NCBI RefSeq assembly: GCF_000423865.1
Contig: NZ_AUIU01000012.1
Coordinates: forward strand, 186,001-250,000
From: Thermodesulfovibrio thiophilus DSM 17215
GTDB taxonomy: Bacteria; Nitrospirota; Thermodesulfovibrionia; Thermodesulfovibrionales; Thermodesulfovibrionaceae
Length of the DNA stretch: 64,000 nt
Direction: 5' to 3'
Shown: piece by piece, positions 1 to 64,000 of the stretch
Position numbering within the stretch: position 1 is the stretch's first letter
How the letters are laid out: the number at the start of each line of letters is the position of its first letter
Notes under the pieces: model-generated
The model's database searches: none
What the model was told of the DNA's origin: nothing
Seen by the model: the letters and a program-made list of their open reading frames with translations, nothing else
Translations under genes and position numbers: made by a program

Positions 1-2142
1 GGAGCTGTAAAAAATAGAATTTCTATTAAACTTGGAGAAGTTATTTCCAGAGAAAAAATTTCTGAAGATATAAAATCTATCTATAAAATGGATTATTTTG
101 AAGATGTAAAAGTTGATATTGAACCTTTTGAAGGTGGAGTAAAAGTAATCTATACAGTTAAAGAAAAACCAACAATTGTTAAAGTAAGTTTCGAAGGTAA
201 TAAAGAATATAATGAAGATAAACTCAAGGAAATTGTAACCATTACTGCCGGTGCAATTGCAGATGTAACTCTTATTAATGACAATGCTTTAAAACTTAAA
301 GCCTTTTATGAATCAGAGGGCTATTATTTTGCTAAAATTGTTCCCGTATTAAAGCGAAAAAATGATGAAGAAGTTGAGCTAACTTATGTGATAGAAGAAA
401 ATAACAGAGTTAAAATAAAAGCAATAAAATTTGTAGGTAATAAAGCCCTATCCGCAAGTAAAATTAAAAAAGCCATGTCAACATCTGAAAGAAAATTTTA
501 CTCTTTCATAACAGGAAGTGGCTTTTATAAAAAATATGAAATGCTGCAGGATTTAGAAAAAATAAAAAATCTTTACTATGACAATGGATTTCTCAAGGTT
601 TCTGTTGGAGAACCAAAAATTGAATTTTCTGAGGATAAAAAGTGGATGACATTAACAATTCCAATTTCTGAGGGACCTCAATATAAAGTATCTTCAGTAA
701 AAATTACTGGATACAAAGATCAGAAAGAAGAGGCAGAACTTAAAAAACTTATCAAGCTTAAACCGGGTGAAATTTTTAGCAAATCAACAATGCGTAAGGA
801 TATTGAATCCATAACATCATTTTATTCAGATAAAGGCCATGCACTTGTATCAGTATCTCCAGATATTATGCCAAATGAAGAAAAATTAACAGCAAATGTA
901 ATTTATAATATCCAGCCAGGTAATAAATTCACAATTGGAAGAATAAATATCTCAGGAAATACAAAAACAGTTGATAAAGTAATAAGAAGAGAAGTCAGAG
1001 TCGATGAAGGGGAAGAATACTCTGCTTCAAAAATACAGAAAAGCAAAAAAAGACTTGAAGACCTTCAATATTTTGAAACAGTTGACATAAACCAGAAACC
1101 TGATCCTGATAAAAAAATAGTTGACTTGGATGTGAATGTTAAAGAAAAGGAAACAGGATTTTTAACATTAGGAGGTGGATACAGCTCTATTGATAATGTT
1201 ATTGGAATGGCTGATATAACACAGACAAATTTATTCGGAAAAGGTTATATTTTAACCTTAAGAGGAGAGCTCGGTGGACAGAGCAATTACTCTACTCTAA
1301 TTTTTAGAGATCCCTGGTTTCTGGACAAACCTCTTCTTTTTGGTGTAAGTGCTTACAGAGACAACAGAGAATATGAAAACTATACAAGAAATGCATTAGG
1401 ACTTGCTATTACATTCGGCAAGAGATATGGAGAAGACTGGTCTACATCAATAACTTATGATATTGAAAGATCCCATGTTACAGATATTGATGACGATGCT
1501 GATTCAATAATAGAAGACATGGAAGGAAACCTTATTACAAGTTCGATTACTTTTGACGTTACAAATGATACAAGAGACAGTATAATTGATACTACAACAG
1601 GTAGAAAACATTCGCTAAGTGTAACAATGGCAGGACTTGGAGGAAATACAGCTTTCTGGAAGAGTCTGCTAGATTTTGGTTGGTATTTACCGGTCTTTGA
1701 GGAGTCAACTCTGCATTTAAGAGGAAGATTGGGAATGTCTGCAATGATGTTCGATAAAAAATATCCACTTTATCAGAGATTCTACGTTGGTGGACCTGAT
1801 ACAATAAGAGGACTGGATTATGGTGAGGCTGGGCCAAAAGACAGCGATGATGACCCTATTGGAGCAAAAAAAATGATGGTATTTAATGTTGAATACCTTT
1901 TTCCACTGGTAAGCGAGATGAAACTTAAAGGACTTGTATTTGTTGATACTGGTAAAGGATGGAATAACGGAATATTGAAACTTGGAGAGTCAGAAGATGC
2001 TGATATAAAATATACATCTGGAGTAGGTATCAGATGGATTTCTCCATTTGGTCCAGTTAAAATAGACTATGGAGTAAATCTTAATAAAAAGAAAGGAGAA
2101 TCCGGATCCAAAATTGAATTCGGATTTGGTTCATTTTTCTAA
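1..2142 (+). CDS. bamA: BamA outer-membrane assembly factor (5' partial)
   Basis: Omp85-family protein that inserts beta-barrel proteins into the outer membrane. The reading frame is open from base 1, so the N-terminus (signal peptide and first POTRA) lies outside; 713 residues are visible. The first ~380 residues form successive POTRA repeats (recurring 'I..I.f.GN' and 'G...' strands), and from ~400 to the end a 16-strand-type barrel rich in aromatic/Gly alternation. The barrel carries a VRGF-like motif (IRGL, near visible residue 604) and ends in an aromatic residue, the usual BAM recognition signal. Followed 26 bp later by skp and the lipid A genes, the classical bamA-skp-lpxD-fabZ-lpxA order, so an outer-membrane biogenesis operon. 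Confidence 0.96.
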   Translation, partial: GAVKNRISIKLGEVISREKISEDIKSIYKMDYFEDVKVDIEPFEGGVKVIYTVKEKPTIVKVSFEGNKEYNEDKLKEIVTITAGAIADVTLINDNALKLKAFYESEGYYFAKIVPVLKRKNDEEVELTYVIEENNRVKIKAIKFVGNKALSASKIKKAMSTSERKFYSFITGSGFYKKYEMLQDLEKIKNLYYDNGFLKVSVGEPKIEFSEDKKWMTLTIPISEGPQYKVSSVKITGYKDQKEEAELKKLIKLKPGEIFSKSTMRKDIESITSFYSDKGHALVSVSPDIMPNEEKLTANVIYNIQPGNKFTIGRINISGNTKTVDKVIRREVRVDEGEEYSASKIQKSKKRLEDLQYFETVDINQKPDPDKKIVDLDVNVKEKETGFLTLGGGYSSIDNVIGMADITQTNLFGKGYILTLRGELGGQSNYSTLIFRDPWFLDKPLLFGVSAYRDNREYENYTRNALGLAITFGKRYGEDWSTSITYDIERSHVTDIDDDADSIIEDMEGNLITSSITFDVTNDTRDSIIDTTTGRKHSLSVTMAGLGGNTAFWKSLLDFGWYLPVFEESTLHLRGRLGMSAMMFDKKYPLYQRFYVGGPDTIRGLDYGEAGPKDSDDDPIGAKKMMVFNVEYLFPLVSEMKLKGLVFVDTGKGWNNGILKLGESEDADIKYTSGVGIRWISPFGPVKIDYGVNLNKKKGESGSKIEFGFGSFF

Positions 2143-2168
2143 AACTTTAATAAAATCAGGAGGAACAA

Positions 2169-2705
2169 ATGAAAATCATTGTATCTGTCGTATGTGCTTT
2201 AATTTTTGTCATGTCTTATGTTTCACTTACTCATGCTGAGGTAAAAATAGGAGTTGTTGACTTGTACAAGATTTTAAATGAATCTGAAGAAGGCAAAAAA
2301 GCTGTAAATGATCTTCAAGTAATGCTGGAGCAAAAACAAAAAGCTCTTTCTGATAAGCAAAATAAAATCCAGTCCCTTAAAGAGGAGCTTGAGAAGAAAC
2401 GAGCAGTTCTCAGCGAGGATATTAGAAAATCAAAAGAAGAAGAGATTGAACGTCTAAGCAGAGACTTTCAGAGAACAGCAACAGATTATCAGGTAGAACT
2501 TCAGAAAAAACAAAATGAAATTACTCAGAGCATGCTTAAAGAAATAAGACAGCTAATTAATGAATTTGCTCAGAAAGAGGGTTATAATCTAATCATTGAA
2601 AAAGCTGAACAGATAATTCTCTATACGACTCCAGAAGTTGAGATTACAGACAAAATTATCGCTATTTTTAATCAGAAAACTCAGCAACCGAAAGGTAAAA
2701 AATGA
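2169..2705 (+). CDS. skp: Skp/OmpH periplasmic chaperone
   Basis: 178-residue periplasmic chaperone that keeps unfolded outer-membrane proteins soluble before BamA receives them. Residues 1-23 are a signal peptide (hydrophobic core [15 protein letters not shown], cleavage after THA). The rest is the OmpH pattern: short beta strand '[18 protein letters not shown]', then a long charged coiled coil (about residues 50-130) and a C-terminal '[11 protein letters not shown]' strand. A strong Shine-Dalgarno (AGGAGG) precedes the ATG. The stop overlaps the lpxD start as ATGA, indicating translational coupling. Confidence 0.93.
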
Positions 2706-3724
2706 AACTTTCTGAGATAGCCAGAATTCTCAATGGAAAACTTGAAGGAAACACAGACATTGAGATCTCAGGTGCAAAGGGAGCTCAGGATTCTCAAGAA
2801 GGTGATATTACTTACATAACAGGTTCAAAATATATTGAAGTTGCTAAAAAATCAAAAGCATCAGCTTTTATAGCAAAAGAAAAAATAAAAGAACTGGACA
2901 AACCGCAAATAATCGTTGAAAATCCTCAACTTTCTTTTGCTAAAGTTCTTGAACTCTTTTATGTAAAACCACATCCATACAAGGGAATCAGTGAAAAAGC
3001 ATTGCTGGCTTCAACAGCAAAAATTGGGGAAAATGTCACTATTTATCCATTTGTTTATATTGATGACGATGCGATAATACAGGATAATACTGTAATTTAT
3101 CCTTTTAGTTTTATTGGGAAAGGAAGTTTTATAGGTTCAAACTGCATGATTTATTCAGATGTAACAATAAGAGAAGGAGTAAAAATCGGAAACAGGGTAA
3201 CAATTCATGCTGGAAGTGTTATTGGCTCGGATGGATTTGGATATATTTTTCATGAAGGTAAACATGTTAAGATTCCTCAAATAGGAGGAGTTATTATTGA
3301 GGATGATGTGGAGATAGGTGCATGTGTAACAATAGACAGAGCAACTACTGGAAATACAATTATAGGTAAGGGCACAAAAATTGATAATCTCGTTCAAATT
3401 GCACATAATGTAAAAATTGGACAGAATGTGATAATTGTATCACAGGTTGGTATTGCTGGAAGTTCTTCAGTTGGAGATGGATGTATTCTTACTGGACAGG
3501 TGGGCATTTCAGACCATGTAGAAATTGAGGCGGAAACAATCATTACAGCTCAATCAGGAGTTATGCCAGGCAAGGTTCCTAGAGGTATTTTTTCTGGTTC
3601 TCCCATAATGCCTCATAGAGAATGGCTTCGAGCAAATGCAATTTTTCAGAAACTTCCTGAGCTTTATAAAAAAATAAAAGAACTTGAAGAAAAAGTAAAA
3701 AAACTGGAGGATAGAAATGATTGA
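2702..3724 (+). CDS. lpxD: UDP-3-O-acylglucosamine N-acyltransferase LpxD
   Basis: Third step of lipid A synthesis: N-acylation of UDP-3-O-acyl-glucosamine from acyl-ACP, in the cytoplasm. 340 residues, the family length. Residues 1-95 are the uridine-binding N-terminal domain; from ~100 come many hexapeptide repeats forming a left-handed beta helix; the catalytic His lies in 'QIAHNVKIG' near residue 237; the C-terminal helix is charged ([13 protein letters not shown]). The ATG overlaps the skp stop, and the 3' end overlaps fabZ by 8 bp. Confidence 0.96.
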
Positions 3725-4139
3725 TATTAAAGAAATAATGAATATTCTTCCTCATAGATATCCATTTCTTTTAGTTGACAGAGTTTTAGAGCTAATTCCT
3801 GATAAAAAAGCAGTAGGCATAAAAAATGTTACCATGAATGAACCATTTTTTCAGGGGCACTTTCCAGGAAATCCTGTTATGCCAGGAGTTTTAATTATTG
3901 AAGCAATGGCTCAGGTAGCTGGAATTTTAGCCTTTAAATCAGGAATTGAGGGAACAGGAGTTTTATTTTTAAGCATCGAAAAGGTTAAATTTCGCAAACC
4001 AATTACCCCAGGGGACCAGATCAGATTTGAAGTTAATGTTATGCACAGACGTGGTGGAGTATGGAAGTTTTCAGGAACAGCAAAAGTTAATGATACCTTA
4101 ACAACAGAAGCTGAATTCACAGCAATGGTTACACAGTGA
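3717..4139 (+). CDS. fabZ: 3-hydroxyacyl-ACP dehydratase FabZ
   Basis: Hotdog-fold dehydratase of fatty acid elongation, converting 3-hydroxyacyl-ACP to trans-2-enoyl-ACP. 140 residues. The catalytic His is in '[12 protein letters not shown]' and the catalytic Glu in 'IIEAMAQ', both diagnostic; the N-terminal '[13 protein letters not shown]' is also conserved. It overlaps lpxD and sits between lpxD and lpxA, balancing use of 3-hydroxyacyl-ACP between phospholipid and lipid A synthesis. Confidence 0.97.
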
Positions 4140-4150
4140 GGTAAGATTTA

Positions 4151-4927
4151 ATGAAAAACATACACAAAACTGCAATTATCAGCCCAAAAGCAGAACTTGA
4201 TGAGAATATAATGATCGGTCCTTACTGCATAATAGGAGATCATGTCAAAATAAGCAAAGGAACAGAACTTGTAAGTCACATTCAGATTGAAGGTAAAACA
4301 GAAATAGGACAGAACTGTAAAATATTCCCATTCACTATAATTGGCTTTCCACCGCAGGATACAAAATACAACGGAGAACCCACAGGAGTCAAAATTGGCA
4401 ACAACAATATCATCAGAGAATATACTACAATCCACAGGGCTTCTGTTTCAGGTGAGGGTTGGACTGTGGTTGGAGACAATAATTTTATAATGGCTTATGT
4501 TCATATCGCCCATGACTGCAATATAGGTAATTCAGTAATTATAGCAAATCTCGCAACACTGGCAGGGCATGTTTTAGTTGAAGACTGTGTGTTTATTGGT
4601 GGATTAGTAGCTGTGCATCAATTTACAAGAATAGGTGCATATGCTATGATAGGAGGATTCAGTGGAATAGGACAGGATATTCCTCCTTTTACAATGGCTT
4701 CAGGTCCAAGAGCAAAACTCTATGGACTTAACTCTGTAGGACTCAAAAGAAGAGGATTCAGCGATGAAACAATCAATATTCTTAAAAAGGCTTATAAAAT
4801 ACTTTTCAGGGATAAACTAACTTTGAAAGAAGCAATTAATAAAATCAAAAAGACTCTCCCTCCCATTCCAGAAATTAAACATTTATTAGATTTTATAGAG
4901 GTGAATAAAAGAGGAATATGCAGATAG
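4151..4927 (+). CDS. lpxA: UDP-N-acetylglucosamine acyltransferase LpxA
   Basis: First lipid A enzyme, O-acylating UDP-GlcNAc from 3-hydroxyacyl-ACP. 258 residues. The N-terminal ~185 residues are hexapeptide repeats (left-handed beta helix); the catalytic His is in 'YVHIAHDCNIGN' (about residue 122); the C-terminal helical domain contains the usual 'GLNSVGLKRRGFS' segment. The gene follows fabZ after 11 bp and overlaps lpxI by 10 bp. Confidence 0.97.
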   Translation: MKNIHKTAIISPKAELDENIMIGPYCIIGDHVKISKGTELVSHIQIEGKTEIGQNCKIFPFTIIGFPPQDTKYNGEPTGVKIGNNNIIREYTTIHRASVSGEGWTVVGDNNFIMAYVHIAHDCNIGNSVIIANLATLAGHVLVEDCVFIGGLVAVHQFTRIGAYAMIGGFSGIGQDIPPFTMASGPRAKLYGLNSVGLKRRGFSDETINILKKAYKILFRDKLTLKEAINKIKKTLPPIPEIKHLLDFIEVNKRGICR

Positions 4928-5718
4928 GAGTCATTGCCGGTTCCGGCATTATTCCTCTTATAATTAGCAATGCACTTAAAAAAAAAGGTTACACAGTTGT
5001 TGTGCTTGCGTTAAAGGAACTCGCCAATGAAGAGCTCACAAGATACAGTGATATAATTCAATGGATCAATATCGGCAAAGCCGGAAAAATTATAGATTTT
5101 TTAAAAACTAACAATATAAAAAACGTAATTCTCACAGGCAAAGTACCCAAGAAGATGATTTTTGAAAGAGAAAAAATCAAACCTGATATCAGAGCACTAA
5201 AAATTATTTTTTCAGCCAAACTCAGAGGAGATAATGAGTTACTTAAAATTGTTGAGAGAGAACTTTTAAAGGAAGGAATAAAAATTGTTGATATGTCTGA
5301 ATTCTGCCCTGAGCTTCTAACTCCGCATGGCATTCTAACACAAAAAAAACCTGCTAAAGATGAATGGAAAGATATAGAATATGGATTTAAAATAGCAAAA
5401 AAAATCGGACAGCTTGATATCGGACAGACTGTGGTGGTCAAGGAAAGATCCGTGATTGCTGTAGAGGGAATAGAAGGAACAGATGAAACAATTTTAAGAG
5501 CTGGAAGATTTGTAAAAAACACTGTTGTGGTAAAGGTCAGCAAACCTCAACAGAGTTTAAGACTTGACCCTCCTGCTGCTGGAATGGATACAATAATAAA
5601 TATGGGAAAGGCAACTGCTAAAATTTTAGCGCTAGAAGCTGGAAAAACCATTCTGATAGATAAAGAAAAAGTTATTGAAAAAGCTAATGAAATGAATATA
5701 AGTGTGGTGGGTCTATAA
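4918..5718 (+). CDS. lpxI: UDP-2,3-diacylglucosamine pyrophosphatase LpxI
   Basis: LpxI-type (DUF1009) hydrolase that makes 2,3-diacylglucosamine-1-phosphate, replacing the unrelated LpxH of enterobacteria. 266 residues with N-terminal 'IGVIAGSGIIPLI', a middle 'ILTGKVPKKM' segment, 'LTPHGILT', and the C-terminal acidic signature 'LRLDPPAAGMDTI' typical of LpxI. Overlap with lpxA and operon position support the role. Confidence 0.93.
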   Translation: MQIGVIAGSGIIPLIISNALKKKGYTVVVLALKELANEELTRYSDIIQWINIGKAGKIIDFLKTNNIKNVILTGKVPKKMIFEREKIKPDIRALKIIFSAKLRGDNELLKIVERELLKEGIKIVDMSEFCPELLTPHGILTQKKPAKDEWKDIEYGFKIAKKIGQLDIGQTVVVKERSVIAVEGIEGTDETILRAGRFVKNTVVVKVSKPQQSLRLDPPAAGMDTIINMGKATAKILALEAGKTILIDKEKVIEKANEMNISVVGL

Positions 5719-5723
5719 AAACT

Positions 5724-6713
5724 GTGAATCTTTTTACCTGTATAAATGATGCTTTAAAGACAGTTCATAAAAACTATCAGTTACTGTTTATTCATTTCTT
5801 ATTTTTATTTTTCACATTCTTTGGTTTGTTTTTAATACTGAGCATTCCCCTTGGAATTCTTTTTGTAGTATTCGGGATTGATATGACAGATATCCTGAAA
5901 GGTAGTTTTATTGAAATATTTTTATCTTCTATAAATCTCATAAAAAAGTTTTTAATTTTTGCCATTATTTTCATGTTTTGCCTTTTTGTTTATGTTATAT
6001 TTATCATCAGTTTATGGATTTATATTTTTTCGGGTACAATTGGCATAATGTGTCAATATTTACAAAAAGGAATCATATTTAATTTCAAGGATTTCAATAA
6101 ATATGGTAAAAAATTCTTCTGGAAGGTTGCCTTTTTCGCTTTGTTCTCTGCTTTGGTATTTATTCTTTTAACTGTTTTATTTGGATTTATAAGCGAAATA
6201 AGTTCAAAAATAGTAATGTTTTTGAATCATTACAGCCACGCTATCTCAGTATTTTTCAGTGTTTTTATTTATTTATGCATTCTGTTAGCAGGTATCACCA
6301 CATTCATTCTATGGATTACCTATACACTTTTTGGATTTTATGGCTTGTTTATAAAAAATTTTACAGTGAAGGACTCTATCAAAGAAAATTTGAAATTTAT
6401 TATTACCTATCCTCAATGTATTGGAAAAGCAACATTGCTGTTTATAATCTATATTTTAACTGGTGGTATTATTCTGTCATTCAGCTCATTACTGGCAATA
6501 ATTCCCAATATAGGAACTTTTCTGGTGGCGGTTTATCAATTTATCATTCAACTGGCTCATGTTTATATCAGTATGGTTGTATTTGCGGCTTTTCTGTCCT
6601 ATTACATCAGGCAGGTTGCTTTTTCTGTAGAAGCTTCTCAGCAAGAACCAGTTCTTTCTTCTGAAGACAATCAACAACAACTTCAAAACCCTCCTCCTTC
6701 AGAACTCTCTTAA
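5724..6713 (+). CDS. Multi-spanning membrane protein, unknown function
   Basis: 329 residues with about six hydrophobic segments (near residues 20-50, 73-110, 135-160, 172-215, 235-260, 268-292), the general look of DUF975/YciC-like integral membrane proteins, but I do not recognise the family securely. Short Gln/Pro/Ser-rich tail. The likely start is the GTG at 5724, six bases after the lpxI stop, so it is probably the last gene of the lipid A operon. Its 3' end overlaps the convergent gene at 6607 by 107 bp. Confidence 0.75.
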   Translation: MNLFTCINDALKTVHKNYQLLFIHFLFLFFTFFGLFLILSIPLGILFVVFGIDMTDILKGSFIEIFLSSINLIKKFLIFAIIFMFCLFVYVIFIISLWIYIFSGTIGIMCQYLQKGIIFNFKDFNKYGKKFFWKVAFFALFSALVFILLTVLFGFISEISSKIVMFLNHYSHAISVFFSVFIYLCILLAGITTFILWITYTLFGFYGLFIKNFTVKDSIKENLKFIITYPQCIGKATLLFIIYILTGGIILSFSSLLAIIPNIGTFLVAVYQFIIQLAHVYISMVVFAAFLSYYIRQVAFSVEASQQEPVLSSEDNQQQLQNPPPSELS

Positions 6714-7353
6714 TATTTTCCTGAAAAATTTCAATATTAAACTCACCAAACAATTCCTTTATTCCTGCTATATTGTTAAGGTCTTCTGAATTGCATAAAA
6801 AAACTTTGCTCAACAATTCTCTGTCTACAGTGAGAGGAATGGTACCCTGTTGTAAGAAACCATCAGTCCATCTTTTTTGAGCTGAGCCTATAATTTTTAT
6901 ATTTTTAAAACATATTTCTCCAAAAGATGAGCGAGCAAAACAAACAGAACTTCTATTGAAATTTCTTTTCTCTCTGATAATCTCTACATCAATACCTGTT
7001 AAATAAAAAGCTTTTGCAAATATACGGCTTAAGATTTCATAAGCTTGAAAGAGATTTCCTCTGAATCTTTCTTCTCTTCTACAGGAAAAACTATAAGTCA
7101 CATCCTCATTGTGTAAAATCCCCTTGCCTCCTGTAGGTCTTCTTATAACCGGAATATCATGAAGAATGCAAAAATTCTGATTGATTTCTTCCAGATTCTG
7201 AAACTCTCCAATTGTTATTGCCCGTTTATTCCATCCATAAAATCTGAAAGTCGGTAAAAGCTCGCCTTTGCGCACAAAAATACTTATTGCTTCATCAATA
7301 GCCATGTTTAGACGTGGGTCATAGTTCTCAAACTCAATAAACCGAATAAGCAT
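6607..7353 (-). CDS. Lipoate--protein ligase A / octanoyltransferase (LipM/LplA-like)
   Basis: BPL/LPL catalytic-domain protein that moves lipoate or octanoate to E2/GcvH lysines. 248 residues. N-terminal 'NMAIDEAI' and 'RFYGWNKRAITIG', then the diagnostic 'RRPTGGKGILHNEDVTYSF' (ligand-binding RRxxGGxxxxH) and 'IIGSAQKR' (lysine loop). It lacks the extra C-terminal domain of E. coli LplA, so LipM-like octanoyltransferase is as likely as ligase. It ends the three-gene - strand operon starting at 7969. The last ~35 codons are antisense to the end of the membrane protein gene. Confidence 0.88.
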   Translation of the reverse strand: MLIRFIEFENYDPRLNMAIDEAISIFVRKGELLPTFRFYGWNKRAITIGEFQNLEEINQNFCILHDIPVIRRPTGGKGILHNEDVTYSFSCRREERFRGNLFQAYEILSRIFAKAFYLTGIDVEIIREKRNFNRSSVCFARSSFGEICFKNIKIIGSAQKRWTDGFLQQGTIPLTVDRELLSKVFLCNSEDLNNIAGIKELFGEFNIEIFQENIKRVLKEEGFEVVVDCLQKKELVLAEKLLQKKQPA

Positions 7354-7368
7354 TAATCTTTTAAATTC

Positions 7369-7560
7369 TTATTTGTCCTCTTGAAGAATAATTTTATGAT
7401 TCAGTAAGGACATTTCTTTGATTTTGCCTTTAAAAACCTTCTGCTCTCCAAATATGTTTCTGAGATATATCTCTTCTCCTTCAGGCCGAATTATATCAAC
7501 AGATTCCAGATAAATCTCTTCTTCACCGTTTTTGATAATATATGCATTTGCTTCACACAT
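7369..7560 (-). CDS. CooT-family small protein
   Basis: 63-residue protein starting 'MCEANAY', the hallmark of the CooT family (small dimeric proteins; the Rhodospirillum member binds nickel and supports CO dehydrogenase maturation). The Cys at position 2 is the metal ligand in the studied member. The rest is a compact beta fold (EEEIYLESVDII, GEEIYLRNIFGE). It overlaps the DUF3842 gene by 8 bp. No CODH gene is visible here, so the nickel role is only family knowledge. Confidence 0.75.
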   Translation of the reverse strand: MCEANAYIIKNGEEEIYLESVDIIRPEGEEIYLRNIFGEQKVFKGKIKEMSLLNHKIILQEDK

Positions 7561-7969
7561 TGAACTCCTCCTTTATATGAAGGATCAGTTTTTCCACAAG
7601 ATGTGGAAGAGGTTCTTTAATACAACCTATAACATCGATTCCTTCCTGATTAACAGGTAATAAAATTTTTCGTGCAGGACTGCTTCCTACTGCCTCTGCC
7701 ATTTTTGAAGTCAACTCTCCAATCATTCCATTAGCCACAAGAATACTCAAAGAACCTATAATCAGGTCAACTCTCTGAACATTCCATACAATTGCATTCG
7801 GTCCGGAAGCCCCTTTATTTGCCTTACATTTCATCATATTGGCTGTAGCTGCAGCGTTAGTTCCAAGTGCTAGAATTTCTATCTTATCGCCAAAAGCTTC
7901 TCTTAAAGATTTTATAATATAACTACCTATCCCTCCACCCTGACCATCAATTACCGCGACTTTTAACAT
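7553..7969 (-). CDS. DUF3842 family protein
   Basis: 138-residue protein that begins with a nucleotide-binding-like glycine loop 'VAVIDGQGGGIGSYI', then 'LGTNAAATANMMKCKANKGASGPNAI' and 'LVANGMIGELT'; this matches the DUF3842 family, whose function is unknown. First gene of the - strand operon. Its upstream region has a good sigma-70 promoter that would start the mRNA at or one base before the ATG, and no Shine-Dalgarno is seen. Confidence 0.8.
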   Translation of the reverse strand: MLKVAVIDGQGGGIGSYIIKSLREAFGDKIEILALGTNAAATANMMKCKANKGASGPNAIVWNVQRVDLIIGSLSILVANGMIGELTSKMAEAVGSSPARKILLPVNQEGIDVIGCIKEPLPHLVEKLILHIKEEFNV

Positions 7970-7976
7970 ATTGATA

Positions 7977-8006
7977 ATACTACAAACTTCAGAAAATAAA
8001 TGTCAA
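7977..8006 (-). promoter_or_regulatory. Promoter of the DUF3842-CooT-LplA operon
   Basis: On the - strand TTGACA (8006-8001), an 18-bp spacer and TAGTAT (7982-7977). The predicted +1 falls at about 7970, next to the ATG at 7969, so the transcript would be leaderless. Confidence 0.55.
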
Positions 8007-8049
8007 ACTTATGAAGGTCTCACCAAACAATTCCAGCTTTAATTTGCGG

Positions 8050-8078
8050 TTGTCATGAATAAAAATTTTTGATATACT
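8050..8078 (+). promoter_or_regulatory. Promoter of ppsA
   Basis: TTGTCA at 8050-8055, a 17-bp spacer and TATACT at 8073-8078, followed by a normal leader with the ribosome site GGAGG at 8092-8096 before the ATG at 8102. Confidence 0.65.
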
Positions 8079-8101
8079 TATAAAAAAGATTGGAGGTAAA
8101 A

Positions 8102-10519
8102 ATGTCTTTAATCTTGTGGTTAAATCAAATAAGCATGAAAGATATTCCCCTCGTTGGAGGGAAAAACGCATCACTTGGAGAGATGATAAGAAACATCTCT
8201 TCGAAGGGAATAAATATCCCGGATGGATTTGCTGTAACAGCAGACGCATATAAATACTTCATAAACGTAAATAATCTCAATGAACCAATAAAGAAAATTC
8301 TTTCAGATCTTGACAAATCAAATGTAGAGGAGCTGAAAAAAAGAGGAAAAAAAATAAGAAACTTAATTCTTTCAGGTAAAATGCCCGAAGATCTTCAAAA
8401 TGCCATTATTGAAGCCTACTCAGAAATGGAGAAAAAGTATGGAAAGAATGTTGATGTGGCAGTTCGTTCATCAGCAACCGCTGAAGACCTCCCTGATGCA
8501 TCTTTTGCAGGACAGCAGGAGACATATTTAAATATTCAGGGAGCTCAAAATGTTATTCAGGCAGTAAAAAAATGCTTTGCTTCCCTTTTTACAGACAGAG
8601 CAATATCTTACAGAATAGATAAAGGCTTTAATCACTTTTCAGTCTATCTTTCTGCAGCTGTTCAAAAAATGATTCGTTCAGACAAAGCTTCTGCAGGAGT
8701 AATATTCACCATTGATACAGAAACAGGCTTTAAGGATGTTGTATACATAACAGGCTCATGGGGACTCGGTGAATACGTTGTCAAGGGTGTGGTAAATCCC
8801 GATGAATTTTATGTTTTTAAACCAACTTTAAAAGAAGGGTACAGAGCTATTATTTCAAAAAAACTCGGTGCTAAACAGCAAAGGCTAATTTACAGCGATG
8901 ATCCTTCAAAACCAACACGTGGTGTCAAAACATCTTCAGAGGAAAGACAGAAATTTATTTTAAATGATGATGAAATATTAACACTTGCTAAATGGGCAGT
9001 GATGATAGAAAATCATTATGGAAAACCAATGGATATTGAATGGGCAAAGGACGGTGATGGTGTAACCACAGGTAGCGGTAAGCTTTTCATTGTTCAGGCA
9101 AGACCTGAAACTGTGCATTCCTTGAAAAGACAAAACTATTATGAAATTTACGAGCTTAAAAGCAGTGCAAATGTTTTGTGTACTGGATTGGCTGTTGGAA
9201 GCAAAATCGGACAGGGCAATGCATGTCTAATAAGAAACCCTTCAGAGATCAATCTTTTTAAACCAGGACAGGTTCTTGTTACTGACATGACAGATCCTGA
9301 CTGGGAGCCAATTATGAAAATTGCAAGTGCAATTGTGACAAACCGTGGTGGAAGAACATGTCATGCTGCGATAGTATCCCGTGAGCTTGGAATTCCATGC
9401 ATAGTAGGAGCTGGAAATGCCACAGAAATAATAAAGCCTGAACAGGAAATCACAGTTGATTGCTCAAAAGGAGAAGAAGGCTATGTTCTGGACGGACTCA
9501 TTCCATTTGAAGTCAAAAAAATCGATTTAACAACACTACCAGAGACAAAGACAAAAATCATGATGAATGTGGGAATCCCTGAACAGTCATTTGCACAGGG
9601 ACAAATTCCAAATGATGGAGTGGGACTTGCAAGAATCGAATTCATAATAAGTTCTCACATAGGAGTTCATCCTCTGGCGTTAATTGAATATTTAAAATTA
9701 AAAGAACAGTCTCAGCATGATCACAAAATTGCTAAAATAGTTAAAGAAATTGATCTAAAAACACCAATGTATGAGCATAAACCAGATTTTTATGTTGATA
9801 AATTAGCACAAGGTACGGCTATGATTGGTGCAGCATTCTATCCAAATGATGTGATTGTTAGATTTTCAGATTTTAAAACAAATGAATATGCAAATCTTAT
9901 TGGTGGTATTCTATATGAACCTGTTGAATCCAATCCAATGCTTGGATGGCGGGGAGCCAGCAGATACTATGACCCGAAGTTTGAGCCAGCGTTTGCTCTT
10001 GAATGTATTGCCATTAAAAAAGTCAGAGATGAGATGGGACTGAAAAACGTGAAAGTTATGGTTCCTTTCTGTAGAACAGTTGAAGAGGGTAAAAAAGTTA
10101 TTGAAGTGATGGAAAAATATGGACTTAAACAGGGTCATGATGGACTTGATATATATGTAATGTGTGAAATACCAAGCAATGTAATTTTAGCTGAAGAGTT
10201 TGCAAAAATCTTTGATGGATTTTCAATTGGTTCAAATGATTTAACACAGCTCACACTGGGTCTTGATAGAGACAGTGAATTGGTGTCCCATATTTATAAT
10301 GAAAGGAACGAAGCTATAAAAAGACTTGTAAAACATGTAATTGAAGTGGCAAAAAAATACGGCAAAAAGATTGGAATCTGTGGTCAAGCACCTAGTGATT
10401 TTCCAGAGTTTGCTGAATTTCTGGTTGAATGTGGAATAAACTCTATAAGCCTGTCTCCAGACACAGTGCTTAAAACAAGACTTCTTGTTGCAGAAAAAGA
10501 AAAGGAATTGGGCTACTGA
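8102..10519 (+). CDS. ppsA: Phosphoenolpyruvate synthase
   Basis: Pyruvate, water dikinase: ATP + pyruvate + water to PEP + AMP + Pi, the gluconeogenic entry step. 805 residues from the ATG at 8102, chosen because GGAGG lies 5 bases upstream. Order: ATP-grasp domain with 'LVGGKNASLGEM' and 'VRSSATAEDLPDASFAGQQ', central phosphohistidine domain with 'GGRTCHAAIVSRELG' (the swivelling His, near residue 424), and the C-terminal TIM-barrel PEP domain ending in 'GICGQAPSD'. Probably monocistronic with its own promoter. Confidence 0.96.
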   Translation: MSLILWLNQISMKDIPLVGGKNASLGEMIRNISSKGINIPDGFAVTADAYKYFINVNNLNEPIKKILSDLDKSNVEELKKRGKKIRNLILSGKMPEDLQNAIIEAYSEMEKKYGKNVDVAVRSSATAEDLPDASFAGQQETYLNIQGAQNVIQAVKKCFASLFTDRAISYRIDKGFNHFSVYLSAAVQKMIRSDKASAGVIFTIDTETGFKDVVYITGSWGLGEYVVKGVVNPDEFYVFKPTLKEGYRAIISKKLGAKQQRLIYSDDPSKPTRGVKTSSEERQKFILNDDEILTLAKWAVMIENHYGKPMDIEWAKDGDGVTTGSGKLFIVQARPETVHSLKRQNYYEIYELKSSANVLCTGLAVGSKIGQGNACLIRNPSEINLFKPGQVLVTDMTDPDWEPIMKIASAIVTNRGGRTCHAAIVSRELGIPCIVGAGNATEIIKPEQEITVDCSKGEEGYVLDGLIPFEVKKIDLTTLPETKTKIMMNVGIPEQSFAQGQIPNDGVGLARIEFIISSHIGVHPLALIEYLKLKEQSQHDHKIAKIVKEIDLKTPMYEHKPDFYVDKLAQGTAMIGAAFYPNDVIVRFSDFKTNEYANLIGGILYEPVESNPMLGWRGASRYYDPKFEPAFALECIAIKKVRDEMGLKNVKVMVPFCRTVEEGKKVIEVMEKYGLKQGHDGLDIYVMCEIPSNVILAEEFAKIFDGFSIGSNDLTQLTLGLDRDSELVSHIYNERNEAIKRLVKHVIEVAKKYGKKIGICGQAPSDFPEFAEFLVECGINSISLSPDTVLKTRLLVAEKEKELGY

Positions 10520-10551
10520 ATATTGTAATAGATTAAAAGTGTAAATAAAGT

Positions 10552-10580
10552 ATTGACAAAAATTCTGAAATTTTGTAAGC
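10552..10580 (+). promoter_or_regulatory. Possible promoter of rho
   Basis: TTGACA (10552-10557), 17-bp spacer, TAAGCT (10575-10580; weak -10) in the 147-bp gap between ppsA and rho. The leader then holds a short weak hairpin (CCCT/AGGG around 10598) and the ribosome site GAGG just before the rho ATG. Confidence 0.45.
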
Positions 10581-10666
10581 TTAATTTATCAATGGTTGCC
10601 CTCCTGCAGGGTTAATTATTTAAAAAAGTGAAAAAATCCTTTAAAATCCATAATTGAGGTAAAATA

Positions 10667-11938
10667 ATGGAAAACAACACTATTCCTATTTCTATTTCAG
10701 AGCTAAAGCAGAAAAAGATTCCTGAACTAATGGATATGGCAACTTCTTTGAACATTGAAAACGCAACATCCATGAAAAAACAGGAGCTCATTTTCTCAAT
10801 CCTTCAAAGTCAGATCGAAAAAATCGGGACTGTTTATGGGGCAGGTGTTCTTGAAATTCTTCCAGAAGGATTTGGATTTCTGAGAAGCCCTGATTACAGC
10901 TATCTTCCAAGTCCTGATGACATTTATGTCTCGCCTTCACAGATAAGAAAATTCAGTCTGAGAACAGGAGATCTCATCACAGGTCAAATCAGACCTCCAA
11001 AAGAAAATGAGAGATATTTTGCACTCCTCAAGGTAGAAACAATCAATGAAAAACCAGTTGAAGAAAGTATAATAAGGCCTCTTTTTGATAATCTAACTCC
11101 CTATTATCCCACTGAAAAAATCAATCTTGAATATAACCCTTCAGATTATTCAACAAGAGTTATTGACTTGCTCATTCCTGTTGGAAAAGGGCAGAGAGGT
11201 TTGATTGTTGCTGCTCCAAGAACAGGAAAAACAATGTTACTTCAGTCAATAGCAAAAGCTATAAAAAAGAATCATTCTGAAATATATCTGATAGTTCTAC
11301 TAATCGATGAAAGACCAGAAGAAGTTACAGACTGGCGCAGACAAGTTACAGGAGCTGAAATAATAAGTTCAACATTTGATGAACCTGCTCAAAGACACTG
11401 TCAGGTTTCAGAAATGGTTATTGAGAGGGCAAAAAGACTGGTGGAAGAAGGTAACGATGTTGTAATACTACTTGACAGTTTAACGAGGCTCGCCAGGGCA
11501 TATAATGCAATGACACCTGCTTCCGGCAAAGTGCTTTCCGGTGGATTGGAAGCAACAGCATTACAGAGACCAAAAAGATTTTTCGGTAGTGCAAGAAATA
11601 TCGAAGAAGGCGGTTCTCTCACCATTATTGCAACTGCCCTTGTAGAGACTGGAAGTAGAATGGATGATGTAATTTTCGAGGAGTTTAAGGGTACTGGAAA
11701 CATGGAAGTCCATTTAGACAGAAAACTTGCTGATAAGAGAATTTTCCCCAGTATTGATATTGGTTCTTCCGGTACCAGAAAGGAAGAACTTCTTGTGCCT
11801 CCGGATGTTTTAAACAAAGTCTGGATTTTAAGAAAAGTTCTAAGCACTCTCAGCCCGATTGAGGCAATGGAATTTTTGCTAAGCAAACTCAAGGGAACAA
11901 AGTCCAATAAAGAATTTCTTGAGATGATGAACAAATGA
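10667..11938 (+). CDS. rho: Transcription termination factor Rho
   Basis: Hexameric RNA helicase that ends transcription and insulates horizontally acquired DNA. 423 residues. N-terminal Rho-N helices ('[16 protein letters not shown]'), a cold-shock-like RNA-binding domain ('[15 protein letters not shown]', '[18 protein letters not shown]'), Walker A '[14 protein letters not shown]', Walker B '[17 protein letters not shown]', and the Q/R-loop and trigger regions. Its stop overlaps the next ATG by 4 bp. Confidence 0.97.
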
Positions 11939-12333
11939 TTAAAACTGATGATTACTGTTTTGTCTGTGGTAAACAAAATCCAAAGGGTTTAAAAGCTGTA
12001 TTCATTCATGGCAATGGCAGATCTCAAGCAGTAATTGTTCTTGACAAAGAGTATCAGGGTTACAGTGGAATAGTTCACGGAGGAATTATCTCAGCTTTAC
12101 TTGATGAAGCCTGTGTGTATGCTGCAAACTCTCTTGGATACAACACTGTTACAGCAGAATTAAAAACAAGATTTAAAAAACCAGCCTATCCAGGAGAAAC
12201 AATAACTGTAGAAGCTCAAGCAACCCAATTAAAATCAAAGCTCATTGAAGCAAAAGCATGGATAAAAAACTCTGAAAATTCCATAATTGCAGAAGCAGAA
12301 AGCAAACTAATAATAAAGGAAAAAACACGGTGA
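11935..12333 (+). CDS. PaaI-type hotdog thioesterase
   Basis: 132-residue hotdog protein: '[23 protein letters not shown]' is the HGG...LDE motif of the PaaI/4HBT acyl-CoA thioesterase family, followed by '[16 protein letters not shown]'. The N-terminus has '[14 protein letters not shown]', a CxxC segment common in this subfamily. Substrate unknown. Coupled by ATGA to rho and by overlap to purL. Confidence 0.85.
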
Positions 12334-15300
12334 TTCTGAGATTTTATAGAAAAGGCGTGCTTTCTGAATATAAGAAGCAAGAACTTTTAAAAAAGGTTCA
12401 ATCCGAGATTTCAGAAACTATTAAAAACATAGAAACAGAGTTCTGCTACAACATCTTGACAACAGAAAAATTAACTAACATTGAACTGGAGATTCTAATC
12501 TGGCTTTTGGCTGAAACTTTTGAGAAAGAAGCCTTTTCCCAGAAAAGTTTTCTCTCTCAGGACAATGGAATGATTTTTGAAGTCGGTCCCAGACTTAATT
12601 TTTCAACAGCATGGTCAACCTGTGCGGTTTCAATATTTAACTGCGTGGGGCTAAATAAAATTAAAAGAATAGAACGTTCTCGAAGATATAAATTAATTCC
12701 AGTGATTGATAATTTTCCTCAAAAACTTTTTCTTAATATGATTCATGACAGAATGGTTGAATGTCCATATCCAGAACCACTTAAAGATTTTTCTCACGGA
12801 CAAACAGCAAAACCTTTAAAAATCGTTCCGGTTATTGAAGAAGGCAGAAAAGCACTGGAAAAAATAAATCAGGAACTTGGACTGGGGTGGGACAACTGGG
12901 ATATTGATTTTTATTTAAGACTCTTCAGAGATCGACTCAAGAGAAACCCAACAGATGTTGAATGCTTTGACCTTGCTCAGTCAAACAGTGAACATTCAAG
13001 ACACTGGTTTTTTAGAGGAATTCTTCTTATCGATGGAAAACCTGCTCCATACTCTCTTTTTGATATAGTAAAAGAACCTTTAAAGAAAAATCCTCGAAAT
13101 TCTGTAATCGCATTCAAAGATAACTCAAGTGCCATATATGGATCAAAAATTCAATACTTGCAACCTTTAAAACCCGGTAAATCATCCAGATTTAAAATAA
13201 AAAATGAGCTTTATCATCTGATTTTCACAGCGGAAACCCATAATTTCCCAACAGGTGTAGCTCCTTTCCCAGGCGCTGAGACCGGCACTGGTGGAAGAAT
13301 TCGTGATATTCATGCAACAGGCAAAGGTGCTTTAACAGTTGCAGGAACAGCAGCTTACTGTGTCGGCAATCTCCATATTCAGGATTATGAACTGCCATGG
13401 GAAGATAAATCATTTAAATACCCGGGTAATCTTGCAAAACCTCTTCAAATAGAGATTGAGGCAAGCAACGGTGCATCTGACTATGGAAATAAATTCGGTG
13501 AACCATTAATTGCAGGTTTTACCCGCTCCTTTGGATTAAGACTCAGAGACGGAGAAAGAATTGAGTGGATAAAACCAATTATGTTTACAGGCGGAATTGG
13601 GCAGATAAATGCGACTCATATTGAAAAGGATCCTCCTCAACAAGGAATGTATGTGGTAAAAATCGGTGGTCCTGCATACAGAATTGGAATAGGAGGTGGA
13701 GCAGCTTCCTCTGTTGTTTCCGGAGAACTCAGTGAAGAACTTGATTTCAATGCTGTGCAGCGTGGTGATGCTGAGATGGAAAACAAACTCAATAGAGTGG
13801 TTCGAGCCTGCGTTGAGCTCGGCGATAAAAATCCTATAGTAAGTATCCATGACCAGGGTGCTGGTGGAAACTGTAATGTGGTTAAAGAACTTGTCTATCC
13901 TGAAGGAGCAAAGATTGATATAAGAAAAGTAATTGTTGGAGATGAAACTCTTTCAATTCTTGAAATATGGGGTGCTGAGTATCAGGAGAATGATGCAATA
14001 TTGATAAAAAAAGAGAGCGTGAAAACACTTGAAACGATATGTGAAAGAGAACGTCTTCCCTGGTCAATAATTGGTGAAGTAACAGGAGATGGACAACTGA
14101 TTGTTTATGATAGCAGGGATGGACAAATTGCAGTTAAGTTTGACCTTAAAGATGTTCTTGGAGAAATCCCCAAAAAAGAGTTCAGACTTCAGACAGTTGA
14201 AAGAAAACTTGAACCATTAAAAATTCCAGAAAATTTAACAATCAAAGATGCGCTAAACAGAGTTTTGAGACTTCTTTCTGTTGGCTCAAAAAGATTTTTA
14301 ACAAATAAAGTGGATCGATCTGTTACAGGATTGATTGTAAGACAGCAGTGTGCAGGTCCTGTTCAACTCACTGTCTCAGATGTGTGTGTTGTTGCGCAGA
14401 GCTATTTTGGCAATACCGGAATAGCCCATGCTATTGGTGAACAGCCATTAAAGGGCATCATTAATCCAATGGCAATGGCGAGGCTGTCAGTAGCAGAGGC
14501 TCTTACAAATATAGTCTGGGTAAAAATATCTCATATTGAAGATATAAAATGCTCTGCTAACTGGATGTGGGCTGCAAAACTTCCAGGCGAAGGTGTCCGT
14601 CTTTATCAGGCAGCCGAGGCAATGTCTGAATTAATGATAAAACTTGGTATAGCAATTGATGGCGGCAAAGATTCTCTTTCAATGGCTGCAAGAGTAAAAA
14701 ATCAAGAAGGAGTCGAGATTGTTAAATCTCCTGGAAGCCTTGTAATTTCTGCATATGCTCCATGTCCTGATATACACAAAGTAGTAACTCCAGATATAAA
14801 ACATCCAGGAGAAAGTGCAATTTTATTTATTGACCTTTCAAGAGGCAAAAAACGACTTGGAGGAACTGCATTGGCTCAATGCTTTAATCAAAATGGAGAT
14901 GCTTCCCCTGATCTTGAAGATCCTGAACTTTTAAAACAGACTTTTAACACCATCCAAACATTAATTGACAGAAAATTAATTCTTTCTGGTCATGACCGTT
15001 CAGACGGAGGGCTGATAACAACCCTGCTTGAGATGGCATTCTCCGGTTCATGCGGTCTTCATATAAAACTGAAAAATGAAGTTCGGGAACAAGAGCTTAT
15101 TCCTGAACTTTTCAATGAAGAGCCGGGTATTGCAATAGAAGTGAATCTAAAACAGATTAAAAAAGTCAGAAAAGCCCTCGATGTAAACAACATACCTTTT
15201 TATGAAATCGCAAAAACTTTAAATGAAGATAGAATTATTATTGAATACAGAGATAAAACAATTTTTGAAGAATCAATGACCAGTCTTAGAGACATCTGGG

Positions 15301-16244
15301 AAGAGACAAGCTATAGAATAGATATGTTACAGGCAAATCCTGAATGTGTAAAAGAAGAAAAAACAGTAATCTATGCAAGGACTTCTCCTGAGTACACACT
15401 TAGTTTCACACCAGAAAAAACTCCTGCAATTTTGCTTAAAAAAAATGCTAAACCGCCTGTAGCAATAATTCGTGAGGAAGGAAGCAATGGAGATAGAGAA
15501 ATGGCTGCTGCATTTTACCTTGCTGGATTTGAGCCATGGGATGTATGTATGCAGGATTTGATTGATAAAAAAATCTCTCTCAGTGCGTTTAAAGGTGCTG
15601 TATTTGTTGGTGGGTTCAGTTTTGCAGATGTGCTTGATTCAGCAAAGGGATGGGCGGGATGTATCAAGTTTTCACATTTAAAAAAGGAGTTCGAAGATTT
15701 CTATATGAGGGAAGATACATTCAGTCTTGGAGTCTGCAATGGATGCCAGCTAATGGCACTTCTTGGCTGGATTCCATGGTATGGAATTGCGGAGACCAGA
15801 CAGCCTAGATTTATAAGGAATAATTCAGGACGATTTGAATCTCGATGGAGCAGTGTTAAAATATTACCTTCACCATCAATTATGCTTAAAAATATGGAAA
15901 ACTCTCAACTTGGAATATGGATAGCTCATGGAGAAGGAAGAGCATATTTCCCTGATCAAGAAATATTAAAAACTGTGCTAGAGAAAAACCTTGCACCAAT
16001 ACGATACATTGATGATGATGGAAAGATTACTGAGTCATATCCATTTAATCCAAATGGTTCTCCTTCAGGAATAACCGCTTTATGCACAGAAGATGGTCGT
16101 CACCTTGCAATGATGCCTCATCCAGAAAGGTCATTTTTACTATGGCAGTGGCCATGGCTGCCTGAAAGCTGGAAAAAATTAAAAGCATCTCCATGGCTTA
16201 AGCTTTTTCAGAATGCCCGTAAGTGGTGTGATGGTATTCTTTAA
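12330..16244 (+). CDS. purL: Phosphoribosylformylglycinamidine synthase, long fused type
   Basis: Fourth step of purine synthesis: FGAR + ATP + Gln to FGAM. 1304 residues, the size of the fused enterobacterial/eukaryotic enzyme rather than the split PurL/PurQ/PurS of most bacteria. Order: PurS-like N-terminal segment, linker, two AIRS-type ATP-binding halves ('TAETHNFPTGVAPFPGAETG', 'SIHDQGAGGN'; second half 'DGGKDSLSMAA', 'SGHDRSDGGL'), then a class I glutaminase with nucleophile Cys in 'GVCNGCQLM' and His in 'MMPHPERSF'. Start is GTG at 12330, overlapping the thioesterase stop. Confidence 0.95.
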   Translation: MILRFYRKGVLSEYKKQELLKKVQSEISETIKNIETEFCYNILTTEKLTNIELEILIWLLAETFEKEAFSQKSFLSQDNGMIFEVGPRLNFSTAWSTCAVSIFNCVGLNKIKRIERSRRYKLIPVIDNFPQKLFLNMIHDRMVECPYPEPLKDFSHGQTAKPLKIVPVIEEGRKALEKINQELGLGWDNWDIDFYLRLFRDRLKRNPTDVECFDLAQSNSEHSRHWFFRGILLIDGKPAPYSLFDIVKEPLKKNPRNSVIAFKDNSSAIYGSKIQYLQPLKPGKSSRFKIKNELYHLIFTAETHNFPTGVAPFPGAETGTGGRIRDIHATGKGALTVAGTAAYCVGNLHIQDYELPWEDKSFKYPGNLAKPLQIEIEASNGASDYGNKFGEPLIAGFTRSFGLRLRDGERIEWIKPIMFTGGIGQINATHIEKDPPQQGMYVVKIGGPAYRIGIGGGAASSVVSGELSEELDFNAVQRGDAEMENKLNRVVRACVELGDKNPIVSIHDQGAGGNCNVVKELVYPEGAKIDIRKVIVGDETLSILEIWGAEYQENDAILIKKESVKTLETICERERLPWSIIGEVTGDGQLIVYDSRDGQIAVKFDLKDVLGEIPKKEFRLQTVERKLEPLKIPENLTIKDALNRVLRLLSVGSKRFLTNKVDRSVTGLIVRQQCAGPVQLTVSDVCVVAQSYFGNTGIAHAIGEQPLKGIINPMAMARLSVAEALTNIVWVKISHIEDIKCSANWMWAAKLPGEGVRLYQAAEAMSELMIKLGIAIDGGKDSLSMAARVKNQEGVEIVKSPGSLVISAYAPCPDIHKVVTPDIKHPGESAILFIDLSRGKKRLGGTALAQCFNQNGDASPDLEDPELLKQTFNTIQTLIDRKLILSGHDRSDGGLITTLLEMAFSGSCGLHIKLKNEVREQELIPELFNEEPGIAIEVNLKQIKKVRKALDVNNIPFYEIAKTLNEDRIIIEYRDKTIFEESMTSLRDIWEETSYRIDMLQANPECVKEEKTVIYARTSPEYTLSFTPEKTPAILLKKNAKPPVAIIREEGSNGDREMAAAFYLAGFEPWDVCMQDLIDKKISLSAFKGAVFVGGFSFADVLDSAKGWAGCIKFSHLKKEFEDFYMREDTFSLGVCNGCQLMALLGWIPWYGIAETRQPRFIRNNSGRFESRWSSVKILPSPSIMLKNMENSQLGIWIAHGEGRAYFPDQEILKTVLEKNLAPIRYIDDDGKITESYPFNPNGSPSGITALCTEDGRHLAMMPHPERSFLLWQWPWLPESWKKLKASPWLKLFQNARKWCDGIL

Positions 16245-16285
16245 ATTTGACATCTCCTAAAAAATTAAGCTATATTAATGTTTCT

Positions 16286-17902
16286 ATGCATTATTTTCTA
16301 AAAAATAAACTATCTGAAGCACTTAAAAAACTTAATTATCCTCAGATTGAGATTGAGGTTGAAATTCCCAAAAATGAAGCTTTTGGTGATTTAAGTACAC
16401 CCATTGCAATGGAAATTTCAAGACATTTAAAAAAACCTCCGAGAACAATTGCTGAAGATATAATCTCAACCATTGACAGAGATATTTTTGAAGATATTCA
16501 AATAGCAGGTCCTGGATTTATAAATTTCACATTCAAAAATAACTATATTTTTTCAGAACTATCAGAGTGTTTAAAAGAGGAAGAAGCTTTTTTTGTTCAG
16601 AATACAGGAAAGGGTAGAAAAATTCAGATAGAGTTCGTAAGTGCCAATCCCACAGGTCCTCTTCATCTTGGACATGGTAGAGGTGCTGCTTTAGGTGCTG
16701 CACTGGCAAATATTCTCAGAGAAGCCGGATATAATGTCTCAACTGAATACTATATCAATGATGCCGGTAAACAGGTTGAACTTCTCGGTTTGAGTGTTTA
16801 TGTCGCTTTGCAAAAACTCTTTGGGAAAGAGATGGAATTACCCGAAGAATGCTATAAAGGTGAATATATAAATGAACTGGCAAAAGAAATTTACGATCTT
16901 TATAAAAATGATTTAAAAGATAAAAGTTTTGATGAAGCGGGTGACCTTTTAATTGAGTTTTCTTATAAAAAAATTCTGAATGACATTATGAAAGATCTTG
17001 AAGATTTCGGAGTTGTGTTTGATAAATGGGTAAGCGAAAGAAAGCTCTATCACACAGGTGAAGTTCAGAGAACAATCCTCAAACTCAAAGAACTTGGATA
17101 TATCTATGAAAAAGATGGAGCTTTATGGTTTAAATCAACAGCTTTTGGAGATGATAAAGACAGGGTTATCATAAAAAATGATGGAACATATACTTATTTT
17201 GCATCAGATATTGCATATCATAAAAACAAAATTGAAAGAGGATTTGACGAACTCATAAATATCTGGGGAGCTGACCATCATGGATACATTCAAAGAGTAA
17301 AAGCCGCTGTTCAGGCACTTGGCATGAGCCCATCTCAGATTAAAATACTCCTTGTTCAGATGGTAAATCTTCTCAGAGAGGGAAAGCCCGTTCAGATGTC
17401 AAAAAGGGCTGGAACTTTTGTTACTCTGAGAGAACTTATTGATGAAATAGGTGCTGATACTACAAAATTTATCTTTCTTACTCGCAGACATGACTCTCAA
17501 CTTGAGTTTGATATTGAGATTGCCAAGAGACAATCACAGGAAAATCCTGTTTATTATGTTCAGTATGCTCATGCAAGAATCAACAGTATTTTTGAAAAAG
17601 CTGATATCAACCCTGAAAAATTTTCAGGAGAACTTTTCAATGAAAATGAGATTAAAATTATAAAAAAAGTACTCATGTATCCAATGATATTTGACTTAAG
17701 CGTACAGATGAGAGAACCCCATAGAATAACATTTTATCTTCAGGAACTCGCAGCTATGTTTCACAGTTATTATCACAAATACAGAGTCGTATCTGAAGAC
17801 AGCAATTTAACAGAAACGAGACTCTGTCTTTGTAGAGCTGTGATGCTTGCCTTAAGACATGGATTAAAAATGCTCGGAGTGAAAGCTCCGGAGAAAATGT
17901 AA
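16286..17902 (+). CDS. argS: Arginyl-tRNA synthetase
   Basis: Class I aminoacyl-tRNA synthetase charging tRNA-Arg. 538 residues from the ATG at 16286, which puts the Add-1 domain ('MHYFLKNKLSEALKK') at the normal position; the frame is open back to a TTG at 16247 but that would add an atypical tail. Seen: 'EFVSANPTGPLHLGHGRGAALG' (HIGH motif as HLGHG), 'INDAGKQVELLG', 'WGADHHGYIQR', and 'QMSKRAG' (KMSKS equivalent), then the all-helical DALR anticodon domain ending in 'LRHGLKMLGVKAPEKM'. Confidence 0.95.
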   Translation: MHYFLKNKLSEALKKLNYPQIEIEVEIPKNEAFGDLSTPIAMEISRHLKKPPRTIAEDIISTIDRDIFEDIQIAGPGFINFTFKNNYIFSELSECLKEEEAFFVQNTGKGRKIQIEFVSANPTGPLHLGHGRGAALGAALANILREAGYNVSTEYYINDAGKQVELLGLSVYVALQKLFGKEMELPEECYKGEYINELAKEIYDLYKNDLKDKSFDEAGDLLIEFSYKKILNDIMKDLEDFGVVFDKWVSERKLYHTGEVQRTILKLKELGYIYEKDGALWFKSTAFGDDKDRVIIKNDGTYTYFASDIAYHKNKIERGFDELINIWGADHHGYIQRVKAAVQALGMSPSQIKILLVQMVNLLREGKPVQMSKRAGTFVTLRELIDEIGADTTKFIFLTRRHDSQLEFDIEIAKRQSQENPVYYVQYAHARINSIFEKADINPEKFSGELFNENEIKIIKKVLMYPMIFDLSVQMREPHRITFYLQELAAMFHSYYHKYRVVSEDSNLTETRLCLCRAVMLALRHGLKMLGVKAPEKM

Positions 17903-17908
17903 AAAAGT

Positions 17909-18751
17909 TTAAATTATACCAAATTTAATAGCATCAGCCATTTTTACAACTTTTGTCATAAATTCAACATCATGAACCCTTACGATGTTGGCTCCATTAA
18001 GTACTGATATTGCAACAGCTGAAGCTGTTCCTTCAACTCTCTTTTCAGGTGATCTTTCATTTAAAATTCTTCCAATAAAACTCTTTTTTGATACTCCAAT
18101 AAGGATTGGCTTACCTAAATTGGAAAATACTCTGAGATTTTTTATTATCTCAAGATTGTGCTCTGGTAACTTACCAAATCCAATACCTGGATCAACAATT
18201 ATCATGTTTTCATCTACACCTGCCTGCTTTGCAATAATTATAGAATATCTCAAGTACTCAATAATTTCCGGTATAAGAGCTTCATAGCAAGGTTTTTGTT
18301 GCATATTTCGAGGAGTTCCATTTATGTGCATAATAATAACTGGAACCTTGTATCTGTTGACAATTTCAGGCATTGCTGAATCAAATCTAAGGCCACTTAT
18401 ATCATTGATAATTGTTGCACCAGCTTTAATTGCCTCTTCTGCAACAATGGCTTTGTAAGTATCAATGGAAATAGGAATAGAAACTTTCTTACAGATGCTT
18501 TCAATTACAGGAATAACCCTGTTTAATTCTTCATCAATACTTACTGGTTCTGCACCTGGACGGGTTGACTCTCCTCCGATATCAATGATATCAGCACCTT
18601 CCTCAACTAGACGAAGTGCATGGTCAACAGCTTTCTGCAAACTAAAATATTTACCACCATCGGAGAAAGAATCAGGAGTTACATTGACAATGCCCATTAT
18701 ATAAGTTTTTTTTGAGAAATCTAATTCGAAATTATGAAAACTAAGCTTCAT
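17909..18751 (-). CDS. folP: Dihydropteroate synthase
   Basis: Condenses 6-hydroxymethyl-dihydropterin diphosphate with p-aminobenzoate in folate synthesis. 280 residues, TIM barrel. Both diagnostic motifs are present: 'YIMGIVNVTPDSFSDGGKY' (about residues 17-35) and 'GADIIDIGGESTRPGAEPV'; also 'IINDISGL' and 'DPGIGFGK'. Converges with argS (6-bp gap) and overlaps ftsH by 4 bp, so an ftsH-folP operon. Confidence 0.96.
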   Translation of the reverse strand: MKLSFHNFELDFSKKTYIMGIVNVTPDSFSDGGKYFSLQKAVDHALRLVEEGADIIDIGGESTRPGAEPVSIDEELNRVIPVIESICKKVSIPISIDTYKAIVAEEAIKAGATIINDISGLRFDSAMPEIVNRYKVPVIIMHINGTPRNMQQKPCYEALIPEIIEYLRYSIIIAKQAGVDENMIIVDPGIGFGKLPEHNLEIIKNLRVFSNLGKPILIGVSKKSFIGRILNERSPEKRVEGTASAVAISVLNGANIVRVHDVEFMTKVVKMADAIKFGII

Positions 18752-20559
18752 GCAGCTTTTTTGAACTCTGAAATAATCTCGTCTATTTCTGGAGCTTCAA
18801 GGGTTTCTCTTTCAAGTAAAGCTTTTGCAATTGCATCAAGAATGAGTTCATTATTTGAAAGTAGTTCTCTTGTCTGACTATAAGCTTCAGTCACAATTCT
18901 CTTAGTTTCTTCATCAATCTCTTCTGCTGTTTTGTCAGAGTAGTCTCTATGTTTTGCAATTTCTCTTCCAAGAAATACATGTTCTTCCCTTTTACCAAAT
19001 GTAAGAGGCCCCATTCTATCACTCATTCCCCATTCAGTAACCATTTTTCTTGCTAGTTCTGTAGCTCTTTCAAGGTCATTACCAGCTCCTGTTGTCATTG
19101 TATTTAAGGCAATCTCCTCTGCAACTCTTCCTCCAAGAAGAACCTTTAGCGTACCATAGAGATAATCTTTTGAATATGTATAACGGTCATCAAGGGGAAG
19201 TTGCTGAGTTACTCCAAGAGCTCGTCCTCTTGGAATTATACTTACTTTATGTATTGGATCAGTAGAGGGTGTAAGTTTTGCTACAAGAGCATGTCCGGCT
19301 TCATGATAAGCTGTAATTCTTCTTTCTTCATCACTTAAAACCATGCTTTTCCTTTCAACGCCCATCAAAACTTTATCCTTTGCTGATTCAAAATCCGCCA
19401 TATGAACAGTATCACTGTTTCTTCTAGCAGCTATCAAAGCTGCTTCATTTACCAGATTTGCCAGATCTGCTCCTGAAAATCCCGGCGTTCCTCTTGCAAT
19501 TTTTTCAAGATCAACATCGCTGTCAAGAAGAATCTTTTTTGTATGAACTTTGAGTATTTCAACCCTGCCCTTTACATCTGGCAGAGGAACAACAATCTGG
19601 CGATCAAACCTTCCAGGTCTCAATAAGGCAGGATCTAAAACATCAGGTCTGTTAGTTGCTGCAAGTACAATAATTCCTTCATTGCTCTCAAATCCATCCA
19701 TCTCAACAAGAAGTTGATTAAGAGTCTGTTCCCTTTCATCATGGCCTCCACCAACTCCTGCTCCGCGCTGTCTTCCAACAGCGTCTATTTCATCAATAAA
19801 TACAATACATGGAGAGTTTTTCTTTGCTTGATCAAAAAGGTCACGAACTCTGCTTGCTCCAACACCAACAAACATTTCAACAAAATCTGAACCAGATATT
19901 GAAAAAAAAGGCACTCCTGCTTCACCTGCAATTGCTTTTGCAAGAAGCGTTTTACCTGTACCCGGAGAACCAACAAGAAGAATACCTTTAGGAATTTTTG
20001 CTCCAAGTTTTATATATTTTTGTGGATTTGTAAGAAAATCAACAATTTCCTTAACCTCTTCCTTTACTTCCTCAATACCTGCAACATCTGAAAATGTTAC
20101 TTTTACTGTTTTATTTGAAATCATCTTTGCTCTTGCCTTACCAAATGACATGGCACGGCTACTTCCAGCCTGCATCTGTTTCATGAATAAAACCCACAGA
20201 AATACCAGGAAAATTACAGGACCCCATGATATAAGAAAATTAATATACCATGGTGTCTGATCAGGCGGTTTTACAGAAATTTTAACGCCATGAGAAGAAA
20301 GCTCTTTTACAAGCTCTGGATAGTTTATGTAATAAGTTTTAAACTCTGAACCATCCTTAAGTTTACCTGTTATTGCATTGTCCTTTATTAATACTTCATC
20401 TACCTGTTCACTCTGAACTTTAATGAGAAATTCAGAAAATATTATCTCCTTTTCATTTTTTTTAGGAACACTTAAAATATTAAAAAGAGCAATTATTGAT
20501 ACACCAATTACTAACCATATTAAAAATGTTTTTAAAGAACCCTTTGCCTGTCCATTCAT
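18748..20559 (-). CDS. ftsH: ATP-dependent zinc metalloprotease FtsH
   Basis: Membrane-anchored AAA protease degrading damaged membrane proteins and regulators (including LpxC in some bacteria). 603 residues: TM helix at ~9-31, a ~75-residue periplasmic domain, second TM at ~110-132 ('[18 protein letters not shown]'), AAA module with Walker A '[13 protein letters not shown]', Walker B '[11 protein letters not shown]', SRH '[19 protein letters not shown]', and zinc site 'HEAGH' with third ligand Asp in '[12 protein letters not shown]'. Confidence 0.97.
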
Positions 20560-20647
20560 AAATTAATTTTACCTTAAAAGAACTATAAAAGTAAAAAAAC
20601 AGGGCTAAATATAGTAAAATTAAACAAGTAACAAAAAGGAGTTAGCA

Positions 20648-21160
20648 ATGAAACAAAGTTTTTACAGGCTTTTGCATCCAAAAATTGTCTTTTTCCTTAC
20701 ATCAGCAGGAAGGGATGGAAGAGACAATGTCATGTCATGTGCATGGTCCACTCCGGTATCTGAAGAGCCTCCTAAAGTAATTGTGGCAGTTTCAAAAGAA
20801 CACTATACCGCAGAGTTAATTCTTGAAACCGGCGAATTCGCCATTAATATTCCCACAAAAGATTTGATTAAAGCTATATGGATATGCGGAACAAAGTCAG
20901 GCAGAGAAATTGATAAGTTCAAGGAAGCAAAACTTAAAAAGCTTAAAGCAACTAAAATCTCTGCACCTTTAATAGAGGGTTGCGCAGGATTTATTGAATG
21001 CAAGCTAACTCAGGTTATAGATGCTGGAGAGTGCTATGCTTTCCTGGCTGATGTAATTGTATCATCGGCTGATGAAAGATATTTCTCAAAAGGAGTATGG
21101 CTTCCAAACAGTATTCCAATGCATCTTGGAGGAAGAAAAATTGTTTATTTTGGAGATTAA
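20648..21160 (+). CDS. Flavin reductase-like / flavoredoxin-type FMN protein
   Basis: 170-residue split-barrel FMN-binding protein of the flavin reductase-like (DIM6/NTAB) family: 'LLHPKIVFFLTSAGRDGRDNVMSCAWSTPVS' at the N-terminus, 'FAINIPTKDLIKAIWICGTKSGREIDKF', and 'GCAGFIECKLTQVIDAGECYAFLADV'. Such proteins in anaerobes (flavoredoxins) shuttle electrons; substrate is unknown here. Ribosome site AAGGAG precedes the ATG. Probably its own transcription unit, divergent from ftsH. Confidence 0.85.
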   Translation: MKQSFYRLLHPKIVFFLTSAGRDGRDNVMSCAWSTPVSEEPPKVIVAVSKEHYTAELILETGEFAINIPTKDLIKAIWICGTKSGREIDKFKEAKLKKLKATKISAPLIEGCAGFIECKLTQVIDAGECYAFLADVIVSSADERYFSKGVWLPNSIPMHLGGRKIVYFGD

Positions 21161-21363
21161 ATAATTTTTATAAGGAGAAATTTTGAATACTTGCATTGAA
21201 TCAATAAATTCAATAATAATATACAAATTTATCTTTTTTATTTTTATAGACTGTAATAGATTGGCAATAAATGATACACTATTTCCTGTATCTGTCAAAT
21301 TTATATAAAAGATGATACTATATAAATTATTGTTGTATATCAAGCATTAATAATTAAGAGATT
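21161..21363 (+). other. AT-rich intergenic start of the polysaccharide island
   Basis: A 203-bp very AT-rich gap with no convincing gene or RNA. It is the likely promoter region of the surface-polysaccharide genes, but no single -35/-10 pair stands out. Confidence 0.4.
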
Positions 21364-22746
21364 ATGGCTACAGATAAAATATTTAAAATATTATATTTAC
21401 CAGTGCAAATCAAAAAACGTGCTTTCATATCAAAGTTACTTTTAGGATATTTATCTTTACAGTACGGCTACAGTTTTGTTATAGGAAAAAGGACTTCAGT
21501 CAAAAAAATAGCATTAGACGGACCTGATGGAATATATCTGGAAAAGGATTTTTTTGGGAAAAAAAGTGAATATTTCCAGAAATTTCATGATAGAAATATA
21601 AAATTTTATGCTTTAGATGATGAGGGTTTAGTATTTCATGATGATAATGAATACATAAACAGAAGAGTTGACTACGAGAGTTTAAAATATATGAATAAGA
21701 TTTTTGCCTGGGGACAAAGACATGTAAAAATCTTAAAAGATTTTTTAGGACCAAAAGATGAAGAGAAAGTTATATTAGCTGGAAATCCACGTATCGATCT
21801 TCTAAGCAGGATCGGAGAATATACATATACAAAAGAAATTGAGTTAATAAAAAGAAAATACAATAAGTTTATTCTTTTCAACTCGTTTTTTGCCCTCGCA
21901 AATGGCATAAGACCAATAGAGTCACAAATAAAACGATTAAAAAAAATGAAAACTAACATATCTGAAGAAATGCTTCAATATTGGTTCAATTTTTATCTAT
22001 ATCAAAAAAAATTATACGATTTAATTAAAGAAGCGTTACTTACAGTAGCAGAAGATCATTCGTTAAATTTAGTTATAAGACCACATCCAAACGAAAGAGT
22101 TAGCACATGGAAGAAAACATTTAAAAACTTTCAAAATGTAAAAATAACAAAAGAATATGATGTCTTTCCATGGATTTATTGCGCGGATATTGTTATTCAT
22201 AATAGCAGCACAACAGGGTTAGAAGCATATTTACTGGATAAAAATGTTATTGCATATAAACCAGTAAGCTCTGATGAATTTGACTTAGAACTTCCTAATT
22301 CAGTAAGCGTTGTGGTAAACAATGTTAACACATTAAAAGAGACCATAGATAAAATGCGATCTAATACATATCATGAAGATATTAAAGACATTGAAATAAA
22401 AAAACAAATTATTAATTATCATGTCTATCGTGGGAAAAAATTATCTTCAGAAATTATATTAGATGAATTTAATAAAAATTTTTTTTATGAACAAACTCCT
22501 ATTTTTAAAAAAAGCTATTTTGATTTAACTATTAATATTTTCTTTAAATTTTTATATTTTATAAATAAATTTGTAACTCTTAACTTAAAAAATCCTCGAT
22601 TAATCGATGAGTTTCCTCCAACAAATAAAAGAGAGGTCAAGCATTATTTAAATTGTATAGATCAATATTTTGGATTTAAGTTTAAAATCAAAATAATACA
22701 ATTGGCATCAAGCTGTTTTTTAGTCAAAAAAATTGACAATACTTAA
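21364..22746 (+). CDS. Surface carbohydrate biosynthesis protein (TagF/CDP-glycerol-transferase-like fold)
   Basis: 460-residue GT-B-like protein of the surface carbohydrate biosynthesis family. Seen: 'LYLPVQIKKRAFISKLLLGYLSLQYGYSFVIG' at the N-terminus, 'FYALDDEGLVFHDD', 'GNPRIDLL', 'NLVIRPHPNERVSTWK' and 'YCADIVIHNSSTTGLEAYLLDKNVIAYKP', the nucleotide-sugar/phosphopolyol binding signature shared with TagF-like transferases. It precedes sialic-acid-type NeuA/NeuB genes, fitting a role in polysaccharide assembly; donor and acceptor unknown. Confidence 0.8.
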   Translation: MATDKIFKILYLPVQIKKRAFISKLLLGYLSLQYGYSFVIGKRTSVKKIALDGPDGIYLEKDFFGKKSEYFQKFHDRNIKFYALDDEGLVFHDDNEYINRRVDYESLKYMNKIFAWGQRHVKILKDFLGPKDEEKVILAGNPRIDLLSRIGEYTYTKEIELIKRKYNKFILFNSFFALANGIRPIESQIKRLKKMKTNISEEMLQYWFNFYLYQKKLYDLIKEALLTVAEDHSLNLVIRPHPNERVSTWKKTFKNFQNVKITKEYDVFPWIYCADIVIHNSSTTGLEAYLLDKNVIAYKPVSSDEFDLELPNSVSVVVNNVNTLKETIDKMRSNTYHEDIKDIEIKKQIINYHVYRGKKLSSEIILDEFNKNFFYEQTPIFKKSYFDLTINIFFKFLYFINKFVTLNLKNPRLIDEFPPTNKREVKHYLNCIDQYFGFKFKIKIIQLASSCFLVKKIDNT

Positions 22747-22808
22747 TGTGCCTGAAGCATTTATAAATAAACTCATGATATAATTCAAGAATATAGTAAA
22801 AAAATAAA

Positions 22809-23987
22809 TTGGAGATAGTCATAAAAAAAGTAGGAGTTATACCTTTAAGAAAGGGTTCAAAATCCATTAAAAATAAAAACAGAAAAAAATTGTTAGGAAG
22901 GCCACTGTTTGCATGGGTATTATGGGAAGCTTTGAAAAGCAAACTTGATGAAGTCTACATTTTTACTGATGATAAAAATATTATAGAATATGTGAAAAAT
23001 GAATATAAATATAACCAAAAATGTAGGGTTATTGAACGAAGCGCTGAAAGTGCCACAGATGAAGCAAGTACAGAATTAGCATTAAAAGAGTATGCTCAAA
23101 AGATAAATAACAATTATGATATTCTCTGCCTTTTGCAGGCAACATCACCTCTTACTACGACTGAAGACATCAATAAAGTTCTACATAAAATACTCAATGA
23201 TAATTTAGATTCTGCCTTAACAGTTGTTGAATTTAAAAGATTTATCTGGAGCAAAGATGGTTATCCTTTAAACTATGATTATAACAATAGACCCCGAAGA
23301 CAGGAATTTGAAGGACTTCTGGTAGAAAATGGAGCTATATATGCCACTACTAAAGAACAATTTGAAAAAACAGGTATTAGAATAGGAGGTAATATTGGAA
23401 TTATAAAAATGCCAGAAGACACATTTACAGAACTTGATGAAAAAAGAGACTGGATCATAGTTGAGAAGTTATTAGAAAATCGTTTAAGAATGAATAAAAA
23501 ATTATCAGACAGAATAAAAGCTATTTTTTTAGATTTAGATGGAGTTTTTACTCCTGGAACAGTGTTTTTCGGTGCCGCGGGAGAATTATCAAAGGAATTT
23601 AACATACGAGACGGTATGGGTTTGGAAATATTAAGAGAGTCGTCTGATGTGGAAATATTTGTTATAACATCTGAAAACTCAGAGATAGTTTCCAGTAGAA
23701 TGAAAAAATTGAAAATTGAAAACTATTACCCAGGCATTAAAGATAAATATGCCAAGGTTGAAGAGATTTTGACAGATAAAAATATTAAAAAATCTGAAAC
23801 AGCTTATATAGGAGATGATATTAATGATCTAGCAAATTTATTGTCAGCAGGCTGGTCTTTTTGTCCATCTGATGCAATGAAAGAAGTAAAACAGGTGGTG
23901 GATTTAGTCCTTGAAGCAAAAGGAGGAAAAGAAGCTATCAGAGAAGCAGTTGATTTTATAATAAAATATAACCAAAGAGGAGAATAA
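22809..23987 (+). CDS. NeuA-type cytidylyltransferase fused to a KdsC-like HAD phosphatase
   Basis: 392 residues in two domains. Residues ~5-225: CMP-nonulosonate (sialic-acid-like) cytidylyltransferase with 'VGVIPLRKGSKSIKNKNRKKLLGRPL' and 'LCLLQATSPLTTTEDI'. Residues ~232-385: HAD phosphatase with 'IKAIFLDLDGVFTPG' (nucleophile Asp), 'FVITSENSEI' and 'AYIGDDINDLANL', close to KdsC, which would dephosphorylate a nonulosonate 9-phosphate. No ATG fits the N-terminus; a TTG at 22809 is the most upstream useful start. Coupled to neuB (2-bp gap). Confidence 0.88.
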   Translation: MEIVIKKVGVIPLRKGSKSIKNKNRKKLLGRPLFAWVLWEALKSKLDEVYIFTDDKNIIEYVKNEYKYNQKCRVIERSAESATDEASTELALKEYAQKINNNYDILCLLQATSPLTTTEDINKVLHKILNDNLDSALTVVEFKRFIWSKDGYPLNYDYNNRPRRQEFEGLLVENGAIYATTKEQFEKTGIRIGGNIGIIKMPEDTFTELDEKRDWIIVEKLLENRLRMNKKLSDRIKAIFLDLDGVFTPGTVFFGAAGELSKEFNIRDGMGLEILRESSDVEIFVITSENSEIVSSRMKKLKIENYYPGIKDKYAKVEEILTDKNIKKSETAYIGDDINDLANLLSAGWSFCPSDAMKEVKQVVDLVLEAKGGKEAIREAVDFIIKYNQRGE

Positions 23988-23989
23988 AA

Positions 23990-24895
23990 ATGAAATACGA
24001 AATCAACACAAATTATGAAGAACCAAAAATTATTGCTGAAATCGGATGTAACCATAAAGGCGATTTTGACATAGCTAAAGAAATGATCAAAATTGCAAAA
24101 ATATTTTGCGATGCTGACGTTGTAAAATTTCAAAAAAGAACGCCAAAAGAACTATTAACAGAGGAAGAATACAATGCACCACATCCAGAACCCTGGCAGT
24201 CTTATGGTCAAACTTATGGAGAACACAGGGAATTTTTAGAATTTTCAGTTGAACAACATAAAGAACTTAAAAGATATGCAGAAGAAGAATTTGGTATAAT
24301 CTATTCCTCTTCTGTCTGGGACATGACTTCGTTGAAAGAAATTATTTCTATCAAGCCAGAGATTTTAAAAATTCCCTCAGCAATGTCTACAAATTGGACA
24401 ATGCATGAATATATTTGCAATAATTTTTCGGGAGAGATTCATATCTCAACAGGTATGACAAAAAAAACAGAAATAGAGCAAATTATAGAATTCTATGAAA
24501 AATATAAAATGAACCACAATATAGTACTTTATCATTGCATTTCAGGATATCCCATTGCTTTTGAGGATATTTGTTTGTTAGAAATTGCAAGGTTAAAAAA
24601 ACATTACGGAGATAAAGTAAAATCTATAGGTTTTTCAGGACATCATAAAGGTATAGCAATAGATATTGCAGCTTATACATTAGGTGCTAAGTGGATTGAA
24701 AGACATTTTACATTAGATAGAACATGGAAAGGAACAGATCATGCAGCTTCTTTAGAGCCAGATGGTCTAAGAAGGCTTAAACGTGATCTTATCGCAACCT
24801 ATAAAGCACTTAAATTTAAAGATGTTGATTTTATTGAAGCAGAAAAAAAGCAGGCGAAAAAGTTAAGATGGGACAGGAATAAGCTAAATATATAA
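23990..24895 (+). CDS. NeuB-type N-acylneuraminate (9-phosphate) synthase, short form
   Basis: 301-residue NeuB TIM barrel condensing PEP with an N-acyl-hexosamine: 'PKIIAEIGCNHKGDFDIAKEMI', 'DVVKFQKRTPKELL', 'STGMTKKTEIEQ', 'HCISGYPIAFEDI', 'GFSGHHKGIAIDIAA', and 'GAKWIERHFTLDRTWKGTDHAASLEP'. The usual C-terminal SAF/antifreeze-like domain (about 50 residues) is absent; the protein stops right after the barrel. Preceded by the ribosome site GAGGAG and directly follows the NeuA fusion, so the two should act together to make a CMP-nonulosonate. Confidence 0.9.
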   Translation: MKYEINTNYEEPKIIAEIGCNHKGDFDIAKEMIKIAKIFCDADVVKFQKRTPKELLTEEEYNAPHPEPWQSYGQTYGEHREFLEFSVEQHKELKRYAEEEFGIIYSSSVWDMTSLKEIISIKPEILKIPSAMSTNWTMHEYICNNFSGEIHISTGMTKKTEIEQIIEFYEKYKMNHNIVLYHCISGYPIAFEDICLLEIARLKKHYGDKVKSIGFSGHHKGIAIDIAAYTLGAKWIERHFTLDRTWKGTDHAASLEPDGLRRLKRDLIATYKALKFKDVDFIEAEKKQAKKLRWDRNKLNI

Positions 24896-25005
24896 CGAAT
24901 CTTCTTTATAATCATTTATTAAGGCTACGATTGGAAACGTAAAATTAAACACAAGAGCATCAATGAGTTTATCTAATATTTTCCATGTTTATTAAAAAGA
25001 CAAAA

Positions 25006-26103
25006 CTAATACAATAATTCAGTATTCTGCATATTTTTTATAGCAGTATTTAATGCATTGATTAATTCACATTCATGACGCTTACCATAGGCAAGCCATT
25101 TAGGATTGTTTATATTATTCATCTTAAGCAGTTGCTCCAGGTGATTAATTTTTATTTTAGCATCAAAGAACAATAGACGCTTTGTAGGCTTCTTATCATA
25201 GAAACTGTAGCGTAATAAAAGCGATAGAATCTTAGAAGCTTTTAAAAAACAAGGGTCATTCTTTACGATTTTTTTTAATAAACTCTGCGCTGCGTTTTCT
25301 AAATCTTCTTTAAGTGTATCTCTTTTCCCATTTAACTCATATAGTAAAGTTCCAAGATCAACTGCAGTTGCAATTGCTGGCTGTACAGATAAAATTACAG
25401 ATACGCAATCGATCAGCTTTAAGGGAAGTTCTTTATCATTTGGTACCATAATATTTTTTAAATGTAAATCTCTATGACAAATGCTTAATCTGTGCAATGT
25501 AGTTAGTAAATCAATTAACTTGCTCATCAATTGTACTCTTTCTTCAAAGGAAAGATTACCATCCCAATATTCATAAAAATTTTTATAATCACCAAGGAAT
25601 GGTTGAATTAAAATTTGCTGAGCTGGCAATCCGAGTTTTATATATTCACCAAATGCAAGAACAGGTACTCCATGTGGAGTATTCTTAGAAATTACTTCAG
25701 TGTTTATACATTCAGCAGTCAGATGATTACGACCAACCATTGAACCTCGTAATCCAAGAAAAGCTCCAATTCTTTTTCTTAATGGAATATTAAAACTGTG
25801 CTTTGCAAAATAATCTATAGAAGATCTATCGAGATTGATAATGCGATAAAAACGCCTTTTTAATGGATGACCGCTTTTTAAAACTATTACATTTTTAGAT
25901 TCTTTATTGTCCAGAAATCTATCAATAGTTAAAAGAATAGGAATTATGTCAGGAGTTTTAATCCACCATATCCAGCCTGACGAAGAAATTTTATACGGTC
26001 CTTTAAATAGCTTCACTAAAACAGAAGGCTTATATAATCTATATTTCAAACTAATTTTTGATTTTTCAAGAATAATTGATTGTTTATCGTTTAATTTTTG
26101 CAT
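25006..26103 (-). CDS. LPS kinase-like (WaaP/Kdo-kinase superfamily) protein, copy 1
   Basis: 365 residues of protein-kinase-like fold of the lipopolysaccharide kinase group. Catalytic loop 'HRDLHLKN' at residues 210-217 (HxDxxxxN), metal Asp in 'KLIDC' at ~229-233 in place of DFG. Upstream signatures: 'SGWIWWIK' at 42-49, 'RKRIGA', 'VGRNHLTAECINTE', 'EYIKLGLPAQQILIQPF'. Substrate is probably a core sugar or lipid, by superfamily. A paralogue sits at 32057-33178 with the same motif order. The gene stands alone on the - strand. Confidence 0.75.
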   Translation of the reverse strand: MQKLNDKQSIILEKSKISLKYRLYKPSVLVKLFKGPYKISSSGWIWWIKTPDIIPILLTIDRFLDNKESKNVIVLKSGHPLKRRFYRIINLDRSSIDYFAKHSFNIPLRKRIGAFLGLRGSMVGRNHLTAECINTEVISKNTPHGVPVLAFGEYIKLGLPAQQILIQPFLGDYKNFYEYWDGNLSFEERVQLMSKLIDLLTTLHRLSICHRDLHLKNIMVPNDKELPLKLIDCVSVILSVQPAIATAVDLGTLLYELNGKRDTLKEDLENAAQSLLKKIVKNDPCFLKASKILSLLLRYSFYDKKPTKRLLFFDAKIKINHLEQLLKMNNINNPKWLAYGKRHECELINALNTAIKNMQNTELLY

Positions 26104-26245
26104 ATAAATTTACTTATTCGCTAAATACTATTTTAGCAATTTAATACCTTATATCAAAATCTCAATTTCCAAAAAGATAATCCATTTGAAAAATTATATA
26201 AAAACTTATATTCCATGTCTGTTATAAAAGTTGTTAAAAGCGGAT

Positions 26246-27115
26246 CTAAGAAAAAATAAAAAAATCAAAAGTTTCTACATCAAAGGATTTAGTCTGGAAA
26301 TTATATGTTTTTCTTTTAATTATTAATCGCCATTTATTATTGGCTCTATTTATTTCATAAATATTATAGCCACCGATTTGATTATGTTTTCTTAGAGCAT
26401 AGGCTAATGGAGAAGCGCTAATTACAGGAATCTTACCATTTATTGAGGAAAAGTATCTTATACTGAAGCGATGAATATGTCCATATAAAACTAAGTTTAT
26501 TATACCTGTCTTTAGAATTTTTATGATCTCCTTTGTATTGATAAGTGCTTTGTTCCAGAAAGTTATGCCATTTATTGGAGGATGATGAATTAACAGAATA
26601 TTGAAATATCTGTTATCCAATCTTTCAGTTATCTCTTGCAATTTTTTTATCTGTGATTGTGTCAAATAACCGTACGAAACAACAGGAGGAGTAACAACAG
26701 CTGAATTTACACCGATTAAAGCACAATTATTAATGATTTTTACAAAAGGATATTGTAACTGAAACTCTTTATAAAAATGTTTTTTACCCTCTGAGACATA
26801 AAAATCATGATTACCAGGAATTATCGAGATATTTTCTTGTGAATGAAGTGACTGCAGAAAAGTTTTAACCTTATAAAACTCCTCTGGCAGGCATAATTGG
26901 GTTAAATCACCAGTAACTACAATGTGATCAAGTTGTTCTTTTTTGATATCTTCTTTAATCTCTTTTAACATTGAAAAATCAAATCGTTTACCTTTTGATA
27001 ACTTCCAGAAAATATAACCATACAATCTCTTGGACATTAACTGTTTTATTGTTATATTTTCCGGATAACTATAGTGAATATCTGTGAGATGTCCTATCTT
27101 TGTTATATTATGCAT
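26246..27115 (-). CDS. Calcineurin-like metallophosphoesterase
   Basis: 289-residue dinuclear-metal phosphoesterase. All five motifs are visible: 'GHLTDIHYS' (DxH), 'VVTGDLTQ' (GDxx), 'IIPGNHDFY' (GNHD), 'ILLIHHPPI' (H), 'LYGHIHRFS' (GHxH). The substrate is unknown; the family includes nucleotide, lipid-sugar and LPS phosphoesterases. It overlaps the upstream PLD gene by 8 bp in a three-gene - strand operon, suggesting a role in envelope lipid or polysaccharide turnover. Confidence 0.85.
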   Translation of the reverse strand: MHNITKIGHLTDIHYSYPENITIKQLMSKRLYGYIFWKLSKGKRFDFSMLKEIKEDIKKEQLDHIVVTGDLTQLCLPEEFYKVKTFLQSLHSQENISIIPGNHDFYVSEGKKHFYKEFQLQYPFVKIINNCALIGVNSAVVTPPVVSYGYLTQSQIKKLQEITERLDNRYFNILLIHHPPINGITFWNKALINTKEIIKILKTGIINLVLYGHIHRFSIRYFSSINGKIPVISASPLAYALRKHNQIGGYNIYEINRANNKWRLIIKRKTYNFQTKSFDVETFDFFIFS

Positions 27116-28151
27116 AACTATTTGATACTATCTCTGAATGCATCTCATGCCATCTTTTTTTAAATATATCTACAACATTCTCATCTCTTATAATTGCTAA
27201 TATTTCGTGATTTTCATATAAGGACCTCTTTGTTAAATTTAGACTTCCCAGACATACAGATTTTTCTTGTTGTTTTTCTAAGATTATAAATTTATTGTGC
27301 ATAGGATACTTTTTCGGATGGATATATCTTTTGTAATCAATGGAGTATTTATTTAATAAAGATTCTATTTTTTCAGGAAACCGTCTTTCAGTATCATGGG
27401 AAATTATCTGAATATTGACTCCTTTTTTAGCAAGCTTATACAAAGCATCAGCAATTATTTTTGCTGTAAAATGTGAAATTGCGATATAGATGTTGTCATT
27501 TTTTTCAGCTCTATTTAAGAAGTTTAACAAAGTTTTTTTCCCTGCCCATGGGAAAAAATATATATCCATTTTTCTGGTGATTATTTTCGCAGGAAATCTT
27601 TTAATTAACTCATACCAACCATGCCTGACAGTTTTCATGTACTGAAAGTGCCTGTACAAAAATTCATTAATATCATTTTCCATGTCGAGTTCAACAAGAT
27701 AATTATGCCCTCTATCTTGATCTCCTATGAGTTCAATTACATGGGGATCATCATTTTGTCTCCCGGATGGATTAAAAGTGCCTATATATGTAAAACACTT
27801 ATTATCGTTTTTAAAATAATAAATTTTTTCATGAATTTTTGGCAGCTTTCTTGTAATTTTTTTATGAGATTTTCGATGCGTTATATAATGAATGTATATT
27901 TTATTACTGTTTTTAAGAAAGTTGCATACCTCATCATTTGCGAATTCAACTCTTGGTTTTGCTTCTAAAACAACAGAAACCTTTACTCCTCTGTCAGCAG
28001 CTTCAATTAACTTTTCAGCCAGATACAAATCTCTGAAATAGTAAGTAATCCAGAAAATCTCACCACCTGGGTTGATTGAAGACACTTTTTCTGCCAGAAG
28101 ATTTCTTAGATGATACGGAGGTTTATCAGGACCGCCAAAGTATATTTTCAT
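27108..28151 (-). CDS. Phospholipase D-like protein (two HKD motifs)
   Basis: 347 residues with two PLD repeats: first active-site segment 'KIHEKIYYFKND' followed by 'YIGTFNPSGR', second 'PMHNKFIILE' followed by 'CLGSLNLTKRS'. The spacing fits cardiolipin-synthase/PLD-like phosphatidyltransferases, although the Asp of each HxKxxxxD is displaced, so the activity is uncertain. No signal peptide. Overlaps both neighbours (metallophosphoesterase and nucleotidyltransferase), one operon. Confidence 0.8.
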   Translation of the reverse strand: MKIYFGGPDKPPYHLRNLLAEKVSSINPGGEIFWITYYFRDLYLAEKLIEAADRGVKVSVVLEAKPRVEFANDEVCNFLKNSNKIYIHYITHRKSHKKITRKLPKIHEKIYYFKNDNKCFTYIGTFNPSGRQNDDPHVIELIGDQDRGHNYLVELDMENDINEFLYRHFQYMKTVRHGWYELIKRFPAKIITRKMDIYFFPWAGKKTLLNFLNRAEKNDNIYIAISHFTAKIIADALYKLAKKGVNIQIISHDTERRFPEKIESLLNKYSIDYKRYIHPKKYPMHNKFIILEKQQEKSVCLGSLNLTKRSLYENHEILAIIRDENVVDIFKKRWHEMHSEIVSNSYA

Positions 28152-28942
28152 GTACTGAGTATCTTATTTACCAGTATAAGGTCTTCAATTTTATCCACAT
28201 CAATACATGCTTCAGGAAATGGCATGATAATAAGTCCTATATTTATCTTTAGCTTTTTTGACATTATGTTAAGAGCGTTATCGGAGGTAAGCAGTCCGAG
28301 AGCAAAAAGGATAAGACCATACAGAGGCATGAGCATCATTGCCATTTTAAAAGGATTTTTTCTTACACGTTCTACTTTCTTCCAAAGCACTATCACTTCT
28401 TTACAGTTAGAATTCATAATAGCAAAAAGATTACAAAAGCAAAGAGAAATATCATTCAATTTTAAAACAGTCCTTTTTGATTCAGGATACTTTGCTTTAA
28501 CATTTTTGTAATTGTTAACACCAATCAATATATCTTTTCCTGATCCTGAAGCCATTTTGAGGAAATAGTCTATCCACTCTTTTTTTATAAGTACATTATC
28601 AGAAGTTGTTATAAATATTTTACTATTATCCTTTACTTCCTCTACTTCCTCAAAAATGGACAAAATGCTTTCAACAGGGCTGGTCTTCTGCGGTTTAAAT
28701 TCAATTTTATTTAAACGCAAGAGTTCCTGCAATTCGCTTGACTTTTCCAATAACAACGGATTACCGATAACATAGATATGCTCTATTAGATTGCTTTGCA
28801 TAAGTGCATTAAGAATATATACAATCATGGGCCTGTCTTTTATTTTTATAAGAGACTTGGCTTCAGCATTGGCATATTTTAGTAATTCATTCTGTTGCTG
28901 ACTTTCAGCTCTCTCTCCAGCTAAAATTATTGCCCGGTACAT
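28148..28942 (-). CDS. MobA-like NTP-transferase domain protein
   Basis: 264-residue protein starting 'YRAIILAGERAESQQQ', a GT-A nucleotidyltransferase start with a modified LAGG loop, then 'SLIKIKDRPMIVYILNAL' and 'IFITTSDNVLIKKEWIDYF' (the metal-binding DxD region appears as TSDN). Resembles NTP_transf_3 sugar-phosphate or molybdopterin nucleotidyltransferases. First gene of the - strand operon with PLD and metallophosphoesterase; probably supplies an activated alcohol or sugar head group. Confidence 0.75.
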   Translation of the reverse strand: MYRAIILAGERAESQQQNELLKYANAEAKSLIKIKDRPMIVYILNALMQSNLIEHIYVIGNPLLLEKSSELQELLRLNKIEFKPQKTSPVESILSIFEEVEEVKDNSKIFITTSDNVLIKKEWIDYFLKMASGSGKDILIGVNNYKNVKAKYPESKRTVLKLNDISLCFCNLFAIMNSNCKEVIVLWKKVERVRKNPFKMAMMLMPLYGLILFALGLLTSDNALNIMSKKLKINIGLIIMPFPEACIDVDKIEDLILVNKILST

Positions 28943-28962
28943 AAAATAAGTTATAATTAAAC

Positions 28963-29679
28963 ATGAATAAAAATCAAGAAATAAGAAATGGAGAAAAAAA
29001 GAAGTTTAAACTTTTTAATATCTTTATTTTTTTAATGTTAATCTTTTTTTCTGCAAATATTGCTTCCTCATCTCAAAGCATGACTAAACAGGAGTTAATA
29101 TACAATATAAACTATTATATAAACAAAGCTGATGCTCTAGACGGAGATAACAGTGAAAGGGTAGAATACTTTAAAAAAGCATCAGAACTTGCAAAGTCTT
29201 TCACAAAACAATATCCGGATGATGACACAGGATATGCTTATCTGGCTTATAGTTTAGGTTCCATAATAAAAAATGCTTCTTTTTATAAAAAAATTTCTTT
29301 AACCAGAGAGGCTAAAACCGCAGCGGATAAAGCTTTACAGATAAATAAAAACAATTCTATGGCATTATTTATTTTGGGCATGATAAATAGAGAGTCTGCA
29401 GAACTTGATGGTGTACAACGAACATTAGCCAGACAATTTTTAAGCGATATTGTTAATGACTCTTCCTTTGAAAAGGCAATCAAATATTTTCAAAGAGCTG
29501 TTGAATTAGATGCAAATAATATTCAATACCTCTACGAATTAGCCAAAACATATGAAAAGATAAATGAGATGGATAAAGCTAAAAGCATATATAACAGAAT
29601 ATTAAAACTTGAAATAAAAAATGGTAAAGATAAAAAATACGTTGAAAAAACAAAGCGCAGAATTAATAAGCTGATTTAA
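28963..29679 (+). CDS. TPR-repeat protein with N-terminal membrane/signal segment
   Basis: 238 residues. A hydrophobic segment at ~18-37 (LFNIFIFLMLIFFSANIASS) is a signal peptide or anchor. The rest is helical with TPR-like units: 'GYAYLAYSLGSIIKN', 'NSMALFILGMINRESAELDG', 'FQRAVELDANNIQYLYELAKTYEKINEMDKAKSIYNRIL'. Likely a periplasmic scaffold. It is divergent from the nucleotidyltransferase and 5 bp upstream of the ABC transporter, so probably co-transcribed with it. Confidence 0.8.
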   Translation: MNKNQEIRNGEKKKFKLFNIFIFLMLIFFSANIASSSQSMTKQELIYNINYYINKADALDGDNSERVEYFKKASELAKSFTKQYPDDDTGYAYLAYSLGSIIKNASFYKKISLTREAKTAADKALQINKNNSMALFILGMINRESAELDGVQRTLARQFLSDIVNDSSFEKAIKYFQRAVELDANNIQYLYELAKTYEKINEMDKAKSIYNRILKLEIKNGKDKKYVEKTKRRINKLI

Positions 29680-29684
29680 AAAAA

Positions 29685-31448
29685 ATGAATAAATTAAAAG
29701 TATTAAAAAGGTTATTTGAACTTCTCAAACCTTATAAATCCAGATTAATTACAGCTTTTCTAGCAACAATTGGAGTTTCAGCCACTACCGGTGCGCTTGC
29801 ATATGTTATTAAACCAATAATGAATTACATATTTGTTAATAAAGAAAGCCAATATTTGTATACATTACCAATTGCTGTTATTCTGATTTTTTTAATAAGA
29901 GGAGTTTTTTTTATTTATCAAAACTATCAGATGACATTCTGTGCTATAAAAGTTTTAGGCCAGTTAAGAAGTCTTCTCTATCAAAAGATTATCAGATTAC
30001 CCCTTGAATTTTTCGACCAATCCCGAGTTGGTTACCTAATGTCTCGTATAGTTAACGATGTAGAGCTTATAAGAAGAGGCATCCCAATAATAAATACATT
30101 AGCACAAAGAGTAATTACTACATTGGTATTGATAGGCGTAGCTTTTTATCAGAGTTTTATCTTGACACTCTGTTTTTTAATCGTTTTACCATTAGTTGTT
30201 TATACAAACTACTATGTAAATAAAAAGTTAAGAAAATTTTCGCACAAAAGACAATCAAAAGTCGCGGATTTATCTTCAATATTGCAGGAAATATTTAATT
30301 CAATGATGGTAGTAAAATCGGCTGCTACAGAAAACAAAGAGATTGAGAAATTTGACAGAGAAAATAGATGGTTGGAAAAAATTACTTTAAAAAGAGAAAT
30401 ATATAACATGATGAATGCACCCATTATACAAATATGCCTTGGGATTGGAATGGGCATTGTGCTGCTATTTGGAGGTTCACTTGTTATAAAAGGAGAAATG
30501 ACTCCTGGCGGGTTGTTTTCTTTTCTTACCGCATTAATTTTGATATTCAGACCTCTTGGAAAAGTAGGTGATGCAAATATCAGAATACAGGAAGCTATTG
30601 TTGGAGCTGAAAGAGTTTTTTCTCTTCTTGATTCTCCTGATATTAAGGAAGAGGAGACTGGAAAAATAGAATTAAAAGAGCCTTTTCAGGAACTAATTTT
30701 CAAAAATGTGTATTTTACTTATCCTGGATCAACTGAGCCAGCATTAAAAAATATCAATTTCACTGTAAAAAGAGGACAAAAGGTAGCTATTGTAGGACCA
30801 TCCGGTGCTGGGAAAAGCACAATTGTTAAATTAATTACACAGTTTTATAGACCAACAAAGGGTAACATTCTGATTAATGGAAGAGATATCTCTGAATTTA
30901 CATTGAAAAGTCTCAGAAAATATATAAGTATTGTTACTCAGGGCAGCACACTTTTTAATACATCAATAAGGGAAAATATTTTGTATGGAACAGAAGAAGT
31001 TGATGATAATAAACTGCGTGAAGTAGCATCTATAGCATATGCTGACACCTTCATAGAAAATCTACCCGATGGCTATGATACTATTGTAAGAGAGCGTGGA
31101 AATGCTTTATCAGAAGGACAAAAACAGCGTATTATAATAGCAAGAGCACTGTTAAAAAATCCGGAATTACTCATCTTAGATGAAGCAACGTCTGCTCTTG
31201 ATACAGAATCAGAATTCTTAGTAAGAAAGGCAATAGAGAACCTCCTCAAGGGCAGGACTGCCATTATAATAGCGCACAGATTAACAACAATATTGAATGC
31301 AGATAAGATTATCGTGCTTGACAACGGTGAAATTGTTGATCAGGGAACACATGACGAATTAATAAATAGATGCGACCTTTATAAAAAACTTTATGAATTA
31401 GAATTTGCCTCTGACGTTGAAGATAAAGAATATACTCATATCTTATAA
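29685..31448 (+). CDS. MsbA-like lipid/polysaccharide ABC exporter
   Basis: 587-residue half-transporter: six TM helices in residues ~15-320, then the ATPase with Walker A 'GPSGAGKST', Q loop 'IVTQGS', signature 'LSEGQKQRI' (a variant of LSGGQ), Walker B 'LLILDEATSALD' and H loop 'IIAHRLTT'. It dimerises in the inner membrane and flips lipid-linked substrates such as lipid A. The location beside surface-glycan genes and a periplasmic TPR protein suggests export of envelope lipid, but it could be the cell's general MsbA. Confidence 0.88.
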   Translation: MNKLKVLKRLFELLKPYKSRLITAFLATIGVSATTGALAYVIKPIMNYIFVNKESQYLYTLPIAVILIFLIRGVFFIYQNYQMTFCAIKVLGQLRSLLYQKIIRLPLEFFDQSRVGYLMSRIVNDVELIRRGIPIINTLAQRVITTLVLIGVAFYQSFILTLCFLIVLPLVVYTNYYVNKKLRKFSHKRQSKVADLSSILQEIFNSMMVVKSAATENKEIEKFDRENRWLEKITLKREIYNMMNAPIIQICLGIGMGIVLLFGGSLVIKGEMTPGGLFSFLTALILIFRPLGKVGDANIRIQEAIVGAERVFSLLDSPDIKEEETGKIELKEPFQELIFKNVYFTYPGSTEPALKNINFTVKRGQKVAIVGPSGAGKSTIVKLITQFYRPTKGNILINGRDISEFTLKSLRKYISIVTQGSTLFNTSIRENILYGTEEVDDNKLREVASIAYADTFIENLPDGYDTIVRERGNALSEGQKQRIIIARALLKNPELLILDEATSALDTESEFLVRKAIENLLKGRTAIIIAHRLTTILNADKIIVLDNGEIVDQGTHDELINRCDLYKKLYELEFASDVEDKEYTHIL

Positions 31449-31499
31449 GTTGGGAGTGTTCATAGTTTTGTGTCAGGATATATTTACTTGTAAATATTA

Positions 31500-31970
31500 T
31501 CATAATTTTAATGCCTTTTCAAGCCTTCCTTCAAAGAATATAGATAGCTGAGATAAAATAAGCCCCCAGTTTGGGATTGGTTGTGTCCACTTCCTTTTAG
31601 CATTCTGGATTCCCAGGTATAATAGTTTTAAAAGGCTGTCCTCATTGGGGAAAGCTCCCTTGGTTTTGGTAAGTTTCCTGAATTGTCTATGCACAGATTC
31701 TATAATATTTGTAGTATACATAATTTTCCTGATTTCAGATGGGTATTTAAAATAATTGGTAAGATTGTCCCAGTTGTTCCTCCAAGAGGTAGTAACAATG
31801 GAATATTTCTTGCCCCATTTATCTTCAAGTTCATCCAAGGCTCTCTCAGCTATATCTTTGTTGGCAGCTCTGTATATAAGCTTTAAATCTCTCATAAAGG
31901 CCTTTTTGTCTTTATAAGCTACATACTTTAAACTGTTTCTTATTTGGTGTATTATGTGAACTTGCTTCAA
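31500..31970 (-). pseudogene. IS256-family transposase, C-terminal fragment
   Basis: Only the last ~155 residues of a mutator-type transposase remain: 'IIHQIRNSLKYVAYKDKK' and 'IMYTTNIIESVHRQFRKLTKTKGAFPNEDSLLKLLYLGI' (contains the catalytic Glu region). The N-terminal half with the catalytic Asp residues is missing; at ~31963 the sequence switches to the start of an IS3-type orfA. The 31449-31499 spacer is probably the IS256 end. Confidence 0.85.
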
Positions 31971-32007
31971 TTTTAAATTCTTTTGTGTAAACTCTTCTTT
32001 TAATCAT
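31963..32007 (-). pseudogene. IS3-family orfA, N-terminal stub
   Basis: The - strand frame from the ATG at 32007 reads MIKRRVYTKEFKIEA, the typical first residues of an IS3/IS150 OrfA, preceded by the ribosome site GAGAGGTG. It then runs into the IS256 fragment. 32041-32075 probably holds this element's terminal repeat (TGTCTACTAAATTG). Confidence 0.7.
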
Positions 32008-32056
32008 TTTTTTCACCTCTCTACTTATTTTTATAGTTGCCTTATCTTTTTGTCTA

Positions 32057-33178
32057 CTAAATTGTAGCAAGTTCACTTTTTATATGAGTCAAGGCAACCT
32101 TTAATGCATTGACAAGTTCTTGTTCGTATTTTTTGCCAAAGTTCTCCCAGTTTGGATCTATCAAGGATCCTTCATTTTCTTTTTTTAGCATATTCATTAA
32201 TCGATCAATATTTATATTTGGTTGTAATAGTTTTAAACGTTTAGTAGACTTATTTTTTTTAAAATTATATCTTAATAAAAGAGATAAAATTTTAGTAGCT
32301 TTTGGTAAATGTGGACAATCAAATGCAATATGTCTTAATAATTCTATGGCTAATTCTTCTAACTCATTATTCACTATATGTCTTCTGCCGTTTAAATCGT
32401 ACAATATTCTTCCTAAATTGATAGCAGTGGCTAATGAAGATGGAACTGAAAATGCTAGTGCCATACAGTCAATAATTTTTAATGATTTTTTTAAATTATT
32501 ACTGACAAGGATATTGTTCGAATTCATATCCCCATGACAAACAGAAAACTTATTGAGAGTAAATAACATATCGATTAATTTTATTAGCAATTGAACTCTA
32601 TCATCAAAAGCTAATTTATTGTTCCAATATTGATAGAATGTTACATAGTTATCTAAAAACGGCTGTATTAAAATTTGTTCTTTAGGTAATCCAAATTTTA
32701 TATATTCTCCAAATGCTAACACAGGTAAGCCATATTCTTGCGATAGCGCATAAAATTTTTCTGTTTTTATGCATTCACTTGTCAAATGATTTCGACCAAA
32801 TAGAAAATTACCAAAATTGAATAAGGCACCAATTCTTTTCCTCGCTGGAATATTAACGCTATATTTTACAAAGTAATTTGATAATGTATTATTTGTATTA
32901 AATATTTTGTAATAATATCTTTTATTTGGCTTTTCTGGTATGCCTTGCCCCTTAAGTACTTTGATATCTTTTGAATCTTTTGTATATAAAAATCTTTCAA
33001 GATTTAAGATATAGTCTAACAATGATAAATCTTTAACCCACCAAATCCATCCAGAATCTAAAACCTTATAAGGACCTTTAAAAAGTTCATTTAATATTCG
33101 AGGATTATAAAGTCTTATGGCTGATGATATTTGTTTTTTGAATAATTTCGTATGACCCTTTTTAGTAGTTGAATCCAT
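32057..33178 (-). CDS. LPS kinase-like (WaaP/Kdo-kinase superfamily) protein, copy 2
   Basis: 373-residue paralogue of the protein at 25006-26103, colinear along its length: 'SGWIWWVKD' at 42-50, 'RKRIGALF', 'FGRNHLTSECIKTE', 'EYIKFGLPKEQILIQPF'. Catalytic loop 'HGDMNSNN' at 215-222 and 'KIIDC' at ~234-238. It keeps the HxDxxxxN pattern though HRD is HGD. Bracketed by IS3-type remnants in the same orientation, so it may have been moved or duplicated by ISs. No partner genes adjoin it. Confidence 0.72.
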   Translation of the reverse strand: MDSTTKKGHTKLFKKQISSAIRLYNPRILNELFKGPYKVLDSGWIWWVKDLSLLDYILNLERFLYTKDSKDIKVLKGQGIPEKPNKRYYYKIFNTNNTLSNYFVKYSVNIPARKRIGALFNFGNFLFGRNHLTSECIKTEKFYALSQEYGLPVLAFGEYIKFGLPKEQILIQPFLDNYVTFYQYWNNKLAFDDRVQLLIKLIDMLFTLNKFSVCHGDMNSNNILVSNNLKKSLKIIDCMALAFSVPSSLATAINLGRILYDLNGRRHIVNNELEELAIELLRHIAFDCPHLPKATKILSLLLRYNFKKNKSTKRLKLLQPNINIDRLMNMLKKENEGSLIDPNWENFGKKYEQELVNALKVALTHIKSELATI

Positions 33179-33288
33179 AATTGTTGTATTAATTATATAT
33201 TGTTATACTCAAAAAGTAAATGCCAAATACTTTAACAATTCAATTTAAATAACAAAGTCAGTTATAAGGTATAAAGTGGACCCCATTG

Positions 33289-33421
33289 TCAAGACAGAAA
33301 ACAAGCTTCTTTAAGGTGTATTATTTCATCCTCCTTTTGTTTGTTTATAATTCTATTAGTGTACACTTCCTCTGGTGTTCGATATCCCAGGGATTGATGA
33401 AGCCTCTCATTATTATAAAAT
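33289..33421 (-). pseudogene. IS3-family orfB, C-terminal fragment and terminal repeat
   Basis: The - strand reads FYNNERLHQSLGYRTPEEVY, the classic IS3 integrase C-terminus, ending at a TGA at 33291-33289. Just beyond, at 33277-33296, is TGGACCCCATTGTCAAGACA, the usual IS3/IS150 terminal repeat. The coding part stops abruptly at ~33421 where an IS256-type element begins, so the element was split by that insertion. Confidence 0.8.
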
Positions 33422-33505
33422 CGGGAGTATAATAAGAATTGTGTCTATTAATTGGCTGTTCACACAGTAGAGCAAATAGATCATAAAAAGGATAACATAC
33501 TGGGG

Positions 33506-34543
33506 ATGAAAAAAAGAAAAACAAGAAAGGAGGAGATAGCGAAAATGGGAGACTTAAACCTGGACAAAGTTCTATAGGAGCTTTCAAAAATTGACTCAAG
33601 AGAAGGCATAAAAACAATAGCAGCCATGCTACTTAACGAACTTATGAAAAAAGAAAGAGAAATCTATTTAAGAGAAAGTATAGAAAACAAAGCAAATGGC
33701 TACTATGAAAGGCAACTTGCCTGTTTTCTAGGAAACTTAGGTCTAAGTATTCCAGGGGATAGGAAATCGGAGTTTCGACCAGCAATTCTTCCTGCAGAGT
33801 GGCAGAAAGCTGATGAAAGTTTTCAGGACTTTATCCTCAATCTTGTGCTACAGAGTTACTCTCCAAATAGAATAAAAGCCTTGCTGCAGTCTATGAACCT
33901 TCCCTATTCAGCAGAACAGATAGAGGAAATAAAAGAGGATCTATACAATAAAGCAAAAGAGTTAAGGACAAGAGAACTTCCTGAGAATTTGTTTGCCATG
34001 TTTATAGATGCCTACCATAATCATATAAAGGATGCTGAAACAAACAGAATAAAAAAAGCAGTAATATACAACATAGTTGGGATAGATATGGACGGCAGGA
34101 AAAGTTTACTATCTTATTACATCTATTTTGGTTCAGAAAGCAAAGAAGACTGGTTACAGATACTGAATGATTTAATAAAGAGGGGGCTTAAAAGAGTCAT
34201 GGTTATAGTGTCAGATGATTTTCCTGGACTTACACAGGCAATAAAAGCACTTTTTCCCGATACAGACCATCAACTTTGTTTTGTCCACATGCAGAGAAAC
34301 ATTAAGAAAAACATGTCAAAACAGGATGCAAAGCAGTTTTATGAGGAGTTAACCCTGATAAAAAGGCTTGATGACTATGACAGGGCAGTGTTGAAATTTG
34401 AAGAATTATGCAAAACCTATGAGAAGAAATATCCAGAATCAGTGAGAAAGTATATATACACGACAAATGGGGTAGAAAATATAAACAGCAGGATAGAGCT
34501 AATAAGAGCAAATACAGGGGGATATTTTCAATCTGTATGTTAA
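33506..34543 (+). pseudogene. IS256-family transposase, nonsense-mutated and cut by the prophage
   Basis: The frame from ATG 33506 (or 33545, with GGAGG upstream) has an in-frame TAG at 33575-33577, then stays open. Mutator-transposase signatures follow: 'FAMFIDAYHNHIKDAET' (first Asp), 'VMVIVSDDFPGLTQAIKALFPDTDHQLCFVHMQRN' (second Asp and the CxxH-like segment), 'YIYTTNGVENINSRIELIRA' (Glu region). It stops right after 'NTGGYFQS' with two unrelated codons, ~80-100 residues too early. This break coincides with the putative left end of the Mu-like prophage. The 84 bp before the ATG (33422-33505) should be the IS left end. Confidence 0.85.
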
Positions 34544-34700
34544 ATCTAATTAAAAAGTTCAGAAAAGGAAAATAAAGAATATAGGATAAAGTATTGATAT
34601 ATCTTAATTTCTTTTGTGAACTGGATTTTGGAATTTTTGTGAAAAACTGAGCAGTAATAAGAAAATTACAAAATAACGGTTCACAATTTTACAGATAGGG
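34534..34700 (+). repeat. Putative prophage left end with transposase-site-like repeats
   Basis: Starts TGTATGTTAAATC, close to the TG terminus of Mu-like phages. Within 150 bp are four copies of a motif like CTTTTSTGAAC: 34557-34567 (inverted), 34611-34621 (direct), 34635-34645 (direct, degenerate) and 34679-34690 (inverted, degenerate). This resembles the multiple MuA sites of attL. Confidence 0.5.
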
Positions 34701-34726
34701 GTTAATGTTTATAAATATTTAAAAAC

Positions 34727-35470
34727 TTATTTAAAATCAGTAACTGAAAGGCGGATATATTCTATTGCTTTGCAAGTGTGTATATCAGTACAAAGTTTAT
34801 GAATGCTTAAATTCATTATATAATCAGTTTTTGGCTCAAGTCGTCGGTTGCCAAATGGAATTTTGTTTTTATTGCATATAGGGCCTGAGCGATCAGTTAA
34901 GCAATTTTTAGATTCAATGGCAATTAAGGTTGCAACATCAGGAGGGTTCTCTTTATAAGATATGATATGAAAATCAAGTGCTGACATGAGACTCTTTATA
35001 AAAGGTAAAATTTGCGTTGCGTCAAGACAATTTATTTTTGCTTCTTTGCAATCAATAAAAAGAGACAAAGATTGCGATTCTGGGAAACTTTCCAATTTGT
35101 AAGATTTTTCATAATTATAAGAACCTAAATGTATAAATCTCCAGTAAATATTATTTGTATAATATTCGGCACGCTCACCCTTACCCTTCGATTCCTTGAT
35201 CTCAATATCAGGAATTTCTTGCTTAAGCCACCAGGAAGCACTTTTAACAGCTTCCTCATTAATTTTGCTCTTCTGTTCAGATTCTCCAGGAATAATCAGA
35301 GCTATACCCAATATTAATAAAATAATTCCAGCAACTCTGTATTTTCCTTTATGTTTTAATATTGTCTCCTGTGCCTGAGCTTGTTTTTCGGTTCTTGTTT
35401 TGGTTTTGATGGTAACAAGCAATAAAATTGCACCAATTATAATAAAAATTAATCCAACAACTCCTATCAT
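34727..35470 (-). CDS. Membrane-anchored protein, probable lysogenic cargo
   Basis: 247 residues. Two hydrophobic helices at ~2-20 and ~46-63 joined by a basic loop, then a ~180-residue soluble domain with several Cys (near 127, 133, 183, 190, 223, 228) that I do not recognise. It lies between the phage left end and the repressor on the same strand, 12 bp downstream of the repressor gene, so it should be expressed in the lysogen. Such a place is typical of morons, for example superinfection exclusion; that function is only inference. Confidence 0.65.
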   Translation of the reverse strand: MIGVVGLIFIIIGAILLLVTIKTKTRTEKQAQAQETILKHKGKYRVAGIILLILGIALIIPGESEQKSKINEEAVKSASWWLKQEIPDIEIKESKGKGERAEYYTNNIYWRFIHLGSYNYEKSYKLESFPESQSLSLFIDCKEAKINCLDATQILPFIKSLMSALDFHIISYKENPPDVATLIAIESKNCLTDRSGPICNKNKIPFGNRRLEPKTDYIMNLSIHKLCTDIHTCKAIEYIRLSVTDFK

Positions 35471-35482
35471 TTTTAAACCTCC

Positions 35483-36157
35483 TTATCGTTCTATTTCTCT
35501 GGCAAACCAGATGACTTTGCCATTTATTATTAACTCGTCAGGATTGACTATAAATGATTCGTATTTTGGGTTGTCTGATATGACTTTAATTTTTCTCTCT
35601 GGATAGAGTATTTGTAGCCTCTTAATCATAATATGATTATCTATGGATATAGCATATACTCCACCCTGAGGGTCAAGATAGTTTTTGCTGTGGTCAACAA
35701 GCACAAGATCTCCAGAGTAAAAAGTAGGCTCCATACTGTCACCTTTTACACGAATTAGAGACATGTTGCGGGGGTCTCCATGACGCTTTATCCAGTCTCT
35801 TCTGAATGCAAGGCGTAATTCAATGGTTTCATCAGGAATCAGTCCACCACCAGCACTAATCTCACCAGACATAACAGGCACTAATATAAAATCTTCCCCT
35901 GTTCCCTGTTTATTATAAGACTCTACCACTTCAGGCCTTCCTATAAACATCTCGCCTTCACCTGTAAGTAGCCAGTTAAGATTTATGCACAGATGTGTTG
36001 CTATTTTTTGCAAGTTTTCAAAACTTGGGGTTCTTTCATTGAGAAGATAGCTTTGAATTGTTCTGTAAGGAATATTGGTTTTTTTTGAAAATTCAGTTAT
36101 AGATAAATTTAATCTTTCTATAAGAATTTTTAATCTTTCTGATGCTGCTTTGCTCAT
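35483..36157 (-). CDS. LexA/CI-like phage repressor with S24 autopeptidase
   Basis: 224 residues from the ATG at 36157, chosen over 36172 because AGAGGT lies 5 bases before it. N-terminal HTH_3 ('LNLSITEFSKKTNIPYRTIQSYLLNERTPSFENLQKIATHL'), then an S24 domain: cleavage Ala-Gly in 'GEISAGGGLIP', nucleophile Ser in 'VKGDSMEPTFYSGDLVLVD', general-base Lys in 'DNHIMIKRL'. It should keep lysogeny by blocking the divergent ner promoter and be inactivated by RecA-type signals. This differs from Mu c, which is degraded by Clp and lacks a peptidase. Confidence 0.92.
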   Translation of the reverse strand: MSKAASERLKILIERLNLSITEFSKKTNIPYRTIQSYLLNERTPSFENLQKIATHLCINLNWLLTGEGEMFIGRPEVVESYNKQGTGEDFILVPVMSGEISAGGGLIPDETIELRLAFRRDWIKRHGDPRNMSLIRVKGDSMEPTFYSGDLVLVDHSKNYLDPQGGVYAISIDNHIMIKRLQILYPERKIKVISDNPKYESFIVNPDELIINGKVIWFAREIER

Positions 36158-36165
36158 ATTACCTC

Positions 36166-36195
36166 TTGACATTTATGCAACATCGTGCATATAAT
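36166..36195 (+). promoter_or_regulatory. Early (ner-transposase) promoter, consensus sigma-70
   Basis: TTGACA at 36166-36171, 18-bp spacer, TATAAT at 36190-36195. Predicted +1 is exactly the A of the ner ATG at 36202, so the early message would be leaderless. It lies within the repressor-ner divergent region. Confidence 0.8.
36175..36190. promoter_or_regulatory. Candidate operator (ATGCA-N6-TGCAT)
   Basis: A perfect 5-bp inverted repeat with 6-bp gap, placed between the -35 and -10 of the early promoter. A dimeric repressor or Ner bound here would block the early promoter. Only one copy noticed. Confidence 0.55.
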
Positions 36196-36201
36196 TTAAG
36201 C

Positions 36202-36399
36202 ATGATAAACATTCCGTTAAACCACAGGGCACAAAAAAAATTTATAAAGATTGATGTAACTGCGTTAGCAAGGCATATAGGACTTAGTCGCACATATGTA
36301 TCGCTTGTTTTGCATGGGCATAAAAAAAGTAAGCGTGCTCGCAAGCTCATTGCTGAAGCTCTTGGTATCCCGTATAACGAATTATGGGGAGATAGGTAA
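36202..36399 (+). CDS. ner: Ner-like / Cro-type HTH regulator
   Basis: 65 residues from the ATG at 36202. HTH 'IDVTALARHIGLSRTYVSLVLHGHKKSKRARKLIAEALGIPYNELWG' is the Cro/Ner pattern. The frame is open upstream to 36142, but that would start before the promoter and inside the repressor gene. In Mu, Ner turns down both the early and repressor promoters. First gene of the early operon. Confidence 0.82.
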   Translation: MINIPLNHRAQKKFIKIDVTALARHIGLSRTYVSLVLHGHKKSKRARKLIAEALGIPYNELWGDR

Positions 36400-36442
36400 T
36401 GCTTCATAAAAAGAGTTTACTTAAAAAAGATAAGGAATGTAA

Positions 36443-36862
36443 ATGTCAAAGGATAAAAATAATCTGACATTTTCTCAGGCCGGGCTGTTTCAGAGAGGCT
36501 CTTTAGATGTATCAGTGGAGTTCAGAAAAGCATTGTCAGATGCAATTAGAAAAAGTAATTATTCAAGAGATCAGATTGTTGAGATAATAGAAATCCTGAC
36601 AAAAATAAGAATTTCAAAGCATATGCTGGATCAAACAACATCTTCCAAACAAGAATATCGTTTTCCTGCTGAAGTTTTGCATGCTTTGTGTTTTATTACA
36701 GGAAGTCTTGAACCACTTAAAATTCTCCTTAATTCAATAGGTTGTGAAGTCCTTGAGCCTGCTGAAGCCAAAGAGTTCAAGCTTATGAGGCTTATGAGGG
36801 AAAAAGAAAGGATTGAAAGAGAAATTGAAAGACTTAAGGGGGATATTGATGGGCAGGTTTGA
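36443..36862 (+). CDS. Early phage protein, probable DNA-binding regulator
   Basis: 139 residues: 'LDVSVEFRKALSDAIRKSNYSRDQIVEIIEILTKIRISKHMLDQTTS' is helical and HTH-like, 'FPAEVLHALCFITGSLEPLKILL' is the pattern seen in small proteins encoded just before transposase A in Mu-like phages, then a C-terminal charged coiled coil (KEFKLMRLMREKERIEREIE). I cannot assign a precise function. The 3' end overlaps the transposase gene by 14 bp. Confidence 0.7.
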   Translation: MSKDKNNLTFSQAGLFQRGSLDVSVEFRKALSDAIRKSNYSRDQIVEIIEILTKIRISKHMLDQTTSSKQEYRFPAEVLHALCFITGSLEPLKILLNSIGCEVLEPAEAKEFKLMRLMREKERIEREIERLKGDIDGQV

Positions 36863-39128
36863 TGCAGACGGAGGTTACAACCTTTTAGGCAAAGGTTGTA
36901 ACCAAGGTTGTAACCAAATTGAAAAGGTTGTAACCAAAATTCAGGCTTTTTCCCCAAAAGGTTGTAACCTACTTCAAGATGATATTTATCTTACAAGAGC
37001 TGAAGTTCAAAAATTATTGGGCGTTACTCATGTAGCAATATTAAAAGCTATTAAAAAAAATAAAATTAAAGTAATCTCTACTCACGGTAACGGTGGTAAG
37101 CAATATCGTATAGCTCTATCCTCTCTTCCTTTACAGGCTCAAATAAAATGGATTCAAGAAAATCAAGAACAAGCAAAAACCCTACCTGAGCATATTGTTT
37201 TAAAGCTTGCTGTAGAAGCACAGCTTGAAGTAACGAAATTAAAAGCACCACAGGAGGAGGTTGGTATAGATGTGCTGGCCAGGGCAGATGAAGTAGAGAA
37301 ATATGTTATTTCTGTTCAGAAAGCACTCAATGTTCCATCCGGCTGGAAAAAATCTAAATGGATAGAAAAAGTGGCTAAAGATGAAGGAATCTCGGTCAGG
37401 GCAATGTATGAGAGGATAAAAAAATACCAGCAGGAAGGCTCCAGAGCTTTTGTAAGAGACAGAGAAAATGGGCATTTAAAAAAGTGGGACACTCAAGCAC
37501 TGCAATATCTACGGGGAGTATATCTTAAGCTCATAAAAGAAGGTGGATCGGGGCATAAAAAGAGAGCATATGAATGCGTTGCAGCGGAAGCAGAAAAGCA
37601 GGGCTGGAGGATTGGATCTTCAAGCTCGGCATATATGTATTTACAGCAGCTCAATCCCCTGCTCGAGCGATATGCGCAGGCTGGTTCAAGAGGGCTTGAT
37701 AATATTTTTTATATTGTAAGGAAATACGATGACCTTGAGCCGTTTGAGTGCATAGTTGGAGATCAGCACAGATTTGATTTCTGGATAGAGGACAAAGAGA
37801 CAAACAGAGTATTTCGTCCTGAGGGGTACTTTTTTGTGGACCTCAGGACACGCATTTGTTATGGTTTTTCATTAGCAGACAGATACAACTCATACATGAT
37901 GGGGCTTGCTTTAAGGATGGGGCTTAAAGTATATGGAAAGTTCAGGACAGCATACACTGACAATGGCAAGCCTGAGGTATCAAGATACTTCAACGAGATT
38001 ATAAAAGAGCTTCATGCGCATGGCATGGATGCGCAGGACATATCAGAGCTGTATAAAACAGACAGTGGCTATGCAGTTGAAATGGAAGAAGGAGAGGTCG
38101 TAGAGGTAGTTCAGTCCAGAAAAGAATGGCACAGGCATGCAAGGCCATACAATGCTAAGGCAAAGCTCATAGAAAGATTTTTTGGCTCACTTGAAAAAAT
38201 CATGCTTGATCTTGGTGTCCCAGGGCTTATTCGTGAGCTTCGGGGCACATCAGAGGAAAAATCGCAGGACGAAAAAAGGCTTAAAACACTTAAACAAGAA
38301 GGAAAGCTTTTAAGCTTTGAAGAGTTTCTGCTTAAACTCTTTGAAGCAGTTCATATATATAATAACCGCAGGCATTACAGCTTAAAACTGTCTCCGCTGC
38401 AGACGCTCACAAAGGCAATAAAAGAAGGCTTCACTCCACGCAGAATTGTAGAGAAGGAGATAGACTTTGTTTTGATGAAGAAAGATTACCGCTCCGTAAA
38501 CAGGGGCAGAATCATTATAGACGGCATTCTTTATGAGGGAAGCTCATTAGAGGAAGGGCTCTGGGACATTCCAGACAGAACCCGCATTGAGGTCAGATAC
38601 GATCTTTACGAAAGAGATAAAGTTTTTATTGTCAGGCCTGATAATAGAATCGTTGAGCTCAGGATGGTGCCACTGAGTTCCATGAAGGACAAAGAAAAAA
38701 CAAGCGAGCTTATGGCATGGAAACGGGATATGATTCGCAGTGTTAAAGATGAGTATCAGAAGCTCACGGCACAGATTGGTGGAGTTATTGAGTATTCAAA
38801 TCGGACAAAAGAGATTTTAAAAAGAAAAAAGACAGACAGGCCTGCTGTGCTCGACCCGGAGCAATTACGCAGAGAAGTTGACGAGAAAAAAAGGCTTACG
38901 CTTGAAGCAGGACAGAAGCAGTATCGGTTTCAGAGAAAGACCGTTTTTTCAAATAACAGAGAAAGGTATCAGTATCTGATTGAATGTGAGTTAAACGAGG
39001 TGGAAATCAGTGTTCAGGACAGAGAGTTTATGAGACAGTATGAAGAGACAATGGATGAAACAGAGAGAATCTGGTTTAAAAACTTTAAAAAATGCTACCA
39101 GTATGAAAGGAGGGCAATATGTTTTTAG
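36849..39128 (+). CDS. MuA-type DDE transposase
   Basis: 759 residues from the ATG at 36849, preceded by AAGGGGG. Residues ~45-100: MuA-type winged helix ('IYLTRAEVQKLLGVTHVAILKAIKK'). Middle: DNA-binding I-beta/gamma region ('WIEKVAKDEGISVRAMYERIKKYQQEG'). Core RNase-H fold: first Asp in 'ECIVGDQHRFDFWI', second Asp in 'FRTAYTDNGKPEVSRYF', Glu in 'NAKAKLIERFFGSLEKIM'. C-terminal domain for MuB contact. The N-terminal ~40 residues (GCNQGCNQ...GCNL) are encoded by a block of GGTTGTAACC iterons, suggesting that this segment is shaped by DNA-site rather than protein selection. Confidence 0.93.
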   Translation: MGRFDADGGYNLLGKGCNQGCNQIEKVVTKIQAFSPKGCNLLQDDIYLTRAEVQKLLGVTHVAILKAIKKNKIKVISTHGNGGKQYRIALSSLPLQAQIKWIQENQEQAKTLPEHIVLKLAVEAQLEVTKLKAPQEEVGIDVLARADEVEKYVISVQKALNVPSGWKKSKWIEKVAKDEGISVRAMYERIKKYQQEGSRAFVRDRENGHLKKWDTQALQYLRGVYLKLIKEGGSGHKKRAYECVAAEAEKQGWRIGSSSSAYMYLQQLNPLLERYAQAGSRGLDNIFYIVRKYDDLEPFECIVGDQHRFDFWIEDKETNRVFRPEGYFFVDLRTRICYGFSLADRYNSYMMGLALRMGLKVYGKFRTAYTDNGKPEVSRYFNEIIKELHAHGMDAQDISELYKTDSGYAVEMEEGEVVEVVQSRKEWHRHARPYNAKAKLIERFFGSLEKIMLDLGVPGLIRELRGTSEEKSQDEKRLKTLKQEGKLLSFEEFLLKLFEAVHIYNNRRHYSLKLSPLQTLTKAIKEGFTPRRIVEKEIDFVLMKKDYRSVNRGRIIIDGILYEGSSLEEGLWDIPDRTRIEVRYDLYERDKVFIVRPDNRIVELRMVPLSSMKDKEKTSELMAWKRDMIRSVKDEYQKLTAQIGGVIEYSNRTKEILKRKKTDRPAVLDPEQLRREVDEKKRLTLEAGQKQYRFQRKTVFSNNRERYQYLIECELNEVEISVQDREFMRQYEETMDETERIWFKNFKKCYQYERRAICF
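36873..36969. repeat. Iterons: five copies of GGTTGTAACC
   Basis: Copies at 36894-36903, 36906-36915, 36926-36935 and 36960-36969 in one orientation, and 36873-36882 inverted (GGTTACAACC). Each copy is nearly palindromic, so a dimer could bind. They lie inside the first codons of the transposase gene. Confidence 0.85.
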
Positions 39129-39985
39129 CTGAAATAATGAATCAGTACAATCTAAGTCTTTCTAAGGTTGAAGCACTCACAGGGGTGGATAGAACCACTA
39201 TAAGTCTTCTTAAAAACAATAAATACAACGGAAACAGGGAGATAGAACAACAGATAATAGACAAGCTCAACAGTCATGGGTACACATATAAAAAGAGGCG
39301 ATTCAGGGTTAACTCTGATGTTTTTATTCAAACTCAGAATGTCCTTCAGTTTAAAGACCTTTGCGATGAACTTTCAGCTGGAGATTTAACATCGAGCTTT
39401 GGAATCGTATCAGGTGTGGCTGGAAGAGGAAAGACCATGACAGCAAAATGGTATGCGGTGCAGAATTCTCAGGCAGTGTATATTCTCTTTGTTGATGGAA
39501 TGACCATACCACAACTTTTAAGAAAAATCTGCTTTGAAATTACGGGACTAAAACCTAGAAGCTTTTATGACTGCCTTGAGGATATTGAAAGAAACACGAA
39601 AATTAAAAGGCATCTTGTACTGATTGACGAAGCAGACAAAATGCCCAAGCGTCATATAGAGATGTTAAGGGGAATGAACGAGCAATGTTTATGCCCTGTG
39701 GTGCTTATTGGAGAGGAAACGATCACAAGCAAGCTGAGGGAGGAGCGGAGGCTTAAAAGCCGTGTTCGCAGGATTATTAATTTTGAGCCCTTGAGCATCT
39801 CAGATGTTGTTACTTTTTATGAGATTGCAGTTGGCATAAGCCCAGATCCTTCTGTAGCTCTCAAACTCTGGGAACGGTCTCAGGGAGACTTCAGAATCAT
39901 CGTAAGAGATGCGTATGCAGTTGTAAGGATGATGAATGCCTCTGAGGCAGCAGGAATAACTCCGGAGATGGTGGCAAAGCTATGA
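39119..39985 (+). CDS. MuB-type AAA ATPase, target-DNA selector
   Basis: 288 residues. N-terminal Cro-like HTH ('YNLSLSKVEALTGVDRTTISLLKNNKY'), then an AAA ATPase with Walker A 'VSGVAGRGKTMTAKWYA' and Walker B 'HLVLIDEADKM', sensor region 'PVVLIGEETI' and C-terminal domain 'IVRDAYAVVRMMNASEAAG'. MuB binds target DNA, stimulates MuA and gives target immunity. The gene overlaps transposase by 10 bp and the next gene by 4 bp. Confidence 0.92.
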   Translation: MFLAEIMNQYNLSLSKVEALTGVDRTTISLLKNNKYNGNREIEQQIIDKLNSHGYTYKKRRFRVNSDVFIQTQNVLQFKDLCDELSAGDLTSSFGIVSGVAGRGKTMTAKWYAVQNSQAVYILFVDGMTIPQLLRKICFEITGLKPRSFYDCLEDIERNTKIKRHLVLIDEADKMPKRHIEMLRGMNEQCLCPVVLIGEETITSKLREERRLKSRVRRIINFEPLSISDVVTFYEIAVGISPDPSVALKLWERSQGDFRIIVRDAYAVVRMMNASEAAGITPEMVAKL

Positions 39986-40425
39986 AAGCAAGTCTGGCAG
40001 AGAAAATCAGGCAGTATCTGAAAAAAAACAAAGGAGCAACATTGCAAGATATATGCACATCATTTCGCAACAGCAATGCAGTAAAAACAATAATCAGGTA
40101 TCACATAAAAACAGGGAAGATAAAAGAAGTTGGTGGAATTCTGTACTACATTGGCAAGGAAAACAAGACAGACAGAGCATGGAAGGCGATGAAATATTTG
40201 AAAAGATTTAAAATCAAAAATGTCTCACAGCTCACGGGATGGGATAGACGGGCAATTGGGGCAGTGCTTACGACATTTGTTAGAGCGGGGGCGGTAAGAA
40301 AAGAGATAGGGAAAAACAGACGGGATGTCTATTATGTGGTGGTAGCAGAGGAAAGGCCAACACTGGTTGGGGGGAAAAGCAATGTTAGTTATAAACCAGA
40401 AAATAAGAAAATCAATGCTTGCTAA
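39982..40425 (+). CDS. Early phage protein with two winged-helix segments
   Basis: 147 residues with two winged-helix-like halves: 'SLAEKIRQYLKKNKGATLQDICTSF...IRYHIKTGKIKEVGGILYY' and 'MKYLKRFKIKNVSQLTGWDRRAIGAVLTTFVRAGAVRKE'. Reads as a small DNA-binding protein. ATGA overlap with muB; the 3' end overlaps the gemA-like gene. Function unknown. Confidence 0.75.
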   Translation: MKASLAEKIRQYLKKNKGATLQDICTSFRNSNAVKTIIRYHIKTGKIKEVGGILYYIGKENKTDRAWKAMKYLKRFKIKNVSQLTGWDRRAIGAVLTTFVRAGAVRKEIGKNRRDVYYVVVAEERPTLVGGKSNVSYKPENKKINAC

Positions 40426-40801
40426 GGTGCATATTGCAAAAAAAGAACTTGGGCTTGATGAAGATACATACCGAATGCTGCTTAAAGAACTCACAGGCAA
40501 AGATAGCTGCAAACATATGAAGCATGAAGAGCTGGATACAGTTCTACAGGCAATGTATCTGCTTGGTTTTTCTGGTAGAAAAAAAATTAACTTAAATACG
40601 ATTCAGTTTCACAAAGACGGTATGATCTTTCATATTGAAAACCTAGCAAAAATAATCATGGGAAGCAGATGGAGATACAGACTCAATGGCTATATAAGGA
40701 AAAAATTCAATTGTGATTCAATTCACTTTCTCAATTTCAAACAGCTTTGCTCAGTGTTTGCTTTTTTAAGATTGCTTCAAAAACAGACAGATCCATTTTA
40801 G
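40382..40801 (+). CDS. GemA/Gp16-like early regulator (DUF1018)
   Basis: 139 residues from ATG 40382, which has GGGGGG 7 bases upstream. 'LAKVHIAKKELGLDEDTYRMLLKELTGKDSCKHMKHEELDTVLQAMYLLGF' is the DUF1018 signature of Mu GemA; the rest ('YRLNGYIRKKFNCDSIHFLNFKQLCSVFAFLRLLQKQ') also fits. In Mu, GemA modulates host gene expression and replication. Confidence 0.85.
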   Translation: MLVINQKIRKSMLAKVHIAKKELGLDEDTYRMLLKELTGKDSCKHMKHEELDTVLQAMYLLGFSGRKKINLNTIQFHKDGMIFHIENLAKIIMGSRWRYRLNGYIRKKFNCDSIHFLNFKQLCSVFAFLRLLQKQTDPF

Positions 40802-40811
40802 GAGGTGCAGG

Positions 40812-41177
40812 ATGGAGGAGATCAGCCCTCTGGCATTTAAGACATATTTAATATTAATGAACTATCAGGGCAGAGAAAATGCGATAGATATGGGAGATCT
40901 GTACAGGCTGGTTTTTAATAAGAGTTTTCAGAATAAAATCTCAGATACAAGGAAACTGAGAACGGTGATAACAGAGCTAAGACAGTGCGGATTTCCTGTC
41001 TGTTCATCGATGACAAAGGAAAACAGAGGATACTATCTGGCGGTGACCGCTAAAGACATAGAAGATTTTGTAAACACTATGGAAAGAAGGGCACTTAAAA
41101 CACTCATGCTTATAAGCAGGGTTAAAAAAATCAGTCTGCCCGTGTATCTCGGACAACTAAGCCTCAGAGGAGAGTAA
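40812..41177 (+). CDS. Early phage protein, unknown
   Basis: 121 residues with a winged-helix feel: 'AFKTYLILMNYQGRENAIDMGDLYRLVFN' then 'RKLRTVITELRQCGFPVCSSMTKENRGYYLAVTAKDIEDFVNTMERRALKTLMLI'. This resembles phage replication/regulatory helix-turn-helix proteins whose wing carries 'GYY'. Strong GGAGGT before the ATG. I do not assign a function. Confidence 0.7.
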   Translation: MEEISPLAFKTYLILMNYQGRENAIDMGDLYRLVFNKSFQNKISDTRKLRTVITELRQCGFPVCSSMTKENRGYYLAVTAKDIEDFVNTMERRALKTLMLISRVKKISLPVYLGQLSLRGE

Positions 41178-41182
41178 AAACA

Positions 41183-41410
41183 GTGGAGAGATTTATCAAC
41201 AGAGCTGTTACGGCATTTTTAATTATTCTTATTGGAGTAATACTTGGCTATGGCTGGAGAATGCTTCACGAAGATAAAAACTATAAAAGCTGGAGGCAGA
41301 CTGAAATGCTCAGAGAAAACAAGCAAGAGCAGAATTGGCAGTGCACGATACCATACAATGGTAAAAATAAAAAACATAACAGAGGAGGCATTAAATGGCA
41401 ACAATGTTAA
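41183..41410 (+). CDS. Small single-span membrane protein
   Basis: 75 residues starting at GTG 41183, five bases after the previous stop. One TM helix at ~8-26 (AVTAFLIILIGVILGYGW), then a short charged tail. No family recognised. The last bases overlap the next gene by 16 bp, so it is part of the early operon. Confidence 0.6.
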   Translation: MERFINRAVTAFLIILIGVILGYGWRMLHEDKNYKSWRQTEMLRENKQEQNWQCTIPYNGKNKKHNRGGIKWQQC

Positions 41411-41874
41411 GCAAACTTAAAAAGGCGGCCGCACTGGCAGGCAGAAGGCTTATTGTTAAAATCGGCAAAGAAAAAAGAGAGATTGAAGACACTGAGCTTG
41501 CAGAGATAATTGATGCTGCAAGCTCAGTTTACTATGACATGAAAGCTCTTGAGCCAGCACTAAAAGATTACAAAAACAGGATTGCATCAAAGGCAAAATC
41601 GTTAATAGATGATAAAGGCACGGTGACATTTATAACAGACTCAGGGATTGAATGCAGGGTCACATTTCAATATGAGGCATTAATTCCTGAGGAACATATT
41701 GAAAAAGCGAAGGCTTTGCTTGGTGATAGATTTTCAGATCTGGTCAGGGTAAAAACAGTGTATCAGGCAACGCCAAAACTCATTGAGCTTGCAACGGATG
41801 CTGACTATGGAAGAGAGCTTGCAGATGCAATAGTTGTAAAAGAAAAGGCTGCGCAGATCAGCTTTAAAAGATAA
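41395..41874 (+). CDS. Early phage protein, unknown (Gam/DUF3164-position)
   Basis: 159 residues, mostly helical: 'EDTELAEIIDAASSVYYDMKALEPALKDYKNRIASKAKSLI', then beta strands 'GTVTFITDSGIECRVTFQYEALIP' and a C-terminal helix. The place in the early operon and the long helix suggest a nuclease-inhibitor (Gam) or DUF3164-type role, but I see no diagnostic motif. Last early gene before a strong terminator. Confidence 0.65.
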   Translation: MATMLSKLKKAAALAGRRLIVKIGKEKREIEDTELAEIIDAASSVYYDMKALEPALKDYKNRIASKAKSLIDDKGTVTFITDSGIECRVTFQYEALIPEEHIEKAKALLGDRFSDLVRVKTVYQATPKLIELATDADYGRELADAIVVKEKAAQISFKR

Positions 41875-41930
41875 GGGGGTGAGAGAATAATCGCACAAAA
41901 AACATACGGCTGCGGATTTATCTCAGGGAT

Positions 41931-41960
41931 GCCCACCAATAAGGTGGGCTTTTTATTTTT
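41931..41960 (+). terminator. Rho-independent terminator of the early operon
   Basis: Perfect 7-bp stem GCCCACC (41931-41937) / GGTGGGC (41943-41949), 5-nt loop, then TTTTTATTTTT. Ends the early transcript after 41874. Confidence 0.92.
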
Positions 41961-41968
41961 GGGTAGCC

Positions 41969-42181
41969 ATGAAACTGTATAAAGTAAAAGAAGTAGCAGG
42001 CATCTTCAGGGTAGCGGAAAGAACAGTTTACAACTGGGTAGAGTTTGGCTACATTCGGGCAGTTAAAGTTGGTAGTGAAGATGGTAAGGGCACAATCCGT
42101 ATCACTGAAGATGCATTACAGGAATTTATTGAAAAATACACCACAATTGAATCCCCAGTACTTTTTCATCGTAAAAGATAG
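41969..42181 (+). CDS. Small MerR/excisionase-like HTH protein, candidate late activator
   Basis: 70 residues. 'YKVKEVAGIFRVAERTVYNWVEFGYIRAVKVG' is an HTH_17/MerR-type DNA-binding fold with wing 'GTIRITEDALQEFIEKY'. It lies alone between the early terminator and the first late promoter, where Mu has its middle/late activators Mor and C; it is not their homologue by eye. I infer it may turn on the four promoters with the shared 13-bp element. Its stop overlaps the first base of that element. Confidence 0.75.
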   Translation: MKLYKVKEVAGIFRVAERTVYNWVEFGYIRAVKVGSEDGKGTIRITEDALQEFIEKYTTIESPVLFHRKR

Positions 42182-42226
42182 AAAATATTGCTTCTAACTG
42201 ATTTTGATTCTTTTTAAAATTCCAGT
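42181..42226 (+). promoter_or_regulatory. Late promoter 1 (shared 13-bp element)
   Basis: GAAAATATTGCTT at 42181-42193, 21-bp spacer after its TTGCTT, TAAAAT at 42215-42220; ATG at 42227 is exactly +7 from the -10-like end. No Shine-Dalgarno, so leaderless if used. Confidence 0.7.
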
Positions 42227-42748
42227 ATGGAATATGTAATCTGGGGAGACATAGTTTTTGAGCTTCTTTCATACAAAGAACATAGAGAAGAGCTCTCATT
42301 TCCATATGCTCACCATGAGACAATACTCCCGCCAGCCTCACTACAGTGGATGGGAGACAAAGAACTGAGGAAGGTAACTGTGGCAGTGAGGCTTCACAAT
42401 GGATTCTGTGAGCCTCTTGAGGAGCATGAAGCACTGATCGAGCAATCAAGCACAGGAGAAGCTTATAACCTCATAATTGCAGAGCAGCCTCTTGGCGAAT
42501 TTGCTCTGGAAAGGCTGTCCTCAACAATACAGCAGATAGATGCGTGGGGAAAGCCCGTCGTTATTGATCTTGACCTGGAGTTTTCTGAATACATAGAAAA
42601 GCCACTTGAGACGAAAAAAATCAAAACTACTCAATCAAAGGGCAATAAAGCGGTCAAAAAACAATCACAGCAAGAAGCAAAGTATAAAATTGTAAAAGTA
42701 AAAAACGCTGATGGATACGAAACAACAAGGATTGAGAGGGTGCAATGA
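42227..42748 (+). CDS. P2 gpU-like tail terminator/assembly protein
   Basis: 173 residues. 'YVIWGDIVFELLSYKEHREELSFPYAHHETILPPASLQWMGDKELRKVTVAVRLHNGF' is the gpU (Phage_P2_GpU) pattern: a protein that handles the tail end of contractile phages. The C-terminal third is Lys/Gln-rich and extra. First gene of late block 1; its stop overlaps the gpX start. Confidence 0.8.
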   Translation: MEYVIWGDIVFELLSYKEHREELSFPYAHHETILPPASLQWMGDKELRKVTVAVRLHNGFCEPLEEHEALIEQSSTGEAYNLIIAEQPLGEFALERLSSTIQQIDAWGKPVVIDLDLEFSEYIEKPLETKKIKTTQSKGNKAVKKQSQQEAKYKIVKVKNADGYETTRIERVQ

Positions 42749-42948
42749 AATATATAACAAAAGATAATGATAGATGGGACCTGATAGCATATCAGTTTTA
42801 TGGTAATCCATATCTATATGAGCCCATCATGCTTGAAAATCCTGACAAGATATCCTATTTTGCTTTTCCTGCAGGAGTAATGCTTGAAATTCCAGCAATA
42901 TGGGTTGATGAAACCATAGAGGTAAGCCCGCCGTGGCAGAGGGATTAA
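42745..42948 (+). CDS. P2 gpX-like tail protein (LysM-type)
   Basis: 67 residues 'YITKDNDRWDLIAYQFYGNPYLYEPIMLENPDK...FPAGVMLEIP', the small LysM-like tail protein X of P2/Mu phages that sits in the baseplate hub. ATGA overlap with gpU, and overlap with gpD. Confidence 0.88.
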   Translation: MKYITKDNDRWDLIAYQFYGNPYLYEPIMLENPDKISYFAFPAGVMLEIPAIWVDETIEVSPPWQRD

Positions 42949-43943
42949 GGGTTCCAGAGGTATATCTCTATGTTGAGATTAACAATAAAGATGTCTCTGT
43001 TTATATCACGCCATATCTTCTGAACTTTTCATATATGGACAACGATGGATTGAATAAACAGGAAAGCGATGATGTAGAGATAGAGCTTGAAGACTCTCAA
43101 GGCTTTTTCAGGGACAATCCACCTGCTCGGGGATCTTCATTAAAAGTGAAGTTTGGATACACTGACAGAATTCGTTCTGCTGGAGTTTTTTATATAGACG
43201 GTTTCACATATAAAAGCTCCCGTCAGGGAGATGCATTTACAATCAAAGCACTTGCAAAAGATGTAAAAAGCTCTTTCAGAGAGATAAAAACAACAGCATT
43301 TGAAAACACTACTTTAAGAAAAATAGCCCAGGATATAGCCAGCAAACACGGGTATAAACTTAATTTTGCAGGTGCAGATGTATCATTTAAAAGAACCACG
43401 CAACAGGAAAAGACAGATCTCAAGTTTCTTGCAGGCCTCTGCAAGCAATACGGATACACATGTAAAATTGTGAACCGTCAAATTGTAATTCGTAGTCTTG
43501 ATGAGAGCCTTGGCAGTCAAACAGTGTATGTTCTCACAAGAAATCATATTCTTGATTTTGAGTTTGAAACCTCATCACTTTATGAGGGCAGTGTAGATGT
43601 AGTGTATCTTGATGCACAAAAAAAAGATGTTGTTGAGGATAAAAAGAAAACGCAGGTAAAGGCTTCAGGGGATACAAAAAAGATAAATACAAGAATAGAA
43701 AGCAAATCTCAGGCAGAAGCAATTTCAAAAGCCCAGAAAACAATCAATGAGATGAAAGAAGTTCAGGCAAGACTCACATGCGTTGGGATTCCTGATTTAC
43801 ATGCTGGTGGGATTGTAGAGGTGCAGGGCTTTGGTGCATTTGACAGACAATACTATACAAGCACTGCAAGGCATATCATCAAAAGAAGTGGCTACACAAC
43901 AGAGCTTGAACTATTAAGAAAACCAGGAGAGAAGAAAAAATGA
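42933..43943 (+). CDS. P2 gpD-like tail hub protein
   Basis: 336 residues of the late control D/gp27-like hub family: N-terminal 'YLYVEINNKDVSVYITPYLLNFSYMDNDG', 'DDVEIELEDSQGFFRD', and C-terminal 'GIPDLHAGGIVEVQGFGAFDRQYYTSTARHIIKRSGYTTELEL'. It forms the trimeric hub that carries the gpV spike. GTG start at 42933 with GAGGT upstream, overlapping gpX. Confidence 0.88.
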   Translation: MAEGLRVPEVYLYVEINNKDVSVYITPYLLNFSYMDNDGLNKQESDDVEIELEDSQGFFRDNPPARGSSLKVKFGYTDRIRSAGVFYIDGFTYKSSRQGDAFTIKALAKDVKSSFREIKTTAFENTTLRKIAQDIASKHGYKLNFAGADVSFKRTTQQEKTDLKFLAGLCKQYGYTCKIVNRQIVIRSLDESLGSQTVYVLTRNHILDFEFETSSLYEGSVDVVYLDAQKKDVVEDKKKTQVKASGDTKKINTRIESKSQAEAISKAQKTINEMKEVQARLTCVGIPDLHAGGIVEVQGFGAFDRQYYTSTARHIIKRSGYTTELELLRKPGEKKK

Positions 43944-44515
43944 TCAAAGTGGGTAAAGTTGTAGCAGTGGATGAAAAAAATGCAAGAGTAAGAGTGCAGC
44001 TACTTGATTGTGATGGCATGGTGACGTATTGGCTACAAGTTGCTGTTCCGAAATCGCAAAATGATAAATTTTACTGGATTCCTGATGCTGGCGAGCTTGT
44101 GCTGTGTGCTTTTCTTGAGCATGGATTTGAACAGGGGTTTGTAATTGGTGCGATTTACAATGAAAAGGATACTACACCTGTCCAGGATAAAGACAAAATA
44201 CATATAAAATTTCAAGATGGAAGCTATATTGAGTATGACAGAAAAGAGCATAAATTAAAGGCTGACATAAAAGGAGATATAGACATCAAAGCAACTGGCA
44301 GGGCAGATGTTGAGTGTCAGGGGCAGATATACATAAAAAGTGCAACAAATATAACAATCCAGGCACCCAGTATCAATATGAAAGGTGGTTCACCGGCAGA
44401 GGGCTGGTTTGAGGGGTATTTTAGAATTATTGGAAATCTTGAAGTTCAGGGCAATATTCACGCAACTGGTTCAATTATTGATGAAGGTGGTAACACAAAT
44501 CATCACAGTCATTAA
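43940..44515 (+). CDS. gpV-like baseplate spike
   Basis: 191 residues. N-terminal OB domain ('KVVAVDEKNARVRVQLLDCDGMVTYWLQVAVPKSQND', 'WIPDAGELVLCAFLEHGFEQGFVIGAIYN'), then a beta-helix stalk with alternating 'IKGDIDIKATGRADVECQGQIYIKSA' strands, ending in 'NTNHHSH', matching the His-rich iron-binding tip of P2 gpV. It pierces the outer membrane during injection. ATGA overlap with gpD; last gene of late block 1. Confidence 0.9.
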   Translation: MIKVGKVVAVDEKNARVRVQLLDCDGMVTYWLQVAVPKSQNDKFYWIPDAGELVLCAFLEHGFEQGFVIGAIYNEKDTTPVQDKDKIHIKFQDGSYIEYDRKEHKLKADIKGDIDIKATGRADVECQGQIYIKSATNITIQAPSINMKGGSPAEGWFEGYFRIIGNLEVQGNIHATGSIIDEGGNTNHHSH

Positions 44516-44562
44516 GAAAATATTGCTTTTAAAGAGGTTTAAAAACAGTTAAAGTGAACGGT
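44516..44562 (+). promoter_or_regulatory. Late promoter 2 (shared 13-bp element)
   Basis: GAAAATATTGCTT at 44516-44528, 21-bp spacer, TAAAGT at 44550-44555, ATG at 44563 (+8). The element starts directly after the gpV stop. Confidence 0.7.
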
Positions 44563-44847
44563 ATGGAAAGCATTTTAATAACAGAGCTGATACAGGCAGG
44601 ATGGATAGTAAGCTTTCTTTTTATGCTTTATTTATTAAGGCAGCTTTCAGGCAGGATAGTAAACATAGAGAAAAAGGTTGAAGAGCTTGCAAGAAACTTT
44701 GAATCCAAATTCTGCCAGATAGAGACCAAAATGGACGAGAAGATTGATAAAAATGATCACTATATAGATATTTCAGGCTGGAGGGCTGAGATACTTTCTC
44801 TCAGGGAGGACATAAGGGAGGTATTTAAGCTTTTCAAGGAGGAATAG
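44563..44847 (+). CDS. Small membrane protein with coiled coil
   Basis: 94 residues from ATG 44563; a GTG nine bases upstream is possible, but the promoter geometry favours the ATG. TM helix at ~5-24 (LITELIQAGWIVSFLFMLYLL), then a helix 'RIVNIEKKVEELARNFESKFCQIETKMDEKI' of coiled-coil type. Reads like a Rz-like or holin-accessory protein. First gene of late block 2. Confidence 0.65.
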   Translation: MESILITELIQAGWIVSFLFMLYLLRQLSGRIVNIEKKVEELARNFESKFCQIETKMDEKIDKNDHYIDISGWRAEILSLREDIREVFKLFKEE

Positions 44848-45123
44848 ATGCTTAGATATGAAATTTTAGACTATCTTAAAAGACTTTATCCTCGCTGGGT
44901 TGAGGAAACAGAGATAATCTCTGTCTTTTATCAATATCACAAAGTCTCTGAGATTAAACGAGACCTTTATTACCTTGTTGACAAAGGCTATGTGGAGAGA
45001 AAAGAAGTAGAAATTCCATACAGAACATACAATCTTAAGAATCTTTTTAAATTAACTCCGCTTGGCATAGATTTACTTGAGTGCAGAATAAAAGACCCTG
45101 CAATTCCGATTCCAGAGGAGTAA
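44848..45123 (+). CDS. Winged-helix protein (Mu gp26-position)
   Basis: 91 residues: 'LRYEILDYLKRLYPRWVEETEIISVFYQYHKVSEIKRDLYYLVDKGYVERKEV' is a winged helix; the rest 'FKLTPLGIDLLECRI' is also typical of small proteins encoded just before the terminase in Mu-like phages. Function unknown. Abuts its neighbour with no gap. Confidence 0.72.
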   Translation: MLRYEILDYLKRLYPRWVEETEIISVFYQYHKVSEIKRDLYYLVDKGYVERKEVEIPYRTYNLKNLFKLTPLGIDLLECRIKDPAIPIPEE

Positions 45124-45125
45124 AC

Positions 45126-45623
45126 ATGCCCCGCAGGAAAAAAGCAGAACTTCTTGATCTTATCAACTATATAATTCAACTCTATGAACGAGAGAAGCTC
45201 GGGTTTAGAGACATTGAGGCAAGGCTGAAAGCTGAAGGATACGATATAGGAAGGTCTTCAATTCACAGGGCTTATAAGGATTATCGAAAGGCAGCAGAGG
45301 AGTATAATAAGAAATTTGATGAAATAAATGCACTTCTTACAACCCTGAAGGACAGACCCACAACTGATATGCTCGAGGCAGTAACAGCAATCATAGCTAA
45401 ACATGTAACTGACTTTGTAAAAGATATAGAATCAATTGAGTTTGAAGATACAGAGGCACTTGTAAGGGTTACAAGGGCACTCTCCCAGATGGCTGACAGA
45501 CTTCAGAGCTTAAGAGAAGAAAGGATATCAAAAGCAATGCAGGAAATAGAAAAAGAAGCAAAGCTGAAAGGCATTGACCAGGAGTTTATCCGTTATGTCA
45601 GAAAAGAAATCTTCGGCACATAG
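45126..45623 (+). CDS. Terminase small subunit-like (DUF3486/Mu gp27)
   Basis: 165 residues from the ATG at 45126 (GGAG upstream). 'RRKKAELLDLINYIIQLYEREKLGFRDIEARLKAEGYDIGRSSIHRAYKDYRKAAEEY' is a DNA-binding helix-turn-helix of the DUF3486 type, followed by long helices. Binds phage DNA for packaging. Overlaps the large subunit by 29 bp. Confidence 0.85.
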   Translation: MPRRKKAELLDLINYIIQLYEREKLGFRDIEARLKAEGYDIGRSSIHRAYKDYRKAAEEYNKKFDEINALLTTLKDRPTTDMLEAVTAIIAKHVTDFVKDIESIEFEDTEALVRVTRALSQMADRLQSLREERISKAMQEIEKEAKLKGIDQEFIRYVRKEIFGT

Positions 45624-46917
45624 TCTGCTTCTGCCATATCAAGCAGAAGCATTAAAAGAGATTGAATCGCATAAGTTCAGTTGCCTCATGTGGGCAAGGC
45701 AGACCGGCAAAAGCTTTCTCATTGCACTCTTTGCTGTGTTAAGGGCAGTTGAAAACTCCAATCATCTGGTTGCAGTCATTTCTCCTACAGAGAGGCAGAG
45801 CAAAGAGTTCATGGAGAAAGTAAAAAGACATGTGGAATTTTTAAAAATCGTGGGCGCACAGTTTGGAGAGGAGTTCTTCAAAGAGGCAAGCATTAATGTG
45901 CTTGAGGTGAGATTTCCAAATGGCTCACGCATTATGGGATTACCTGCAAATCCTGATGGAGTAAGAGGGCTTACAGGAGATGTAGTCCTTGAAGAGGCTG
46001 CTTTTTTCAGGGATGGTTACAGGGTATATCAGGCAATATTTCCGTCTATCACAAGAAGCAGAGATTATAAATTGATTGCTATTTCTACTCCTCGCACAAA
46101 AAATGATGTATTTGCTCATATATGGCAGATGTCTGATGGAAATCAATTATGGTATAGACAGAAACTTACGATATTTGATGCTGTTAGCCGTGGGCTTGAT
46201 GTTGATGTAGAGTCAATAAAAAAAGCAATTCCAAGCGAAGATATCTGGATGCAGGAGTATCTTTGTGAATTTATGGATGAAAACTATATTTTACTTCCTT
46301 ATGAAGTGATTCATGCATGCGTACTTGATGGAGTGCTTGTGGGGAATTTGGCAGAGGTGCAAGGGGATATCTACGTTGGAGTTGATATTGCAAGAAGAGG
46401 GAATCTCACAATTATTGCAGTTTTAGAAAAAGCTGGAAGTATTCTGTATTTGCGAAAGCTCGAGATAATGAAAAATATACCCTTCAGGGAGCAGTTTGAG
46501 GCAATAGATTATTACACAGCTTTTGCAAGGCGTGTAGCAGTAGATGAGACAGGCATTGGAATGCAGATTGCAGAAGAACTTCAGAGAAAATGGGGAGAGA
46601 TCAAAGTTCAAAGAGTGTATTTTACAGCCAAAGCGAAAGAAGAGCTTGCTTCCCGCATGCAGGCATATTTCCAGGACAGACGCATATTTATTCCACAGAA
46701 CAGGGACCTGATTGAAGACTTACACAGTGTGGAAAGAACAATTACGCAATCGGGAAATATAAGAATTGAAGGTAGCAGTGAAGACTCCCATGCAGACAGA
46801 TTCTGGGCAGTGGCTCTGGCATTGTCAGTTGTGGAGTCAAAGAGTTCCTACCACGGTCCTTATATTTTTTCAGGAATAAACTGGGAGAGCAGATATGGCG
46901 TTATGGCAATGGTTTAA
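45595..46917 (+). CDS. Terminase large subunit (Mu gp28-like)
   Basis: 440 residues from ATG 45595. ATPase: Q-motif 'LLPYQAEALKEIES', Walker A 'WARQTGKSFLIAL', Walker B 'DVVLEEAAFFRDGY', coupling 'IAISTPRTKND'. RNase-H nuclease: Asp in 'YVGVDIARRGNLTII', 'AVDETGIGMQI', Asp in 'SHADRFWAVALA'. It packages DNA headful-style, cutting in host DNA in Mu relatives. Its end overlaps the portal gene by 23 bp. Confidence 0.93.
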   Translation: MSEKKSSAHSLLLPYQAEALKEIESHKFSCLMWARQTGKSFLIALFAVLRAVENSNHLVAVISPTERQSKEFMEKVKRHVEFLKIVGAQFGEEFFKEASINVLEVRFPNGSRIMGLPANPDGVRGLTGDVVLEEAAFFRDGYRVYQAIFPSITRSRDYKLIAISTPRTKNDVFAHIWQMSDGNQLWYRQKLTIFDAVSRGLDVDVESIKKAIPSEDIWMQEYLCEFMDENYILLPYEVIHACVLDGVLVGNLAEVQGDIYVGVDIARRGNLTIIAVLEKAGSILYLRKLEIMKNIPFREQFEAIDYYTAFARRVAVDETGIGMQIAEELQRKWGEIKVQRVYFTAKAKEELASRMQAYFQDRRIFIPQNRDLIEDLHSVERTITQSGNIRIEGSSEDSHADRFWAVALALSVVESKSSYHGPYIFSGINWESRYGVMAMV

Positions 46918-48109
46918 GAAAAAAAACGTTCAACTCTCTGCAGTTTCTGCTGGAAGGGTATCAATTGAGCCAGTCAGTCAATTTTTGCCAAAGAGTTTGG
47001 AGATAAAATATAGATTTGTAAATTCACGATATCCCCGTGAGTGGCTTTATGTGATAGAAAAATCAGTAATTGCCAATCCCAATCTTTCACAGATGTTTGA
47101 GCTTATCATAGATCTGGCAAACACAGGGCACAATGTAGAGGTTATCAGCAATAGCGAGGAAGCAAAAAAAGAGATAGATATCTTTGCTGAGAAACTTAAT
47201 GCAGACAGCCTTGTAAATCAACTGCTTGCTCAGATTGCACTCTATGGGGCAATCAGCATTGAGATTGTAGTAAATGAAAGACTTGATGGAATAAATAAAA
47301 TAGTAAGAGTTCCTGCCACAACCATTTATTTTACCTACAATGAAGAGACAGACACATTTGAGCCTTATCAGCAGGTTGGCAGTCTTGACCCGATAAAGCT
47401 AAATCCAGAGACATACATATATGAACCACTCCTTACAATGGATGGTTCTCCTTATGCGATGCCCCCCTTTATTGCCGCACTATCTTCGGTAGAAGTGCAG
47501 GAGGAGCTTCTTACACAGTTAAAGGGCATAGCAAAAAAGCTTGGTCTTATTGGGTTTCTGGATGTAGAGTTTCCACAACTTCAGAGATCACCAAATGAGA
47601 CAGAATTTGAGTATCAGAAAAGACTCACAGAGTATCTCAACAACATCGCACAATCAATCTCAGAAAATATGGCAAAGGGCGTATTTTTGCATTTTGAGGG
47701 CACAAAGGCACAGTTTAAGGAAGTGGGCGGCAGCATGTCTGGTGCAAGAGATGTTATTGAGATGAATGAGCAGTGGATAATCTCAGGAGCAAAAGGACAA
47801 CCTTCTCTGCTTGGCAGAACAACAGGCTCAACGGAGACATGGGCGACAATAGCTTATGAGCAGTTTGTAAGAATGCTTCAGAATTACCAGAGGCTTGTCC
47901 GCAGGGTCATGGAGAGACTATACAAATTCCATCTGACGCTTAAGGGTTACAGTTTTGAAGATGTAAACTTTATCTTTAATCCACTTCCTCAACTAAAGCC
48001 TGATGCAGAGATTGAAATGTTTGCTAAAAAATCTCAGGCAGTGGCATTGCTACTGCAGTCTGGCATTATAGACATAGAAAAAGCAAAGGAAATAATGGAG
48101 GTAGAATAA
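46895..48109 (+). CDS. Portal protein (DUF935/Mu gp29-like)
   Basis: 404 residues. 'SRYPREWLYVIEKSVIANPNLSQMFELIIDLANTGH', 'GQPSLLGRTTGSTETWATIAYEQFVRML' and 'NYQRLVRRVMERLYKF' match the Mu-type portal family (DUF935), though shorter than Mu gp29 (~510). It forms the dodecameric vertex through which DNA passes. Confidence 0.87.
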   Translation: MALWQWFKKKNVQLSAVSAGRVSIEPVSQFLPKSLEIKYRFVNSRYPREWLYVIEKSVIANPNLSQMFELIIDLANTGHNVEVISNSEEAKKEIDIFAEKLNADSLVNQLLAQIALYGAISIEIVVNERLDGINKIVRVPATTIYFTYNEETDTFEPYQQVGSLDPIKLNPETYIYEPLLTMDGSPYAMPPFIAALSSVEVQEELLTQLKGIAKKLGLIGFLDVEFPQLQRSPNETEFEYQKRLTEYLNNIAQSISENMAKGVFLHFEGTKAQFKEVGGSMSGARDVIEMNEQWIISGAKGQPSLLGRTTGSTETWATIAYEQFVRMLQNYQRLVRRVMERLYKFHLTLKGYSFEDVNFIFNPLPQLKPDAEIEMFAKKSQAVALLLQSGIIDIEKAKEIMEVE

Positions 48110-48603
48110 TGATATCAATCATAGGAGCAATTTTAGGTCTTGCTGGCTCAATATTTCCTGAGGTGATCAAACTTTATCAGGACAGGCAGGACAAAAAGCA
48201 TGAGCTTGAGATTCTCAGGATGCAGATGGAGATGCAACAACAAGGACATCAACAAAGGCTTGATGAGATTGTTGTTGAGGCAGATGTGCGAGATTCTGAG
48301 AGTGCAAGAAGCTTTGCACAGGTTTATAAGCCTGAGGCAACAGGTAGATGGTGGTATGACTTATTAATGCTTTTTGTGTATGTATATAATTCAGTGGTAA
48401 GGCCAACAATAACTTATTTAATGATTCTGTTGTATATGGCAGTAAAATATGCTCAAATTGAACTAACCCAAAGATCAGGAGTTGATTTTTTACAGGCATT
48501 AACAAAGGTTTGGGACGAAAACGATACAATGCTTGTCTTTTTAGTTCTTACATTCTGGTTTGGCGGAAGACAGATTTTAAGAAGCATGGGCAGAGTTAAA
48601 TGA
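48109..48603 (+). CDS. Holin-like protein (three hydrophobic segments)
   Basis: 164 residues. Short hydrophobic N-terminus (ISIIGAILGLAGSIF), a charged coiled coil (~25-60), then hydrophobic helices ~80-110 (YDLLMLFVYVYNSVVRPTITYLMILLYMA) and ~143-160 (LVFLVLTFWFGG). Matches the '3TM holin' type found beside lysozymes. ATGA overlap with the lysozyme gene supports a lysis role. Confidence 0.75.
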   Translation: MISIIGAILGLAGSIFPEVIKLYQDRQDKKHELEILRMQMEMQQQGHQQRLDEIVVEADVRDSESARSFAQVYKPEATGRWWYDLLMLFVYVYNSVVRPTITYLMILLYMAVKYAQIELTQRSGVDFLQALTKVWDENDTMLVFLVLTFWFGGRQILRSMGRVK

Positions 48604-49049
48604 GAGTGACAGAGAAAGGCATCGAATTAATAAAAAGGTTTGAAGGTTTTAGTCCCGTAAAATATCTCTGTCCTGCAGGATATTTAACTATTGGCTATGG
48701 GCATGTAATTAAAGAAGGAGAGGCTTTCGATGAACCGATTGACGAAGAAGAAGCTGAACAGCTGCTAATGAAAGATCTCATTAAGTTTGAAAAATCAGTT
48801 TTAAGACTTATTAATGTTCAACTAACTGAAGGAATGTTTGATGCTTTAGTGTCTTTTTCGTATAACCTTGGCTCTGGTGCATTACAAAGATCAGCACTGA
48901 GACAGAAACTCAACAGAGCTGAGTATCTTGATGCAGCAGATGAGTTTCTCAAATGGGTTTACTCAGGAGGCAGAAAACTTAAAGGATTGGTATTGAGAAG
49001 ACAGGCAGAAAGAGAGAGGTTTTTAGAGGACTATGAACATTTTATGTAA
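48600..49049 (+). CDS. Phage lysozyme (GH24 endolysin)
   Basis: 149 residues. 'RFEGFSPVKYLCPAGYLTIGYGHV' carries the GH24 catalytic triad as E-8-C-5-T (Glu15, Cys24, Thr30), then 'FDALVSFSYNLGSGAL' and 'RRQAERERFLEDY' typical of P21/T4-type lysozymes. No signal peptide, so it needs the holin. Overlaps the next small gene by 17 bp. Confidence 0.92.
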   Translation: MRVTEKGIELIKRFEGFSPVKYLCPAGYLTIGYGHVIKEGEAFDEPIDEEEAEQLLMKDLIKFEKSVLRLINVQLTEGMFDALVSFSYNLGSGALQRSALRQKLNRAEYLDAADEFLKWVYSGGRKLKGLVLRRQAERERFLEDYEHFM

Positions 49050-49158
49050 ATGCAAAAAATGCGGTTTCATTATCACTCTTTATATTAAATATCTTAAAAA
49101 GCACGGGTTTAAATGTCCACGGTGTGGAAACACTGAATATAAAATTTTAATAACATGA
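49033..49158 (+). CDS. Com-like zinc-ribbon micro-protein
   Basis: 41-residue protein, M1 at 49033 in the end of the lysozyme gene. Two CxxC pairs: 'CKCKKCG' (positions 5-11; Cys 5, 7, 10) and 'FKCPRCGN' (Cys 28 and 31). Mu Com, which is a small zinc-finger RNA-binding activator of mom translation, has the same architecture. The tga stop overlaps the MuF start (ATGA). No mom-like gene is seen nearby. Confidence 0.7.
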   Translation: MNILCKCKKCGFIITLYIKYLKKHGFKCPRCGNTEYKILIT

Positions 49159-50417
49159 CAGAGCAAGACAAAGATATAGAATCAGCTTTAAATATAGTGC
49201 TTCCAGCGCTTGAAGCAGGCTTGCAAAAAGCCTTGTCAGAGACACTAAAGAAAGCCCGATATTTTATCTCCCAGCAGGATCTTTCAAGATACATAATGAG
49301 CATGCTTGAGTCACATATGAAGCTGTCACAAAAACAGCTTGATGCATTAAACAAACTGCTTGAAAAAATTTACACAAAAGAGCATGCAGCATTTCCCGTA
49401 TCAACCAAACTTACAATCTCAGATGAAAGAGCGATATCATACGCAACAAAACTACATGATTTCTATTTAGGTCGATTCTTTCAGGGCGACAGAGAAATAA
49501 GACTCGATTCGGTCAAATGGATGAGCAATTATTACCTCAAAAAGGGATATCCAGCTGGAAAGAACCAGGAAGGAGCAAGAAAATTCTTAGATGAATTCGG
49601 CAATTACCTATCCCAGAGGACAGAGACAAAGGCAAGGCAGATTGTAGATACAACTGTGAATTATCTGAGAAATAGTTCTCGTATAAAGGCAATGCAAAAA
49701 ATCCGCATAAAAAAATACAGATGGGATGCAACAGGAGACAGACTTACATGTCCAGCATGCAGAAGCATGGATGGAAGAGTATTTGATACAGGTGAGGCTG
49801 TGCGGGTGATTGAAATGCTTGAGGCTTCAGAAGACCCTGCACTCATAAAAGAACTAAGACCAATTCAGACTGATGTGCAGAAAGGATCTTCCTCAAGGCT
49901 TCCCACAAGGATGCCACCACTACATCCTGACTGTAGATGCAGGGCTGTTGCATTCTTCGAAGAGGAAACAGTTATGACAACAGTTGAAAGACCCACATGG
50001 GCAAAGGATACTCCTGCGCAGCGAGAGCTTGAAGAAGAATTCAGGGCATTGACAAACGAAGAAAGATTAAACCGCATCAGGGCACACATGGGAAGTAGCT
50101 GGCTAAGACCTGCAACAGGCGGCGGTGGTGAGAATGCATATAAGGAAGCAAAAAATGATCTGGAAAGGCATTTTATAAAACATGGAAAGGATCTGGGATT
50201 TAAAGACATAGATACATACTCAAAAGCATCTCATGATATCATTAAAGAACCAGAGGAAGTGTATGTAGAAAAAGGCAGAGATGGTACTGTATATCATTTT
50301 ATTAAAGATGGCAAAGTTGTTGTATCTAATGATGATGCATTAAAGATAGAGTCTTTTTATAAATTTGATGAAAGATGGAGGAGTTTTAAAAGAGATGGGA
50401 TTATTAGAATGCTATAA
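49155..50417 (+). CDS. MuF-type head morphogenesis protein with C-terminal extension (possible toxin)
   Basis: 420 residues. The Phage_Mu_F domain is seen at ~110-275: 'RQIVDTTVNYLRNSSRIKAMQKIRIKKYRWDATGDRLTCPACRSMDGRVF' and 'PTRMPPLHPDCRCRAVAFFEE' with conserved Cys/His. After a linker, residues ~332-420 form an added domain: 'AKNDLERHFIKHGKDLGFKDIDTYSKASHDII', 'GRDGTVYHFIKDGKVVVSNDDALKIESFYKF'. This looks like the PBECR (barnase/EndoU/RelE-like) nuclease domains often attached to MuF. The following gene overlaps by 23 bp. The toxin idea is inference. Confidence 0.85.
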   Translation: MTEQDKDIESALNIVLPALEAGLQKALSETLKKARYFISQQDLSRYIMSMLESHMKLSQKQLDALNKLLEKIYTKEHAAFPVSTKLTISDERAISYATKLHDFYLGRFFQGDREIRLDSVKWMSNYYLKKGYPAGKNQEGARKFLDEFGNYLSQRTETKARQIVDTTVNYLRNSSRIKAMQKIRIKKYRWDATGDRLTCPACRSMDGRVFDTGEAVRVIEMLEASEDPALIKELRPIQTDVQKGSSSRLPTRMPPLHPDCRCRAVAFFEEETVMTTVERPTWAKDTPAQRELEEEFRALTNEERLNRIRAHMGSSWLRPATGGGGENAYKEAKNDLERHFIKHGKDLGFKDIDTYSKASHDIIKEPEEVYVEKGRDGTVYHFIKDGKVVVSNDDALKIESFYKFDERWRSFKRDGIIRML

Positions 50418-50757
50418 AGATGAAGAACTTATTGAGCTGTGGCAGCAGGACTGCAAACCACCTGCTATAAAATTACGGTGGTATGCAACATCAGCAGCTA
50501 TACTTGATACCCGTGAAGCTATATTTGAAAGGAGGCTTGAGGATCAAGAAGAAGTCAAAAAAGCAGATATCGAACTCATAAAAATAGTCTTAAAAGAGGG
50601 TGCGGACCCGCCCTGTTCCGATGATCCAGAAAAGTATCCCATTACACACTGGTGGTGGCACCTGGATAAAATCGCTAATAGAACATACGATACCTCACTT
50701 CTGCCCGAGTATCTGATGGAGATTTATTTAAAAGCCCTACAGGGCGATTTTGAATGA
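50395..50757 (+). CDS. Small acidic protein, candidate immunity partner of the MuF extension
   Basis: 120 residues from ATG 50395 (GGAGGAG upstream), acidic and Trp-rich: 'CYKDEELIELWQQDCKPPAIKLRWYATSAAILDTREAIFE', 'YPITHWWWHLDKIANRTYDTSLLPEYL'. I do not recognise a family. It overlaps the MuF gene and is followed by a long palindrome. Placement right after a toxin-like domain is typical of immunity genes; it could also be an unrelated head-tail protein. Confidence 0.7.
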   Translation: MGLLECYKDEELIELWQQDCKPPAIKLRWYATSAAILDTREAIFERRLEDQEEVKKADIELIKIVLKEGADPPCSDDPEKYPITHWWWHLDKIANRTYDTSLLPEYLMEIYLKALQGDFE

Positions 50758-50801
50758 GCAGGGATGTTTTATATGGGTTTAACGATTATAGAGGCTTTTA
50801 A

Positions 50802-50827
50802 GGTGTTTATAAATATTTATAAACACC
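50802..50827. promoter_or_regulatory. Perfect 26-bp palindrome before the baseplate genes
   Basis: Half-site GGTGTTTATAAAT followed at once by its reverse complement. No T-run follows, so it is not a standard terminator. It may be an operator for a dimer or an mRNA hairpin 13 bp upstream of the ATG at 50840. Confidence 0.75.
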
Positions 50828-50839
50828 CCTGAGGTGATA

Positions 50840-51160
50840 ATGTACAGTCTGGTTGAAAGAGACACAGTAAAAAGCATACTTCAAAATATTAGATTAATTC
50901 TTACAACAGTTCAGGGATCTGACATCCACAGACCTGATTTTGGAAGCAGGCTTTATCTTTTTATAGATAAACCTCTTAATGCCATCACAATTGGCAGGAT
51001 CAAGGTAGAGATAAAAGATGCAATCTTGAAGTGGGAGCAAAGAGTGGAGATTGAAGATATTGCTTTAAAAAAAGACTACATCAATGCAAAACTCAACATA
51101 CAGATGAAGCTTAGAATAAAAGAAACAGAAGAGGTTATAAACACACAGCTATGGCTATAA
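50840..51160 (+). CDS. gp25/gpW-like baseplate wedge protein
   Basis: 106 residues from ATG 50840 with GAGGTG upstream. 'VKSILQNIRLILTTVQGSDIHRPDFGSRLYLFIDKPLNAITIGRIKVEIKDAILKWEQRVEIEDIAL' is the IraD/gp25-like fold of baseplate wedges. It overlaps gpJ by 10 bp. Confidence 0.87.
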   Translation: MYSLVERDTVKSILQNIRLILTTVQGSDIHRPDFGSRLYLFIDKPLNAITIGRIKVEIKDAILKWEQRVEIEDIALKKDYINAKLNIQMKLRIKETEEVINTQLWL

Positions 51161-52251
51161 AGTTCGTAGAGACTGATCCAACTCTATACGAAAAACAATT
51201 GATTGAAGCATACGAAAGGCTTACAAATAAAACGCTTCAACCCGCAGATCCTGAACGACTACTTATAAATCTTCTTGCATATGCCCTTACAATTACATCA
51301 ATAAACATAGATGAGACAGGAAGACAGAATCTTCTTGCATATGCAAGCGCTGAACATTTAGATGCTCTTGCAGAGTTTTATGGAATAGAGAGACTTTATC
51401 CCAAACCTGCTACGTGTATTTTGCGATTTAGTCTTTCAAGTGCTCTCAATTATGATGCAGTAATCCCCGCAGGGACAAGGGTAACGCCTGACGGTAATAT
51501 TATTTTTAAAACGGTAGAAGAAGTAAAAATCCCGGCAGGTAATCTTTCTGCCCAAGTGCAGGCAGAATGCGAAATAACTGGCAGTGCTGGTAATGGATAT
51601 CAGGTGGGGCAAATAAACAAACTTGTAGATGTTTTACCTCATGACATTTCTGCATCAAATACAACAATGACTATGTATGGTGCAGACATAGAGGATGATG
51701 AAAGATTCAGAGAACGCATAAGACAGAGCATTGAAAGGTTTACAAATGCAGGCTCTTGTGGAGCATACATATATCATACTCTGTCAGCACATCAAGATAT
51801 ATTAGATGTTTCAGTATTTAGCCCTCAGCCTGGAGAGGTGAATGTGGTTTTTATTATGAAAGATGGGGAGAGTCCAGACAACTCAATGATTCAGCTTGTG
51901 CAAAACTATCTTTCAAGTGAAAAAGTGAGACCTTTAACAGATATGGTTTATGTTTCTGCTCCAGAGGTAATTACATATAGCATTAACATAGAATATTACA
52001 TACATAAAAAAGATGAAGCTCTGGCAGGCTTAATTCAGCAAGATGTTGAAAAAGCTGCCCGGGATTTTGCTTTCTGGACAGGAACAAAAATTGGAAGAGA
52101 TATTCTACCTGAAGAGCTTATCTTGAGAGTGAAACAGGCTGGAGCCTATAGAGTGATCGTAAACAGTCCTGCCTATACAGCCTTACAGCAAAATCAAATT
52201 GCAAAAGCAGATTCATTTGTTCTCACTTATTCAGGCCTTATGGAAGATTAA
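51151..52251 (+). CDS. gpJ-like baseplate protein
   Basis: 366 residues of the baseplate J family: 'LINLLAYALTITSINIDETGRQNLLAYASAEHLDALAEFYGIERL', 'ALNYDAVIPAGTRVTPDG', 'AECEITGSAGNGYQVGQIN', 'DDERFRERIRQSIERFTNAGSCGAYIYHTLSA', 'EVNVVFIMKDGESPD'. It closes the baseplate ring. Last gene of late block 2. Confidence 0.93.
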   Translation: MAIKFVETDPTLYEKQLIEAYERLTNKTLQPADPERLLINLLAYALTITSINIDETGRQNLLAYASAEHLDALAEFYGIERLYPKPATCILRFSLSSALNYDAVIPAGTRVTPDGNIIFKTVEEVKIPAGNLSAQVQAECEITGSAGNGYQVGQINKLVDVLPHDISASNTTMTMYGADIEDDERFRERIRQSIERFTNAGSCGAYIYHTLSAHQDILDVSVFSPQPGEVNVVFIMKDGESPDNSMIQLVQNYLSSEKVRPLTDMVYVSAPEVITYSINIEYYIHKKDEALAGLIQQDVEKAARDFAFWTGTKIGRDILPEELILRVKQAGAYRVIVNSPAYTALQQNQIAKADSFVLTYSGLMED

Positions 52252-52253
52252 CT

Positions 52254-52300
52254 GAAAATATTGCTTCTAACTGCTCAGCGTCTCAGTTTAAGATGCAGGT
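52254..52300 (+). promoter_or_regulatory. Late promoter 3 (shared 13-bp element)
   Basis: GAAAATATTGCTT at 52254-52266, then CTAA as in promoter 1; 22-bp spacer, TAAGAT at 52289-52294, ATG at 52301 (+7). Confidence 0.7.
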
Positions 52301-53017
52301 ATGGAAGATTACACAAAACTATCTCAGATTGAATCTTTTTCCGAGCATGATGAATATGTAGAGTTTATGGCAGTTGCCTTATCCTCTACCTGTGTAAAGC
52401 GAGCCTACGGAGAACTCTGTTTTGAAGAAGAAACACTTCGGAAATATGCTGATACCCTTATGGGGAAACCAGTTTTACTTGATCACAGATATGAAGCTGG
52501 AGCCATTATTGGCGTAGTAATTCATAGCGAGTATGATCATGATAAAAAAGCAATTCTTGCAAAAATAAGGATGCCCAAGGCAGGGAATGAGAGGTTGATA
52601 ACGCTTCTTAAGATGGTTCCATCTCCTGTCAGAAGCCTCTCTATTGGCGCAATAATTGAGACAGAGAAAAAAGATGGAAAGTTTTATGCAACATCAATAG
52701 ATTTTAAAGAGCTGAGCATAGTTTTTGAGGGAGCAGATAAAAATGCAAAAATACTTTCTTTTGAGGAAAGCTCCAGCAAAAATCATGAAAAGTTTTCTGA
52801 AGAAGAGTGGTGGGATGATCCTGAGCTAAGAAAGAAAGCTCCCCTGGACTATTTTCTTGAACCGGGCTCAAGACGATTTCCATATAAAACATGGGATGGG
52901 AACATCTCCTGTGAAAGACTTCGTGCTGCAATGTCATTAGCAAATCTTCATGGATATAGACAAATTTACGAAAGAGCAAATGCTTTATATGAAAAACACT
53001 GCAAAAAGGAGGATTAA
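52301..53017 (+). CDS. Prohead protease
   Basis: 238 residues. Serine-protease-like assemblin features: 'LMGKPVLLDHRYEAGAIIGVVIHSEY' (His) and 'MVPSPVRSLSIGAIIETEK' (Ser in SLSIGA), 'FKELSIVFEGADKNAKIL'. A C-terminal 'DYFLEPGSRRFPYKTWDGNISCERLRAAMSLANLHGYRQIYERAN' domain is found in related phage proteases. It starts late block 3 before scaffold and capsid, the expected order. No ribosome site is visible, fitting a leaderless start. Confidence 0.85.
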   Translation: MEDYTKLSQIESFSEHDEYVEFMAVALSSTCVKRAYGELCFEEETLRKYADTLMGKPVLLDHRYEAGAIIGVVIHSEYDHDKKAILAKIRMPKAGNERLITLLKMVPSPVRSLSIGAIIETEKKDGKFYATSIDFKELSIVFEGADKNAKILSFEESSSKNHEKFSEEEWWDDPELRKKAPLDYFLEPGSRRFPYKTWDGNISCERLRAAMSLANLHGYRQIYERANALYEKHCKKED

Positions 53018-53425
53018 ATGGAAAGGCTAACAAGAGACATTGTGGTTGCAATGTCTAAGGAAGAACTTCAGGATGTGGTAGAAACTCTTCAGATGAAACT
53101 TGAAGTGGCAGAAAAAGAAATAGAAACTCTCAAGGCTGATGCAGAGACAGGTAAAAAATACAAAGAGCATCTTCAAAAAGAAGCAATAAGGCTTGTCAGA
53201 GCTGTTGACGGCGAGAATGCTCCGATTCTAAAACTCATTGATAGAGCAGATGTGGACACTCTTAAAGAAATTACAGACGAATATTTTGAAAAAGGAAAAG
53301 ATAAATTCAAGTCTACGTCGCAGCCTCAAAAACTGGAAGAAGAACAAATAACAATAGAGGCTCTTCAAAAAGCAGATTACAAAAAACTATTAGAAATAAG
53401 AGAAAAATTTATGAAGGAGGCTTAA
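53018..53425 (+). CDS. Scaffold-like protein
   Basis: 135 residues, highly charged and mostly coiled coil ('LQDVVETLQMKLEVAEKEIETLKADAETGKKYKEHLQKEAIRLVRAV'). Its location between protease and major capsid protein indicates a head scaffold that the protease removes. GGAGG before the ATG. Confidence 0.78.
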   Translation: MERLTRDIVVAMSKEELQDVVETLQMKLEVAEKEIETLKADAETGKKYKEHLQKEAIRLVRAVDGENAPILKLIDRADVDTLKEITDEYFEKGKDKFKSTSQPQKLEEEQITIEALQKADYKKLLEIREKFMKEA

Positions 53426-53426
53426 T

Positions 53427-54326
53427 ATGCCAGTAACAGGACAGACAAACCCGGAGCTTTTCCCTACATACTATGAGAGAAAGCTTTTAGAGTATGTGAA
53501 GGCAAATCTTATTGCGACACGATATGGTCAAAAACATAGCTTTACCCCGAACACGGGAAGAACTGCTGTTTTTACGAGATTTTCTCCTTTGCAGAAGGCA
53601 ACAACTCCTCTTACAGATCAGCCAACTCCTGCTCAAGGAGCATCCATAGCAGCTCAGCAAGTTCAGGTGTCTATAAATGAATATGGAAACTACATAGATC
53701 TGGATGAGTTCACAGATATTACTTCGTTCACCCCTCTCGTTGATGTGGCAACGGATCTATTATCGTATAATGCGGAAGAAAGTCTTGATGCTGTAGCTAT
53801 GCAGCAGATTACTGCGGGCACAAATGTATACTATGCCTCTGGTGTATCAGGTAGATCAGGACTTGATGGTACAAAAAAACTTTCAAAAGATGATGTGCGG
53901 AAAGGTGTAAATCTTCTAAATAGAGCAGAAATTTTACCATTCCCTGATGGATACTATGTTCTTCTGGTTCATCCAGACAAAATCCTCGATCTTTTTACCG
54001 CCCAAGAGCTTATTACTCTTGCTAGCGCCAAATATGAAGCACTTGAAAAAGGAGTGGTGGGAACGTTTGGAGGAGCACAAATAGTAGTTTCAACAACTCT
54101 TCCGATTCTTGCGGGAGCTGGTGGAGGTACCCCAGCAAGTGATGTTTACCAGAGCGTGCTTTTAGGACAGAATGCTTACGGCGTGGTTGATATAGATGGG
54201 AACTCTATTCAGATGGTCTATACCAATGTTGATAAACTTGGCAGAATCAAAACTGTGGGATGGAAGGCCTATTTTGCGGCAAAAAGACTCTATGAACCAG
54301 CACTGTTGAGGATAGAATCCAATTAA
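53427..54326 (+). CDS. Major capsid protein (N4-gp56 type)
   Basis: 299 residues. 'YYERKLLEYVKANLIATRYGQKHSFTPNTGRTAVFTRFSPLQKATTPL' and 'QVQVSINEYGNYIDLDEFTDITSFTPLVDVATDLLSYNAEESLDAVAM', and later 'NAYGVVDIDGNSIQMVYTNVDKLGRIKTVGWKAYFAAKRLYEPALLRIE', match the N4-gp56 major capsid family with HK97 fold. Not the Mu T type. GGAGG upstream; 1-bp gap after scaffold. Confidence 0.9.
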   Translation: MPVTGQTNPELFPTYYERKLLEYVKANLIATRYGQKHSFTPNTGRTAVFTRFSPLQKATTPLTDQPTPAQGASIAAQQVQVSINEYGNYIDLDEFTDITSFTPLVDVATDLLSYNAEESLDAVAMQQITAGTNVYYASGVSGRSGLDGTKKLSKDDVRKGVNLLNRAEILPFPDGYYVLLVHPDKILDLFTAQELITLASAKYEALEKGVVGTFGGAQIVVSTTLPILAGAGGGTPASDVYQSVLLGQNAYGVVDIDGNSIQMVYTNVDKLGRIKTVGWKAYFAAKRLYEPALLRIESN

Positions 54327-54334
54327 GGAGGCAT

Positions 54335-54496
54335 ATGATGAAGATATACATTGAAAAGGATAGTTCAGTATGGATTAATGGCAAAGAAATAAAAGTAGCC
54401 CCTGGCTCTCAGGAAGTTGACGACGAAGTGGGAAGAATTCTGATTGATGCAGGATATGCAAAAGCCATAGATGAAGAAAAAAGAAAAAATAAATGA
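54335..54496 (+). CDS. Small head-associated protein
   Basis: 53 residues from ATG 54335 with AAGGAGG upstream: 'MKIYIEKDSSVWINGKEI' then 'VDDEVGRILIDAGYAKAID'. Reads as a small beta protein similar in layout to the short protein at 55717. Stop overlaps the next ATG by 4 bp. Function unknown. Confidence 0.7.
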   Translation: MMKIYIEKDSSVWINGKEIKVAPGSQEVDDEVGRILIDAGYAKAIDEEKRKNK

Positions 54497-54825
54497 TAAC
54501 AGTTGATGATATAAAAAGCTTTCTCAATACAGCTGGAGCAGATTTTTCTGAGAACGAGATACAAAGTGCGATTGTCCTTGCTGAGAAAAGAATAAAAGAC
54601 ATGCTGCAAGTAGAAACAGTTGATGATACAGATAGCAAAATCAAGAAAGCATGGATCTTACTATCTGTGGGCGAGCTTGCAAGTAGTGTGAATCTTTACT
54701 GGAGAGGGAATGAAAAAACAGAGCTAATTAGAGTAAAAGAGCTCACAGCAGAAGCGGAAGCATTGCTTGGTGTTGTGCCAAAAGGAGCGGTAAAATGGCA
54801 GACATTAGAGACGCTGATAGAGTAA
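54493..54825 (+). CDS. Head-tail connector (gp6-like)
   Basis: 110 residues: 'MITVDDIKSFLNTAGADFSENEIQSAIVLAEKRIKDMLQ' and 'KAWILLSVGELASSVNLYWRGNEKTELIRVKELTAEAEALL' fit the helical gp6-like head-tail connector family that forms a ring under the portal. Overlaps the next gene by 31 bp. Confidence 0.75.
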   Translation: MITVDDIKSFLNTAGADFSENEIQSAIVLAEKRIKDMLQVETVDDTDSKIKKAWILLSVGELASSVNLYWRGNEKTELIRVKELTAEAEALLGVVPKGAVKWQTLETLIE

Positions 54826-55220
54826 TAGCAGACATAGAGAGAAAAATAAGAGAGTCAATCACTAAAACAGTGGCCCAGACTGCTCAGTATGCTGAATCAA
54901 AACTAAGTGAGCTTTTCAAGGCTGAAGGCAGGACATTAAACGTTGAGTGGTCACAACTTAAGGAAGCATACCTTAAGCAGAAGATTAAAAAGGGATTCTC
55001 TGAAAAGATACTCCATAAAACAACCACTCTTGCTCAGAGCTTTACCTCGCAGGTAAAAACATTTGAGGCAGCGGTGGGAACACCTGTTTGGTATGCCTCT
55101 TTTCATGAGCATGGAACCAGAAGAATGCCTGCAAGAGCATTTATGAAACCTGTGTTTGAGCATGTTTTAAGCTCTGGAATTATAGGAAGGCTATTTAAGG
55201 AGGTAATAAAGGGATGTTAA
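54795..55220 (+). CDS. Virion morphogenesis/tail completion protein (gpS/Mu gpG-like)
   Basis: 141 residues. Helical first half, then 'TPVWYASFHEHGTRRMPARAFMKPVFEH', the 'Y..~HE.GT..MPARPF' signature of phage virion morphogenesis/HK97-gp10-like proteins, which close the head-tail junction. Confidence 0.85.
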   Translation: MADIRDADRVIADIERKIRESITKTVAQTAQYAESKLSELFKAEGRTLNVEWSQLKEAYLKQKIKKGFSEKILHKTTTLAQSFTSQVKTFEAAVGTPVWYASFHEHGTRRMPARAFMKPVFEHVLSSGIIGRLFKEVIKGC

Positions 55221-55684
55221 TTGAGATAGAGCAGGCGATAATAAACAGGCTTAAACAAAAAGGCATTCCCGCTGAAGCATGGTCAGGCAAGCCTGATGAG
55301 CTTTTTTATCGTCCCAAAGCCTTTCCGACAGCAAGGCTTGTTATTGATGCGATGGATTTTCAGGAAATGCATTATACAGGGCATTATGGAGTAGTGCTTG
55401 CAGGTTCCTGCCTTGTATTTTTCAGGAGCCTGAAAGAAAAAGGACAGGGAGCATATGAAGTAATTGAAAATATTTTAAACGCAATAACAGGATTTGAAGC
55501 ATGGGGATTTGATTTAAGAATTAAATCTGTAAAGCTCATGTATCACGAATCTGCAGAGTTCTGTTATCAAATACAGTTTACTGGTTATGGTAAGTATATT
55601 GTTTCCCTTGAGGATTCTGAAATTCTTGCAATAAGAATTAAAACATATGAAGGAGAAGCGCTTTCCAGTGAGGTAAGCAAATAA
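55214..55684 (+). CDS. DUF1834-like tail protein (Mu gp37 position)
   Basis: 156 residues: 'IEIEQAIINRLKQKGIPAEAWSGKPDELFYRPKAFPTARLVIDAMDFQ' and 'GSCLVFFRSLKEKGQGAYEVIENILNAITGFEAWGFDLRIKSVKLM' match the gp37/DUF1834 layout. Found next to the sheath in Mu-like phages. Function probably tail terminator. Confidence 0.75.
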   Translation: MLIEIEQAIINRLKQKGIPAEAWSGKPDELFYRPKAFPTARLVIDAMDFQEMHYTGHYGVVLAGSCLVFFRSLKEKGQGAYEVIENILNAITGFEAWGFDLRIKSVKLMYHESAEFCYQIQFTGYGKYIVSLEDSEILAIRIKTYEGEALSSEVSK

Positions 55685-55716
55685 AATAATCACTGATAAA
55701 CTTTAGGAGGAATACG

Positions 55717-55914
55717 ATGCAATACAGGATAAAAACTAATTATCCAACGATAATTGAAATTGGAGGCAATGCATATATGCTTTTCCCTCATAAAAACGTT
55801 GATCTTCCAGAAGATGCAGAGATTGTTCAAACTTATGAAGGATTGGGATATATAGAACGAATAAATGAAACGCCAACAAGGCCAAAAAAAAAGGAGGTAA
55901 GCGATGCCAGCTAA
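55717..55914 (+). CDS. Small tail-region protein
   Basis: 65 residues: 'QYRIKTNYPTIIEIGGNAYMLFPHKNVDLPEDAEIVQTYEGLGYIERI' then a basic tail. Clear AGGAGG before the ATG. Located just before the sheath, as Mu gp38. Function unknown. Overlaps the sheath gene by 11 bp. Confidence 0.75.
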   Translation: MQYRIKTNYPTIIEIGGNAYMLFPHKNVDLPEDAEIVQTYEGLGYIERINETPTRPKKKEVSDAS

Positions 55915-57169
55915 TTATCTGCACGGTGTAGAAACAATAGAGATCCTCAAAGGACCAATTCCTGTTAGAGAAGTAAAATCTGCGGTGGTTTTCCTGGTGG
56001 GCACTGCTCCGGTGCATCTTACAAAGCCACAGGATATATCAGAAGATGACTGGTATGCTCAAACCATTAACAATCCTCTATTAATTCTCAGTAGAGATGA
56101 CGCAGCATACTACTTTGGCGATGCGGCAACGGGATATACCCTTCCCTATGCCTTTGATGCTATTTTTGATCACGGAGGGACAACTATCATTGCAGTAAAT
56201 GTTTTTGATCCTAGAACCCATAAAGATACCAGCGATAATCCAGACCCATCTGTTGTGACCTCATCTGACATTATAGGTACAATAAACGGAATTACAGGTA
56301 GACGCACAGGACTTAAGCTTATAGATGAGTTTTACGGCCGTTTTGGCTTTACAGCAAAAATCATTCTTGTGCCCGTGTACTGTGAACAATCTGCAGTGTC
56401 TGCTGAGATGATTGCTCTATGCGAAACCCACAGAGCAATTGCCCTTATTGATGCACCATTGGGTATGACCGTTCAGCAGGTGATCAATGCCCGTGGAACA
56501 GGTGGCCAGCTGAATACATCGGCATACAGAGCTGTAATCTGCTATCCTCACCTGAAAGTCTGGGATACCGATACAAACCAGGAAAGGCTGGAACCATTAA
56601 GCCAGAGGCTTGCAGGAGTTATTGCAAAAGTAGACCATGAAAATGGATATTGGTGGTCTCCATCAAACAATGAAATTTTGGGGATTGTTGGTATAGAGCG
56701 TTACATTACAGCCTCAATTAATGATCCGCAGGCACAGACAAATATTCTGAATGAAAATGGTATCGTAACGGTTTTCAATTCCTTTGGCACAGGCTACCGT
56801 GTTTGGGGCAACCGTTCTGCAGCATGGCCTACGAAGACGGATCCTAAAAATTTTATCAATGTACGTAGAACTGCGGATATAATTGCAGAGTCTATTGAAT
56901 ACTCCACAATGCAGTGGCTGGACAAACCAATCACAGTAGCGATTGATGGAGTTCTCAGCATGGTAAATGCCTTCATACGCACACTAATTGGAAGAGGAGC
57001 TCTGATAGACGGAAGATGCTATTTCCTGCCAGATAAAAATCCAGAGACAGAGCTTGCAAATGGACATCTCACATTCACATATGAGATTATGCCGCCAACT
57101 CCTGCCGAAAGAATTACTTTTGAACAGGTAATAAATACAGAACTGCTTAAAAAACTTATAGGAGGCTAA
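55904..57169 (+). CDS. Contractile tail sheath protein
   Basis: 421 residues. 'NYLHGVETIEILKGPIPVREVKSAVVFLVGTAP' N-terminus and the C-terminal conserved domain 'GYRVWGNRSAAWPTKTDPKNFINVRRTADIIAESIEYSTMQWLDKPITVAIDGVLSMVNAFIRTLIGRGALIDGRC' are typical of phage sheath proteins. Shows that the phage is a myovirus. A GGAGG lies before the ATG. Confidence 0.95.
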   Translation: MPANYLHGVETIEILKGPIPVREVKSAVVFLVGTAPVHLTKPQDISEDDWYAQTINNPLLILSRDDAAYYFGDAATGYTLPYAFDAIFDHGGTTIIAVNVFDPRTHKDTSDNPDPSVVTSSDIIGTINGITGRRTGLKLIDEFYGRFGFTAKIILVPVYCEQSAVSAEMIALCETHRAIALIDAPLGMTVQQVINARGTGGQLNTSAYRAVICYPHLKVWDTDTNQERLEPLSQRLAGVIAKVDHENGYWWSPSNNEILGIVGIERYITASINDPQAQTNILNENGIVTVFNSFGTGYRVWGNRSAAWPTKTDPKNFINVRRTADIIAESIEYSTMQWLDKPITVAIDGVLSMVNAFIRTLIGRGALIDGRCYFLPDKNPETELANGHLTFTYEIMPPTPAERITFEQVINTELLKKLIGG

Positions 57170-57170
57170 A

Positions 57171-57686
57171 ATGATAGAAATATCCAAAGTATTTAATGCG
57201 CGTGTTTATATTGACGGCACAGACTTTATTGCAAAGGCAGAAGAGATCGATCTTCCAAAGGTAAAATTTAAATTTTCAGACACAAAGGCGCTTGGCCTTT
57301 ATGCGGATGGAGAGTTTCCAACGGGGCTGGATAAACTTGAAGCAAGAATAAAATTTAACTCGGTCTATCATGAATTCATAGCACTTGCAGCAGATCCGTT
57401 TACTGCAAGAACAATAATTATCTACGCTCCGATGCAGGACTGGCAACAGACAGGAGTTGTTAAAACAAGCTCGGTTAAGGTAGAAATAAGAGGTTTTTTT
57501 AAGGAGTGGGACTCTGGCAAACTTAAAAAGGCAGAATCAGCAGAGGCAGAGGCAACTGTGTCGTGCATCTATTACAAGCTTGATGTGGACGGACAGGATG
57601 TCATTGAAGTGGATACAATCAATAACATTTATAAGATTCAGGGCAAAGACATACTGCAGGACTACAAAATAAACATTGGAGGATAA
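57171..57686 (+). CDS. Tail tube protein (FII-like)
   Basis: 171 residues: 'NARVYIDGTDFIAKAEEIDLPKVKFKFSDTKALGLYADGEFPTGLDKLEARIKFN' and 'VEIRGFFKEWDSGKLKKAESAEAEATVSCIYYKLDVDGQDVIEVDTINNIYKIQGKDIL' match the major tail tube FII family. One base after the sheath. Confidence 0.93.
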   Translation: MIEISKVFNARVYIDGTDFIAKAEEIDLPKVKFKFSDTKALGLYADGEFPTGLDKLEARIKFNSVYHEFIALAADPFTARTIIIYAPMQDWQQTGVVKTSSVKVEIRGFFKEWDSGKLKKAESAEAEATVSCIYYKLDVDGQDVIEVDTINNIYKIQGKDILQDYKINIGG

Positions 57687-57689
57687 TAA

Positions 57690-57992
57690 GTGAAGGAACT
57701 AAAGCTTTCTGATAAAAGAGTTGCAACCTTTAGGGAAGCCAAGGGCAAGGATCTATTTGATGCAATGATGCTAGCAAATCAGCCAGGAGAGATCTCAAAG
57801 CTTTTATTATCAAAAATACTGCTTATTGACAACAAACCAGTAACGGAGTTTGATCTGGAGGAAATGCCACTTCAGGATGTTCTAATTCTGCTTTCTGCGT
57901 TTGGTGAATTATACCCTTTCTCCCTGACAAAACAACAATCTTTGGACTTATCAAAGAGGGAGGATTCAGCTACTCAGACATCAGAGAAATGA
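57690..57992 (+). CDS. Tail assembly chaperone, zero-frame product (gpE/Mu gp41-like)
   Basis: 100 residues from GTG 57690. 'LSDKRVATFREAKGKDLFDAMMLANQPGEISKLLLSKILLIDNKPVT...LPLQDVLILLSAFGELYPF' is the tail-chaperone (gpE) pattern that binds the tape measure. Translation to the stop gives an arbitrary-looking 23-residue tail after Phe77; a -1 shift there gives a conserved-looking extension instead. Confidence 0.87.
   Translation: MKELKLSDKRVATFREAKGKDLFDAMMLANQPGEISKLLLSKILLIDNKPVTEFDLEEMPLQDVLILLSAFGELYPFSLTKQQSLDLSKREDSATQTSEK
57914..57920 (+). other. Programmed -1 frameshift site CCCTTTC
   Basis: Zero frame reads C CCT TTC (Pro76-Phe77). Slipping back one base re-pairs Pro tRNA on CCC and Phe tRNA on TTT, an exact X XXY YYZ site. 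The -1 frame is open from just after a TGA at 57905 to 58061. Confidence 0.75.
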
Positions 57993-58063
57993 CCCTAAGA
58001 GAGATTGCTTTCTGGGTTTTGCGATTAAATGAATATTTAAAAGAATTGCAACAGGAAAGATAG
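57920..58063 (+). CDS. Tail chaperone C-terminal extension reached by -1 frameshift (gpE'/Mu gp42-like)
   Basis: In the -1 frame, 47 codons follow: LPDKTTIFGLIKEGG, FSYSDIREMTLREIAFWV, LRLNEYLKELQQER, stop TAG. 'SYSDIREMTLREIAFWV' resembles the short second part of tail chaperones (E' of P2, T of lambda G-T). The fusion would have 124 residues. An ATG at 57989 (ATGA with the zero-frame stop) would give only the last 24 residues, so the frame-shifted fusion is more likely. The tape measure ATG follows directly at 58064. Confidence 0.75.
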   Translation, partial: LPDKTTIFGLIKEGGFSYSDIREMTLREIAFWVLRLNEYLKELQQER

Positions 58064-60208
58064 ATGGAAAATATTTTTTCTCTTGCCATACTTTTTAAGG
58101 CAGTAGATAACGTTACGGCCTCCATAAGGAACATTCAAAATTCAACAAAAGTTCTCTCTGCCGATGTTGAGAGAGCAACGAGCAAGTTCAAACTGTTTGG
58201 GGAGAAAATAAAATCCCTGGAAAACACTGCCACATCCTTTCAGTCAATGGTTGGAGCTGCAGCATGGACTGGAGCCTTTGCCGGAACAATGAAGTCTTTC
58301 GGCGAATTAGAGGATGCTTCTCTGTCGCTCAAGTCAACTTTTATGGAAGCAGGAGGAGTAATTCCAGAAGTTTTTCAGCAGGTAGACAGTGAGGCAAAAA
58401 AACTTGGAGCAGAGCTTCCAGGAACTTCAGCTGATTTCTACAAACTTGCATCAGTAATGAGGCAGCTTGGCATAGAGGGAGATGTTCTTGCTAATGGCGG
58501 GCTTAGATCAGCAGCATATCTTGGAGCAGTTTTAAAAATACCATATGAAGAGGCTGGTTTTTATGTGGCAAAGTTCAGCCAGGCTCTTGGCATTTCCCAG
58601 AAAGATCTTGAAGACTTTATGGATGTGGTTCAAAGGCTTGGGCATCTTGGCGTTAATGCTTCAGAAATGCAGTATTCCTTTTCTAAATTAAGCGGCGCCT
58701 TAAAAATACTTGGATGGCAGGGGCTGGAAGTCAGCAAGCAACTCGCACCGATTGTTGGCAGGTTCGTACAGCTTGGATATTCAGGTGAAACAGTAGGACA
58801 TAACCTTTCTAATTTATTTCTGGCTTTCCTGGATTCAGGAAAACTGGATAAATTCAATAAAGAGCTTTCTCAATATGGAATTCATCTTGACGCAATAGAT
58901 AAAAAAACAGGACAAATTAAAAAGCCTGAAGAATTAATTGCAGAGATTGACAAGATCTCTCAAGCATATAAAAGGGGTATTCTTTCACAATCTGAACTAT
59001 TTGAAGCCCTCAGTAAACTTACAGGCGCAGGCGGTGAAGACCTTAAAATGCTTGCAACGCTTGTAACAGAAGGGATAGAGGGATATAACCAAATGAATGA
59101 AGCTATGGCAAAGCAGGCATCTCTGACGAAAAGAATTGAGACAGTATCTTCATCTCTGAGAAATGTATGGGAGGCCTTTACTGGAACTGCTCAAAATCTG
59201 TTTGCTTTGATTGGATCTTCTCTTGCGCCAGCTCTAAAAGGGATTGCGACCACATTAAACTACTTTACTGATATGCTGAGCGATTTTTTTGAAGAACATA
59301 AAACACTTGCGAGCATACTTGGCTGGACAGTGGGAATTTTAGCAGGAGTATCAGGTGGTTTTGTAGCTCTTGGAATAGTTATTACGGCTTTGCTCTTTCC
59401 TCTGAGAATTTTTCTCACTACCATTCAAATAGTGGGACCGGTGCTAAGTGGGCTGACGATATTAATAAAGACATTAAGCAGGACGGCAATTACTGCTATA
59501 GCGTCCATGTCTAAAGCCATGTTTACCACTCCTGTGGGCTGGGTCATAATGGGCATTATTGCTTTGGTTGCAGCTGGTTATTTACTGTGGAGAAACTGGG
59601 ATAAAGTAAGCAAGGCTCTTGTATCGGCATGGAACTGGCTTAAAGAGAACTGGGGAAAAATATTAGGCCTTTTTCTCTGGATTAATCCTATCACAGCACC
59701 AATTAAAGCCTTAAATGAGCTTTATAGGAAGATTACGGGTATGAGCCTTTTTGATGCAGGCAGAAAACTTATCGAGACTCTCCTGAAAGGGATTTTATCT
59801 GTGGCAGCAAAACCAGTAGAGGCTGTTAAGGCTATCGCACAAAAAATAAGAAATCTTCTACCTTTTTCTCCGGCAAGGGAAGGTCCTCTTTCACAACTGC
59901 ACAGAATCAAGCTTATTGAAACAATTGCACAGAGCATAAAACCAGCACCTTTACTTACAGCATTAAAGCAAACATTTGAGCCAATGAAGGCTATTGTTCA
60001 ACCCCTGTTTCAACCCATTAAGCAAACATTTGAGCCAATGAAGGCTGCAGGTGTTTCAGGGGTTAATATCACTGTTAATCTCGGTGGTGTAAATATTACA
60101 GGACAGGCAACAGAAAAAGAAGCAAAAGATATCGTTTCGATCATACAAAAAGAAGTGGAAAGGACACTGTCTCGCATTGAAACAGCAAAGTTTAGAAGAT
60201 CATATTGA
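58064..60208 (+). CDS. Tail tape measure protein
   Basis: 714 residues. N-terminal helical region 'AVDNVTASIRNIQNSTKVLSADVERATSKFKLFGEKI', TMP core 'GAELPGTSADFYKLASVMRQLGIEGDVLANGGLRSAAYLGAVLKIPYEEAG', 'LTGAGGEDLKMLATL', TM segments ~420-465 and ~490-512, and 'NLLPFSPAREGPLSQLHR', typical of the end of such proteins. Length should set tail length (roughly 100 nm by the usual rule). A 27-bp direct repeat occurs near the 3' end. Confidence 0.94.
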   Translation: MENIFSLAILFKAVDNVTASIRNIQNSTKVLSADVERATSKFKLFGEKIKSLENTATSFQSMVGAAAWTGAFAGTMKSFGELEDASLSLKSTFMEAGGVIPEVFQQVDSEAKKLGAELPGTSADFYKLASVMRQLGIEGDVLANGGLRSAAYLGAVLKIPYEEAGFYVAKFSQALGISQKDLEDFMDVVQRLGHLGVNASEMQYSFSKLSGALKILGWQGLEVSKQLAPIVGRFVQLGYSGETVGHNLSNLFLAFLDSGKLDKFNKELSQYGIHLDAIDKKTGQIKKPEELIAEIDKISQAYKRGILSQSELFEALSKLTGAGGEDLKMLATLVTEGIEGYNQMNEAMAKQASLTKRIETVSSSLRNVWEAFTGTAQNLFALIGSSLAPALKGIATTLNYFTDMLSDFFEEHKTLASILGWTVGILAGVSGGFVALGIVITALLFPLRIFLTTIQIVGPVLSGLTILIKTLSRTAITAIASMSKAMFTTPVGWVIMGIIALVAAGYLLWRNWDKVSKALVSAWNWLKENWGKILGLFLWINPITAPIKALNELYRKITGMSLFDAGRKLIETLLKGILSVAAKPVEAVKAIAQKIRNLLPFSPAREGPLSQLHRIKLIETIAQSIKPAPLLTALKQTFEPMKAIVQPLFQPIKQTFEPMKAAGVSGVNITVNLGGVNITGQATEKEAKDIVSIIQKEVERTLSRIETAKFRRSY
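59966..60046 (+). repeat. 27-bp direct repeat in tape measure gene
   Basis: The 27 bases at 59966-59992 recur exactly at 60020-60046 (54-bp period), encoding KQTFEPMKA twice. Suggests a recent tandem duplication. Confidence 0.85.
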
Positions 60209-60253
60209 AAATATTGCTTTAGAGCCTTGCTTCATTGAATTAGAATAAAGCAT
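60207..60253 (+). promoter_or_regulatory. Late promoter 4 (shared 13-bp element)
   Basis: GAAAATATTGCTT at 60207-60219, 21-bp spacer, TAGAAT at 60241-60246, ATG at 60254 (+8). It would drive gpI, fibre and DGR target genes. Confidence 0.7.
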
Positions 60254-60883
60254 ATGATAAAAGAACTTAAGCCTTTAAGCCTTCAGGGAGAAAACATAGA
60301 TGCGCTTTTGGATAGCTTTGATCTTGCATTTGCTCCTTTGTTCTCTCAGGTAATCAATGCTCTTATATATTCACGCATAGATGAGATCGCTGATACAAAT
60401 CTACTTGATTTGCTTGCATGGCAGTTTCATATCGAGGAATGGGAGCGTATAGAAACAGTTGAAGAAAAACGCAAGGCCATCAAATCAGCAATACAATTGC
60501 ATAGATACAGGGGCACGCCCTGGGCGGTAAAACATGCGCTAAAAAGTATAGGACATGATAGTGAATTAAAAGAATGGTTTCAATATAATGGCAATAAATA
60601 CAGATTTAAAGTTTTTTCGCTAAAACCGATAAAATCTGAAGATGAATTTATCGGTTTCGTTCAAACCATAAATGAATACAAGAACGAAAGAAGCTGGCTT
60701 GACAGCATTGGAACGCATCATGAGCATAACTTAGCTCTTTATGCATGCGTGAAGACATGTGTTGGCAACAAACACATAGTTATGCCAAATATGCCTAACT
60801 TTTATATATATCCAGCAACTAATTATGCGGACATCAGTTTTAGAGTTGCTAACTATGTAAGCATAGGAGTGGCAAATGGCTAA
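60254..60883 (+). CDS. P2 gpI-like tail/baseplate protein
   Basis: 209 residues: 'LSLQGENIDALLDSFDLAFAPLFSQVINALIYSRIDEIADTNLLDLLAWQFHIEEWERIETVEEKRKAIKSAIQLHRYRGTPWAVKHALKSIG' is the tail protein I family signature. It joins fibres to the baseplate. Overlaps the fibre gene by 8 bp. Confidence 0.92.
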   Translation: MIKELKPLSLQGENIDALLDSFDLAFAPLFSQVINALIYSRIDEIADTNLLDLLAWQFHIEEWERIETVEEKRKAIKSAIQLHRYRGTPWAVKHALKSIGHDSELKEWFQYNGNKYRFKVFSLKPIKSEDEFIGFVQTINEYKNERSWLDSIGTHHEHNLALYACVKTCVGNKHIVMPNMPNFYIYPATNYADISFRVANYVSIGVANG

Positions 60884-61790
60884 TTTTTCAGGGACAATGA
60901 TTACAAATAAGGGCTTGAATTTACTCGCTAAGGCTATTAATGGAACAAATCTGACATTTACACGTATGGCGCTTGGAGATGGATTCTGGCAGGAAAACAT
61001 AAATCCTGTTGAGCTTGACGCCTTAATTTCAGAGAAATTCAACATACAAATTCAGGGCATAGAACTAACTGGCACCGGAACTGCAAGAATGCGCGGAGTT
61101 GTAACAAATAATATGATTCAAGCGGGTTTTTTTGCGCGAGAACTCGGAATATTTGCACAGGATCCTGAAATTGGAGAGATTTTATATGCAGTTTCTTATT
61201 CTGGCGAGCAAGCTGATTATATCCCGCCAACTGGTAACGTTTTTCTGGAATCAGTTATAGATGCTTATGTTGTTATTGATAGAGCTGAAAATGTTACCGC
61301 AGTTATTGACGACACTGTTGTTCTTGCAACAAAGAAAGATATTATTGAACACAATGAATCTCTGTCATCACATCAAAATATACAGGTATTAATAGATGAT
61401 CATAAAAAATCTTCGTCAGAGCATCAGATTCCTGAACAGATTCAATATGCAATTACACATCACGACCATATAAATTACACCAAAAGATACATACATTTTC
61501 AACAAGCAAGCGCAATCGAATGGAGTATTTTGCACAATCTAAATACTGGTTATCCTATTGTTCAAGCATATCAAGAAGACACAGAGCAGATTAATCTTGA
61601 TGGATACTGCGGAAGTGGAGCATACTGTGGACAAAGTGGACTATACTGCGGAGGCGGAATCGCCATAAATGCTCTTAAGCTTACAGATATTCCTTATTCT
61701 GCTATTTTGATTATTTCGCAGAATAAATTGCTGTTGAGGTTTAGCTATCCCCAGCAGGGCAAGGCTATTATATTGGGAGGTGTATCATGA
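60876..61790 (+). CDS. Tail-collar/fibre protein (DUF3751-type N-terminus)
   Basis: 304 residues. 'GTMITNKGLNLLAKAINGTNLTFTRMALGDGFW' and 'GFFARELGIFAQDPEIGEILYAVSYSGEQADYIPP' are the phage tail-collar fibre signature that attaches to the baseplate. A short helical middle, and a C-terminal Gly/Cys/Tyr-rich patch 'YCGSGAYCGQSGLYCGGG'. Probably carries or assists the DGR-diversified adhesin downstream. Confidence 0.87.
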   Translation: MANFSGTMITNKGLNLLAKAINGTNLTFTRMALGDGFWQENINPVELDALISEKFNIQIQGIELTGTGTARMRGVVTNNMIQAGFFARELGIFAQDPEIGEILYAVSYSGEQADYIPPTGNVFLESVIDAYVVIDRAENVTAVIDDTVVLATKKDIIEHNESLSSHQNIQVLIDDHKKSSSEHQIPEQIQYAITHHDHINYTKRYIHFQQASAIEWSILHNLNTGYPIVQAYQEDTEQINLDGYCGSGAYCGQSGLYCGGGIAINALKLTDIPYSAILIISQNKLLLRFSYPQQGKAIILGGVS

Positions 61791-62110
61791 GAGGAATGCC
61801 GAAGTGGCTCAACTCAAAAGAGGATGTTTTAAATGTTGTTGGGCTTGCAAGTGATGGTCAGTTAAGTAAATCAGACGTCAAAAAGAAAATTAATGATTTG
61901 CTCAGCGACGAAAGAGTATACAACTACAAAGCTGAAGTGTCTTCAGATTATCAACCAGGTGAAAATGAAAAGGTTATGACAGAAAAGCACTATGATGGAA
62001 CAGAAAAAATTGTCTGTTATGAGCTGGTTGAGAATATGTATGCACGATATATTCAACTCGGATTTACTAAGGATGAAATAATTAGCTTATTAAGCTCACT
62101 GGAGGATTAA
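61787..62110 (+). CDS. Small protein between fibre and DGR target
   Basis: 107 residues, ATGA overlap with the fibre gene: 'MPKWLNSKEDVLNVVGLASDGQLSKSDVKKKINDLLSDERVYNYKAEV' then 'YELVENMYARYIQLGFTKDEIISLLSSLED'. Mostly helical. May be a fibre chaperone or a linker; no family recognised. One base before the DGR target gene. Confidence 0.7.
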   Translation: MRGMPKWLNSKEDVLNVVGLASDGQLSKSDVKKKINDLLSDERVYNYKAEVSSDYQPGENEKVMTEKHYDGTEKIVCYELVENMYARYIQLGFTKDEIISLLSSLED

Positions 62111-62111
62111 A

Positions 62112-63191
62112 ATGGGATTATTATGGCAGGACTCGTCAAGTTATCCACTGAACGCAGCATACCTTTCAAGGCCACATAATATTCGTCCTGGCGCTGGAGA
62201 CCATTATCTTGAGCCGAATGCTCAGCTAAATGGGGTGGTTTTGAAGGCGGGGACGATTGTTCCATTGTTTAATGGAACAGTGTGGAAAGTATATGAATTT
62301 ACAGGTGATGTAAATATTGTTGCGTTGGATGTAGGAAGTTTTCAGTTTGGCAAAGACTATTATGTTTATCTCTGTGATGATGGGTCTACAAGTGGTTTGT
62401 TGTTGATTTCTTTAAACTCCACCGTTCCATCCGGATATAATGCAAATAATAGCAGAAAAATAGGTGGATTTCATTATGGGAGAAAGAGAAATTCATTCAC
62501 TGTTTCTGATATTACAAATAATGTTGTGGTCCCAAATTCAGTATGGGATTTAGTTCATAGGCCCAGATGCTCCCCAGAAGGCATGGTTTATATTGGCAAT
62601 GGTGTATGGGTTGATATATATCTTGTTAGCGTCAGTGAAACTATAACATTTTCAGCTGGAAATGGAAGCCCCATAATAACAGGAACTTGTAAATCAACAT
62701 ATAATTCAGTTCCTCTAACCGGGACAGAGGGCTTATGTGGTTATAATTTCGTTGAATTGGCAGGTAGAACAGGAAAGAGGTTGCTTTCATATGCAGAATG
62801 GTTGAGGGCTGCATGGGGAAGTCCTCAGGGGAACAATTCTGACAACAATAATGCATGGAGCGCAACAACAAATACTTCAAGACAGAATACAGGATATGTC
62901 AATAATGCGACTTCTCTCATGAATGTTATAGATTGTGCTGGAAATATTTGGGAATGGCTTGATGAGTATACCATAAGACAGGACAGCACTTCATGGGCAT
63001 GGTATGATGTAATGCAGGGATGGAATGTTGGCCAACAATATTTACCGAATAACATTGGAGTGTCTCAATGCATTAGTGGCGGTATGTGGTCTGATGGGGC
63101 TCGATGTGGCTCCCGGACGATCCGCTTGATCGATTATCCTTCGACTGTGAGCGCTAACTGCGGGTCTCGCTTTGCCTGTGACTCTCTGTAG
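62112..63191 (+). CDS. DGR target: tail-fibre adhesin with C-type-lectin/FGE-like variable domain
   Basis: 359 residues. N-terminal ~150 residues are beta-rich and probably attach to the fibre. Residues ~160-359 have the formylglycine-generating-enzyme/C-type-lectin layout: 'CSPEGMVYIGNGVWVDIYLVS', 'LAGRTGKRLLSYAEWLRAAWG', 'NVIDCAGNIWEWLDEY', 'GGMWSDGARCGSRTI', 'NCGSRFAC'. The VR covers residues ~322-357; DGR-varied positions are Ser327, Arg338, Ile340, Asp341, Ser347, Ala348. By analogy with BPP-1 Mtd this is the receptor-binding protein whose ligand surface is varied. GGAGG precedes the ATG. Confidence 0.93.
   Translation: MGLLWQDSSSYPLNAAYLSRPHNIRPGAGDHYLEPNAQLNGVVLKAGTIVPLFNGTVWKVYEFTGDVNIVALDVGSFQFGKDYYVYLCDDGSTSGLLLISLNSTVPSGYNANNSRKIGGFHYGRKRNSFTVSDITNNVVVPNSVWDLVHRPRCSPEGMVYIGNGVWVDIYLVSVSETITFSAGNGSPIITGTCKSTYNSVPLTGTEGLCGYNFVELAGRTGKRLLSYAEWLRAAWGSPQGNNSDNNNAWSATTNTSRQNTGYVNNATSLMNVIDCAGNIWEWLDEYTIRQDSTSWAWYDVMQGWNVGQQYLPNNIGVSQCISGGMWSDGARCGSRTIRLIDYPSTVSANCGSRFACDSL
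63077..63183 (+). repeat. DGR variable repeat (VR)
   Basis: Matches TR 63555-63661 with offset 478. Differences at template A: 63091 C, 63123 C, 63124 G, 63130 T, 63132 G, 63151 G, 63153 G. Other differences: 63100 C for T and 63142 C for G. The last 30 bases (63154-63183) are identical and GC-rich, the position of the initiation-of-mutagenic-homing (IMH) site. I saw no strong hairpin directly after it. Confidence 0.95.
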
Positions 63192-63212
63192 TCTGATTTC
63201 TGGAGATCTGCT

Positions 63213-63545
63213 TTGAATAACCTTATCATATATCAAAAGGTTTATGATTGCGCATTGTACTTGTTCCCAATTGTTGAAAGATTTCCAAAGCATGAAAAAT
63301 TTGTTCTCTGCACGCACATTAAATCGTGCCTGATCGGAATTGCAAGGCTTATTGTTAAGGCGAACAAGAGCAAAAACAAAAAATCTGTTTTGTATGATAT
63401 CGATATTTGCATCGAGGAGCTCAAATTTCTTGTCAGATTCGCTCATGACAGAAAGTATTTATCACATAAAAGCTACGAATATGTAAGTAAACTTATCTCA
63501 GAAATAGGAAGGCTTTTGGGAGGCTGGATCAAAAGTGAGGGGTAA
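63213..63545 (+). CDS. avd: Avd-like accessory protein of the DGR
   Basis: 110 residues, a basic four-helix-bundle protein like Avd and the 23S-rRNA intervening-sequence protein family: 'IIYQKVYDCALYLFPIVERFPKHEKFVLCTHIKSCLIGIARLIVKANKSKNK' and 'LKFLVRFAHDRKYLSHKSYEYVSKLISEIGRLLGGWIKS'. Avd binds the RT and the TR RNA and is needed for cDNA synthesis. The best start is TTG at 63213 with TGGAG 8 bases upstream; no ATG lies near. The TR follows its stop after 9 bases. Confidence 0.9.
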   Translation: MNNLIIYQKVYDCALYLFPIVERFPKHEKFVLCTHIKSCLIGIARLIVKANKSKNKKSVLYDIDICIEELKFLVRFAHDRKYLSHKSYEYVSKLISEIGRLLGGWIKSEG

Positions 63546-63554
63546 GGGCGATTA

Positions 63555-63661
63555 TGGCGGTATGTGGTATGATGGGGTTCGATGTGGCTCCCGGACGATC
63601 AACTTGAACAATTATCCTTGGACTGTGAACACTAACTGCGGGTCTCGCTTTGCCTGTGACT
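63555..63661 (+). repeat. DGR template repeat (TR)
   Basis: 107 bp, 20 adenines, with several AAC/AAT codons in the VR register (template residues N, N, N, N, N), the optimal codons for adenine-directed diversification. Read in the target frame it gives GGMWYDGVRCGSRTINLNNY and then PWTVNTNCGSRFACD. Confidence 0.95.
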
Positions 63662-63674
63662 TACAATTGTCAGA

Positions 63675-63698
63675 ATATAGCCTTTATGGAGGCTATAT
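63675..63698 (+). ncRNA. Hairpin in the TR-RT spacer
   Basis: 9-bp perfect stem (63675-63683 / 63690-63698, ATATAGCCT with AGGCTATAT), 6-nt loop, 14 bases after the TR. In BPP-1 the spacer RNA after TR is required for cDNA priming; this stem could play that part. The rest of 63699-63798 holds no gene that I can support. Confidence 0.6.
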
Positions 63699-63798
63699 CA
63701 GTGAGCAAGTCAGGCTCTTATTCCTTCCTGTTAAAAGGAAAAGATATACAGACCCAAGCGGTAAGTAAGGGTAAAGCTGAACATGGCTGGGGTTATTT

Positions 63799-64000
63799 AT
63801 GCCAAAAACATTTAGTGGCATTTATAAGAAAATATATTATTTCCAGAATCTGCATGCAGCATATTTAAAGGCTCGTAGATGCAAAAGATACAGACAAGAA
63901 GTTCTTAAATTCACTGCAAACCTTGAAGAGAATTTGATCGCTATTCAAAATGAGCTTATCTGGAAGCTTTACAAGCCACTGCCATTTAGGGATTTTTATG
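63799..64000 (+). CDS. DGR reverse transcriptase (N-terminal part)
   Basis: First 67 residues of an RT, running off the window. 'IYYFQNLHAAYLKARRCKRYRQEVLKFTANLEENLIAIQNELIWKLYKPLPFRDFY' matches the N-terminal DGR/retron-type RT pattern ('N L..A...ARkGKr....v..F....e.nL..l...L..g.Y.P..yr.F'). It would copy the TR RNA with errors at adenines and home the cDNA to the VR. Start ATG at 63799, preceded by a weak ribosome site (GGGG). Confidence 0.92.
   Translation, partial: MPKTFSGIYKKIYYFQNLHAAYLKARRCKRYRQEVLKFTANLEENLIAIQNELIWKLYKPLPFRDFY

Follow-up and report, generated by a model that had tools for sequence, protein, structure and literature searches.

A complete Avd-type diversity-generating retroelement in a Mu-like prophage of Thermodesulfovibrio and a stepped TG motif that may mark its target

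Near the right end of the window, the 64,000-nucleotide stretch of Thermodesulfovibrio DNA analysed here, an adhesin gene ends in a variable repeat (VR) with a matching template repeat (TR) downstream. We asked whether this pair belongs to a complete diversity-generating retroelement (DGR), and what could mark the VR as the copy to be rewritten. In DGRs, Avd and the reverse transcriptase (RT) bind the avd-TR-spacer transcript, reverse transcription is error-prone at adenines, and the cDNA replaces the VR. We consider it highly probable that the locus is a complete Avd-type DGR carried by a Mu-like prophage that looks intact, at its right end; the functions of the RT and of the phage, and the role of a TG ladder that follows the VR, are predicted.

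Table 1. Features of the prophage and its DGR. Sequence past the window end was read from locus L002 (window coordinate = L002 + 61500).
Feature	Position	Strand	Evidence or remark
IS256/Mutator-family transposase gene, split by prophage	33626..34537	+	PF00872 E=4e-53
Target-site duplication CTGTA, 5 bp, left copy	34533..34537	.	right copy window-equivalent 65032-65036 (L002 3532-3536)
Mu-like prophage, 30,494 bp	34538..64000, to window-equivalent 65031 (L002 3531)	+	TGTT...AACA ends
CI-like repressor, S24 peptidase domain	35483..36172	-	domain match
MuA-type transposase	36813..39128	+	PF09299; phrog_310 E=1.9e-60
MuB-type AAA ATPase	39119..39985	+	PF13401 E=8e-16
Head and contractile-tail genes	45574..57169	+	PHROGs
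Tape measure and Tail_P2_I genes	58064..60883	+	domain and PHROGs matches
Tail-collar fibre gene	60876..61790	+	PF12571 N-terminus
Small gene with no family match, located between those for fibre and adhesin	61787..62110	+	counterpart conserved in Thermodesulfovibrio sp. N1 (L006 5964-6296)
DGR target gene, 359-aa Mtd-like adhesin, C-terminal FGE/C-type-lectin domain	62112..63191	+	PF21916 E=1e-27, PF03781; model
VR	63078..63183	+	VR/TR alignment
Strand-oriented TG ladder	63179..63210	+	TG at 63179, 63187, 63194, 63201, 63209; shuffle p=0.0012 for this copy
avd, accessory variability determinant, TTG start	63213..63545	+	NF033474 equivalog E=3e-37; PF22296 E=9e-34
TR	63556..63661	+	VR/TR alignment, genome search with TR
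Structured RNA of the TR-RT spacer, Rfam RF02921 (RT-14)	63654..63795	+	full-length match, 57.4 bits vs cut-off 48.1
Reverse transcriptase gene	63799..64000, on to window-equivalent 64824	+	sequence past window, PF00078

The MuA-type transposase with its AAA ATPase partner, the TGTT...AACA ends and the CTGTA duplication identify a Mu-like prophage, as the preliminary description had proposed, and the thermophilic sulfate-reducer host suggested there is well founded, the genus being Thermodesulfovibrio. Repeats of the TTTTGTGAAC type lie near both prophage ends. When the flanks of the interrupted IS256-type gene were joined in silico, they gave one open frame that resumes after the right end of the prophage, and unbroken relatives spanning this join, which represents the empty site, were present in three genomes of the genus (G004, G005 and G001). 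An IS256-like transposase remnant (C-terminal part) was also judged by eye to lie at 31500-31970 on the minus strand. The head and contractile-tail genes include those for terminase large subunit, portal, endolysin, protease, major head protein, baseplate and tail sheath, and the DGR cassette forms the last gene block. The prophage is complete and intact-looking, and to judge from its sequence would encode a functional phage. The product of the small gene in front of the adhesin is possibly an adhesin-attachment or assembly factor.

Inspection of the genes around the TR revealed the enzymatic parts of a DGR. The open reading frame between VR and TR, earlier called Avd-like, is Avd, a protein that most but not all DGRs possess, by both family matches in Table 1, that to the curated equivalog NF033474 scoring above its cut-off. 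Relatives of known structure are 4dwl, a single entry of five chains, and chain B of 8ub7, with 45 chains over nine entries, five in each. An RT with DGR motifs had been expected beyond position 64000, and the sequence past the window end indeed contains a complete one of 341 aa with no stops, a PF00078 (RVT_1) domain, a YMDD catalytic motif and LPIGALTSQ. This RT matched the phrog_1423 reverse transcriptase (E=5e-139), and its best match among all solved structures was the BPP-1 DGR RT (8ub7, E=1e-59). The top NCBIfam RT model was a group II maturase, with a score under its cut-off. The enzyme is predicted to be active. RF02921 also occupies the TR-to-RT spacer of Bacillus phage BalMu-1 and of three further DGR loci, and is the counterpart here of RF03022, the spacer RNA of BPP-1.

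The target had been described as a tail adhesin expected to adopt a C-type-lectin fold, and a structural model bears this out. The model, built from 42 homologues (mean pLDDT 89), matched crystal structures of Mtd variants with Z 33 over 308 residues, nearly its full length, at 2.6 Å. The next matches were far lower (Z 16-17), and the DGR proteins of Treponema (2y3c) and Thermus (5vf4) gave Z 14-16. Together with the PF21916 match, the model supports assignment of the adhesin as an Mtd homologue with a PF21916 second domain and a C-type-lectin VR domain. The most variable columns among the 42 adhesins (325, 327, 328, 331, 338, 340, 341, 347 and 349) are the VR adenine codons and their counterparts; by homology with Mtd, the variable residues would lie on one face.

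VR and TR could be aligned over 106 bp with no gaps at an offset of 478, so that the repeat pair and offset first reported were right and the length of 107 bp was not. Of the 20 template adenines, 7 differ between the two repeats, as do 2 of 86 other positions (Fisher exact p=9e-5); only the number of other positions, earlier put at 87, needed correction. Codon alignment recovered exactly the six adenine-derived changes listed before (Y327S, N338R, N340I, N341D, N347S and T348A), and the two non-adenine changes in the VR were also present, T to C giving V330A and G to C giving W344S. No further VR was found when the whole 1.87-Mb genome was searched with the TR. With adenine-focused VR/TR differences, Avd, RT and spacer RNA all found, the locus has the DGR signature known from BPP-1, as had been claimed.

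Whether this DGR still diversifies its adhesin is a separate matter. It might be genuine but decaying, the prophage copy having stopped diversification while the VR drifts, a reading that we regard as rather unlikely. The two non-adenine changes point that way, as one of them, W344S, affects a position that is Trp in 40 of 42 adhesin relatives. Because this Trp is near-invariant and our TR still reads TGG, the non-adenine change suggests that rewriting has not since passed through this part of the VR, and so argues against very recent VR rewriting. The TR, moreover, has 20 adenines versus 22-26 in close relatives, and lacks adenines where the TRs of relatives read AAC (M325, Y327, D328 and T345). 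The target site of the BPP-1 type includes a GC-rich hairpin with a GRNA loop, 4-34 bp after the VR (PMC3240598); no stem of at least 6 bp with a short loop was found in the 70 nt after our VR. By our criteria (stem of at least 7), however, hairpins follow only 34 of 108 Avd-type VRs, so that a missing hairpin does not exclude membership among DGRs. Close relatives likewise have no hairpin, yet look active from adenine-focused changes: adenines account for 12/12 VR/TR differences in Thermodesulfovibrio sp. N1, 13/13 in L074, 9/10 in L008 and 10/12 in L076. Decay is further opposed by the cassette genes, all open and full length, and by the 7 of 9 differences that fall at adenines in our own pair.

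One prominent feature of the VR flank was a series of regularly stepped TG dinucleotides, which we call the TG ladder. It reads TGACTCTC-TGTAGTC-TGATTTC-TGGAGATC-TG, with five TGs at steps of 8-7-7-8 nt, overlaps the end of the VR and the adhesin stop codon, and is absent after the TR. For comparison across DGRs, a ladder was defined as at least four TGs at 7/8-nt steps, and the presence of Avd was scored for each DGR with a profile. Ladders, mostly of 4-5 TGs, followed 57 of 108 Avd-bearing VRs, versus none of 72 Avd-less VRs and one of 108 TRs. Our own locus was scored with three TGs in this set, its VR end having been extended by chance matches, and the ladder count is therefore conservative. 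Among 75 non-redundant related DGRs, TG-TG distances 3' of the VR peaked at 7 (113 versus 35.5 +/- 5.5 in shuffles) and also at 14 and 15; 3' of the TR there was no peak, with 8 at distance 7. CA gave no such signal, which shows that the TG pattern is oriented. The pattern was replicated in Mtd-type loci (ladders at 18/31 VRs versus 0/31 TRs) and in known phages (6/19 versus 0/19).

Several simpler origins of the ladder were tried and rejected. It is not a by-product of composition, since shuffles yielded 2.4 ladders per 108 against the 57 observed, nor a general feature of gene ends, as it was present at 0.7% of the ends of 1346 other ORFs from these loci versus 48% of VR ends. Other step pairs gave 0-5 per 108, or 20 for the overlapping 6/7, compared with 57 for 7/8. 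There was no association with the hairpin (p=0.68). CA steps in the TR-RT spacers appeared enriched; pairing of the ladder with the spacer RNA was rejected, within-locus complementarity between VR flank and spacer being no better than with the spacers of other loci (z=1.5). Avd status switches only three times on the RT tree, and the link between Avd and the ladder is thus confounded by common descent.

What might such an element do? The direction of transfer in BPP-1 is set by an element of 21 bp that differs from the TR by five mismatches (PMC3240598). The account of why information flows only from TR to VR rests on this one element. When the BPP-1 sequences were compared, TGs at 8-7 steps were found at the VR end, and those mismatches turn the middle phased TG into AC in the TR. 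Since the mismatches hit the middle TG, and since the TR here has no ladder, the ladder makes a good candidate VR-marking element; present after the VR and missing from the TR, it would designate the VR as recipient. Targets co-directional with replication expose their sense strand on the lagging-strand template, and the TG of the ladder sits on the sense strand. In a 2026 reconstitution, cDNA transfer was favoured at co-directional targets, and the integration step was described as incompletely understood (PMC12875486). An Avd pentamer with RT and cDNA would bind the single sense strand in steps of 7-8 nt. By replacing the VR, the cDNA would change as many as a dozen or so amino acids on the face with which the Mtd-like protein binds its receptor. 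Ladder lengths of 4-5 fit five Avd subunits, which is not proof. We propose, as a hypothesis for which the chances seem to us evenly balanced, that the TG ladder is an undescribed and widespread target-site element of Avd-type DGRs, of which the IMH directionality element is one instance; that the TR, having no ladder, is never rewritten; and that the ladder is likely read single-stranded by a particle of Avd pentamer, RT and RNA, with roughly one TG for each Avd subunit, which places the cDNA at the VR. No description of the ladder was found in the accessible DGR literature, where the IMH and the hairpin only are described, so that its novelty is provisional.

The ladder could instead act in RNA, for example in avd translation or transcript stability, rather than as a DNA target. 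Many loci have it directly upstream of avd, and here it lies where the adhesin gene ends and avd, with a TTG start, begins. Ladders also follow VRs located 0.5-1 kb upstream of avd, however, and in Mushuvirus (L176) the VR that precedes the ladder is part of a gene lying 3' of the RT. These placements, together with the rarity of ladders after the remaining ORFs of these loci, make a role in RNA improbable in our judgement, and we prefer the DNA target-site reading.

Comparison with known systems places the cassette in an established type. BPP-1, a podovirus, shares the mtd-avd-TR-RT order, the Mtd fold, Avd and RT homologues and the TGs at the VR end; in contrast to our locus, it has the GC-rich hairpin, carries RF03022 instead of RF02921, and uses the 3' end of a tRNA as attachment site. 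Chromohalobacter phage YPCBV-1 (OP380511; PMC9769972), described as Mu-like, has the order baseplate-adhesin-avd-RT and the closest phage adhesin (39% identity), but is 36 kb long and high in G+C, infects a halophilic host and has only two TGs in step after its VR. BalMu-1 (NC_030945), Mu-like by name, agrees in cassette order, RT-14 RNA and a five-TG ladder, whereas its RT is 43% identical and is followed by holin and endolysin genes. Hankyphage p00 of Bacteroides (PMC6199706) integrates in the manner of Mu, with 5-bp repeats, and carries a DGR, but its RT is only 23-24% identical and no Avd match was obtained with the profile used. The DGR of Thermodesulfovibrio sp. N1 (L006, also in IMG/VR) has the same order with an adhesin 77% and an RT 65% identical, and differs in that its VR and TR diverge at 12 positions, all adenines. 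The cassette type is thus already known, since the Mu-like YPCBV-1 (PMC9769972), BalMu-1 and the hankyphage (PMC6199706) came earlier, and to call the phage type new, as was done at first, was an overstatement: Mu-like phages that share this gene order are already known. The idea that VR and TR are an ordinary repeat beside an RT of another class (group II intron, retron or Abi), for which the sub-threshold maturase model could be cited, is refuted by the combination of the phrog_1423 match, LPIGALTSQ, Avd, TR and RT-14 RNA with a closest solved RT that is BPP-1's.

What the locus adds is a complete Mu-like prophage of a thermophile host with an Mtd-type adhesin and a full cassette, and possibly a source of a heat-stable adenine-mutagenic RT. 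We give greater weight to the ladder revealed by comparison than to the cassette itself. A pattern that follows half of the Avd-type VRs in the set and almost no TRs makes the question of cDNA placement directly testable with reporters that already exist, and could help to detect remote VRs and to design mutagenesis tools based on DGRs.

Further observations concern other genomes. Among the genomes searched for multiple VRs, only one had a second, related DGR. A Spirochaetia genome (L009; loci L461-L465) contains at least two DGRs with related TRs, and both VRs are followed by stepped TGs, in one case interrupted by a hairpin. In Patescibacteria DGRs (L042-L063), CTTAG/CTTTG-type steps of 7-8 nt occur after the VR and may be a variant form of the TG ladder.
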